A DNA stretch of 64,000 bases from Odiellus spinosus (taxonomy: Eukaryota; Arthropoda; Arachnida; Opiliones; Phalangiidae), in assembly GCA_963920705.1 (NCBI GenBank), contig CAWUCO010000207.1, positions 248,001 through 312,000 on the forward strand, in the 5' to 3' direction. Of this stretch, positions 1 to 64,000 are shown one piece after another. The position numbers and the translations under genes are program-made. The notes below the pieces were generated by a model. The model worked only from the letters and a program-made list of their open reading frames with translations, ran no database searches and was not told the origin of the DNA. How positions within the stretch are numbered: the first letter of the stretch is position 1; each line of letters opens with the position of its first letter.

Positions 1-784
1 TGTATGATTTCTTGAATTGACCATATTTTTCTTGTTTTTCAACGGATTTTTGAAAACTCTTATTATTTAGACTGTCCATTAATTGCTCTTTCGAATGACT
101 TTGGTTTTGTCTAAATTGCCAAAACGTGACAAATATAAAATTGGTTAAAATTAAGCAAAAACGCTTAAAAATCCAAGATTATATGATTCAAATGGACACA
201 AAACATTTGATTTTTAAGCGATTTAGACAAAATTAACACCACTCGAAAGAGCAAATATTGGTCTATCTAAAAAACAAGAGATTTGGAAAATCCGTTGAAA
301 AACATGGAAAATATGGCCAATTCAAAAAACATCTAATGTCAAAAAGCGAATTTTTAAAATCTAAAATTTGACTATTTTGATATTGTATGGTTTCTTGAAT
401 TGGCCATATTTTTCTTCTTTTTCAACGGATTTTTGAAAACTCTTATTATTTAGACTATCCATTAATTGCTCTTTCGAATGACTTTGGTTTTGTCTAAATT
501 GCCAAAACGTGACAAATATGAAATTGGTTAAAATTAAGCAAAAACGCTTAAAAATCCAAGATTATTGGATTCAAATTGACACAAAACATTTGATTTTTAA
601 GCGATTTAGACAAACTTAAAACCTATCGAAAGAGCAAATATTGGACTATATAAAAAACCAGAGTTTTGGAAAATCCGTTGAAAAACATGGAAAATATGGC
701 CAATTCAAAAAACATCTAATGTCAAAAAGCGAATTTTTAAAATCTAAAATTTGACTATTTTGATATTGTATGGTTTCTTGAATT

Positions 785-3700
785 GGCCATATTTTTCTTG
801 TTTTTCAACGGATTTTTGAAAACTCTTATTATTTAGACTGTCCATTAATTGCTCTTTCGAATGACTTTGGTTTTGTCTAAATTGCCAAAACGTGACAAAT
901 ATAAAATTGGTTAAAATTAAGCAAAAACGCTTAAAAATCCAAGATTATATGATTCAAATGGACACAAAACATTTGATTTTTAAGCGATTTAGACAAAATT
1001 AACACCACTATTGGTCTATCTAAAAAAAAGAGTTTTGGAAAATCCGTTGAAAAACATGGAAAATATGGTCAATTCAAAAAACATCTAATATCAAAAAACG
1101 AATTTTTAAAATCTGAAATTTGACTATTTTGATATTGTATGATTTTTTGAATTGGCCATATTTTTCTTGTTTTTCAACGGATTTTTGAAAACTCTTATTA
1201 TTTAGACTGTCCATTAATTGCTCTTTCGAATGACTTTGGTTTTGTCTAAATTGCCAAAACGTGACAAATATGAAATTGGTTAAAATTAAGCAAAAACGCT
1301 TAAAAATCCAAGATTATTGGATTCAAATTGACACAAAACATTTGATTTTTAAGCGATTTAGACAAACTTAAAACCTATCGAAAGAGCAAATATTGGACAA
1401 TATAAAAAACCAGAGTTTTGGAAAATCCGTTGAAAAACATGGAAAATATGGCAATTCAAAAAACATCTAATGTCAAAAAGCGAATTTTTAAAATCTAAAA
1501 TTTGACTATTTTGATATTGAATGGTTTCTTGAATTGGCCATATTTTTCTTCTTTTTCAACGGATTTTTGAAAACTCTTATTATTTAGACTGTCCATTAAT
1601 TGCTCTTTCGAATGACTTTGGTTTAGTCTAAATTGCCAAAATGTGACAAATATAAAATTGGTTAAAATTAAGCAAAAACGCTTAAAAATCCAAGATTAAT
1701 GGATTCAGATTGACACAAAACATTTGATTTTTAAGCGATTTAGACAAAATCAAAACCTATCGAAAGAGCGCATATTGGTCTATGTAAAAAACAAGAGTTT
1801 TGGCAAATCCGTTGAAAAACATGGAAAATATGGCCAATTCAAAAAACATCTATTATCAAAAAGCGAATTTTTAAAATCTGAAATTTGACTATTTTGATAT
1901 TGTATGGTTTCTTGAATTGGCCATATTTTTCTTGTTTTTCAACGGATTTTTGAAAACTCTTATTATTTAGACTGTCCATTAATTGCTCTTTCGAATGACT
2001 TTGGTTTTGTCTAAATTGCCAAAACGTGACAAATATAAAATTGGTTAAAATTAAGCAAAAACGCTTAAAAATCCAAGATTATATGATTCAAATGGACACA
2101 AAACATTTGATTTTTAAGCGATTTAGACAAAATTAACACCACTCGAAAGAGCAAATATTGGTCTATCTAAGAAACAAGAGATTTGGAAAATCCGTTGAAA
2201 AACATGGAAAATATGGCCAATTCAAAAAACATCTAATGTCAAAAAGCGAATTTTTAAAATCTAAAATTTGACTATTTTGATATTGTATGGTTTCTTGAAT
2301 TGACCATATTTTTCTTCTTTTTCAACGGATTTTTGAAAACTCTTATTATTTAGACTATCCATTAATTGCTCTTTCGAATGACTTTGGTTTTGTCTAAATT
2401 GCCAAAACGTGACAAATATGAAATTGGTGAAAATTAAGCAAAAACGCTTAAAAATCCAAGATTATTGGATTCAAATTGACACAAAACATTTGATTTTTAA
2501 GCGATTTAGACAAACTTAAAACCTATCGAAAGAGCAAATATTGGACTATATAAAAAACCAGAGTTTTGGAAAATCCGTTGAAAAACATGGAAAATATGGC
2601 CAATTCAAAAAACATCTAATGTCAAAAAGCTAATTTTTAAAATCTAAAATTTGACTATTTTGATATTGTATGGTTTCTTGAATTGGCCATATTTTTCTTG
2701 TTTTTCAACGGATTTTTGAAAACTCTTATTATTTAGACTGTCCATTAATTGCTCTTTCGAATGACTTTGGTTTTGTCTAAATTGCCAAAACGTGACAAAT
2801 ATAAAATTGGTTAAAATTAAGCAAAAACGCTTAAAAATCCAAGATTATATGATTCAAATGGACACAAAACATTTGATTTTTAAGCGATTTAGACAAAATT
2901 AACACCACTATTGGTCTATCTAAAAAACAAGAGTTTTGGAAAATCCGTTGAAAAACATGGAAAATATGGTCAATTCAAAAAACATCTAATATCAAAAAAC
3001 GAATTTTTAAAATCTGAAATTTGACTATTTTGATATTGTATGATTTTTTGAATTGGCCATATTTTTCTTGTTTTTCAACGGATTTTTGAAAACTCTTATT
3101 ATTTAGACTGTCCATTAATTGCTCTTTCGAATGACTTTGGTTTTGTCTAAATTGCCAAAACGTGACAAATATAAAATTGGTTAAAATTAAGCAAAAACGC
3201 TTAAAAATCCAAGATTATATGATTCAAATGGACACAAAACATTTGATTTTTAAGCGATTTAGACAAAATTAACACCACTATTGGTCTATCTAAAAAACAA
3301 GAGTTTTGGAAAATCCGTTGAAAAACATGGAAAATATGGTCAATTCAAAAAACATCTAATATCAAAAAACGAATTTTTAAAATCTGAAATTTGACTATTT
3401 TGATATTGTATGATTTTTTGAATTGGCCATATTTTTCTTGTTTTTCAACGGATTTTTGAAAACTCTTATTATTTAGACTGTCCATTAATTGCTCTTTCGA
3501 ATGACTTTGGTTTTGTCTAAATTGCCAAAACGTGACAAATATGAAATTGGTTAAAATTAAGCAAAAACGCTTAAAAATCCAAGATTATTGGATTCAAATT
3601 GACACAAAACATTTGATTTTTAAGCGATTTAGACAAACTTAAAACCTATCGAAAGAGCAAATATTGGACTATATAAAAAACCAGTTTTGGAAAATCCGTT

Positions 3701-5167
3701 GAAAAACATGGAAAATATGGCAATTCAAAAAACATCTAATGTCAAAAAGCGAATTTTTAAAATCTAAAATTTGACTATTTTGATATTGAATGGTTTCTTG
3801 AATTGGCCATATTTTTCTTCTTTTTCAACGGATTTTTGAAAACTCTTATTATTTAGACTGTCCATTAATTGCTCTTTCGAATGACTTTGGTTTAGTCTAA
3901 ATTGCCAAAATGTGACAAATATAAAATTGGTTAAAATTAAGCAAAAACGCTTAAAAATCCAAGATTAATGGATTCAGATTGACACAAAACATTTGATTTT
4001 TAAGCGATTTAGACAAAATCAAAACCTATCGAAAGAGCGCATATTGGTCTATGTAAAAAACAAGAGTTTTGGCAAATCCGTTGAAAAACATGGAAAATAT
4101 GGCCAATTCAAAAAACATCTATTATCAAAAAGCGAATTTTTAAAATCTGAAATTTGACTATTTTGATATTGTATGGTTTCTTGAATTGGCCATATTTTTC
4201 TTGTTTTTCAACGGATTTTTGAAAACTCTTATTATTTAGACTGTCCATTAATTGCTCTTTCGAATGACTTTGGTTTTGTCTAAATTGCCAAAACGTGACA
4301 AATATAAAATTGGTTAAAATTAAGCAAAAACGCTTAAAAATCCAAGATTATATGATTCAAATGGACACAAAACATTTGATTTTTAAGCGATTTAGACAAA
4401 ATTAACACCACTCAAAAGAGCAAATATTGGTCTATCTAAGAAACAAGAGATTTGGAAAATCCGTTGAAAAACATGGAAAATATGGCCAATTCAAAAAACA
4501 TCTAATGTCAAAAAGCGAATTTTTAAAATCTAAAATTTGACTATTTTGATATTGTATGGTTTCTTGAATTGACCATATTTTTCTTCTTTTTCAACGGATT
4601 TTTGAAAACTCTTATTATTTAGACTATCCATTAATTGCTCTTTCGAATGACTTTGGTTTTGTCTAAATTGCCAAAACGTGACAAATATGAAATTGGTGAA
4701 AATTAAGCAAAAACGCTTAAAAATCCAAGATTATTGGATTCAAATTGACACAAAACATTTGATTTTTAAGCGATTTAGACAAACTTAAAACCTATCGAAA
4801 GAGCAAATATTGGACTATATAAAAAACCAGAGTTTTGGAAAATCCGTTGAAAAACATGGAAAATATGGCCAATTCAAAAAACATCTAATGTCAAAAAGCT
4901 AATTTTTAAAATCTAAAATTTGACTATTTTGATATTGTATGGTTTCTTGAATTGGCCATATTTTTCTTGTTTTTCAACGGATTTTTGAAAACTCTTATTA
5001 TTTAGACTGTCCATTAATTGCTCTTTCGAATGACTTTGGTTTTGTCTAAATTGCCAAAACGTGACAAATATAAAATTGGTTAAAATTAAGCAAAAACGCT
5101 TAAAAATCCAAGATTATATGATTCAAATGGACACAAAACATTTGATTTTTAAGCGATTTAGACAAAA
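785..5167 (+). repeat. Six-monomer higher-order repeat, period about 2,270 bp, two copies
   Basis: Rare variants recur at a fixed offset: GGATTCAGAT at 1,701 and 3,970, TCTATCTAAG at 2,162 and 4,431, and the TAATTTTTAA variant at 2,631 and 4,900 are each 2,269 bp apart. Units that lack CGAAAGAGCAAATA also recur (near 1,005 and 3,277, with a neighbouring one near 2,908). Similarity starts near 785/3,055 and ends near 2,897/5,167, where a type-A unit in one copy meets a type-D unit in the other. The offset is about 29 bp short of six full monomers, mainly because of two 15-bp deletions. Bases 1-784 hold two ordinary units of types A and B. Confidence 0.8.
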
Positions 5168-6840
5168 TCAAAACCTATCGAAAGAGCGCATATTGGTCTA
5201 TGTAAAAAACAAGAGTTTTGGCAAATCCGTTGAAAAACATGGAAAATATGGCCAATTCAAAAAACATCTATTATCAAAAAGCGAATTTTTAAAATCTGAA
5301 ATTTGACTATTTTAATATTGTATGGTTTCTTGAATTGGCCATATTTTTCTTGTTTTTCAACGGATTTTTGAAAACTCTTATTATTTAGACTGTCCATTAA
5401 TTGCTCTTTCGAATGACTTTGGTTTTGTCTAAATTGCCAAAACGTGACAAATATAAAATTGGTTAAAATTAAGCAAAAACGCTTAAAAATCCAAGATTAT
5501 ATGATTCAAATGGACACAAAACATTTGATTTTTAAGCGATTTAGACAAAATTAACACCACTCGAAAGAGCGCATATTGGTCTATGTAAAAAACAAGAGTT
5601 TTGGCAAATCCGTTGAAAAACATGGAAAATATGGCCAATTCAAAAAACATCTATTATCAAAAAGCGAATTTTTAAAATCTGAAATTTGACTATTTTGTTA
5701 TTGTATGGTTTCTTGAATTGGCCATATTTTTCTTGTTTTTCAACGGATTTTTGAAAACTCTTATTATTTAGACTGTCCATTAATTGCTCTTTCGAATGAC
5801 TTTGGTTTTGTCTAAATTGCCAAAACGTGACAAATATAAAATTGGTTAAAATTAAGCAAAAACGCTTAAAAATCCAAGATTATATGATTCAAATGGACAC
5901 AAAACATTTGATTTTTAAGCGATTTAGACAAAATTAACACCACTCGAAAGAGCAAATATTGGTCTATCTAAAAAACAAGAGATTTGGAAAATCCGTTGAA
6001 AAACATGGAAAATATGGCCAATTCAAAAAACATCTAATGTCAAAAAGCGAATTTTTAAAATCTAAAATTTGACTATTTTGATATTCTATGGTTTCTTGAA
6101 TTGGCCATATTTTTCTTCTTTTTCATCGGATTTTTGAAAACTATTATTATTTAGACTATCCATTAATTGCTCTTTCGAATGACTTTGGTTTTGTCTAAAT
6201 TGCCAAAACGTGACAAATATGAAATTGGTTAAAATTAAGCAAAAACGCTTAAAAATCCAAGATTATTGGATTCAAATTGACACAAAACATTTGATTTTTA
6301 AGCGATTTAGACAAACTTAAAACCTATCGAAAGAGCAAATATTGGACTATATAAAAAACCAGAGTTTTGGAAAATCCGTTGAAAAACATGGAAAATATGG
6401 CCAATTCAAAAAACATCTAATGTCAAAAAGCTAATTTTTAAAATCTAAAATTTGACTATTTTGATATTGTATGGTTTCTTGAATTGGCCATATTTTTCAT
6501 GTTTTTCAACGGATTTTTGAAAACTCTTATTATTTAGACTGTCCATTAATTGCTCTTTCGAATGACTTTGGTTTTGTCTAAATTGCCAAAACGTGACAAA
6601 TATAAAATTGGTTAAAATTAAGCAAAAACGCTTAAAAATCCAAGATTATATGATTCAAATGGACACAAAACATTTGATTTTTAAGCGATTTAGACAAAAT
6701 CAAAACCTATCGAAAGAGCGCATATTGGTCTTTGTAAAAAACAAGAGTTTTGGCAAATCCGTTGAAAAACATGGAAAATATGGCCAATTCAAAAAACATC
6801 TATTATCAAAAAGCGAATTTTTAAAATCTGAAATTTGACT
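5168..6840 (+). repeat. Mixed left-family monomers (types D, D-like, A, B, D)
   Basis: About four and a half units with no gene. The segment carries rare variants that return 5,362 bp (14 monomers) downstream: AAAACTATTATTATTTAG at about 6,137 and again near 11,499, and CATATTTTTCATG near 6,498 and again near 11,860. These tie it to the 11.5-12.2 kb region as copies of one ancestral block. A private variant, TTCATCGGATTTTTG near 6,123, marks this copy. Confidence 0.75.
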
Positions 6841-8372
6841 ATTTTGATATTGTATGGTTTCTTGAATTGGCCATATTTTTCTTGTTTTTCAACGGATTTT
6901 TGAAAACTCTTATTATTTAGACTGTCCATTAATTGCTCTTTCGAATGACTTTGGTTTTGTCTAAATTGCCAAAACGTGACAAATATAAAATTGGTTAAAA
7001 TTAAGCAAAAACGCTTAAAAATCCAAGATTATATGATTCAAATGGACACAAAACATTTGATTTTTAAGCGATTTAGACAAAATTAACACCACTCGAAAGA
7101 GCAAATATTGGTCTAAGTAAAAAACAAGAGTTTTGGCAAATCCGTTGAAAAACATGGAAAATATGGCCAATTCAAAAAACATCTATTATCAAAAAGCGAA
7201 TTTTTAAAATCTGAAATTTGACTATTTTGATATTGTATGGTTTCTTGAATTGGCCATATTTTTCTTGTTTTTCAACGGATTTTTGAAAACTCTTATTATT
7301 TAGACTGTCCATTAATTGCTCTTTCGAATGACTTTGGTTTAGTCTAAATTGCCAAAATGTGACAAATATAAAATTGGTTAAAATTAAGCAAAAACGCTTA
7401 AAAATCCAAGATTAATGGATTCAAATTGACACAAAACATTTGATTTTTAAGCGATTTAGACAAAATCAAAACCTATCGAAAGAGCGCATATTGGTCTATG
7501 TAAAAAACAAGAGTTTTGGCAAATCCGTTGAAAAACATGGAAAATATGGCCAATTCAAAAAACATCTATTATCAAAAAGCGAATTTTTAAAATCTGAAAT
7601 TTGACTATTTTGATATTGTATGGTTTCTTGAATTGGCCATATTTTTCTTGTTTTTCAACGGATTTTTGAAAACTCTTATTATTTAGACTGTCCATTAATT
7701 GCTCTTTCGAATGACTTTGGTTTTGTCTAAATTGCCAAAACGTGACAAATATAAAATTGGTTAAAATTAAGCAAAAACGCTTAAAAATCCAAGATTATAT
7801 GATTCAAATGGACACAAAACATTTGATTTTTAAGCGATTTAGACAAAATTAACACCACTCGAAAGAGCAAATATTGGTCTAAGTAAAAAACAAGAGTTTT
7901 GGCAAATCCGTTGAAAAACATGGAAAATATGGCCAATTCAAAAAACATCTATTATCAAAAAGCGAATTTTTAAAATCTGAAATTTGACTATTTTGATATT
8001 GTATGGTTTCTTGAATTGGCCATATTTTTCTTGTTTTTCAACGGATTTTTGAAAACTCTTATTATTTAGACTGTCCATTAATTGCTCTTTCGAATGACTT
8101 TGGTTTAGTCTAAATTGCCAAAATGTGACAAATATAAAATTGGTTAAAATTAAGCAAAAACGCTTAAAAATCCAAGATTAATGGATTCAAATTGACACAA
8201 AACATTTGATTTTTAAGCGATTTAGACAAAATCAAAACCTATCGAAAGAGCGCATATTGGTCTATGTAAAAAACAAGAGTTTTGGCAAATCCGTTGAAAA
8301 ACATGGAAAATATGGCCAATTCAAAAAACATCTATTATCAAAAAGCGAATTTTTAAAATCTGAAATTTGACT
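6841..8372 (+). repeat. Two-monomer higher-order repeat, period 766 bp, two copies
   Basis: The variant GTCTAAGTAA occurs at 7,111 and 7,877, and GTTTAGTCTA at 7,337 and 8,103, both exactly 766 bp apart. Each dimer is one D-like unit followed by one type-C unit. The same dimer appears once more at 12,473-12,700, 5,362 bp downstream of the first copy. Copies look essentially identical across the stretch read. Confidence 0.8.
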
Positions 8373-9525
8373 ATTTTGATATTGTATGGTTTCTTGAATT
8401 GGCCATATTTTTCTTGTTTTTCAACGGATTTTTGAAAACTCTTATTATTTAGACTGTCCATTAATTGCTCTTTCGAATGACTTTGGTTTTGTCTAAATTG
8501 CCAAAACGTGACAAATATAAAATTGGTTAAAATTAAGCAAAAACGCTTAAAAATCCAAGATAATATGATTCAAATGGACACAAAACATTTGATTTTTAAG
8601 CGATTTAGACAAAATTAACACCACTCGAAAGAGCAAATATTGGTCTATCTAAAAAACAAGAGATTTGGAAAATCCGTTGAAAAACATGGAAAATATGGCC
8701 AATTCAAAAAACATCTAATGTCAAAAAGCGAATTTTTAAAATCTAAAATTTGACTATTTTGATATTGTATGGTTTCTTGAATTGACCATATTTTTCTTCT
8801 TTTTCAACGGATTTTTGAAAACTCTTATTATTTAGACTATCCATTAATTGCTCTTTCGAATGACTTTGGTTTTGTCTAAATTGCCAAAACGTGACAAATA
8901 TGAAATTGGTTAAAATTAAGCAAAAACGCTTAAAAATCCAAGATTATTGGATTCAAATTGACACAAAACATTTGATTTTTAAGCGATTTAGACAAACTTA
9001 AAACCTATCGAAAGAGCAAATATTGGACTATATAAAAAACCAGAGTTTTGGAAAATCCGTTGAAAAACATGGAAAATATGGCCAATTCAAAAAACATCTA
9101 ATGTCAAAAAGCTAATTTTTAAAATCTAAAATTTGACTATTTTGATATTGTATGGTTTCTTGAATTGGCCATATTTTTCTTGTTTTTCAACGGATTTTTG
9201 AAAACTCTTATTATTTAGACTGTCCATTAATTGCTCTTTCGAATGACTTTGGTTTTGTCTAAATTGCCAAAACGTGACAAATATAAAATTGGTTAAAATT
9301 AAGCAAAAACGCTTAAAAATCCAAGATTATATGATTCAAATGGACACAAAACATTTGATTTTTAAGCGATTTAGACAAAATCAAAACCTATCGAAAGAGC
9401 GCATATTGGTCTATGTAAAAAACAAGAGTTTTGGCAAATCCGTTGAAAAACATGGAAAATATGGCCAATTCAAAAAACATCTATTATCAAAAAGCGAATT
9501 TTTAAAATCTGAAATTTGACTATTT
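8373..9525 (+). repeat. Type A, B and D monomers between two higher-order blocks
   Basis: Three full-length units without a gene. The A unit near 8,560 has the private change CCAAGATAATATG. The D unit (9,274-9,519) is 2,681 bp, exactly seven monomers, from its counterparts at 6,593 and 11,955, but differs from both at one codon-sized position (TCTATG instead of TCTTTG). Confidence 0.7.
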
Positions 9526-12054
9526 TGATATTGTATGGTTTCTTGAATTGGCCATATTTTTCTTGTTTTTCAACGGATTTTTGAAAACTCTTATTATTTA
9601 GACTGTCCATTAATTGCTCTTTCGAATGACTTTGGTTTTGTCTAAATTGCCAAAACGTGACAAATATAAAATTGGTTAAAATTAAGCAAAAACGCTTAAA
9701 AATCCAAGATTATATGATTCAAATGGACACAAAACATTTGATTTTTAAGCGATTTAGACAAAATTAACACCACTCGAAAGAGCGCATATTGGTCTATGTA
9801 AAAAACAAGAGTTTTGGCAAATCCGTTGAAAAACATGGAAAATATGGCCAATTCAAAAAACATCTATTATCAAAAAGCGAATTTTTAAAATCTGAAATTT
9901 GACTATTTTGATATTGTATGGTTTCTTGAATTGGCCATATTTTTCTTGTTTTTCAACGGATTTTTGAAAACTCTTATTATTTAGACTGTCCATTAATTGC
10001 TCTTTCGAATGACTTTGGTTTTGTCTAAATTGCCAAAACGTGACAAATATAAAATTGGTTAAAATTAAGCAAAAACGCTTAAAAATCCAAGATTATATGA
10101 TTCAAATGGACACAAAACATTTGATTTTTAAGCGATTTAGACAAAATTAACACCACTCGAAAGAGCAAATATTGGTCTATCTAAAAAACAAGAGATTTAG
10201 AAAATCCGTTGAAAAACATGGAAAATATGGCCAATTCAAAAAACATCTAATGTCAAAAAGCGAATTTTTAAAATCTAAAATTTGACTATTTTGATATTGT
10301 ATGGTTTCTTGAATTGGCCATATTTTTCTTCTTTTTCAACGGATTTTTGAAAACTATTATTATTTAGACTATCCATTAATTGCTCTTTCGAATGACTTTG
10401 GTTTTGTCTAAATTGCCAAAACGTGACAAATATGAAATTGGTTAAAATTAAGCAAAAACGCTTAAAAATCCAAGATTATTGGATTCAAATTGACACAAAA
10501 CATTTGATTTTTAAGCGATTTAGACAAACTTAAAACCTATCGAAAGAGCAAATATTGGACTATATAAAAAACCAGAGTTTTGGAAAATCCGTTGAAAAAC
10601 ATGGAAAATATGGCCAATTCAAAAAACATCTAATGTCAAAAAGCTAATTTTTAAAATCTAAAATTTGACTATTTTGATATTGTATGGTTTCTTGAATTGG
10701 CCATATTTTTCATGTTTTTCAACGGATTTTTGAAAACTCTTATTATTTAGACTGTCCATTAATTGCTCTTTCGAATGACTTTGGTTTTGTCTAAATTGCC
10801 AAAACGTGACAAATATAAAATTGGTTAAAATTAAGCAAAAACGCTTAAAAATCCAAGATTATATGATTCAAATGGACACAAAACATTTGATTTTTAAGCG
10901 ATTTAGACAAAATTAACACCACTCGAAAGAGCGCATATTGGTCTATGTAAAAAACAAGAGTTTTGGCAAATCCGTTGAAAAACATGGAAAATATGGCCAA
11001 TTCAAAAAACATCTATTATCAAAAAGCGAATTTTTAAAATCTGAAATTTGACTATTTTGATATTGTATGGTTTCTTGAATTGGCCATATTTTTCTTGTTT
11101 TTCAACGGATTTTTGAAAACTCTTATTATTTAGACTGTCCATTAATTGCTCTTTCGAATGACTTTGGTTTTGTCTAAATTGCCAAAACGTGACAAATATA
11201 AAATTGGTTAAAATTAAGCAAAAACGCTTAAAAATCCAAGATTATATGATTCAAATGGACACAAAACATTTGATTTTTAAGCGATTTAGACAAAATTAAC
11301 ACCACTCGAAAGAGCAAATATTGGTCTATCTAAAAAACAAGAGATTTAGAAAATCCGTTGAAAAACATGGAAAATATGGCCAATTCAAAAAACATCTAAT
11401 GTCAAAAAGCGAATTTTTAAAATCTAAAATTTGACTATTTTGATATTGTATGGTTTCTTGAATTGGCCATATTTTTCTTCTTTTTCAACGGATTTTTGAA
11501 AACTATTATTATTTAGACTATCCATTAATTGCTCTTTCGAATGACTTTGGTTTTGTCTAAATTGCCAAAACGTGACAAATATGAAATTGGTTAAAATTAA
11601 GCAAAAACGCTTAAAAATCCAAGATTATTGGATTCAAATTGACACAAAACATTTGATTTTTAAGCGATTTAGACAAACTTAAAACCTATCGAAAGAGCAA
11701 ATATTGGACTATATAAAAAACCAGAGTTTTGGAAAATCCGTTGAAAAACATGGAAAATATGGCCAATTCAAAAATCATCTAATGTCAAAAAGCTAATTTT
11801 TAAAATCTAAAATTTGACTATTTTGATATTGTATGGTTTCTTGAATTGGCCATATTTTTCATGTTTTTCAACGGATTTTTGAAAACTCTTATTATTTAGA
11901 CTGTCCATTAATTGCTCTTTCGAATGACTTTGGTTTTGTCTAAATTGCCAAAACGTGACAAATATAAAATTGGTTAAAATTAAGCAAAAACGCTTAAAAA
12001 TCCAAGATTATATGATTCAAATGGACACAAAACATTTGATTTTTAAGCGATTTA
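9526..12054 (+). repeat. Three-monomer higher-order repeat, period 1,149 bp, about 2.2 copies
   Basis: AGAGATTTAG is found at 10,191 and 11,340, and CATATTTTTCATG near 10,711 and 11,860, all 1,149 bp apart, exactly three units. Each trimer reads D-like hybrid, type A, type B. The match ends where copy 2 switches from AACACCACTCG to AAAACCTATCG near 12,063. Confidence 0.8.
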
Positions 12055-15000
12055 GACAAAATCAAAACCTATCGAAAGAGCGCATATTGGTCTTTGTAAA
12101 AAACAAGAGTTTTGGCAAATCCGTTGAAAAACATGGAAAATATGGCCAATTCAAAAAACATCTATTATCAAAAAGCGAATTTTTAAAATCTGAAATTTGA
12201 CTATTTTGATATTGTATGGTTTCTTGAATTGGCCATATTTTTCTTGTTTTTCAACGGATTTTTGAAAACTCTTATTATTTAGACTGTCCATTAATTGCTC
12301 TTTCGAATGACTTTGGTTTTGTCTAAATTGCCAAAACGTGACAAATATAAAATTGGTTAAAATTAAGCAAAAACGCTTAAAAATCCAAGATTATATGATT
12401 CAAATGGACACAAAACATTTGATTTTTAAGCGATTTAGACAAAATTAACACCACTCGAAAGAGCAAATATTGGTCTAAGTAAAAAACAAGAGTTTTGGCA
12501 AATCCGTTGAAAAACATGGAAAATATGGCCAATTCAAAAAACATCTATTATCAAAAAGCGAATTTTTAAAATCTGAAATTTGACTATTTTGATATTGTAT
12601 GGTTTCTTGAATTGGCCATATTTTTCTTGTTTTTCAACGGATTTTTGAAAACTCTTATTATTTAGACTGTCCATTAATTGCTCTTTCGAATGACTTTGGT
12701 TTAGTCTAAATTGCCAAAATGTGACAAATATAAAATTGGTTAAAATTAAGCAAAAACGCTTAAAAATCCAAGATTAATGGATTCAAATTGACACAAAACA
12801 TTTGATTTTTAAGCGATTTAGACAAAATCAAAACCTATCGAAAGAGCGCATATTGGTCTATGTAAAAAACAAGAGTTTTGGCAAATCCGTTGAAAAACAT
12901 GGAAAATATGGCCAATTCAAAAAACATCTATTATCAAAAAGCGAATTTTTAAAATCTGAAATTTGACTATTTTGATATTGTATGGTTTCTTGAATTAGCC
13001 ATATTTTTCTTGTTTTTCAACGGATTTTTGAAAACTCTTATTATTTAGACTGTCCATTAATTGCTCTTTCGAATGACTTTGGTTTTGTCTAAATTGCCAA
13101 AACGTGACAAATATAAAATTGGTTAAAATTAAGCAAAAACGCTTAAAAATCCAAGATTATATGATTCAAATGGACACAAAACATTTGATTTTTAAGCGAT
13201 TTAGACAAAATCAAAACCTATCGAAAGAGCGCATATTGGTCTATGTAAAAAACAAGAGTTTTGGCAAATCCGTTGAAAAACATGGAAAATATGGCCAATT
13301 CAAAAAACATCTATTATCAAAAAGCGAATTTTTAAAATCTGAAATTTGACTATTTTGATATTGTATGGTTTCTTGAATTGGCCATATTTTTCTTGTTTTT
13401 CAACGGATTTTTGAAAACTCTTATTATTTAGACTGTCCATTAATTGCTCTTTCGAATGACTTTGGTTTAGTCTAAATTGCCAAAATGTGACAAATATAAA
13501 ATTGGTTAAAATTAAGCAAAAACGCTTAAAAATCCAAGATTAATGGATTCAAATTGAAACAAAACATTTGATTTTTAAGCGATTTAGACAAAATCAAAAC
13601 CTATCGAAAGAGCGCATATTGGTCTATGTAAAAAACAAGAGTTTTGGCAAATCCGTTGAAAAACATGGAAAATATGGCCAATTCAAAAAACATCTATTAT
13701 CAAAAAGCGAATTTTTAAAATCTGAAATTTGACTATTTTGATATTGTATGGTTTCTTGAATTGGCCATATTTTTCTTGTTTTTCAACGGATTTTTGAAAA
13801 CTCTTATTATTTAGACTGTCCATTAATTGCTCTTTCGAATGACTTTGGTTTTGTCTAAATTGCCAAAACGTGACAAATATAAAATTGGTTAAAATTAAGC
13901 AAAAACGCTTAAAAATCCAAGATTATATGATTCAAATGGACACAAAACATTTGATTTTTAAGCGATTTAGACAAACTTAAAACCTATCGAAAGAGCAAAT
14001 ATTGGACTATATAAAAAACAAGAGATTTGGAAAATCCGTTGAAAAACATGGAAAATATGGCCAATTCAAAAAACATCTAATGTCAAAAAGCGAATTTTTA
14101 AAATCTAAAATTTGACTATTTTGATATTGTATGGTTTCTTGAATTGGCCATATTTTTCTTCTTTTTCAACGGATTTTTGAAAACTATTATTATTTAGACT
14201 ATCCATTAATTGCTCTTTCGAATGACTTTGGTTTTGTCTAAATTGCCAAAACGTGACAAATATGAAATTGGTTAAAATTAAGCAAAAACGCTTAAAAATC
14301 CAAGATTATTGGATTCAAATTGACACAAAACATTTGATTTTTAAGCGATTTAGACAAACTTAAAACCTATCGAAAGAGCAAATATTGGAATATATAAAAA
14401 ACCAGAGTTTTGGAAAATCCGTTGAAAAACATGGAAAATATGGCCAATTCAAAAAACATCTATTATCAAAAAGCGAATTTTTAAAATCTGAAATTTGACT
14501 ATTTTGATATTGTATGGTTTCTTGAATTGGCCATATTTTTCTTGTTTTTCAACGGATTTTTGAAAACTCTTATTATTTAGACTGTCCATTAAAAGCTCTT
14601 TCGAATGACTTTGGTTTTGTCTAAATTGCCAAAACGTGACAAATATAAAATTGGTTAAAATTAAGCAAAAACGCTTAAAAATCCAAGATTATATGATTCA
14701 AATGGACACAAAACATTTGATTTTTAAGCGATTTAGACAAACTTAAAACCTATCGAAAGAGCAAATATTGGACTATATAAAAAACCAGAGTTTTGGAAAA
14801 TCCGTTGAAAAACATGGAAAATATGGCCAATTCAAAAAACATCTAATGTCAAAAAGCTAATTTTTAAAATCTAAAATTTGACTATTTTGATATTGTATGG
14901 TTTCTTGAATTGGCCATATTTTTCATGTTTTTCAACGGATTTTTGAAAACTCTTATTATTTAGACTGTCCATTAATTGCTCTTTCGAATGACTTTGGTTT

Positions 15001-15784
15001 TGTCTAAATTGCCAAAACGTGACAAATATAAAATTGGTTAAAATTAAGCAAAAACGCTTAAAAATCCAAGATTATATGATTCAAATGGACACAAAACATT
15101 TGATTTTTAAGCGATTTAGACAAAATCAAAACCTATCGAAAGAGCGCATATTGGTCTTTGTAAAAAACAAGAGTTTTGGCAAATCCGTTGAAAAACATGG
15201 AAAATATGGCCAATTCAAAAAACATCTATTATCAAAAAGCGAATTTTTAAAATCTGAAATTTGACTATTTTGATATTGTATGGTTTCTTGAATTGGCCAT
15301 ATTTTTCTTGTTTTTCAACGGATTTTTGAAAACTCTTATTATTTAGACTGTCCATTAATTGCTCTTTCGAATGACTTTGGTTTAGTCTAAATTGCCAAAA
15401 TGTGACAAATATAAAATTGGTTAAAATTAAGCAAAAACGCTTAAAAATCCAAGATTAATGGATTCAAATTGACACAAAACATTTGATTTTTAAGCGATTT
15501 AGACAAAATCAAAACCTATCGAAAGAGCGCATATTGGTCTATGTAAAAAACAAGAGTTTTGGCAAATCCGTTGAAAAACATGGAAAATATGGCCAATTCA
15601 AAAAACATCTATTATCAAAAAGCGAATTTTTAAAATCTGAAATTTGACTATTTTGATATTGTATGGTTTCTTGAATTGGCCATATTTTTCTTGTTTTTCA
15701 ACGGATTTTTGAAAACTCTTATTATTTAGACTGTCCATTAATTGCTCTTTCGAATGACTTTGGTTTTGTCTAAATTGCCAAAAC

Positions 15785-16030
15785 GTGACAAATATAAAAT
15801 TGGTTAAAATTAAGCAAAAACGCTTAAAAATCCAAGATTATATGGTTCAAATGGACACAAAACATTTGATTTTTAAGCGATTTAGACAAAATCAAAACCT
15901 ATCGAAAGAGCGCATATTGGTCTATGTAAAAAACAAGAGTTTTGGCAAATCCGTTGAAAAACATGGAAAATATGGCCAATTCAAAAAACATCTATTATCA
16001 AAAAGCGAATTTTTAAAATCTGAAATTTGA
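15785..16030 (+). other. Recurrent 81-codon open frame in type-D monomers; not supported as a gene
   Basis: An open frame of 81 codons beginning GTG ACA AAT recurs in type-D units at 5,061, 6,593, 9,274, 11,955, 13,104, 15,019, 15,785 and 17,698, and with a longer front at 17,274. The peptide is lysine-rich, with FRQNQNLSKERI, KSVEKHGKYGQFKKH and KSEFLKSEI in order. There is no ATG at the start, no ribosome-binding or promoter context, no recognisable domain and no signal or membrane segment. Most of the roughly 61 left monomers, all A and B units among them, have a stop in this frame (TTAACACC or CTTAAAACC supplies TAA). A selected gene would not look like this. I read it as an accidental frame carried along by repeat homogenisation. 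Confidence 0.8.
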
Positions 16031-16033
16031 CTA

Positions 16034-16386
16034 TTTTGATATTGTATGGTTTCTTGAATTGGCCATATTTTTCTTGTTTTTCAACGGATTTTTGAAAACT
16101 CTTATTATTTAGACTGTCCATTAATTGCTCTTTCGAATGACTTTGGTTTTGTCTAAATTGCCAAAACGTGACAAATATAAAATTGGTTAAAATTAAGCAA
16201 AAACGCTTAAAAATCCAAGATTATATGATTCAAATGGACACAAAACATTTGATTTTTAAGCGATTTAGGCAAAATTAACACCACTCGAAAGAGCGCATAT
16301 TGGTCTATGTAAAAAACAAGAGTTTTGGCAAATCCGTTGAAAAACATGGAAAATATGGCCAATTCAAAAAACATCTATTATCAAAA
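16034..16386. repeat. Imperfect inverted repeat within one monomer (129-bp and 128-bp arms)
   Basis: Arm 1 (16,034-16,162) and the reverse complement of arm 2 (16,259-16,386) share, in order, TTTTGATATT, TTGAATTGGCCATATTTT, GTTTTTCAACGGATTTT, AAAACTCTT, TTGCTCTTTCGA and TTTTGTCTAAAT. One single-base indel separates them near the outer end. The 96-bp spacer is the inner dyad. All full-length monomers in both arrays show the same design, so this is a property of the family and not of one copy. The obvious reading is that an ancestral unit of about 190 bp was duplicated head to head before the 383-bp unit was amplified. That history is inference; the symmetry is seen directly. Confidence 0.9.
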
Positions 16387-16443
16387 AGCGAATTTTTAAA
16401 ATCTGAAATTTGACTATTTTGATATTGTATGGTTTCTTGAATT
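16061..16443 (+). repeat. Representative 383-bp monomer (left family)
   Basis: Chosen as a clean full-length unit, counted from GGCC at 16,061 to the base before the next equivalent GGCC at 16,444. The unit is built as an inverted dimer. Arm 1 (16,034-16,162, beginning just upstream) runs from TTTTGATATTGTATGG to CTAAATTGCC. Arm 2 (16,259-16,386) is its imperfect reverse complement, from AGCGATTTAG to the end of TATTATCAAAA. Between them, at 16,163-16,258, lies a central segment with two further nested inverted repeats. The second dyad centre lies in the segment joining one unit's arm 2 to the next unit's arm 1, around AGCGAATTTTTAAAATC. A 95-98 bp section of the two arms differs at about 19 positions, that is about 80% identity, counted by hand. 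Confidence 0.9.
16204..16262. repeat. Perfect 12-bp inverted repeat at the monomer centre
   Basis: CGCTTAAAAATC at 16,204-16,215 is the exact reverse complement of GATTTTTAAGCG at 16,251-16,262, with a 35-nt loop. Just upstream, TTAAGC (16,193-16,198) pairs with GCTTAA (16,205-16,210) across the 6-nt loop AAAAAC, so two mutually exclusive hairpins share the CGCTTAA segment. Both elements recur in most monomers of both arrays and are among the best conserved words. Some right-array units have mutated one side, such as CGCTGTAAAATG in the 27,765, 28,911 and 30,057 monomers, which breaks the longer stem. Confidence 0.85.
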
Positions 16444-18500
16444 GGCCATATTTTTCTTGTTTTTCAACGGATTTTTGAAAACTCTTATTATTTAGACTGT
16501 CCATTAATTGCTCTTTCGAATGACTTTGGTTTTGTCTAAATTGCCAAAACGTGACAAATATAAAATTGGTTAAAATTAAGCAAAAACGCTTAAAAATCCA
16601 AGATTATATGATTCAAATGGACACAAAACATTTGATTTTTAAGCGATTTAGACAAAATTAACACCATTCGAAAGAGCAAATATTGGTCTATGTAAAAAAC
16701 AAGAGTTTTGGCAAATCCGTTGAAAAACATGGAAAATATGGCCAATTCAAAAAACATCTATTATCAAAAAGAGAATTTTTAAAATCTGAAATTTGACTAT
16801 TTTGATATTGTATGGTTTCTTGAATTGGCCATATTTTTCTTGTTTTTCAACGGATTTTTGAAAACTCTTATTATTTAGACTGTCCATTAATTGCTCTTTC
16901 GAATGACTTTGGTTTAGTCTAAATTGCCAAAATGTGACAAATATAAAATTGGTTAAAATTAAGCAAAAACGCTTAAAAATCCAAGATTAATGGATTCAAA
17001 TTGAAACAAAACATTTGATTTTTAAGCGATTTAGACAAAATCAAAACCTATCGAAAGAGCGCATATTGGTCTATGTAAAAAACAAGAGTTTTGGCAAATC
17101 CGTTGAAAAACATGGAAAATATGGCCAATTCAAAAAACATCTATTATCAAAAAGCGAATTTTTAAAATCTGAAATTTGACTATTTTGATATTGTATGGTT
17201 TCTTGAATTGGCCATATTTTTCTTGTTTTTCAACGGATTTTTGAAAACTCTTATTATTTAGACTGTCCATTAATTGCTCTTTCGAATGACTTTGGTTTTG
17301 TCTAAATTGCCAAAACGTGACAAATATAAATTGGTTAAAATTAAGCAAAAACGCTTAAAAATCCAAGATTATATGATTCAAATGGACACAAAACATTTGA
17401 TTTTTAAGCGATTTAGACAAAATCAAAACCTATCGAAAGAGCGCATATTGGTCTATGTAAAAAACAAGAGTTTTGGCAAATCCGTTGAAAAACATGGAAA
17501 ATATGGCCAATTCAAAAAACATCTATTATCAAAAAGCGAATTTTTAAAATCTGAAATTTGACTATTTTGTATTGTATGGTTTCTTGAATTGGCCATATTT
17601 TTCTTGTTTTTCAACGGATTTTTGAAAACTCTTATTATTTAGACTGTCCATTAATTGCTCTTTCGAATGACTTTGGTTTTGTCTAAATTGCCAGAACGTG
17701 ACAAATATAAAATTGGTTAAAATTAAGCAAAAACGCTTAAAAATCCAAGATTATATGATTCAAATGGACACAAAACATTTAATTTTTAAGCGATTTAGAC
17801 AAAATCAAAACCTATCGAAAGAGCGCATATTGGTCTATGTAAAAAACAAGAGTTTTGGCAAATCCGTTGAAAAACATGGAAAATATGGCCAATTCAAAAA
17901 ACATCTATTATCAAAAAGCGAATTTTTAAAATCTGAAATTTGACTATTTTGTATTGTATGGTTTCTTGAATTGGCCATATTTTTCTTGTTTTTCAACGGA
18001 TTTTTGAAAACTCTTATTATTTAGACTGTCCATTAATTGCTCTTTCGAATGACTTTGGTTTTGTCTAAATTGCCAGAACGTGACAAATATAAAATTGGTT
18101 AAAATTAAGCAAAAACGCTTAAAAATCCAAGATTATATGATTCAAATGGACACAAAACATTTGATTTTTAAGCGATTTAGACAAAATTAACACCACTCGA
18201 AAGAGCAAATATTGGTCTATGTAAAAAACAAGAGTTTTGGCAAATCAGTTGAAAAACATGGAAAATATGGCCAATTCAAAAAACATCTATTATCAAAAAG
18301 CGAATTTTTAAAATCTGAAATTTGACTATTTTGATATTGTATGGTTTCTTGAATTGGCCATATTTTTCTTGTTTTTCAACGGATTTTTGAAAACTCTTAT
18401 TATTTAGACTGTCCATTAATTGCTCTTTCGAATGACTTTGGTTTTGTCTAAATTGCCAAAACGTGAAAATATAAAATTGGTTAAAATTAAGCAAAAACGC

Positions 18501-21500
18501 TTAAAAATCCAAGATTATTGGATTCAAATTGACACAAAACATTTGATTTTTAAGCGATTTAGACAAAATTAACACCACTCGAAAGAGCAAATATTGGTCT
18601 ATCTAAAAAACAAGAGATTTGGAAAATCCGTTGAAAAACATGGAAAATATGGCCAATTCAAAAAAAATCTAATGTCAAAAAGCGAATTTTTAAAATCTAA
18701 AATTTGACTATTTTGATATTGTATGGTTTCTTGAATTGGCCATATTTTTCTTCTTTTTTAACGGATTTTTGAAAACTCTTATTATTTAGACTATCCATTA
18801 ATTGCTCTTTCGAATGACTTTCTTTTGTCTAAATTTCCAAAACGTGACAAATATGAAATTGGTTAATTTTAAGCAAAAACGCTTAAAAATCCAAGATTAT
18901 TGGATTCAAATTGACACAAAACATTTGATTTTTAAGCGATTTAGACAAACTTAAAACCTATCGAAAGAGCAAATATTGGACTATATAAAAAACCAGAGTT
19001 TTGGAAAATCCGTTGAAAAACATGGAAAATATGGCCAATTAAAAAACATCTAATGTCAAAAAGCGAATTTTTAAAAACTAAAATTTGACTATTTTGATAT
19101 TGTATGGTTTCTTGAATTGGCCATATTTTTCTTGTTTTTCAACGGATTTTTGAAAACTCTTATTATTTAGACTGTCCATTAATTGCTCTTTCGAATGACT
19201 TTGGTTTTGTCTAAATTGCCAAAACGTGACAAATATGAAATTGGTTAAAATTAAGCAAAAACGCTTAAAAATCCAAGATTATTGGATTCAAATTGACACA
19301 AAACATTTGATTTTTAAGCGATTTAGACAAACTTAAAACCTATCGAAAGAGCAAATATTGGACTATATAAAAAACCAGAGTTTTGGAAAATCCGTTGAAA
19401 AACATGGAAAATATGGCCAATTCAAAAAACATCTAATGTCAAAAAGCGAGTTTTTAAAATCTAAAATTTGACTATTTTGATATTGTATGGTTTCTTGAAT
19501 TGGCCATATTTTTCTTTTTTTTCAACGGATTTTTGAAAACTCTTATTATTTAGACTGTCCATTAATTGCTCTTTCGAATGACTTTGGTTTAGTCTAAATT
19601 GCCAAAATGTGACAAATATAAAATTGGTTAAAATTAAGCAAAAACGCTTAAAAATCCAAGATTAATGGATTCAAATTGACACAAAACATTTGATTTTTAA
19701 GCGATTTAGACAAAATCAAAACCTATCGAAAGAGCGCATATTGGTCTATGTAAAAAACAAGAGTTTTGGCAAATCCGTTGAAAAACATGGAAAATATGGC
19801 CAATTCAAAAAACATCTATTATCAAAAAGCGAATTTTTAAAATCTGAAATTTGACTATTTTGATATTGTATGGTTTCTTGAATTGGCCATATTTTTCTTG
19901 TTTTTCAACGGATTTTTGAAAACTCTTATTATTTAGACTGTCCATTAATTGCTCTTTCGAATGACTTTGGTTTTGTCTAAATTGCCAAAACGTGACAAAT
20001 ATAAAATTGGTTAAAATTAAGCAAAAACGCTTAAAAATCCAAGATTGTATGATTCAAATTGACACAAAACATTTGATTTTTAAGCGATTTAGACAAAATT
20101 AACACCACTCGAAAGAGCAAATATTGGTCTAACTAAAAAACAAGAGTTTTGGAAAATCCGTTGAAAAACATGGAAAATATGGCCAATTCAAAAAACATCT
20201 AATGTCAAAAAGCGAATTTTTAAAATCTGAAATTTGACTATTTTGATATTGTATGATTTCTTGAATTGGCCATATTTTTCTTCTTTTTCAACGGATTTTT
20301 GAAAACTCTTATTATTTAGACTATCCATTAATTGCTCTTTCGAATGACTTTGGTTTTGTCTAAATTGCCAAAACGTGACAAATATGAAATTGGTTAAAAT
20401 TAAGCAAAAACGCTTAAAAATCCAAGATTATTGGATTCAAATTGACACAAAACATTTGATTTTTAAGCGATTTAGACAAACTTAAAACCTATCGAAAGAG
20501 CAAATATTGGACTATATAAAAAACCAGAGTTTTGGAAAATCCGTTGAAAAACATGGAAAATATGGCCAATTCAAAAAACATCTAATGTCAAAAAGCGAAT
20601 TTTTAAAATCTAAAATTTGACTATTTTGATATTGTATGGTTTCTTGAATTGGCCATATTTTTCTTGTTTTTCAACGGATTTTTGAAAACTCTTATTATTT
20701 AGACTGTCCATTAATTGCTCTTTCGAATGACTTTGGTTTAGTCTAAATTGCCAAAATGTGACAAATATAAAATTGGTTAAAATTAAGCAAAAACGCTTAA
20801 AAATCCAAGATTAATGGATTCAAATTGACACAAAACATTTGATTTTTAAGCGATTTAGACAAAATCAAAACTTATCGAAAGAGCGCATATTGGTCTATGT
20901 AAAAAACAAGAAGTTTGGCAAATCCGTTGAAAAACATGGAAAATATGGCCAATTCAAAAAACATCTATTATCAAAAAGCGAATTTTTAAAATCTGAAATT
21001 TGACTATTTTGATATTGTATGGTTTCTTGAATTGGCCATATTTTTCTTGTTTTTCAACGGATTTTTGAAAACTCTTATTATTTAGACTGTCCATTAATTG
21101 CTCTTTCGAATGACTTTGGTTTTGTCTAAATTTCCAAAATGTGACAAATATAAAATTGGTTAAAATTAAGCAAAAACGCTTAAAAATCCAAGATTATATG
21201 ATTCAAATGGACACAAAACATTTGATTTTTAAGCGATTTAGACAAAATTAACACCACTCGAAAGAGCAAATATTGGTCTATCTAAAAAACAAGAGATTTG
21301 GAAAATCCGTTGAAAAACATGGAAAATATGGCCAATTCAAAAAACATCTAATGTCAAAAAGCGAATTTTTAAAATCTAAAATTTGACTATTTTGATATTG
21401 TATGGTTTCTTGAATTGGCCATATTTTTCTTCTTTTTCAACGGATTTTTGAAAACTCTTATTATTTAGACTATCCATTAATTGCTCTTTCGAATGACTTT

Positions 21501-21860
21501 GGTTTTGTCTAAATTGCCAAAACGTGACAAATATGAAATTGGTTAAAATTAAGCAAAAACGCTTAAAAATCCAAGATTATTGGATTCAAATTGACACAAA
21601 ACATTTGATTTTTAAGCGATTTAGACAAACTTAAAACCTATCGAAAGAGCAAATATTGGACTATATAAAAAACCAGAGTTTTGGAAAATCCGTTGAAAAA
21701 CATGGAAAATATGGCCAATTCAAAAAACATCTAATGTCAAAAAGCGAATTTTTAAAATCTAAAATTTGACTATTTTGATATTGTATGGTTTCTTGAATTG
21801 GCCATATTTTTCTTGTTTTTCAACGGATTTTTGAAAACTCTTATTATTTAGACCGTCCAT
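18501..21860 (+). repeat. A-B-C trimers, period 1,149 bp
   Basis: Type-C markers GTTTAGTCTA at 19,587 and 20,736 are 1,149 bp apart, with A and B units between, and a further A-B pair follows to about 21,780. An extra B unit precedes the first C. The A unit near 20,050 carries GTATGATTTCTTG at its end, a word otherwise typical of the right-hand family. Private single-base changes are frequent near 18,740-18,870, so this edge is slightly more diverged than the core of the left array. Confidence 0.75.
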
Positions 21861-23466
21861 TAATTGCTCTTTCGAATGACTTTGGTTTTGTCAAAATTGC
21901 CAAAACGTGACAAATATAAAATTGGTTAAAATTAAGCAAAAACGCTTAAAAATCCAAGATTATTGGATTCAAAGGGACACAAACATTTGATTTTTAACCG
22001 ATTTAGACAAAATCAACACCTATCGAAAGAGCAAATATTGGACTATCTAAAAAACAAGAGTTTTGGAAAATCCGTCGAAAAACATGGAAAATATGGCCAA
22101 TTCAAAAAACATCTAATATCAAAAAGCGAATTTTTAAAATCTGAAATTTGACTATTTTGATATTGTATGATTTCTTGAATTGGCCATATTTTTCTTGTTT
22201 TTCAACGGATTTTTGAAAACTCTTATTATTTAGACTGTCCATTAATTGCTCTTTCGAATGACTTTGGTTTTGTCTAAATTGCCAATACGTGACAAATATA
22301 AAATTGGTTAAATTTAAGCATAAACGCTTAAAAATCCAAGATTATTGGATTCAAATGGACACAGAACATTTCATTTTAAAGCGATTTAGACAAAATTAAC
22401 ACGTCTCGAAAGAGCAAATATTTGTCTATCTAAAAAACAAGAGTTTTGGAAAATCCGTTGAAAAACATGGAAAATATGGTTAATTCAAAAAACATCTAAT
22501 ATCAAAAAGCGAATTTTTAAAATCTGAAATTTGACTATTTTGATATTGTATGATTTTTTGAATTGGCCATATTTTTCTTGTTTTTCAACGGATTTTTGAA
22601 AACTCTTATTATTTAGACTGTCCATTTATTGCTCTTTCGAATGACTTTGGTTTTGTCTAAATTTCCAAAACGTGACAAATATAAAATTTGTTAAAATTAA
22701 GCAAAAACGCTTAAAAATCCAAGATTATTGGATTCAAATGGACACAAAACATTTGATTTTTAAGCGATTTAGACAAAATACACACCACTCGAAAAAACAA
22801 ATATTAGTTTATCTAAAAAACAAGATTTTTGGAAAATCCGTTGAAAAACATGGAAAATATAGCCAATTCAAAAAACATCTAATATCAAAAAGCGAATTTT
22901 AAAAATCTGAAATTTGACTATTTTGATATTTTATGATTTCTTGAATTGGCTATATTTTTCTTGTTTTTCAACGGATTTTTGAAAACTCTTATTATTTAGA
23001 CTGTCCATTAATTGCTTTTACGAATGACTTTGGTTTTGTCTAAATTGCCAAAACGTGACAAATATAAAATTGGTTAAAATTAAGCAAAAACCCTTAAAAA
23101 TCCAAGATTATTGGATTCAAATGGACACAAAACATTTGATTTTTAAGCGATTTAGACAAAATCAACACCTATCGAAAGAGCAAATATTGGTCTATCTAAA
23201 AAACAAGAGTTTTGGAAATTCTGTTGAAAAACATGGAAAATATGGTTTATTCAAAAAACATCTAATATCAAAAAGCGAATTTTTAAAATCTGAAATTTGA
23301 CTATTTTGATATTGTATGGTTTCTGAATTGGCCATATTTTTCTTGTTTTTCAACGGATTTTTGAAAACTCTTATAATTTAGACTGTCCATTAATTTATCT
23401 TTCGAATGACTTTGGTTTTGTCTAAATAACCAAAACGTAACAAATATAAAATTGGTTAAAAATAAG
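21861..23466 (+). repeat. Right-family monomers in + orientation, next to the flip
   Basis: From about 21,960 the units change family while keeping + orientation. They have GGGACACAAACATTTG near 21,973, GTATGATTTCTTG near 22,165 and AGCATAAACGCTTAAAAATC near 22,317, and near 22,785-22,850 they match a right-array subfamily with about 2 differences in 69 bases after reverse complementing (GACAAAATACACACCACTCG and ATATTAGTTTATC, compare 25,391-25,460 and 32,655-32,725). These units are visibly more mutated than the left array proper, as expected at an array edge or old junction. Confidence 0.8.
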
Positions 23467-23510
23467 CCAATTCAAGAAATCATAAAAAACCAAAACTCTG
23501 GTTTTTTATA
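23455..23510. other. Orientation-switch junction between the two arrays
   Basis: Up to 23,465 the sequence reads in + orientation (GGTTAAAAATAAG). From 23,468 it reads CCAATTCAAGAAATCAT, the reverse complement of ATGATTTCTTGAATTGG. The two bases GC at 23,466-23,467 fit both sides. After only about 17 bases a second break follows: the next sequence (CCAAAACTCTGG onward) comes from a different place in the unit and from a left-type B monomer in reverse. Two breaks within about 25 bp, with minimal microhomology and a short fold-back, suggest a complex repair or template-switching event instead of a clean crossover. The break positions are read directly; the mechanism is inferred. Confidence 0.85.
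23482..23509. repeat. Perfect 11-bp hairpin at the junction
   Basis: ATAAAAAACCA (23,482-23,492) and TGGTTTTTTAT (23,499-23,509) are exact reverse complements around the 6-nt loop AAACTC. A normal type-B unit contains only one of these two arms, so the hairpin was created by the rearrangement. It is what a fold-back joining of the two strands of a B monomer would leave. Confidence 0.85.
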
Positions 23511-25745
23511 TAGTCCAATATTTGCTCTTTCGATAGGTTTTAAGTTTGTCTAAATCGCTTAAAAATCAAATGTTTTGTGTCAATTTGAATCCAATAATCT
23601 TGGATTTTTAAGCGTTTTTGCTTAATTTTAACCAATTTTATATTTGTCACGTATTGGCAATTTAGACAAAACCAAAGTCATTCGAAAGAGCAATTAATGG
23701 AAAGTCTTAATAATAAGAGTTTTCAAAAATCCGTTGAAAAACAAGAAAAATATGGCCAATTCAAGAAATCATACAATATCAAAATAGTCAAATTTCAGAT
23801 TTTAAAAATTCGCTTTTTGATCTTAGATGTTTTTTGAATATGCCATAATTTCCATGTTTTTCAACGGATTTTCCAAAACTCTTATTTTTGAGATAGACAA
23901 ATATTTGCTCTTTGGATTGGTCTTAATTTTGTCTAAATCGCTTAAAAATGAAATGTTCTGTGTCCATTTGAATCCAATAATCTTGGATTTTTAAGCGTTT
24001 TTGCTTAATTTTAACCAATTTTATATTTGTCACGTATTGGCAATTTAGACAAAACCAAAGTCATTCGAAAGAGCAATTAATGGAAAGTCTTAATAATAAG
24101 AGTTTTCAAAAATCCGTTGAAAAACAAGAAAAATATGGCCAATTCAAGAAATCATACAATATCAAAATAGTCAACTTTCAGATTTTAAAAATTCGCTTTT
24201 TGATATTAGATGTTTTTGAATTGACCATGTTTTCCATGTTTTTCAACGGATTTTCCAAAACTCTTGTTTTTTAGATAGACAAATATTTGCTCTTTGGATT
24301 GGTCTTAATTTTATCTAAATCGCTTAAAAATGAAATGTTCTGTGTCCATTTGAATCCAATAATCTTGGATTTTTAAGCGTTTTTGCTTAATTTTAACCAA
24401 TTTTATATTTGTCACGTATTGGCAATTTAGACAAAACCAAAGTCATTCGAAAGAGCAATTAATGGAAAGTCTTAATAATAAGAGTTTTCAAAAATCCGTT
24501 GAAAAACAAGAAAAATATGGCCAATTCAAGAAATCATACAATATCAAAATAGTCAAATTTCAGATTTTAAAAATTCGCTTTTTGATCTTAGATGTCTTTT
24601 GAATTGGCCATAATTTCCATGTTTTTCAACGGATTTTCCAAAACTCTTATTTTTGAGATATACCAATATTTGCTCTTTCGAATGGTGTTGAATTTGTCTA
24701 AATCGCTAAAAAATCAAAAGTTTTGTGTCCATTTGAATCCAATAATCTTGGATTTTTAAGCGTTTTTGCTTATTTTTAACCAATTTTATATTTGTTACGT
24801 TTTGGTTATTTAGACAAAACCAAAGTCATTCGAAAGATAAATTAATGGACAGTCTAAATAATAAGAGTTTTCAAAAATGCGTTGAAAAACAAGAAAAATA
24901 TGGCCAATTCAAGAAATCATACAATATCAAAATAGTCATATTTCATATTTTAAAAATTCGCTTTTTTTTATTTGATGTTTTTTGAATTGGCTATATTTTC
25001 CATGTTTTTCAACGGATTTCCCAAAACTCTTGTTTTTTCGATAGACCAATATTTGCTCTTTCGAGTGGTGTTAATGTTGTCTAAATCGCTTAAAAATCAA
25101 ATGTTTTGTGTCCATTTGAATCCAATAATCTTGGATTTTTAAGCGTTTTTGCTTAATTTTAACCCATTTTATATTTGTCACGTTTTCTCAATTTAGACAA
25201 AACCAAAGTCATTCGAAAGAGCAATTAATGGACAGTCTAAATAATAAGAGTTTTCAAAAATCCGTTGAAAAACAAGAAAAATATGGCCAATTCAAGAAAT
25301 CATACAATATCAAAATAGTCAAATTTCAGATTTTAAAAATTCGCTTTTTGATATTAGATGTTTTTTGAATTGGCTATATTTTCCATGTTTTTCAACGGAT
25401 TTTCCAAAAATCTTGTTTTTTAGATAGACTAATATTTGTTCTTTCGAGTGGTGTGTATTTTGTCTAAATCGCTTAAAAATCAAATGTTTTGTGTCAATTT
25501 GAATCCATTAATCTTGGATTTTTAAGCATTTTTGCTTAATTTTAACCAATTTTATATTTGTCACATTTTGGCAATTTAGACTAAACCAAAGTCATTCGAA
25601 AGAGCAATTAATGGACAGTCTAAATAATAAGAGTTTTTAAAAATCCGTTGAAAAACAAGAAAAATATGGCCAATTCAAGAAACCATACAATATCAAAATA
25701 GTCAAATTTTAGATTTTAAAAATTCGCTTTTTGACATTAGATGTT
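23487..25745 (-). repeat. Mosaic zone just right of the flip, with left-family islands
   Basis: Two islands belong to the left family although they lie in the inverted array. At 23,487-23,600 there is type-B sequence (CTGGTTTTTTATATAGTCC, TAAGTTTGTCTAAATC). At about 25,490-25,600 there is type-C sequence (TTTGAATCCATTAATC, TTTAGACTAAACC), followed by AAACCATACAATATC and TTTGACATTAGATG up to 25,742. Between them are right-family units, three of which (near 23,700, 24,080 and 24,465) share the local variant AATGGAAAGTCTTAATAATA and TTTGGATTGGTC, a small local amplification about 382 bp apart. Confidence 0.75.
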
Positions 25746-26729
25746 TTTTGAATTGGCCATATTTTCCATGTTTTTCAACGGATTTTCCAAAACTCTTTTT
25801 TTTAGATAGACCAATATTTGCTCTTTCGAATGGTGTTGAATTTGTCTAAGTCGCTTAAAAATCAAAAGTTTGGTGTCCATTTGAATCCAATAATCTTGGA
25901 TTTTTAAGCGTTTTTGCTTAATTTTAACCAATTTTATATTTGTCACGTTTTGGCAATTTAGACAAAACCAAAGTCATTCGTAAAAGCAATTAATGGACAG
26001 TCTAATTAATAAGAGTTTTCAAAAATCCGTTGAAAAACAAGAAAAATATGGCCAATTCAAGAAATCATACAATATCAAAATAGTCAACTTTCAGATTTTA
26101 AAAATTCGCTTTTCGATATTAGATGTTTTTTGAATTGACCATATTTTCCATGTTTTTCAACGGATTTTCCAAAACTCTTGTTTTTTAGATAGACAAATAT
26201 TTGCTCTTTCGAGTGGTCTTAATTTTGTCTAAATCGCTTAAAAATGAAATGTTCTGTGTCCATTTGAATCCAATAATCTTGGATTTTTAAGCGTTTTTGC
26301 TTAATTTTAACCAATTTTATATTTGTCACGTATTGGCAATTTAGACAAAACCAAAGTCATTCGAAAGAGCAATTAATGGACAGTCTAAATAATAAGAGTT
26401 TTCAAAAATCCGTTGAAAAACAAGAAAAATATGGCCAATTCAAGAAATCATACAATATCAAAATAGTCATATTTCATATTTTAAAAATTCGCTTTTTTTA
26501 TTAGATGTTTTTTGAATTGGCTATATTTTCCATGTTTTTCAACGGAGTTTCCAAAACTCTTGTTTTTTCGATAGACCAATATTTGCTCTTTCGAGTGGTG
26601 TTAATTTTGTCTAAATCGCTTAAAAATCAAATGTTTTATGTCCATTTGAATCCAATAATCTTGGATTTTTAAGCGTTTTTGCTTAATTTTAACAAATTTT
26701 ATATTTGTCACGTTTTCTCAATTTAGACA
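25746..26729 (-). repeat. Right-family monomers ahead of the trimer block
   Basis: Two and a half full-length units without a gene. The unit at 25,746-25,960 has TTGTCTAAGTCGC and AAAGTTTGGTGTCC, a subtype that recurs at 27,370, 28,517, 35,398, 36,930, 38,076, 39,606, 43,429 and 58,435. The next unit has AAATGAAATGTTCTGTGTCC, and the last has ACGGAGTTTCC. Confidence 0.7.
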
Positions 26730-29700
26730 AAACTAAAGTCATTCGAAAGAGCAATTAATGGACAGTCTAAATAATAAGAGTTTTCAAAAATCCGTTGAAA
26801 AACAATAAAAATATGGCCAATTCAAGAAATCATACAATATCAAAATAGTCAAATTTCAGATTTTAAAAATTCGCTTTTTGATATTAGATGTTTTTTGAAT
26901 TGGCCATATTTTCCATGTTTTTCAACGGATTTTCCAAAACTCTTTTTTTTTAGATAGTCCAATATTTGCTCTTTCGATAGGTGTATATTTTGTCTCAATC
27001 GCTTAAAAATCAAATGTTTGTGTCCATTTGAATCCAATAATCTTGGATTTTTAAGCGTTTTTGCTTAATTTCAACCAATTTTATATTTGTCACGTTTTGG
27101 CAATTTAGACAAAACCAAAGTCATTCGAAAGAGCAATTAATGGACAGTCTAAATAATGAGAGTTTTCAAAAATCCGTTGAAAAACAAGAAAAATATGGCC
27201 AATTCAAGAAATCATACAATATCAAAATAGTCAAATTTCAGATTTTAAAAATTCGCTTTTTGATATTAGATGTTTTTTGAATTGGCAATATTTTCCATGT
27301 TTTTCAACGGATTTTCCAAAACTCTTTTTTTAGATAGACCAATATTTGCTCTTTCGAATGATGCTGAATTTGTCTAAGTCGCTTAAAAATCAAAAGTTTG
27401 GTGTCCATTTGAATCCAATAATCTTGGATTTTTAAGCGTTTTTGCTTAATTTTAACCAATTTTATATTTGTCACGTTTTGGCAATTTAGACAAAACCAAA
27501 GTCATTCGTAAAAGCAATTAATGGACAGTCTAATTAATAAGAGTTTTCAAAAATCCGTTGAAAAACAAGAAAAATATGGCCAATTCAAGAAATCATACAA
27601 TATCAAAATAGTCAACTTTCAGATTTTAAAAATTCGCTTTTTGATATTAGATGTTTTTTGAATTAACCATATTTTCCATGTTTTTCAACGGATTTTCCAA
27701 AACTCTTGTTTTTTAGATAGAAAAATATTTGCTCTTTTGAGTGGTGTTAATTTTGTCTAAATCGCTGTAAAATGAAATGTTCTGTGTCCATTTGAATCCA
27801 ATAATCTTGGATTTTTAAGCGTTTATGCTTAAATTTAACCAATTTTATATTTGTCACGTATTGGCAATTTAGACAAAACCAAAGTCATTCGAAAGAGCAA
27901 TTAATGGACAGTCTAAATAATGAGAGTTTTCAAAAATTCGTTGAAAAACAAGAAAAATATGGCCAATTCAAGAAATCATACAATATCAAAATAGTCAAAT
28001 TTCAGATTTTAAAAATTCGCTTTTTGATATTAGATGTTTTTTGAATTGGCCATATTTTCCATGTTTTTCAACGGATTTTCCAAAACTCTTGTTTTTTAGA
28101 TAGTACAATATTTGCTCTTTCGATAGGTGTATATTTTGTCTCAATCGCTTAAAAATCAAATGTTTGTGTCCATTTGAATCCAATAATCTTGGATTTTTAA
28201 GCGTTTTTGCTTAATTTTAACCAATTTTATATTTGTCACGTTTTGGCAATTTAGACAAAACAAAATTCATTCGAAAGAGCAATTAATGGACAGTCTAAAT
28301 AATAAGAGTTTTCAAAAATCCGTTGAAAAACAAGAAAAATATGGCCAATTCAAGAAATCATACAATATCAAAATAGTCAAATTTCAGATTTTAAAAATTC
28401 GCTTTTTGATATTAGATGTTTTTTGAATTGGCAATATTTTCCATGTTTTTCAACGGATTTTCCAAAACTCTTTTTTTAGATAGACCAATATTTGCTCTTT
28501 CGAATGATGTTGAATTTGTCTAAGTCGCTTAAAAATCAAAAGTTTGGTGTCCATTTGAATCCAATAATCTTGGATTTTTAAGCGTTTTTGCTTAATTTTA
28601 ACCAATTTTATATTTGTCACGTTTTGGCAATTTAGACAAAACCAAAGTCATTCGTAAAAGCAATTAATGGACAGTCTAATTAATAAGAGTTTTCAAAAAT
28701 CCGTTGAAAAACAAGAAAAATATGGCCAATTCAAGAAATCATACAATATCAAAATAGTCAACTTTCAGATTTTAAAAATTCGCTTTTTGATATTAGATGT
28801 TTTTTGAATTAACCATATTTTCCATGTTTTTCAACGGATTTTCCAAAACTCTTGTTTTTTAGATAGAAAAATATTTGCTCTTTTGAGTGGTGTTAATTTT
28901 GTCTAAATCGCTGTAAAATGAAATGTTCTGTGTCCATTTGAATCCAATAATCTTGGATTTTTAAGCGTTTATGCTTAAATTTAACCAATTTTATATTTGT
29001 CACGTATTGGCAATTTAGACAAAACCAAAGTCATTCGAAAGAGCAATTAATGGAAAGTCTAAATAATGAGAGTTTTCAAAAATTCGTTGAAAAACAAGAA
29101 AAATATGGCCAATTCAAGAAATCATACAATATCAAAATAGTCAAATTTCAGATTTTAAAAATTCGCTTTTTGATATTAGATGTTTTTTGAATTGGCCATA
29201 TTTTCCATGTTTTTCAACGGATTTTCCAAAACTCTTGTTTTTTAGATAGTCCAATATTTGCTCTTTCGATAGGTGTATATTTTGTCTCAATCGCTTAAAA
29301 ATCAAATGTTTGTGTCCATTTGAATCCAATAATCTTGGATTTTTAAGCGTTTTTGCTTACTTTTAACCAAATTTATATTTGTCACGTTTTGGCAATTTAG
29401 ACAAAACCAAAGTCATTCGAAAGAGCAATTAATGGACAGTCTAAATAATAAGAGTTTTCAAAAATCCGTTGAAAAACAAGACAAATATGGCCAATTCAAG
29501 AAATCATACAATATCAAAATAGTCAAATTTCAGATTTTAAAAATTCGCTTTTTGATATTAGATGTTTTTTGAATTGACCATATTTTCCATGTTTTTCAAC
29601 GGATTTTCCAAAACTCTTGTTTTTTAGATAGACAAATATTTGCTCTTTCGAGTGGTCTTAATTTTGTCTAAATCGCTTAAAAATGAAATGTTCTGTGTCC

Positions 29701-32100
29701 ATTTGAATCCAATAATCTTGGATTGTTAAGCGTTTTTGCTTAATTTTAACCAATTTTATATTTGTCACGTATTGGCAATTTAGACAAAACCAAAGTCATT
29801 CGAAAGAGCAATTAATGGACAGTCTAAATAATAATAGTTTTCAAAAATCCATTGAAAAACAAGAAAAATATGGCCAATTCAAGAAATCATACAATATCAA
29901 AATAGTCAACTTTCAGATTTTAAAAATTCGCTTTTTGATATTAGATGTTTTTTGAATTAACCATATTTTCCATGTTTTTCAACGGATTTTCCAAAACTCT
30001 TGTTTTTTAGATAGAAAAATATTTGCTCTTTTGAGTGGTGTTAATTTTGTCTAAATCGCTGTAAAATGAAATGTTCTGTGTCCATTTGAATCCAATAATC
30101 TTGGATTTTTAAGCGTTTATGCTTAAATTTAACCAATTTTATATTTGTCACGTATTGGCAATTTAGACAAAACCAAAGTCATTCGAAAGAGCAATTAATG
30201 GACAGTCTAAATAATGAGAGTTTTCAAAAATCCGTTGAAAAACAAGAAAAATATGGCCAATTCAAGAAATCATACAATATCAAAATAGTCAAATTTCAGA
30301 TTTTAAAAATTCGCTTTTTGATATTAGATGTTTTTTGAATTGGCCATATTTTCCATGTTTTTCAACGGATTTTCCAAAACTCTTGTTTTTTAGATAGTCC
30401 AATATTTGCTCTTTCGATAGGTGTATATTTTGTCTCAATCGCTTAAAAATCAAATGTTTGTGTCCATTTGAATCCAATAATCTTGGATTTTTAAGCGTTT
30501 TTGCTTACTTTTAACCAAATTTATATTTGTCACGTTTTGGCAATTTAGACAAAACCAACGTCATTCGAAAGAGCAATAAATGGACAGTCTAAATAATAAG
30601 AGTTTTCAAAAGTCCGTCGAAAAACAAGAAAAATATGGCCAATTCAAGAAATCATACAATATCAAAATAGTCAAATTTCAGATTTTAAAAATTCGCTTTT
30701 TGATATTAGATATTTTTTGAATTGGCCATATTTTCCATGTTTTTCAACGGATTTTCCAAAACTCTTTTTTTAGATAGACCAATATTTGCTCTTTCGAGTG
30801 GTCTTAATTTTGTCTAAATCGCTTAAAAATGAAATGTTCTGTGTCCATTTGAATCCAATAATCTTGGATTTTTAAGCGTTTTTGCTTAATTTTAACCAAT
30901 TTTATATTTGTCACGTATTGGCAATTTAGACAAAACCAAAGTCATTCGAAAGAGCAATTAATGGACAGTCTAAATAATAATAGTTTTCAAAAATCCATTG
31001 AAAAACAAGAAAAATATGGCCAATTCAAGAAATCATACAATATCAAAATAGTCAACTTTCAGATTTTAAAAATTCGCTTTTTGATATTAGATGTTTTTTG
31101 AATTAACCATATTTTCCATGTTTTTCAACGGATTTTCCAAAACTCTTGTTTTTTAGATAGAAAAATATTTGCTCTTTTGAGTGGTGTTAATTTTGTCTAA
31201 ATCGCTGTAAAATGAAATGTTCTGTGTCCATTTGAATCCAATAATCTTGGATTTTTAAGCGTTTATGCTTAAATTTAACCAATTTTATATTTGTCACGTA
31301 TTGGCAATTTAGACAAAACCAAAGTCATTCGAAAGAGCAATTAATGGACAGTCTAAATAATGAGAGTTTTCAAAAATCCGTTGAAAAACAAGAAAAATAT
31401 GGCCAATTCAAGAAATCATACAATATCAAAATAGTCAAATTTCAGATTTTAAAAATTCGCTTTTTGATATTAGATGTTTTTTGAATTGGCCATATTTTCC
31501 ATGTTTTTCAACGGATTTTCCAAAACTCTTGTTTTTTAGATAGTCCAATATTTGCTCTTTCGATAGGTGTATATTTTGTCTCAATCGCTTAAAAATCAAA
31601 TGTTTGTGTCCATTTGAATCCAATAATCTTGGATTTTTAAGCGTTTTTGCTTACTTTTAACCAAATTTATATTTGTCACGTTTTGGCAATTTAGACAAAA
31701 CCAACGTCATTCGAAAGAGCAATAAATGGACAGTCTAAATAATAAGAGTTTTCAAAAGTCCGTCGAAAAACAAGAAAAATATGGCCAATTCAAGAAATCA
31801 TACAATATCAAAATAGTCAAATTTCAGATTTTAAAAATTCGCTTTTTGATATTAGATATTTTTTGAATTGGCCATATTTTCCATGTTTTTCAACGGATTT
31901 TCCAAAACTCTTTTTTTAGATAGACCAATATTTGCTCTTTCGAGTGGTCTTAATTTTGTCTAAATCGCTTAAAAATGAAATGTTCTGTGTCCATTTGAAT
32001 CCAATAATCTTGGATTTTTAAGCGTTTTTGCTTAATTTTAACCAATTTTATATTTGTCACGTATTGGCAATTTAGACAAAACCAAAGTCATTCGAAAGAG
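26730..32100 (-). repeat. Three-monomer higher-order repeat, period 1,146 bp, nearly five copies
   Basis: The marker unit with ATAGGTGTATATTTTGTCTC begins its equivalent frame at 26,849, 27,995, 29,141, 30,289 and 31,435, spacings of 1,146, 1,146, 1,148 and 1,146 bp. Within each trimer the marker is followed by a variable middle unit and a unit with ATCGCTGTAAAATG. The middle unit is of the GTCTAAGTCGC subtype in copies 1 and 2, and of the GAGTGGTCTTAATTTTG type later. Copies 4 and 5 additionally share AAAGTCCGTCGAAAAAC and GATATTAGATATTTTTTG, showing a most recent duplication of that trimer. Confidence 0.8.
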
Positions 32101-34496
32101 CAATTAATGGACAGTCTAAATAAAAAGAGTTTTCAAAAATCCGTTGAAAAACAAGAAAAATATGGCCAATTCAAGAAATCATACAATATCAAAATAGTCA
32201 TATTTCATATTTTAAAAATTCGCTTTTTTTATTAGATGTTTTTTGAATTGGCCATATTTTCCATGTTTTTCAACGGATTTTCCAAAACTCTTGTTTTTTA
32301 GATAGTCCAATATTTGCTCTTTCGATAGGTGTATATTTTGTCTCAATCGCTTAAAAATCAAATGTTTATGTCCATTTGAATCCAATAATCTTGGATTTTT
32401 AAGCGTTTTTGCTTAATTTCAACCAATTTTATATTTGTCACGTTTTGGCAATTTAGACAAAACAAAATTCATTCGAAAGAGCAATTAATGGACAGTCTAA
32501 ATAATAAGAGTTTTCAAAAATCCGTTGAAAAACAAGAAAAATATGGCCAATTCAAGAAATCATACAATATCAAAATAGTCAAATTTCAGATTTTAAAAAT
32601 TCGCTTTTTGATATTAGATGTTTTTTGAATTGGCTATATTTTCCATGTTTTTCAACGGATTTTCCAAAAATCTTGTTTTTTAGATAGACTAATATTTGTT
32701 CTTTCGAGTGGTGTGTATTTTGTCTAAATCGCTTAAAAATCAAATGTTTTGTGTCCATTTGAATCCAATAATCTTGGATTTTTAAGCGTTTTTGCTTAAT
32801 TTTAACAAATTTTATATTTGTCACGTTTTGGCAATTTAGACAAAACCAAAGTCATTCGAAAGAGCAATTAATGGACAGTCTAAATAATAAGAGTTTTCAA
32901 AAATCCGTTGAAAAACAAGAAAAATATGGCCAATTCAAAAAATCATACAATATCAAAATAGTCAAATTTCTGATTTTAAAAATTCGCTTTTTGATATTAG
33001 ATGTTTTTTGAATTAACCATATTTTCCATGTTTTTCAACGGATTTTCCAAAACTCTTGTTTTTTAGATAGACAAATATTTGCTCTTTTGAGTGGTGTTAA
33101 TTTTGTCTAAATCGCTGTAAAATGAAATGTTCTGTGTCCATTTGAATCCAATAATCTTGGATTTTTAAGCGTTTATGCTTAAATTTAACCAATTTTATAT
33201 TTGTCACGTATTGGCAATTTAGGCAAAACCAAAGTCATTCGAAAGAGCAATTAATGGACAGTCTAAATAATAAGAGTTTTCAAAAATCCGTTGAAAAACA
33301 AGAAAAATATGGCCAATTCAAGAAATCATACAATATCAAAATAGTCAAATTTCAGATTTTAAAAATTCGCTTTTTGATATTAGATGTTTTTTGAATTGGC
33401 TATATTTTCCATGTTTTTCAACGGATTTTCCAAAAATCTTGTTTTTTAGATAGACTAATATTTGTTCTTTCGAGTGGTGTGTATTTTGTCTAAATCGCTT
33501 AAAAATCAAATGTTTTGTGTCCATTTGAATCCAATAATCTTGGATTTTTAAGCGTTTTTGCTTAATTTTAACAAATTTTATATTTGTCACGTTTTGGCAA
33601 TTTAGACAAAACCAAAGTCATTCGAAAGAGCAATTAATGGACAGTCTAAATAATAAGAGTTTTCAAAAATCCGTTGAAAAACAAGAAAAATATGGCCAAT
33701 TCAAAAAATCATACAATATCAAAATAGTCAAATTTCTGATTTTAAAAATTCGCTTTTTGATATTAGATGTTTTTTGAATTCACCATATTTTCCATGTTTT
33801 TCAACGGATTTTCCAAAACTCTTGTTTTTTAGATAGACAAATATTTGCTCTTTTGAGTGGTGTTAATTTTGTCTAAATCGCTGTAAAATGAAATGTTCTG
33901 TGTCCATTTGAATCCAATAATCTTGGATTTTTAAGCGTTTATGCTTAAATTTAACCAATTTTATATTTGTCACGTATTGGCAATTTAGGCAAAACCAAAG
34001 TCATTCGAAAGAGCAATTAATGGACAGTCTAAATAATAAGAGTTTTCAAAAATCCGTTGAAAAACAAGAAAAATATGGCCAATTCAAGAAATCATACAAT
34101 ATCAAAATAGTCATATTTCATATTTTAAAAATTCGCTTTTTTTATTAGATGTTTTTTGAATTGGCTATATTTTCCATGTTTTTCAACGGAGTTTCCAAAA
34201 CTCTTGTTTTTTCGATAGACCAATATTTGCTCTTTCGAGTGGTGTTAATTTTGTCTAAATCGCTTAAAAATCAAATGTTTTGTGTCCATTTGAATCCAAT
34301 AATCTTGGATTTTTAGCGTTTTTGCTTAATTTTAACAAATTTTATATTTGTCACGTTTTCTCAATTTAGACAAAACCAAAGTCATTCGAAAGAGCAATTA
34401 ATGGACAGTCTAAATAATAAGAGTTTTCAAAAATCCGTTGAAAAACAAGAAAAATATGGCCAATTCAAGAAATCATACAATATCAAAATAGTCAAA
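32101..34496 (-). repeat. Two-monomer repeat (766 bp, two copies) and flanking monomers
   Basis: The subtype with TTCCAAAAATCTTG and GACTAATATTTGTTC occurs in units starting at 32,579 and 33,345, 766 bp apart, each followed by a unit with TTTTGAGTGGTG and ATCGCTGTAAAATG. The copies differ by very little; one difference is GAATTAACCAT near 33,012 against GAATTCACCAT near 33,778. Two further ordinary units complete the stretch. One has a one-base shortening (GATTTTTAGCG near 34,309). Confidence 0.75.
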
Positions 34497-37400
34497 TTTC
34501 AGATTTTAAAAATTCGCTTTTTGATATTAGATGTTTTTTGAATTGGCCATATTTTCCATGTTTTTCAACGGATTTTCCAAAACTCTTGTTTTTTAGATAG
34601 TCCAATATTTGCTCTTTCGATAGGTGTATAATTTGTCTCAATCGCTTAAAAATCAAATGTTTGTGTCCATTTGAATCCAATAATCTTGGATTTTTAAGCG
34701 TTTTTGCTTAATTTCAACCAATTTTATATTTGTCACGTTTTGGCAATTTAGACAAAACAAAATTCATTCGAAAGAGCAATTAATGGACAGTCTAAATAAT
34801 AAGAGTTTTCAAAAATCCGTTGAAAAACAAGAAAAATATGGCCAATTTAAGAAATCATACAATATCAAAATAGTCAAATTTCAGATTTTAAAAATTCGCT
34901 TTTTGATATTAGATGTTTTTTGAATTAACCATATTTTCCATGTTTTTCAACGGATTTTCCAAAACTCTTGTTTTTTAGATAGTCCAATATTTGCTCTTTC
35001 GAGTGGTGTTAATTTTGTCAAAATCGGTTAAAAATCAAATGTTTGTGTCCATTTGAATCCAATAATCTTGGATTTTTAAGCGTTTTTGCTTAATTTTAAC
35101 CAATTTTATATTTGTCACGTTTTGACAATTTAGACAAAACCAACGTCATTCGAAAGAGCAATAAATGGACAGTCTAAATAATAAGAGTTTTCAAAAATCC
35201 GTCGAAAAACAAGAAAAATATGGCCAATTCAAGAAATCATACAATATCAAAATAGTCAAATTTCAGATTTTAAAAATTCGCTTTTTGATATTAGATGTTT
35301 TTTGAATTGGCCATATTTTCCATGTTTTTCAACGGATTTTCCAAAACTCTTTTTTTTAGATAGACCAATATTTGCTCTTTCGAATGGTGTTGAATTTGTC
35401 TAAGTCGCTTAAAAATCAAAAGTTTGGTGTCCATTTGAATCCAATAATCTTGGATTTTTAAGCGTTTTTGCTTAATTTTAACCAATTTTATATTTGTCAC
35501 ATTTTGGCAATTTAGACAAAACCAAAGTCATTCGTAAAAGCAATTAATGGACAGTCTAATTAATAAGAGTTTTCAAAAATCTGTTGAAAAACAAGAAAAA
35601 TATGGCCAATTCAAGAAATCCTACAATATCAAAATAGTCAACTTTCAGATTTTAAAAATTCGCTTTTTGATATTAGATGTTTTTTGAATTGACCATATTT
35701 TCCATGTTTTTCAACGGATTTTCCAAAACTCTTGTTTTTTAGATAGACAAATATTTGCTCTTTCGAGTGGTCTTAATTTTGTCTAAATCGCTTAAAAATG
35801 AAATGTTCTGTGTCCATTTGAATCCAATAATCTTGGATTGTTAAGCGTTTTTGCTTAATTTTAACCAATTTTATATTTGTCACGTATTGGCAATTTAGAC
35901 AAAACCAAAGTCATTCGAAAGAGCAATTAATGGACAGTCTAAATAATAATAGTTTTCAAAAATCCATTGAAAAACAAGAAAAATATGGCCAATTCAAGAA
36001 ATCATACAATATCAAAATAGTCAACTTTCAGATTTTAAAAATTCGCTTTTTGATATTAGATGTTTTTTGAATTAACCATATTTTCCATGTTTTTCAACGG
36101 ATTTTCCAAAACTCTTGTTTTTTAGATAGAAAAATATTTGCTCTTTTGAGTGGTGTTAATTTTGTCTAAATCGCTGTAAAATGAAATGTTCTGTGTCCAT
36201 TTGAATCCAATAATCTTGGATTTTTAAGCGTTTTTGCTTAATTTCAACCAATTTTATATTTGTCACGTTTTGGCAATTTAGACAAATCAAAATTCATTCG
36301 AAAGAGCAATTAATGGACAGTCTAAATAATAAGAGTTTTCAAAAATCCGTTGAAAAACAAGAAAAATATGGCCAATTCAAGAAATCATACAATATCAAAA
36401 TAGTCAAATTTCAGATTTTAAAAATTCGCTTTTTGATATTAGATGTTTTTTGAATTGGCTATATTTTCCATGTTTTTCAACGGATTTTCCAAAAATCTTG
36501 TTTTTTAGATAGACTAATATTTGTTCTTTCGAGTGGTGTGTATTTTGTCTAAATCGCTTAAAAATCAAATGTTTTGTGTCCATTTGAATCCAATAATCTT
36601 GGATTTTTAAGCGTTTTTGCTTAATTTTAACAAATTTTATATTTATCACGTTTTGGCAATTTAGACAAAACCAAAGTCATTCGAAAGAGCAATTAATGGA
36701 CAGTCTAAATAATAAGAGTTTTCAAAAATCCGTTGAAAAACAAGAAAAATATGGCCGATTCAAAAAATCATACAATATCAAAATAGTCAAATTTCAGATT
36801 TTAAAAATTCGCTTTTTGATATTAGATGTTTTTTGAATTGGCCATATTTTCCATGTTTTTCAACGGATTTTCCAAAACTCTTTTTTTTAGATAGACCAAT
36901 ATTTGCTCTTTCGAATGGTGTTGAATTTGTCTAAGTCGCTTAAAAATCAAAAGTTTGGTGTCCATTTGAATCCAATAATCTTGGATTTTTAAGCGTTTTT
37001 GCTTAATTTTAACCAATTTTATATTTGTCACGTTTTGGCAATTTAGACAAAACCAAAGTCATTCGTAAAAGCAATTAATGGACAGTCTAATTAATAAGAG
37101 TTTTCAAAAATCCGTTGAAAAACAAGAAAAATATGGCCAATTCAAGAAATCCTACAATATCAAAATAGTCAACTTTCAGATTTTAAAAATTCGCTTTTTG
37201 ATATTAGATGTTTTTTGAATTGGCCATATTTTCCATGTTTTTCAACGGATTTTCCAAAACTCTTGTTTTTTAGATAGTCCAATATTTGCTCTTTCGATAG
37301 GTGTATAATTTGTCTCAATCGCTTAAAAATCAAATGTTTGTGTCCATTTGAATCCAATAATCTTGGATTTTTAAGCGTTTTTGCTTAATTTCAACCAATT

Positions 37401-39850
37401 TTATATTTGTCACGTTTTGGCAATTTAGACAAAACAAAATTCATTCGAAAGAGCAATTAATGGACAGTCTAAATAATAAGAGTTTTCAAAAATCCGTTGA
37501 AAAACAAGAAAAATATGGCCAATTTAAGAAATCATACAATATCAAAATAGTCAAATTTCAGATTTTAAAAATTCGCTTTTTGATATTAGATGTTTTTTGA
37601 ATTAACCATATTTTCCATGTTTTTCAACGGATTTTCCAAAACTCTTGTTTTTTAGATAGTCCAATATTTGCTCTTTCGAGTGGTGTTAATTTTGTCAAAA
37701 TCGGTTAAAAATCAAATGTTTGTGTCCATTTGAATCCAATAATCTTGGATTTTTAAGCGTTTTTGCTTAATTTTAACCAATTTTATATTTGTCACGTTTT
37801 GACAATTTAGACAAAACCAACGTCATTCGAAAGAGCAATAAATGGACAGTCTAAATAATAAGAGTTTTCAAAAATCCGTCGAAAAACAAGAAAAATATGG
37901 CCAATTCAAGAAATCATACAATATCAAAATAGTCAAATTTCAGATTTTAAAAATTCGCTTTTTGATATTAGATGTTTTTTGAATTGGCCATATTTTCCAT
38001 GTTTTTCAACGGATTTTCCAAAACTCTTTTTTTTAGATAGACCAATATTTGCTCTTTCGAATGGTGTTGAATTTGTCTAAGTCGCTTAAAAATCAAAAGT
38101 TTGGTGTCCATTTGAATCCAATAATCTTGGATTTTTAAGCGTTTTTGCTTAATTTTAACCAATTTTATATTTGTCACATTTTGGCAATTTAGACAAAACC
38201 AAAGTCATTCGTAAAAGCAATTAATGGACAGTCTAATTAATAAGAGTTTTCAAAAATCTGTTGAAAAACAAGAAAAATATGGCCAATTCAAGAAATCCTA
38301 CAATATCAAAATAGTCAACTTTCAGATTTTAAAAATTCGCTTTTTGATATTAGATGTTTTTTGAATTGACCATATTTTCCATGTTTTTCAACGGATTTTC
38401 CAAAACTCTTGTTTTTTAGATAGACAAATATTTGCTCTTTCGAGTGGTCTTAATTTTGTCTAAATCGCTTAAAAATGAAATGTTCTGTGTCCATTTGAAT
38501 CCAATAATCTTGGATTGTTAAGCGTTTTTGCTTAATTTTAACCAATTTTATATTTGTCACGTATTGGCAATTTAGACAAAACCAAAGTCATTCGAAAGAG
38601 CAATTAATGGACAGTCTAAATAATAATAGTTTTCAAAAATCCATTGAAAAACAAGAAAAATATGGCCAATTCAAGAAATCATACAATATCAAAATAGTCA
38701 ACTTTCAGATTTTAAAAATTCGCTTTTTGATATTAGATGTTTTTTGAATTAACCATATTTTCCATGTTTTTCAACGGATTTTCCAAAACTCTTGTTTTTT
38801 AGATAGAAAAATATTTGCTCTTTTGAGTGGTGTTAATTTTGTCTAAATCGCTGTAAAATGAAATGTTCTGTGTCCATTTGAATCCAATAATCTTGGATTT
38901 TTAAGCGTTTTTGCTTAATTTCAACCAATTTTATATTTGTCACGTTTTGGCAATTTAGACAAATCAAAATTCATTCGAAAGAGCAATTAATGGACAGTCT
39001 AAATAATAAGAGTTTTCAAAAATCCGTTGAAAAACAAGAAAAATATGGCCAATTCAAGAAATCATACAATATCAAAATAGTCAAATTTCAGATTTTAAAA
39101 ATTCGCTTTTTGATATTAGATGTTTTTTGAATTGGCTATATTTTCCATGTTTTTCAACGGATTTTCCAAAAATCTTGTTTTTTAGATAGACTAATATTTG
39201 TTCTTTCGAGTGGTGTGTATTTTGTCTAAATCGCTTAAAAATCAAATGTTTTGTGTCCATTTGAATCCAATAATCTTGGATTTTTAAGCGTTTTTGCTTA
39301 ATTTTAACAAATTTTATATTTATCACGTTTTGGCAATTTAGACAAAACCAAAGTCATTCGAAAGAGCAATTAATGGACAGTCTAAATAATAAGAGTTTTC
39401 AAAAATCCGTTGAAAAACAAGAAAAATATGGCCGATTCAAAAAATCATACAATATCAAAATAGTCAAATTTCAGATTTTAAAAATTCGCTTTTTGATATT
39501 AGATGTTTTTTGAATTGGCCATATTTTCCATGTTTTTCAACGGATTTTCCAAAACTCTTTTTTTTAGATAGACCAATATTTGCTCTTTCGAATGGTGTTG
39601 AATTTGTCTAAGTCGCTTAAAAATCAAAAGTTTGGTGTCCATTTGAATCCAATAATCTTGGATTTTTAAGCGTTTTTGCTTAATTTTAACCAATTTTATA
39701 TTTGTCACGTTTTGGCAATTTAGACAAAACCAAAGTCATTCGTAAAAGCAATTAATGGACAGTCTAATTAATAAGAGTTTTCAAAAATCCGTTGAAAAAC
39801 AAGAAAAATATGGCCAATTCAAGAAATCCTACAATATCAAAATAGTCAAC
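34497..39850 (-). repeat. Seven-monomer tandem duplication, period 2,677 bp
   Basis: Copy 1 is about 34,497-37,173 and copy 2 about 37,174-39,850. Equivalent frames at 34,492/37,169, 35,291/37,968, 36,404/39,081 and 36,822/39,499 are all 2,677 bp apart. Private variants match in both: GTGTATAATTTGTC, GGCCAATTTAAGAAATC, GTCACATTTTGGC, TTTATCACGTTTTGG and ATGGCCGATTC. I saw no difference inside the repeated core when spot-checking, so the duplication looks recent. The left edge is set by the mismatch at 34,496/37,173 and the right edge lies within 37,174-37,222. A diverged echo of the first four units, in register at twice the period, follows at 42.5-44.1 kb. Confidence 0.9.
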
Positions 39851-42407
39851 TTTCAGATTTTAAAAATTCGCTTTTTGATATTAGATGTTTTTTGAATTGA
39901 CCATATTTTCCATGTTTTTCAACGGATTTTCCAAAACTCTTGTTTTTTAGATAGACAAGTATTTGCTCTTTCGAGTGGTCTTAATTTTGTCTAAATCGCT
40001 TAAAAATGAAATGTTCTGTGTCCATTTGAATCCAATAATCTTGAATTTTTAAGCGTTTTTGCTTAATTTTAACCAATTTTATATTTGTCACGTATTGGCA
40101 ATTTAGACAAAACCAAAGTCATTCGAAAGAGCAATTAATGGACAGTCTAAATAATAAGAGTTTTCAAAAATCCATTGAAAAACAAGAAAAATATGGCCAA
40201 TTCAAGAAATCATACAATATCAAAATGGTAAAATTTGAGATTTTAAAAATTCGCTTTTGATATTAGATGTTTTTTGAATTGACTATATTTTCCATGTTTT
40301 TCAACGGATTTTCCAAAACTCTTGTTTTTAAGATAGACCAATATTTGTTCTTTCGAGTGGTGTTAATTTTGTCTAAATCGCTTAAATATCAAATGTTTTG
40401 TTTCCATTTGAATCCAATAAGCTTGGATTTTTAAGCGTTTTTGCTTAATTTTAACCAATTTTATATTTGTCACGTTTTGTCAATTTAGACAAAACCAAAG
40501 TCATTCGAAAGAGCAATTAATGGACAGTCTAAATTATAAGAGTTTTCAAAAATCCGTTGAAAAACAAGAAAAATATGGCCAATTCAAGAAATCATACAAT
40601 ATCAAAATAGTCAAATTTGAGATTTTAAAAATTCGCTTATGATATTAGATGTTTTTTGAATTGGCTATATTTTCCATGTTTTTTAACGGAATTTCCAAAA
40701 CTATTGTTTTTTAGATAGACCAATATTTGTTCTTTTGAGTGGTGTTAATTTGTCTAAATCGCTTAAATATCAAATGCTCTGTGTCCATTTGAATCCAATA
40801 ATCTTGGATTTTTAAGCGTTTTTGCTTAATTTTAACCCATTTTATATTTGTCACGTTTTGGCAATTTAGACAAAACAAAATTCATTCGAAAGAGCAATTA
40901 ATGGACAGTCTTAATAATAAGAGTTTTCAAAAATCCGTTGAAAAACAAGAAAAATATGGCCAATTCAAGAAATCATACAATATCAAAATAGTCAAATTTC
41001 AGATTTTAAAAATTCGCTTTTTGATATTAGATGTTTATTGAATTGGCCATATTTTCCATGTTTTTCAACGGAATTTCCAAAACTCTTATTTTTTAGATAG
41101 ACCAATATTTGCTCTTTCGAATGGTGTTGAATTTGTCTAAATCGCTTAAAAATCAAAAGTTTTGTGTCCATTTGAATCCAATAATCTTGGATTTTTAAGC
41201 TTTTTTGATTAATTTTAACCTATTTTATATTTGTCACGTTTTGGCAATTTAGACAAAACCAAAGTCATTCGAAAGAGCAATTAATGGACAGTCTAAATAA
41301 TAAGAGTTTTCAAATATCCGTTGAAAAACAAGAAAAATATGGCCAATTCAAGAAATTATACAATATCAAAATAGTCAACTTTCAGATTTTAAAAATTCGC
41401 TTTTTGATATTAGATGTTTTTTGAATTGGCTATATTTTCCATGTTTTTAAACGGATTTTCCAAAAATATTGTTTTTTAGATAGACCAATATTTGTTCTTT
41501 CGAGTGGTGTTAATTTGTCTAAATCGCTTAAATATCAAATGCTCTGTGTCCATTTGAATCCAATAATCTTGGATTTTTTAGTGTTTTTTCTAAATTTTAA
41601 CCAATTTTATATATGTCACGTTTTGGCAATTTAGACAAAACCAAAGTCATTCGAAAGAGCAATTAATGGACAGTCTAATTAATAAGAGTTTTCAAAAATC
41701 CGTTGAAAAACAAGAAAAATATGGCCAATTCAAGAAATCATACAATATCAAAATAGTCAACTTTCAGATTTTAAAAATTCGCTTTTTGATATTAGATGTT
41801 TTTTGAATTGACCATATTTTCCATGTTTTTCAACGGATTTTCCAAAACTCTTGTTTTTTAGATAGACAAATATTTGCTCTTTCGAGTGGTCTTAATTTTG
41901 TCTAAATCGCTTAAAAATGAAATGTTCTGTGTCCATTTGAATCCAATAATCTTGGATTTTTAAGCGTTTTTGCTTAATTTTAACCAATTTTATATTTGTC
42001 ACGTATTGGCAATTTAGACAAAACCAAAGTCATTCGAAAGAGCAATTAATGGACAGTCTAAATAATAAGAGTTTTCAAAAATCCGTTGAAAATCAAGAAA
42101 AATATGGCCAATTCAAGAAATCATACAATATCAAAATAGTCATATTTCATATTTTAAAAATTCGCTTTTTTTATTAGATGTTTTTTTAATTGGCTATATT
42201 TTCCATGTTTTTCAACGGAGTTTCCAAAACTCTTTTTTTATCGATAGACCAATATTTGCTCTTTCGAGTGGTGTTAATTTTGTCTAAATCGCTTAAAAAT
42301 CAAATGTTTCTTGTCCATTTGAATCCAATAATCTTGGATTTTTAAGCGTTTTTGCTTAATTTTAACAAATTTTATATTTGTCACGTTTTCTCAATTTAGA
42401 CAAAACC
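39851..42407 (-). repeat. Divergent mosaic of monomers before the 15-kb duplication
   Basis: About seven units with many private or rare variants: CAAAATGGTAAAATTTGAG (40,221), AATAAGCTTGGATTTTTAAG (about 40,417), CGCTTAAATATCAAATGCTC (about 40,758 and 41,525), ATGTTTTTAAACGG (41,441) and ATGTTTCTTGTCC (about 42,304). The same rare words recur at 44,425, 44,620, 44,970, 44,881 and 45,361, but with offsets of 4,204, 3,440 and 3,057 bp, all near-multiples of 382. The two stretches are therefore related but have been reshuffled. No other kind of sequence is present. Confidence 0.75.
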
Positions 42408-45400
42408 AAAGTCATTCGAAAGAGCAATTAATGGACAGTCTAAATAATAAGAGTTTTCAAAAATCCGTTGAAAAACAAGAAAAATATGGCCAATTCAAGA
42501 AATCATACAATATCAAAATAGTCAAATTTCAGATTTTAAAAATTCGCTTTTTGATATTAGATGTTTTTTGAATTGGCCATATTTTCCATGTTTTTCAACG
42601 GATTTTCCAAAACTCTTGTTTTTTATATAGTCCAATATTTACTCTTTCGATTGGTGTATATTTTGTCTCAATCGCTTAAAAATCAATTGTTTGTGTCCAT
42701 TTGAATCCAATAATCTTGGATTTTTAAGCGTTTTTGCTTAATTTTAACCAATTTTATATTTGTCACGTTTTGGCAATTTAGACAAAACAAAATTCATTCG
42801 AAAGAGCAATTAATGGACAGTCTTAATAATAAGAGTTTTCAAAAATCCGTTGAAAAACAAGAAAAATATGGCCAATTCAAGAAATCATACAATATCAAAA
42901 TAGTCAAATTTCAGATTTTAAAAATTCGCTTTTTGATATTAGATGTTTTTTGAATAGGCCATATTTTCATGTTTTTCAACGGATTTTCCAAAACTCTTGT
43001 TTTTTAGATAGTCCAATATTTGCTCTTTCGATAGGTGTTGATTTTGTCAAAATCGGTTAAAAATCAAATGTTTGTGTCCATTTGAATCCAATAATCTTGG
43101 ATTTTTAAGCGTTTTTGCTTAATTTTAACCAATTTTATATTTGTCACGTTTTGACAATTTAGACAAAACCAACGTCATTCGAAAGAGCAATAAATGGACA
43201 GTCTAAATAATAAGAGTTTTCAAAAATCCGTCGAAAAACAAGAAAAATATGGCCAATTCAAGAAATCATACAATATCAAAATAGTCAAATTTCAGATTTT
43301 AAAAATTCGCTTTTTGATATTAGATGTTTTTTGAATTGGCCATATTTTCCATGTTTTTCAACGGATTTTCCAAAACTCTTTTTTTTAGATAGACCAATAT
43401 TTGCTCTTTCGAATGGTGTTGAATTTGTCTAAGTCGCTTAAAAATCAAAAGTTTGGTGTCCATTTGAATCCAATAATCTTGGATTTTTAAGCGTTTTTGC
43501 TTAATTTTAACCAATTTTATATTTGTCACGTTTTGGCAATTTAGACAAAACCAAAGTCATTCGTAAAAGCAATTAATGGACAGTCTAAATAATAAGAGTT
43601 TTCAAAAATCCGTTGAAAAACAAGAAAAATATGGCCAATTCAAGAAATCCTACAATATCAAAATAGTCAACTTTCAGATTTTAAAAATTCGCTTTTTGAT
43701 ATTAGATGTTTTTTGAATTGACCATATTTTCCATGTTTTTCAACGGATTTTCCAAAACTCTTGTTTTTTAGATAGACAAATATTTGCTCTTTCGAGTGGT
43801 CTTAATTTTGTCTAAATCGCTTAAAAATGAAATGTTCTGTGTCCATTTGAATCCAATAATCTTGGATTTTTAAGCGTTTTTGCTTAATTTTAACCAATTT
43901 TATATTTGTCACGTATTGGCAATTTAGACAAAACCAAAGTCATTCGAAAGAGCAATTAATGGACAGTCTAAATAATAAGAGTTTTCAAAAATCCGTTGAA
44001 AAACAAGAAAAATATGGCCAATTCAAGAAATCATACAATATCAAAATAGTCAAATTTCAGATTTTAAAAATTCGCTTTTTGATATTAGATGTTTTTTGAA
44101 TTGGCCATATTTTCCATGTTTTTCAACGGATTTTCCAAAACTCTTGTTTATAAGATAGACCAATATTTGTTCTTTCGAGTGGTGTTAATTTTGTCTCAAT
44201 CGCTTAAAAATCATATGTTTTTTGTCCATTTGAATCCATTAATCTTTGATTTTTAAGCGTTTTTGCTTAATTTTAAACAACTTTATATTTCTCACGTTTT
44301 GGCAATTTAGACAAAGCGAAAGTCATTCGAAAGAGCATTTAATGGACAGTCTAAATAATAAGAGTTTTCAAAAATCCATTGAAAAACAAGAAAAATATGG
44401 CCAATTCAAGAAATCATACAATATCAAAATGGTAAAATTTGAGATTTTAAAAATTCGCTTTTGATATTAGATGTTTTTTGAATTGACTATATTTTCCATG
44501 TTTTTCAACGGATTTTCCAAAACTCTTGTTTATAAGATAGACCAATATTTGTTCTTTCGAGTGGTGTTAATTTTGTCTAAATCGCTTAAATATCAAATGT
44601 TTTGTTTCCATTTGAATCCAATAAGCTTGGATTTTTAAGCGTTTTTGCTTAATTTTAACCAATTTTATATTTGTCACGTTTTGTCAATTTAGACAAAACC
44701 AAAGTCATTTGAAAGAGCAATTAATGGACAGTCTAAATTATAAGAGTTTTCAAAAATCCGTTGAAAAACAAGAAAAATATGGCCAATTCAAGAAATCATA
44801 CAATATCAAAATAGTCAACTTTCAGATTTTAAAAATTCGCTTTTTGATATTAGATGTTTTTTGAATTGGCTATATTTTCCATGTTTTTAAACGGATTTTC
44901 CAAAAATATTGTTTTTTAGATAGACCAATATTTGTTCTTTCGAGTGGTGTTAATTTGTCTAAATCGCTTAAATATCAAATGCTCTGTGTCCATTTGAATC
45001 CAATAATCTTGGATTTTTAAGCGTTTTTGCTTAATTTTAACCAATTTTATATTTGTCACGTATTGGAAATTTAGACAAAACCAAAGTCATTCGAAAGAGC
45101 AATTAATGGACAGTCTAAATAATAAGAGTTTTCAAAAATCCGTTGAAAAACAAGAAAAATATGGCCAATTCAAGAAATCATACAATATCAAAATAGTCAT
45201 ATTTCATATTTTAAAAATTCGCTTTTTTTATTAGATGTTTTTTGAATTGGCTATATTTTCCATGTTTTTCAACGGAGTTTCCAAAACTCTTTTTTTATCG
45301 ATAGACCAATATTTGCTCTTTCGAGTGGTGTTAATTTTGTCTAAATCGCTTAAAAATCAAATGTTTCTTGTCCATTTGAATCCAATAATCTTGGATTTTT

Positions 45401-45984
45401 AAGCGTTTTTGCTTAATTTTAACAAATTTTATATTTGTCACGTTTTCTCAATTTAGACAAAACCAAAGTCATTCGAAAGAGCAATTAATGGACAGTCTAA
45501 ATAATAAGAGTTTTCAAAAATCCGTTGAAAAACAAGAAAAATATGGCCAATTCAAGAAATCATATCAAAATAGTCAAATTTGAGATTTTAAAAATTCGCT
45601 TATGATATTAGATGTTTTTTGAATTGGCTATATTTTCCATGTTTTTAAACGGATTTTCCAAAACTATTGTTTTTTAGATAGACCAATATTTGTTCTTTTG
45701 AGTGGTGTTAATTTGTCTAAATCGCTTAAATATCAAATGCTCTGTGTCCATTTGAATCCAATAATCTTGGATTTTTAAGCGTTTTTGCTTAATTTTAACC
45801 CATTTTATATTTGTCACGTTTTCTCAATTTAGACAAAACCAAAGTCATTCGAAAGAGCAATTAATGGACAGTCTATATAATAAGAGTTTTAAAAAATCCT
45901 TTGAAAAACAAGAAAAATATGGCCAATTCAAGAAATCATACAATATCAAAATAGTCAAATTTCAGATTTTAAAAATTCGCTTTT

Positions 45985-46250
45985 TGATATTAGATGTTTA
46001 TTGAATTGGCCATATTTTCCATGTTTTTGCTTAATTTTAACCAATTTTATATTTGTCACGTTTTGGCAATTTAGACAAAACCAAAGTCATTCGAAAGAGC
46101 AATTAATGGACGGTCTAAATAATAATAGTTTTCAAAAATTCGTTGAAAAACAAGAAAAATATGGCCAATTCAAGAAATCATACAATATCGAAATTGTCAA
46201 ATTTCAGATTTTTAAAATTCGCTTTTTGATATTAGATGTTTTTTGAATTG
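45985..46250 (-). repeat. Truncated monomer with a large internal deletion
   Basis: At 46,020-46,030 the sequence jumps from CCATATTTTCCATGTTTTT straight to GCTTAATTTTAACC. In a full unit about 170-175 bp lie between, including most of arm 2 and one side of the central hairpin. The word GTTTTT occurs at both deletion ends, so slippage or end joining at that microhomology is likely. The identical deletion at 61,026-61,036 is the copy inside the second 15-kb repeat, not an independent event. Confidence 0.85.
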
Positions 46251-47221
46251 GCCATATTTTCCATGTTTTTCAACGGATTTTCCAAAACTCTTGTTTTTTA
46301 GATAGACCAATATTTGCTCTTTTGAGTGGTTTTAATTTTGTCTTAATCGCTTAAAAATCAATTGTTTTGTTTCCATTTGAATCATATAATCTTGGATTTT
46401 TATGCGTTTTTGCTTAATTTTAACCAATTTTATATTTGTCACGTTTTCGCAATTTAGACAAAACCAAAGTCATTCGAAAGAGCAATTAATGGACAGTCTA
46501 AATAATAAGAATTTTCAAAAATCCGTTGAAAAACAAGAAAAATATGGCCAATTCAAGAAATCATACAATATCAAAATAGTCAAATTTCAGATTTTAAAAA
46601 TTCGCTTTTTGATATTAGATGATTTTTGAATAAACCATATTTTCCATATTTTTCAACAGAATTTCCAAAAGTCTTGTTTTTTAGATAGACCAATATTTGC
46701 TCTTTCGATAGGTGTTGATTTTGTCTAAATCGCTTAAAAATCAAATGTTTTGTGTCCATTTGAATCCAATAATCTTGGATTTTTATGCGTTTTTGCTTAA
46801 TTTTAACCAATTAATGGACAGTCTAAATAATAAGAGTTTTCAAAAATCCGTTGAAAAACAAGAAAAATATAGCAAATTCAAGAAATCATACAATATCAAA
46901 ATAGTCAAATTTCAGATTTTCAAAATTCGCTTTTTGATATTAGATGTTTTTTGAATTGGCCATATTTTCCATGTTTTTCAACGGATTTTCCAAAACTCTT
47001 GTTTTTAAGATAGTCCAATATTTGCTCTTTCGATAAGTGTTGATTTTGTGTAAATCGCTTAAAAATCAAACGTTTGTGTCCAAATGAATCCAATAATCTT
47101 GGATTTTTAAGCGTTTTTGCTTAATTTTAACCAATTTTATATTTGTCACGTTTTGGCAATTTAGACAAAACCAAAGTCATTCGAAAGAGCAATTAATGGA
47201 CGGTCTAAATAATAAGAGATT

Positions 47222-47659
47222 TCAAAAATCCGTTGAAAAACAAGAAAAATATGGCCAATTCAAAAAATCAAACAATATCAAATAGTCAATTTTCAGATTT
47301 AAAAATTCGCTTTTTGATATTAGGTGTTTTTTGAATAAACCATATTTTCCATGTTTTTCAACAGAATTTCCAAAAGTCTTGTTTTTTAGATAGACCAATA
47401 TTTGCTCTTTCGATAGGTGTTGATTTTGTCTAAATCGCTTAAAAATCAAATGTTTTGTGTCCATTTGAATCCAATAATCTTGGATTTTTATGCGTTTTTG
47501 CTTAATTTTAACCAATTAATGGACAGTCTAAATAATAAGAGTTTTCAAAAATCCGTTGAAAAACAAGAAAAATATAGCAAATTCAAGAAATCATACAATA
47601 TCAAAATAGTCAATTTTCAGATTTTAAAAATTCGCTTTTTGATATTAGATGTTTTTTGA
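47222..47659. other. Overlapping opposite-strand open frames with related peptides; not supported as genes
   Basis: On the - strand a 97-codon frame (47,222-47,515) contains FRQNQHLSKEQILVYLKNKT and SVEKHGKYGLFKKH. On the + strand an 80-codon frame (47,417-47,659) contains LMDSLNNKSFQKSVEKQEKY. The similarity (LxNKxFxxSVEKxxKY) follows from the monomer's inverted symmetry: both arms happen to be read in the same frame. The - strand frame starts at TTG. The same pair recurs at 62,228-62,665 in the second 15-kb copy. Frames of 62 to 97 codons of this kind appear in many right-array units, with lengths that change whenever a one-base indel occurs. Confidence 0.8.
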
Positions 47660-48454
47660 ATTGACCATATTTTCCATGTTTTTCAACGGATTTTCCAAAA
47701 CTCTTGTTTTTTAGATAGTCCAATATTTGCTCTTTTGAGTGGTGTTAATTTTGTCTTAATCGCTTAAAAATCAAATGTTTTGTGTCCATTTGAATCATAT
47801 AATCTTGGATTTTTAAGCGTTTTTGCTTAATTTTAAACAATTAATGGACAGTTTAAATAATAGGAAATTTCAAAAATCCGTTGAAAAACAAGAAAAATAT
47901 GGCCAATTCAAGAAATCATACAATATCAAAATAGTCAAATTTCAGATTTTATAAATTCGCTTTTTGATATTAGATGTTTTTTGAATTGACCATATTTTCC
48001 ATGTTTTTCAACGGATTTTCCAAAACTCTTGTTTTTTAGATAGTCCAATATTTGCTCTTTCGATAAGTGTTGATTTTGTCTAAATCGCTTAAAAATCAAA
48101 TGTTTGTGTCCATTTGAATCCAATAATCTTGGATTTTTAAGCGTTTTTGCTTAATTTTAACCAATTAATGGACAGTCTAAATAATAAGTTTTCAAAAATC
48201 CGTTGAAAAACAAGAAAAATATGGCAAATTCCAGAAATCATACAATATCAAAATAGTCAAATTTCAGATTTTAAAAATTCGCTTTTTGATATTAGATGTT
48301 TTTTGAATTGGCCATATTTTCCATGTTTTTCAACGGATTTTCCAAAACTCTGTTTTTTAGACAGTCCAATATTTACTCTTTCGATAAGTGTTTATTTTGT
48401 CTAAATCGCTTAAAAATCAAATGTTTGTGTCCATTTGAATCCGATAATCTTTAA

Positions 48455-50035
48455 TTTTTAAGCGTTTTTGCTTAATTTTAACCAATTTTATATTTGTCAC
48501 GTTTTGGCAATTTAGACAAAACCAAAGTCATTCGAAAGAGCAATTAATGGACGGTCTAAATAATAAGAGATTTCAAAAATCCGTTGAAAAACAAGAAAAA
48601 TATGGCCAATTCAAGAAATCAAACAATATCAAATAGTCAATTTTCAGATTTAAAAATTCGCTTTTTGATATTAGATGTTTTTTGAATAAACCATATTTTC
48701 CATGTTTTTCAACAGAATTTCCAAAAGTCTTGTTTTTTAGATAGACCAATATTTGCTCTTTTGATAGGTGTTGATTTTGTCTAAATCGCTTAAAAATCAA
48801 ATGTTTTGTGTCCATTTGAATCCAATAATCTTGGATTTTTAAGCGTTTTTGCTTAATTTTAACCAATTAATGGACAGTCTAAATAATAAGAGTTTTCAAA
48901 AATCCGTTGAAAAAAGAGAAAAATATGGCCAATTCAAGAAATCATACAATATCAAAATAGTCAAATTTCAAATTTTAAAAATTCGCTTTTTGATATTAGA
49001 TGTTTTTTGAATTGGCCATATTTTCCATGTTTTTCAACGGATTTTCCAAAACTCTTGTTTTTTAGACAGTCCAATATTTACTCTTTCGATAGGTGTTGAT
49101 TTTGTCTAAATCGCTTAAAAATCAAATGTTTGTGTCCATTTGAATCCAATAATCTTGGATTTTTAAGCGTTTTTGCTTAATTTTAACCAATTTTATATTT
49201 GTCACGTTTTGGCAATTTAGACAAAACCAAAGTCATTCGAAAGAGCAATTAATGGACGGTCTAAATAATAAGAGATTTCAAAAATCCGTTGAAAAACAAG
49301 AAAAATATGGCCAATTCAAGAAATCAAACAATATCAAATAGTCAATTTTCAGATTTAAAAATTCGCTTTTTGATATTAGATGTTTTTTGAATAAACCATA
49401 TTTTCCATGTTTTTCAACAGAATTTCCAAAAGTCTTGTTTTTTAGATAGACCAATATTTGCTCTTTCGATAGGTGTTGATTTTGTCTAAATCGCTTAAAA
49501 ATCAAATGTTTTGTGTCCATTTGAATCCAATAATCTTGGATTTTTAAGCGTTTTTGCTTAATTTTAACCAATTAATGGACAGTCTAAATAATAAGAGTTT
49601 TCAAAAATCCGTTGAAAAAAGAGAAAAATATGGCCAATTCAAGAAATCATACAATATCAAAATAGTCAAATTTCAAATTTTAAAAATTCGCTTTTTGATA
49701 TTAGATGTTTTTTGAATTGGCCATATTTTCCATGTTTTTCAACGGATTTTCCAAAACTCTTGTTTTTTAGACAGTCCAATATTTACTCTTTCGATAGGTG
49801 TTGATTTTGTCTAAATCGCTTAAAAATCAAATGTTTGTGTCCATTTGAATCCAATAATCTTGGATTTTTAAGCGTTTTTGCTTAATTTTAACCAATTTTA
49901 TATTTGTCACGTTTTGGCAATTTAGACAAAACCAAAGTCATTCGAAAGAGCAATTAATGGACGGTCTAAATAATAAGAGATTTCAAAAATCCGTTGAAAA
50001 ACAAGAAAAATATGGCCAATTCAAGAAATCATACA
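48455..50035 (-). repeat. 705-bp dimer repeat (one full plus one short unit)
   Basis: Units starting at 48,573 and 49,278 are 705 bp apart and share the variants GAAAAAAGAGAAAAATATGG (near 48,911 and 49,616) and CAAACAATATCAAATAGTC. The period is a 380-bp unit plus a 325-bp unit. The same 705-bp spacing links 46,580-46,954 with 47,285-47,659. The match fades where AAATCAAACAAT becomes AAATCATACAAT near 50,028. Confidence 0.85.
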
Positions 50036-53000
50036 ATATCAAAATAGTCAATTTTCAGATTTTAAAAATTCGCTTTTTGATATTAGATGTTTTTTGAATT
50101 GACCATATTTTCCATGTTTTTCAACGGATTTTCCAAAACTCTTGTTTTTTAGATAGACAAATTTTTGCTCTTTCGAGTGGTCTTAATTTTGTCTTAATCG
50201 CTTAAAAATCAAATGTTTTGTGTCCATTTGAATCATATAATCTTGGATTTTTATGCGTTTTTGCTTAATTTTAACCAATTTTATATTTGTCACGTTTTCG
50301 CAATTTAGACAAAACCAAAGTCATTCGAAAGAGCAATTAATGGAGAGTCTAAATAATAAGAATTTTCAAAAATCCGTTGAAAAACAAGAAAAATATGGCC
50401 AATTCAAGAAATCATACAATATCAAAATAGTCAAATTTCAGATTTTAAAAATTCGCTTTTTGATATTAGATGATTTTTGAATAAGCCATATTTTCCATGT
50501 TTTTCAACAGAGTTTCCAAAAGTCTTGTGTTTTAGATAGACCAATATTTGCTCTTTCGATAGGTGTTGATTTTGTCTAAATCGCTTAAAAATCAAATGTT
50601 TTGTGTCCATTTGAATCCAATAATATTGGATTTTTAAGCGTTTTTGCTTAATTTTAACCAATTAATGGACAGTCTAAATAATAGGAAATTTCAAAAATCC
50701 GTTGAAAAACAAGAAAAATATGGCCAATTCAAGAAATCATACAATATCAAAATAGTCAAATTTCAGATTTTTAAAAATTCGCTTTTTGATATTAGATGTT
50801 TTTTGAATTGACCATGTTTTCCATGTTTTTCAACGGATTTTCCAAAACTCTTGTTTTTTAGATAGTCCAATATTTGCTCTTTCGATAAATGTTGATTTTG
50901 TCTAAATCGCTTAAAAATCAAATGTTTTGTGTCCATTTGAATCCAATAATCTTGGATTTTTAAGCGTTTTTGCTTAATTTTAACCAATTAATGGACAGTC
51001 TAAATAATAAGTTTTCAAAAATCCGTTGAAAAACAAGAAAAATATGGCAAATTCAAGAAATCATACAATATCAAAATAGTCAAATTTCAGATTTTAAAAA
51101 TTCGCTTTTTGATATAAGATGTTTTTTGAATTGGCCATATTTTCCAGTTTTTCAACGGATTTTCCAAAACTCTTTTTTTTTAGACAGTCCAATATTTACT
51201 CTTTCGATAGGTGTTGATTTTGTCTAAATCGCTTAAAAATCAAATGTTTGTGTCCATTTGAATCCAATAATCTTGGATTTTTAAGCGTTTTTGCTTAATT
51301 TTAACCAATTTTATATTTGTCACGTTTTGGCAATTTAGACAAAACCAAAGTCATTCGAAAGAGCAATTAATGGACGGTCTAAATAATAAGAGTTTTCAAA
51401 AATCCGTTGAAAAACAAGAAAAATATGGCCAATTCAAGAAATCATACAATATCAAAATAGTCAAATTTCAGATTTTAAAAATTCGCTTTTTGATATTAGA
51501 TGTTTTTTGAATAAACCATATTTTCCATGTTTTTCAACAGAATTTCCAAAAGTCTGGTTTTTTAGATAGACCAATATTTGCTCTTTCGATAGGTGTTGAT
51601 TTTGTCTAAATCGCTTAAAAATCAAATGTTTTGTGTCCATTTGAATCCAATAATCTTGGATTTTTAAGCGTTTTTGCTTAATTTACACAATTAATGGACA
51701 GTCTAAATAATAAGAGTTTTCAAAAATCCGTTGAAAAACAAGAAAAATATGACCAATTCAAGAAATCATACAATATCAAAATAGTCAAATTTAAGATTTT
51801 AAAAATTCGCTTTTTGATATTAGATGTTTTTTGAATTGATAATATTTTCCATGTTTTTCAACGGATTTTCCAAAACTCTTGTTTTTTAGATAGTCCAATA
51901 TTTGCTCTTTCGATAAGTGTTGATTTTGTCTAAATCGCTTAAAAATCAAATGTTTTGTGTCCATTTGAATCCAATAATCTTGGATTTTTTTAGCGTTTTT
52001 GCTTAATTTTAACCAATTAATGGACAGTCTAAATAATAAGAGTTTTCAAAAATCCGTTCAAAAACAAGAAAAATATGGCCAATTCAAGAAATCATACAAT
52101 ATCAAAATAGTCAAATTTCAGATTTTAAAAATTCGCTTTTTGATATTAGATGTTTTTTGAATAAACCATATTTTCCATGTTTTTCAACAGAATTTCCAAA
52201 AGTCTGGTTTTTTAGATAGACCAATATTTGCTCTTTCGATAAGTGTTGATTTTGTCTAAATCGCTTAAAAATGAAATGTTTTGTGTCCATTTGAATCCAA
52301 TAATCTTGGATTTTTAAGCGTTTTAGCTTAATTTTAACCAATTTTATATTTGTCACGTTTGAGCAATTTAGACAAAACAAAAGTCATTCGAAAGAGAAAT
52401 TAATGGACAGTCTAAATAATAAGAGTTTTCAAAAATCCGTTGAAAAACAAGAAAAATATGGCCAATTCAAGAAATCATGCAATATCAAAATAGTCAAATT
52501 TCAGATTTTAAAAATTCGCTTTTTGATATTAGATGTTTTTTGAATTGACCATATTTTCCATGTTTTTCAACGGATTTTCCAAAACTCTTGTTTTTTAGAT
52601 AGTCCAATATTTGCTCTTTCGATAGCTGTTGATTTTGTCTAAATCGCTTAAAAATCAAATGTTTGTGTCCATTTGAATCCGATAATCTTGGATTTTTAAG
52701 CGTTTTTGCTTAATTTTAACCAATTTTATATTTGTCACGTTTTGGCAATTTAGACAAAACCAAAGTCATTCGAAAGAGCAATTAATGGACAGTCTAAATA
52801 ATAAGAGTTTTCAAAAATCCGTTGAAAAACAAGAAAAATATGACCAATTCAAGAAATCATACAATATCAAAATAGTCAAATTTCAGATTTTAAAAATTCG
52901 TTTTTTGATATAAGATGTTTTTTGAATTGACCATATTTTCCATGTTTTTCAACGGATTTTCCAAAACTCTTGTTTTTTAGATAGTCCAATATTTGCTCTT

Positions 53001-56000
53001 TCGATAAGTGTTGATTTTGTCTAAATCGCTTAAAAATCAAATGTTTTGTGTCCATTTGAATCCAATAATCTTGGATTTTTAAGCGTTTTTGCTTAATTTT
53101 AACCAATTAATGGACAGTCTAAATAATACGTTTTCAAAAATCCGTTGAAAAACAAGAAAAATATGGCAAATTCAAGAAATCATACAATATCAAAATAGTC
53201 AAATTTCAGATTTAAAAAATTCGCTTTTTGATATTAGATGTTTTTTGAATTGGCCATATTTTCCATGTTTTTCAACGGATTTCCAAAACTCTTGTTTTTT
53301 AGACAGTCCAATATTTACTCTTTCGATAGGTGTTGATTTTGTCTAAATCGCTTAAAAATCAAATGTTTGTGTCCATTTGAATCCAATAATCTCTGATTTT
53401 TAAGCGTTTTTGCTTAATTTTAACCAATTTTATATTTGTCACGTTTTGGCAATTTAGACAAAACCAAAGTCATTCGAAAGAGCAATTAATGGACGGTCTA
53501 AATAATAAGAGTTTTCAAAAATCCGTTGAAAAACAAGAAAAATATGGCCAATTCAAGAAATCATACAATATCAAAATAGTCAATTTTCAGATTTTAAAAA
53601 TTCGCTTTTTGATATAAGATGTTTTTTGAATTGACCATATTTTCCATGTTTTTCAACGGATTTTCCAAAACTCTTGTTTTTTAGATAGTCCAATATTTGC
53701 TCTTTCGATAAGTGTTGATTTTGTCTAAATCGCTTAAAAATCAAATGTTTTGTGTCCATTTGAATCCAATAATCTTGGATTTTTAAGCGTTTTTGCTTAA
53801 TTTACACAATTAATGGACAGTCTAAATAATAAGAGTTTTCAAAAATCCGTTGAAAAACAAGAAAAATATGGCCAATTCAAGAAATCATACAATATCAAAA
53901 TAGTCAAATTTCAGATTTTAAAAATTCGCTTTTTGATATTAGATGTTTTTTGAATTGACCATATTTTCCATGTTTTTCAACGGATTTTCCAAAACTCTTT
54001 TTTTTAGATAGTCCAATATTTGCTCTATCGATAAGTGTTGATTTTGTCTAAATCGCTTAAAAATCAAATGTTTTGTGTCCATTTGAATCCAATAATCTTG
54101 GATTTTTAAGCGTTTTAGCTTAATTTTAACCAATTTTATATTTGTCACGTTTGAGCAATTTAGACAAAACCAAAGTCATTCGAAAGAGCAATTAATGGAC
54201 AGTCTAAATTATAAGAGTTTTCAAAAATCCGTTGAAAAACAAGAAAAATATGGCCAATTCAAGAAACCATACAATATCAAAATAGTCAAATTTCAGATTT
54301 TAAAAATTCGCTTTTTGATATTAGATGTTTTTTGAATTGACCATATTTCCCATGTTTTTCAACGGATTTTCCAAAACTCTTGTTTTTTAGATAGACCAAT
54401 ATTTGCTCTTTTGAGTGGTGTTAATTTTGTCTTAATCGCTTAAAAATCAAATGTTTTGTGTCCATTTGAATCATATAAGCTTGGATTTTTAAGCGTTTTT
54501 GCTTAATTTTAACCAATTTTATATTTGTCACGTTTTGCCAATTTAGACAAAACCAAAGTCATTCGAAAGAGCAATTAATGGACAGTTTAAATAATAAGAG
54601 TTTTCAAAAATCCGTTCAAAAACAAGAAAATATGGCCAATTCAAGTAATCATACAATATCAAAATAGTCAAATTTCAGATTTTAAAAATTCGCTTTTTGA
54701 TATTAGATGTTTTTTTAATTGACCATATTTTCCATGTTTTTCAACGGATTTTCCAAAACTCTTTTTTTTAGATAGTCCAATATTTGCTCTTTCGATAAGT
54801 GTTGATTTTGTCTAAATCGCTTAAAAATCAAATGTTTTGTGTCCATTTGAATCATATAAGCTTGGATTTTTAAGCGTTTTTGCTTAATTTTAACCAATTA
54901 ATGGACAGTCTAAATAATAAGAGTTTTCAAAAACCCGTTGAAAAACAAGAAAAATATGGCCAATTCAAGAAATCATACAACATCAAAATAGTCAAATTTC
55001 AGATTTTAAAAATTCGCTTTTTGATATTAGATGTTTTTTGAATTGACCATATTCTCCATGTTTTTCAACGGATTTTCCAAAACTCTTGTTTTTTAGATAG
55101 TCCAATATTTGCTCTTTCGATAAGTGTTGATTTTGTCTAAATCGCTTAAAAATCAAATGTTTTGTGTCCATTTGAATCCAATAATCTTGGATTTTTAAGC
55201 GTTTTCGCTTAATTTTAACCAATTTTATATTTGTCACGTTTGAGCAATTTAGACAAAACAAAAGTCATTCGAAAGAGCAATTAATGGACAGTCTAAATAA
55301 TAAGAGTTTTCAAAAATCCGTTGAAAAACAAGAAAAATATGGCCAATTCAAGAAATCAAACAATATCAAATAGTCAATTTTCAGATTTAAAAATTCGCTT
55401 TTTGATATTAGATGTTTTTTGAATAAACCATATTTTCCATGTTTTTCAACAGAATTTCCAAAAGTCTTGTTTTTTAGATAGACCAATATTTGCTCTTTCG
55501 ATAGGTGTTGATTTTGTCTAAATCGCTTAAAAATCAAATGTTTTGTGTCCATTTGAATCCAATAATCTTGGATTTTTAAGCGTTTTTGCTTAATTTTAAC
55601 CAATTAATGGACAGTCTAAATAATAAGAGTTTTCAAAAACCCGTTGAAAAACAAGAAAAATATGGCCAATTCAAGAAATCATACAACATCAAAATAGTCA
55701 AATTTCAGATTTTAAAAATTCGCTTTTTGATATTAGATGTTTTTTGAATTGACCATATTTTCCATGTTTTTCAACGGATTTTCCAAAACTCTTGTTTTTT
55801 AGATAGTCCAATATTTGCTCTTTCGATAAGTGTTGATTTTGTCTAAATCGCTTAAAAATCAAATGTTTTGTGTCCATTTGAATCCAATAATCTTGGATTT
55901 TAAAGCGTTTTTGCTTAATTTTAACCAATTAATGGACAGTCTAAATAATAAGAGTTTTCAAAAATCCATTGAAAAAAGAGAAAAATATGGCCAGTTCAAG

Positions 56001-57404
56001 AAATCAAACAATATCAAAATAGTCAATTTTCAGATTTTAAAAATTCGCTTTTTGATATTAGATGTTTTTTGAATTTACCATATTTTCCATGTTTTTCAAC
56101 GGATTTTCCAAAACTCTTGTTTTTTAGATAGTCCAATATTTGCTCTTTCGATAAGTGTTAATTTTGTCTAAATCGCTTAAAAATCAAATGTTTTGTGTCC
56201 ATTTGAATCCAATAATCTTGGATTTTTAAGCGTTTTTGCTTAATTTTAACCAATTTTATATTTGTCACATTTTGACAATTTAGACAAAACCAAAATCATT
56301 CGAAAGAGCAATTAATGGACAGTCTATATAATAAGAGTTTTGAAAAATCCGTTGAAAAACAAGAAAAATATGGCCAATTCAAGAAATCATACAATATCAA
56401 AATAGTCAAATTTCAGATTTTAAAAATTCGCTTTTTGATATTAGATGTTTTTTGAATTGGCAATATTTTCCATGTTTTTCAACGGATTTTCCAAAACTCT
56501 TGTTTTTAGATAGTCCAATATTTGCTCTTTCGATAAGTGTTGATTTTGTCTAAATCGCTTAAAAATCAAATGTTTTGTGTCCATTTGAATCCAATAATCT
56601 TGGATTTTTAAACGTTTTCGCTTAATTTTAACCAATTTTATATTTGTCACGTTTGAGCAATTTAGAGAAAACAAAAGTCATTCGAAAGAGCAATTAATGG
56701 ACAGTCTAAATAATAAGAGTTTTCAAAAATCCAATGAAAAACAAGAAAAATATGGCCAATTCAAGAAATAAAACAATATCAAAATAGTCAAATTTCAGAT
56801 TTTAAAAATTCGCTTTTTGATATTAGATTTTTTTGAATTGGCCATATTTTCCAAGTTTTTCAACGGATTTTCCAAAACTCTTGTTTTTTAGACAGTCCAA
56901 TATTTACTCTTTCGATAAGTGTTAATTTTGTCTAAATCGCTTAAAAATCAAATGTTTTGTGTCCATTTGAATCCAATAATCTTGGATTTTTAAGCGTTTT
57001 TGCTTAATTTTAACCAATTTTATATTTGTCACATTTTGACAATTTAGACAAAACCAAAATCATTCGAAAGAGCAATTAATGGACAGTCTATATAATAAGA
57101 GTTTTGAAAAATCCTTTGAAAAACAAGAAAAATATGGCCAATTCAAGAAATCATACAACATCAAAATAGTCAAATTTCAGATTTTAAAAATTCGCTTTTT
57201 GATATTAGATGTTTTTTGAATTGACCATATTCTCCATGTTTTTCAACGGATTTTCCAAAACTCTTGTTTTTTAGATAGTCCAATATTTGCTCTTTCGATA
57301 AGTGTTGATTTTGTCTAAATCGCTTAAAAATCAAATGTTTTGTGTCCATTTGAATCCAATAATCTTGGATTTTTAAGCGTTTTCGCTTAATTTTAACCAA
57401 TTTT
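50036..57404 (-). repeat. Remaining full and short right-family units, last part of copy 1
   Basis: About 20 units, alternating full and short without a single clear period. Local pairs exist: the GTTTGAGCAATTTAG variant near 52,358, 54,149, 55,239 and 56,652; the CACATTTTGACAATTTAG variant near 56,266 and 57,031; and AAAACCCGTTG near 54,930 and 55,635. Small length changes are common (AATAATAAGTTTTC near 51,004, AATAATACGTTTTC near 53,124). Nothing but satellite is present. Confidence 0.75.
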
Positions 57405-57425
57405 ATATTTGTCAAAGTCATTCGA
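57405..57425. other. Junction between copies of the 15-kb macro-repeat
   Basis: At 57,411-57,424 the sequence reads GTC directly followed by AAAGTCATTCG. A normal unit has 25 more bases between these words (ACGTTTTGGC, AATTTAGAC, AAAACC). The break falls between 57,413 and 57,414, exactly where identity with 42,408 begins. The missing 25 bp mean the exchange was out of register, so the junction monomer is short. Confidence 0.9.
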
Positions 57426-60400
57426 AAGAGCAATTAATGGACAGTCTAAATAATAAGAGTTTTCAAAAATCCGTTGAAAAACAAGAAAAATATGGCCAAT
57501 TCAAGAAATCATACAATATCAAAATAGTCAAATTTCAGATTTTAAAAATTCGCTTTTTGATATTAGATGTTTTTTGAATTGGCCATATTTTCCATGTTTT
57601 TCAACGGATTTTCCAAAACTCTTGTTTTTTATATAGTCCAATATTTACTCTTTCGATTGGTGTATATTTTGTCTCAATCGCTTAAAAATCAATTGTTTGT
57701 GTCCATTTGAATCCAATAATCTTGGATTTTTAAGCGTTTTTGCTTAATTTTAACCAATTTTATATTTGTCACGTTTTGGCAATTTAGACAAAACAAAATT
57801 CATTCGAAAGAGCAATTAATGGACAGTCTTAATAATAAGAGTTTTCAAAAATCCGTTGAAAAACAAGAAAAATATGGCCAATTCAAGAAATCATACAATA
57901 TCAAAATAGTCAAATTTCAGATTTTAAAAATTCGCTTTTTGATATTAGATGTTTTTTGAATAGGCCATATTTTCATGTTTTTCAACGGATTTTCCAAAAC
58001 TCTTGTTTTTTAGATAGTCCAATATTTGCTCTTTCGATAGGTGTTGATTTTGTCAAAATCGGTTAAAAATCAAATGTTTGTGTCCATTTGAATCCAATAA
58101 TCTTGGATTTTTAAGCGTTTTTGCTTAATTTTAACCAATTTTATATTTGTCACGTTTTGACAATTTAGACAAAACCAACGTCATTCGAAAGAGCAATAAA
58201 TGGACAGTCTAAATAATAAGAGTTTTCAAAAATCCGTCGAAAAACAAGAAAAATATGGCCAATTCAAGAAATCATACAATATCAAAATAGTCAAATTTCA
58301 GATTTTAAAAATTCGCTTTTTGATATTAGATGTTTTTTGAATTGGCCATATTTTCCATGTTTTTCAACGGATTTTCCAAAACTCTTTTTTTTAGATAGAC
58401 CAATATTTGCTCTTTCGAATGGTGTTGAATTTGTCTAAGTCGCTTAAAAATCAAAAGTTTGGTGTCCATTTGAATCCAATAATCTTGGATTTTTAAGCGT
58501 TTTTGCTTAATTTTAACCAATTTTATATTTGTCACGTTTTGGCAATTTAGACAAAACCAAAGTCATTCGTAAAAGCAATTAATGGACAGTCTAAATAATA
58601 AGAGTTTTCAAAAATCCGTTGAAAAACAAGAAAAATATGGCCAATTCAAGAAATCCTACAATATCAAAATAGTCAACTTTCAGATTTTAAAAATTCGCTT
58701 TTTGATATTAGATGTTTTTTGAATTGACCATATTTTCCATGTTTTTCAACGGATTTTCCAAAACTCTTGTTTTTTAGATAGACAAATATTTGCTCTTTCG
58801 AGTGGTCTTAATTTTGTCTAAATCGCTTAAAAATGAAATGTTCTGTGTCCATTTGAATCCAATAATCTTGGATTTTTAAGCGTTTTTGCTTAATTTTAAC
58901 CAATTTTATATTTGTCACGTATTGGCAATTTAGACAAAACCAAAGTCATTCGAAAGAGCAATTAATGGACAGTCTAAATAATAAGAGTTTTCAAAAATCC
59001 GTTGAAAAACAAGAAAAATATGGCCAATTCAAGAAATCATACAATATCAAAATAGTCAAATTTCAGATTTTAAAAATTCGCTTTTTGATATTAGATGTTT
59101 TTTGAATTGGCCATATTTTCCATGTTTTTCAACGGATTTTCCAAAACTCTTGTTTATAAGATAGACCAATATTTGTTCTTTCGAGTGGTGTTAATTTTGT
59201 CTCAATCGCTTAAAAATCATATGTTTTTTGTCCATTTGAATCCATTAATCTTTGATTTTTAAGCGTTTTTGCTTAATTTTAAACAACTTTATATTTCTCA
59301 CGTTTTGGCAATTTAGACAAAGCGAAAGTCATTCGAAAGAGCAATTAATGGACAGTCTAAATAATAAGAGTTTTCAAAAATCCATTGAAAAACAAGAAAA
59401 ATATGGCCAATTCAAGAAATCATACAATATCAAAATGGTAAAATTTGAGATTTTAAAAATTCGCTTTTGATATTAGATGTTTTTTGAATTGACTATATTT
59501 TCCATGTTTTTCAACGGATTTTCCAAAACTCTTGTTTATAAGATAGACCAATATTTGTTCTTTCGAGTGGTGTTAATTTTGTCTAAATCGCTTAAATATC
59601 AAATGTTTTGTTTCCATTTGAATCCAATAAGCTTGGATTTTTAAGCGTTTTTGCTTAATTTTAACCAATTTTATATTTGTCACGTTTTGTCAATTTAGAC
59701 AAAACCAAAGTCATTTGAAAGAGCAATTAATGGACAGTCTAAATTATAAGAGTTTTCAAAAATCCGTTGAAAAACAAGAAAAATATGGCCAATTCAAGAA
59801 ATCATACAATATCAAAATAGTCAACTTTCAGATTTTAAAAATTCGCTTTTTGATATTAGATGTTTTTTGAATTGGCTATATTTTCCATGTTTTTAAACGG
59901 ATTTTCCAAAAATATTGTTTTTTAGATAGACCAATATTTGTTCTTTCGAGTGGTGTTAATTTGTCTAAATCGCTTAAATATCAAATGCTCTGTGTCCATT
60001 TGAATCCAATAATCTTGGATTTTTAAGCGTTTTTGCTTAATTTTAACCAATTTTATATTTGTCACGTATTGGAAATTTAGACAAAACCAAAGTCATTCGA
60101 AAGAGCAATTAATGGACAGTCTAAATAATAAGAGTTTTCAAAAATCCGTTGAAAAACAAGAAAAATATGGCCAATTCAAGAAATCATACAATATCAAAAT
60201 AGTCATATTTCATATTTTAAAAATTCGCTTTTTTTATTAGATGTTTTTTGAATTGGCTATATTTTCCATGTTTTTCAACGGAGTTTCCAAAACTCTTTTT
60301 TTATCGATAGACCAATATTTGCTCTTTCGAGTGGTGTTAATTTTGTCTAAATCGCTTAAAAATCAAATGTTTCTTGTCCATTTGAATCCAATAATCTTGG

Positions 60401-63400
60401 ATTTTTAAGCGTTTTTGCTTAATTTTAACAAATTTTATATTTGTCACGTTTTCTCAATTTAGACAAAACCAAAGTCATTCGAAAGAGCAATTAATGGACA
60501 GTCTAAATAATAAGAGTTTTCAAAAATCCGTTGAAAAACAAGAAAAATATGGCCAATTCAAGAAATCATATCAAAATAGTCAAATTTGAGATTTTAAAAA
60601 TTCGCTTATGATATTAGATGTTTTTTGAATTGGCTATATTTTCCATGTTTTTAAACGGATTTTCCAAAACTATTGTTTTTTAGATAGACCAATATTTGTT
60701 CTTTTGAGTGGTGTTAATTTGTCTAAATCGCTTAAATATCAAATGCTCTGTGTCCATTTGAATCCAATAATCTTGGATTTTTAAGCGTTTTTGCTTAATT
60801 TTAACCCATTTTATATTTGTCACGTTTTCTCAATTTAGACAAAACCAAAGTCATTCGAAAGAGCAATTAATGGACAGTCTATATAATAAGAGTTTTAAAA
60901 AATCCTTTGAAAAACAAGAAAAATATGGCCAATTCAAGAAATCATACAATATCAAAATAGTCAAATTTCAGATTTTAAAAATTCGCTTTTTGATATTAGA
61001 TGTTTATTGAATTGGCCATATTTTCCATGTTTTTGCTTAATTTTAACCAATTTTATATTTGTCACGTTTTGGCAATTTAGACAAAACCAAAGTCATTCGA
61101 AAGAGCAATTAATGGACGGTCTAAATAATAATAGTTTTCAAAAATTCGTTGAAAAACAAGAAAAATATGGCCAATTCAAGAAATCATACAATATCGAAAT
61201 TGTCAAATTTCAGATTTTTAAAATTCGCTTTTTGATATTAGATGTTTTTTGAATTGGCCATATTTTCCATGTTTTTCAACGGATTTTCCAAAACTCTTGT
61301 TTTTTAGATAGACCAATATTTGCTCTTTTGAGTGGTTTTAATTTTGTCTTAATCGCTTAAAAATCAATTGTTTTGTTTCCATTTGAATCATATAATCTTG
61401 GATTTTTATGCGTTTTTGCTTAATTTTAACCAATTTTATATTTGTCACGTTTTCGCAATTTAGACAAAACCAAAGTCATTCGAAAGAGCAATTAATGGAC
61501 AGTCTAAATAATAAGAATTTTCAAAAATCCGTTGAAAAACAAGAAAAATATGGCCAATTCAAGAAATCATACAATATCAAAATAGTCAAATTTCAGATTT
61601 TAAAAATTCGCTTTTTGATATTAGATGATTTTTGAATAAACCATATTTTCCATATTTTTCAACAGAATTTCCAAAAGTCTTGTTTTTTAGATAGACCAAT
61701 ATTTGCTCTTTCGATAGGTGTTGATTTTGTCTAAATCGCTTAAAAATCAAATGTTTTGTGTCCATTTGAATCCAATAATCTTGGATTTTTATGCGTTTTT
61801 GCTTAATTTTAACCAATTAATGGACAGTCTAAATAATAAGAGTTTTCAAAAATCCGTTGAAAAACAAGAAAAATATAGCAAATTCAAGAAATCATACAAT
61901 ATCAAAATAGTCAAATTTCAGATTTTCAAAATTCGCTTTTTGATATTAGATGTTTTTTGAATTGGCCATATTTTCCATGTTTTTCAACGGATTTTCCAAA
62001 ACTCTTGTTTTTAAGATAGTCCAATATTTGCTCTTTCGATAAGTGTTGATTTTGTGTAAATCGCTTAAAAATCAAACGTTTGTGTCCAAATGAATCCAAT
62101 AATCTTGGATTTTTAAGCGTTTTTGCTTAATTTTAACCAATTTTATATTTGTCACGTTTTGGCAATTTAGACAAAACCAAAGTCATTCGAAAGAGCAATT
62201 AATGGACGGTCTAAATAATAAGAGATTTCAAAAATCCGTTGAAAAACAAGAAAAATATGGCCAATTCAAAAAATCAAACAATATCAAATAGTCAATTTTC
62301 AGATTTAAAAATTCGCTTTTTGATATTAGGTGTTTTTTGAATAAACCATATTTTCCATGTTTTTCAACAGAATTTCCAAAAGTCTTGTTTTTTAGATAGA
62401 CCAATATTTGCTCTTTCGATAGGTGTTGATTTTGTCTAAATCGCTTAAAAATCAAATGTTTTGTGTCCATTTGAATCCAATAATCTTGGATTTTTATGCG
62501 TTTTTGCTTAATTTTAACCAATTAATGGACAGTCTAAATAATAAGAGTTTTCAAAAATCCGTTGAAAAACAAGAAAAATATAGCAAATTCAAGAAATCAT
62601 ACAATATCAAAATAGTCAATTTTCAGATTTTAAAAATTCGCTTTTTGATATTAGATGTTTTTTGAATTGACCATATTTTCCATGTTTTTCAACGGATTTT
62701 CCAAAACTCTTGTTTTTTAGATAGTCCAATATTTGCTCTTTTGAGTGGTGTTAATTTTGTCTTAATCGCTTAAAAATCAAATGTTTTGTGTCCATTTGAA
62801 TCATATAATCTTGGATTTTTAAGCGTTTTTGCTTAATTTTAAACAATTAATGGACAGTTTAAATAATAGGAAATTTCAAAAATCCGTTGAAAAACAAGAA
62901 AAATATGGCCAATTCAAGAAATCATACAATATCAAAATAGTCAAATTTCAGATTTTATAAATTCGCTTTTTGATATTAGATGTTTTTTGAATTGACCATA
63001 TTTTCCATGTTTTTCAACGGATTTTCCAAAACTCTTGTTTTTTAGATAGTCCAATATTTGCTCTTTCGATAAGTGTTGATTTTGTCTAAATCGCTTAAAA
63101 ATCAAATGTTTGTGTCCATTTGAATCCAATAATCTTGGATTTTTAAGCGTTTTTGCTTAATTTTAACCAATTAATGGACAGTCTAAATAATAAGTTTTCA
63201 AAAATCCGTTGAAAAACAAGAAAAATATGGCAAATTCCAGAAATCATACAATATCAAAATAGTCAAATTTCAGATTTTAAAAATTCGCTTTTTGATATTA
63301 GATGTTTTTTGAATTGGCCATATTTTCCATGTTTTTCAACGGATTTTCCAAAACTCTGTTTTTTAGACAGTCCAATATTTACTCTTTCGATAAGTGTTGA

Positions 63401-64000
63401 TTTTGTCTAAATCGCTTAAAAATCAAATGTTTGTGTCCATTTGAATCCGATAATCTTTAATTTTTAAGCGTTTTTGCTTAATTTTAACCAATTTTATATT
63501 TGTCACGTTTTGGCAATTTAGACAAAACCAAAGTCATTCGAAAGAGCAATTAATGGACGGTCTAAATAATAAGAGATTTCAAAAATCCGTTGAAAAACAA
63601 GAAAAATATGGCCAATTCAAGAAATCAAACAATATCAAATAGTCAATTTTCAGATTTAAAAATTCGCTTTTTGATATTAGATGTTTTTTGAATAAACCAT
63701 ATTTTCCATGTTTTTCAACAGAATTTCCAAAAGTCTTGTTTTTTAGATAGACCAATATTTGCTCTTTTGATAGGTGTTGATTTTGTCTAAATCGCTTAAA
63801 AATCAAATGTTTTGTGTCCATTTGAATCCAATAATCTTGGATTTTTAAGCGTTTTTGCTTAATTTTAACCAATTAATGGACAGTCTAAATAATAAGAGTT
63901 TTCAAAAATCCGTTGAAAAAAGAGAAAAATATGGCCAATTCAAGAAATCATACAATATCAAAATAGTCAAATTTCAAATTTTAAAAATTCGCTTTTTGAT
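57414..64000 (-). repeat. 15,006-bp tandem macro-repeat, copy 2 (cut by the window end)
   Basis: These 6,587 bp repeat 42,408-48,994. I found two single-base differences: T at 44,338 against A at 59,344, and T at 48,393 against G at 63,399. There may be others, but identity is clearly above 99.9% if these are close to all. Such similarity implies a very recent duplication, or continuing homogenisation, or an assembly artefact. The short units seen in copy 1 recur at 61,814, 62,519, 62,844, 63,169 and 63,872. Confidence 0.92.

Follow-up and report, generated by a model that had tools for sequence, protein, structure and literature searches.

A 383-bp tandem satellite with a long palindrome in each unit: an inverted duplication that was probably inherited rather than maintained as a fold

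Introduction

Satellites with long dyads inside the monomer have been described in insects. In Tribolium madens, the satellite TmSat2 carries a palindrome of ~600 bp in a 704-bp unit, and its arrays form macro-dyads with conserved sites of inversion that recur in the genome (PMC13081366). The same account cites a Tribolium brevicornis satellite of 1061 bp with inverted segments of ~470 bp (Mravinac 2005) and a Trichogramma brassicae satellite of 385 bp with 80-bp inverted repeats (Landais 2000). Its authors describe long intra-monomer dyads as not so common, take long dyads near centromeres as consistent with a functional non-B structure and state that array-level macro-dyads are documented only in Tribolium (PMC13081366). 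The proposal that links non-B DNA to centromeres, as worded in the relevant part of PMC9070824, concerns dyads of less than 10 bp.

The satellite analysed here fills a stretch of 64,000 nucleotides (hereafter the window) and fits this already described kind. As in TmSat2, inverted subunits make each monomer one large, imperfect palindrome, and the arrays also switch orientation; unlike TmSat2, which is reported with a 704-bp monomer, ~110-bp subunits and ~300-bp arms, it has a unit of 383 bp in which the arms measure 141 bp and the unrelated spacer 98 bp (PMC13081366). With the T. brevicornis satellite it has in common the long, inversely oriented subunits within one monomer, but not the 1061-bp monomer length or the ~470-bp segments. 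The T. brassicae satellite has nearly the same unit length (385 bp) and an inverted repeat inside the monomer, and differs in its arms, which are 80 bp there and 141 bp here, the comparison being one of published descriptions only (PMC13081366). What the present work adds is a test of whether the fold is maintained, which was negative with measured power.

Results and Discussion

Organization of the array

A single satellite accounts for 63,921 of the 64,000 bases of the window, in 194 pieces. The consensus and all unit statistics come from the alignment of 134 full-length units (60 in plus and 74 in minus orientation), the 60 partial or deleted pieces being excluded. The unit is 383 bp long and the window has a GC content of ~27%; TRF applied to the plus array gave a period of 383, 61.4 copies and 95% matches. 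Mean identity between units is 95.8% within the plus array, 94.4% within the minus array and 93.9% between the two, so that a 383-bp period with 94 to 96% identity among the units of each array characterizes the locus as a tandem array. The window contains no open reading frame of 100 amino acids or more and no plant telomere repeat, and the 10 kb from 15000 to 25000 gave no Rfam match. A three-unit stretch had no similarity to plasmids and phages, searches for one exact pattern each in IMG/VR and GTDB contigs (in case of eukaryotic contamination) returned no result and, in the literature texts searched, six longer k-mers were absent and no text contained two or more of six shorter ones.

Several described satellites are close in length. 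HSR1 of Humulus lupulus, a subtelomeric, KpnI-defined repeat, has the same unit length of 383 bp, and the words "inverted" and "palindrom" are absent from the main text of its report (PMC12406709). The KpnI site GGTACC does not occur in the 64,000 bases, where 1.02 occurrences would be expected by chance, so its absence counts only against a KpnI-defined repeat; identity with HSR1 is disfavoured. Heliophila HeElo2, also of 383 bp (PMC7835680), and the 362- and 377-bp subfamilies of Tribolium castaneum TCAST (PMC3411249) were compared by length alone, the latter being similar and not equal in length.

A loopless palindrome and a one-way spacer

A preliminary description of this DNA had proposed that each monomer contains arms of 129 and 128 bp matching as reverse complements at about 80%, and had named as the contrary case that they align no better than shuffled AT-rich sequence. 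The arms were borne out: in the unit at 16034-16416, positions 1-129 against 226-353 give 100 identities, 28 mismatches and 1 gap (77.5%), and the best local score of the consensus against its own reverse complement is 245, compared with a mean of 30.9, a standard deviation of 6.2 and a maximum of 70 among 2000 dinucleotide shuffles of the consensus. Rotating the unit so that the dyad centre became internal before arm alignment showed that these arms belong to a larger structure (Table 1), a nearly loopless palindrome of 285 bp in which 115 of 141 consensus arm pairs match (81.6%). The earlier arms are thus real but extend further, to 141 bp each, and the centre on which they close, position 16401, lies outside the span of 16034-16386 to which the preliminary description referred. 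Arm identity in individual units averages 78.5% (range, 74.5 to 82.3%), and the dyad is present in all 134 full-length units. The inverted segments therefore cover much of the monomer (~74%), well beyond chance, as in other long-dyad satellites.

Table 1. Positions in the window of the two arrays, of the joint between them and of the parts of one unit
Feature	Position	Strand	Basis
Satellite array, plus orientation	1..23467	+	blastn of one unit; TRF
Joint where the array orientation flips	23468..23489		blastn of one unit; joint comparison
Satellite array, minus orientation, with many 325-bp deleted units past ~46.5 kb	23490..64000	-	blastn; TRF
Right arm of preceding palindrome, unit 1-128 (first arm of the preliminary description)	16034..16161	+	arm alignment
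Spacer of 98 bp, unit 129-226, without mirror symmetry	16162..16259	+	shuffle tests, folding
Left arm, unit 227-367 (contains second arm of the preliminary description)	16260..16400	+	self-alignment
Hypervariable block of left arm, unit 241-256, mean diversity 0.195	16274..16289	+	permutation p 0.0025
Dyad centre, unit 368, without loop	16401..16401		self-alignment
Right arm, unit 369-383 and next unit 1-128	16402..16544	+	self-alignment; folding

The remainder of the unit does not share this symmetry. The monomer had been read as an inverted dimer of ~190-bp half-units with two alternating dyad centres; this holds for ~74% of the unit and fails for the 98-bp spacer, the midpoint of which (~16210) was the supposed second centre. 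Unit 129-226 has no excess of symmetry over 3000 shuffles (local, 0.38; global, 0.15), nor do its inner 75 bp exceed their own shuffles (local, 0.288; global, 0.91), and the spacer folds weakly (z -1.74). A complete 190-bp inverted dimer was accordingly rejected, since the spacer is not symmetric. The spacer region does hold one perfect inverted repeat of 12 bp, formed by CGCTTAAAAATC at unit 171-182 (window 16204-16215) and GATTTTTAAGCG at unit 218-229 (window 16251-16262). This repeat lies at the margins of the inner spacer and extends 3 bp into the left arm; it is centred on unit 200, the spacer midpoint being at ~177, and its local score is equalled by 2.2% of shuffles of unit 129-229, a range that includes the 3 arm bases. 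The array is best described as imperfect palindromes of 285 bp alternating with one-way spacers of 98 bp.

Origin of the unit

The two arms are homologous, meet at a single loopless centre, are separated on their other side by a one-way spacer and have diverged independently of each other. These features can probably be explained by an old inverted duplication of ~141 bp that, together with an unrelated 98-bp segment, was amplified in tandem, the dyad being inherited passively and the fold not selected. The steps would be as follows: (i) in what is most likely a eukaryotic genome, with an AT-rich tandem satellite as the outcome, a segment of ~141 bp would have been duplicated in inverted orientation, back to back and without a loop, beside the unrelated 98-bp segment, possibly through a foldback event such as template switching at a hairpin; (ii) the composite of arms and 98-bp segment would then have been amplified in tandem as one 383-bp unit; and (iii) this unit may have spread via unequal exchange or rolling-circle amplification. 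Since the consensus arms have diverged by ~18% and copies of the unit differ by only ~5%, the inversion came before the array as it now stands. The dyad would persist through copying of the entire unit and not through selection on the fold.

A more specific origin, compatible with the inverted duplication just outlined, is that the satellite derives from a MITE. Such elements consist of long arms on either side of an unrelated middle, and they can give rise to satellites (PMC12628747, PMC12692304). The arm-pair identity profile speaks against it: the ends of the arms are not the best conserved parts, since the 20 pairs nearest the centre have 75% identity and the 20 outermost pairs 80%, compared with 85 to 90% in pairs 61-120 (pairs 41-60 are lowest, at 70%). 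In addition, no direct duplication of 4 to 10 bp is found at a distance of up to 6 bp from the outer ends of the arms, and we regard a MITE ancestry as rather doubtful. The difference between pairs 61-120 and the rest (88% vs 77%) is not significant (p 0.083) for a range picked after the profile was seen, and the longest matched run, of 21 pairs, is not unusual (p 0.25).

Hairpin potential and its maintenance

Folding predictions give the palindrome as single-stranded DNA a z score of -13.4 and the span of the preliminary description one of -12.3, the latter because the palindrome arms close around the spacer. As RNA, the palindrome has a predicted fold of -126.3 kcal/mol (z -17.7). According to these models, single-stranded DNA or RNA of the palindrome can form a long imperfect hairpin; nothing in the variation between units indicates that this fold is used. 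The 134 full-length copies provide a direct test of maintenance, the outcome of which is negative. In 121 contiguous neighbours, the two arms of an actual palindrome pair at 0.7844 and random partners at 0.7838, a difference of 0.0007 with a standard error of 0.0011, and the corresponding difference for arms of the same unit is 0.0006 (standard error, 0.0013); neither value points to compensation. A simulated compensation of 10% yields a difference of 0.006 with a standard error of 0.0012 and would be detectable. Of 30 alleles observed two or more times at mismatched pairs, 13 restore pairing, compared with 12.1 expected from the mutation spectrum, on which ground homogenization of one arm by the other was also rejected. 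Counting again only variant alleles observed two or more times, there are 0.378 per paired site and 0.418 per spacer site (p 0.32).

The arms also differ from one another in diversity. Diversity in the left arm is roughly double that in the right (pi, 0.069 vs 0.034), with 30 of 141 variable sites against 15 of 141 (p 0.022), so the arms evolve separately. At the level of single sites, the diversity profiles of the two arms are weakly correlated (Spearman, 0.166, a value reached by 3.3% of shifts), and the correlation is gone after smoothing (0.075; 38% of shifts as high). Sites mismatched between the arms carry 0.577 variant alleles per site, versus 0.378 at paired sites, an excess that uneven mutation or a weak pairing constraint could both give. 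The mismatches concentrate in variable regions (smoothed r of 0.61 and 0.43; none of 121 shifts as high) and thus fall where units vary, which means that rates differ along the unit; such regional differences could result from weak constraint or merely from uneven mutation. Overall, the symmetry looks inherited, without a sign of fold maintenance, in data from one array of one genome that are blind to longer-term constraint. The same test can be used on other palindromic satellites, where it would help to tell inherited from selected symmetry. Around the hypervariable block of the left arm (unit 241-256), 11 of the 12 commonest haplotypes of unit 241-285 are confined to one of the two arrays.

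Two functional explanations of the dyad have to be weighed against passive inheritance. The first, that extruded cruciforms or hairpins help to load the centromeric histone, as in the non-B-DNA proposal, can draw on the strong predicted hairpin, on the relatively low variability of the palindrome centre (unit 353-368, with a pi of 0.013; random sets of 16 sites show a diversity no higher than this in 2.4% of cases, before any correction for the bins viewed), and on the unit- and array-level dyads reported in putative (peri)centromeric satellites of Tribolium (PMC13081366). The lack of compensation and of constraint at paired sites relative to the spacer argues against it, as does the match of only 75% in the innermost pairs, below that of pairs 61-120; the explanation also presupposes a centromeric location of the array. 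The cruciform potential raised in the preliminary description stands as a strong predicted tendency of single-stranded DNA to form a hairpin, not as a maintained cruciform, and the dyad proposal that it invoked covers, in the part of PMC9070824 concerned, dyads of less than 10 bp and not arms of 140 bp. Its suggestion of nucleosome phasing likewise found no sequence support in the one test applied, a search for 10-bp AA/TT periodicity, which revealed no excess (p 0.57). The core of the CENP-B box has 129 matches in the window, compared with 54.7 in shuffled windows and ~0.33 such sites per 383 bp expected by chance. Each of these matches contains 2 mismatches, and a single site of the unit supplies most of them, so that the excess over shuffles is due to the repetition of that site through the array, and the unit was not credited with a CENP-B box. 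We consider a centromeric function of the dyad unlikely.

The second functional explanation is that transcripts of either strand would fold into a long hairpin and be diced to small RNAs that keep the array heterochromatic. The predicted RNA fold of the palindrome is favourable, but mutations that preserve pairing through G-U are not favoured (29, compared with 26 in the mirror class, of 148) and compensation is lacking here as well, which makes this reading very improbable. Passive inheritance of the dyad with the copied unit accounts better for the pattern of variation.

The orientation switch

The window contains a single switch of orientation, at which a plus subarray of 23.5 kb and a minus subarray of 40.5 kb flank the joint at 23468-23489, an arrangement that constitutes a macro-dyad. 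At the joint, the last plus unit ends at position 165, window 23466-23484 is the reverse complement of unit 12-30 and, 5 bases after this reverse complement of 30-12, the minus array resumes at the reverse complement of position 295 onward; ~100 bp around one palindrome centre are missing. Recombination between arms was considered as the source of the switch and rejected: the plus unit breaks at position 165, within the spacer, and the sequence continues as the reverse complement beginning at unit 30, and since these positions are not arm partners, arm recombination fails to explain the switch.

It could be argued that the switch, or even the symmetry itself, is an artefact of assembly or of fold-back reads, and the short scrambled joint is in keeping with this. 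A fold-back copy would, however, be near-identical, and units that face each other across the switch do not resemble one another more than other units do (0.938 to 0.941 over 21 diagonals; mean, 0.939). This speaks against a fold-back artefact and against an inverted copy of very recent date, and the dyad of the unit recurs in every full-length copy. An artefact is thus hardly credible. For a window from outside Tribolium, the satellite may, as a tentative suggestion, represent an independent case in which dyads are nested, the palindromic unit lying within a macro-dyad of at least 23 kb per arm. Should this be true, convergence in an unrelated lineage would suggest that satellite arrays take on a foldback organization repeatedly, whether the cause is mechanism or selection.

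Deletions and duplications within the array

The palindrome centre was also considered as a hotspot of large deletions and rejected as such, because the recurrent deletions lie away from unit 368, at unit 95-147 and 172-306, with further deletions of 13 bp at 252 and 25 bp at 111; only the joint at 23484/23490 has lost a palindrome centre. Many deleted units of 325 bp, found in the minus array only (46577-56019 and 61583-63963), lack ~58 bp near unit 95-147, and at most of their joints there is an overlap of 5 bp. A unit of 242 bp, again only in the minus array (45952-46193 and 60958-61199), has a 6-bp overlap; these overlaps suggest microhomology deletions. The segment 42407-48994 recurs as 57413-64000, that is, over 6,588 bp at an offset of 15,006 bp downstream, with 2 mismatches and up to the window end, and is a recent large duplication or a higher-order period. 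Long exact direct repeats at 34497-37222, 6414-7634 and 29726-30977, with offsets of 2677, 5362 and 1146 bp (~7, 14 and 3 units), are recent local duplications. Unit identity is slightly raised at lags of 3, 7, 14 and 21 units.
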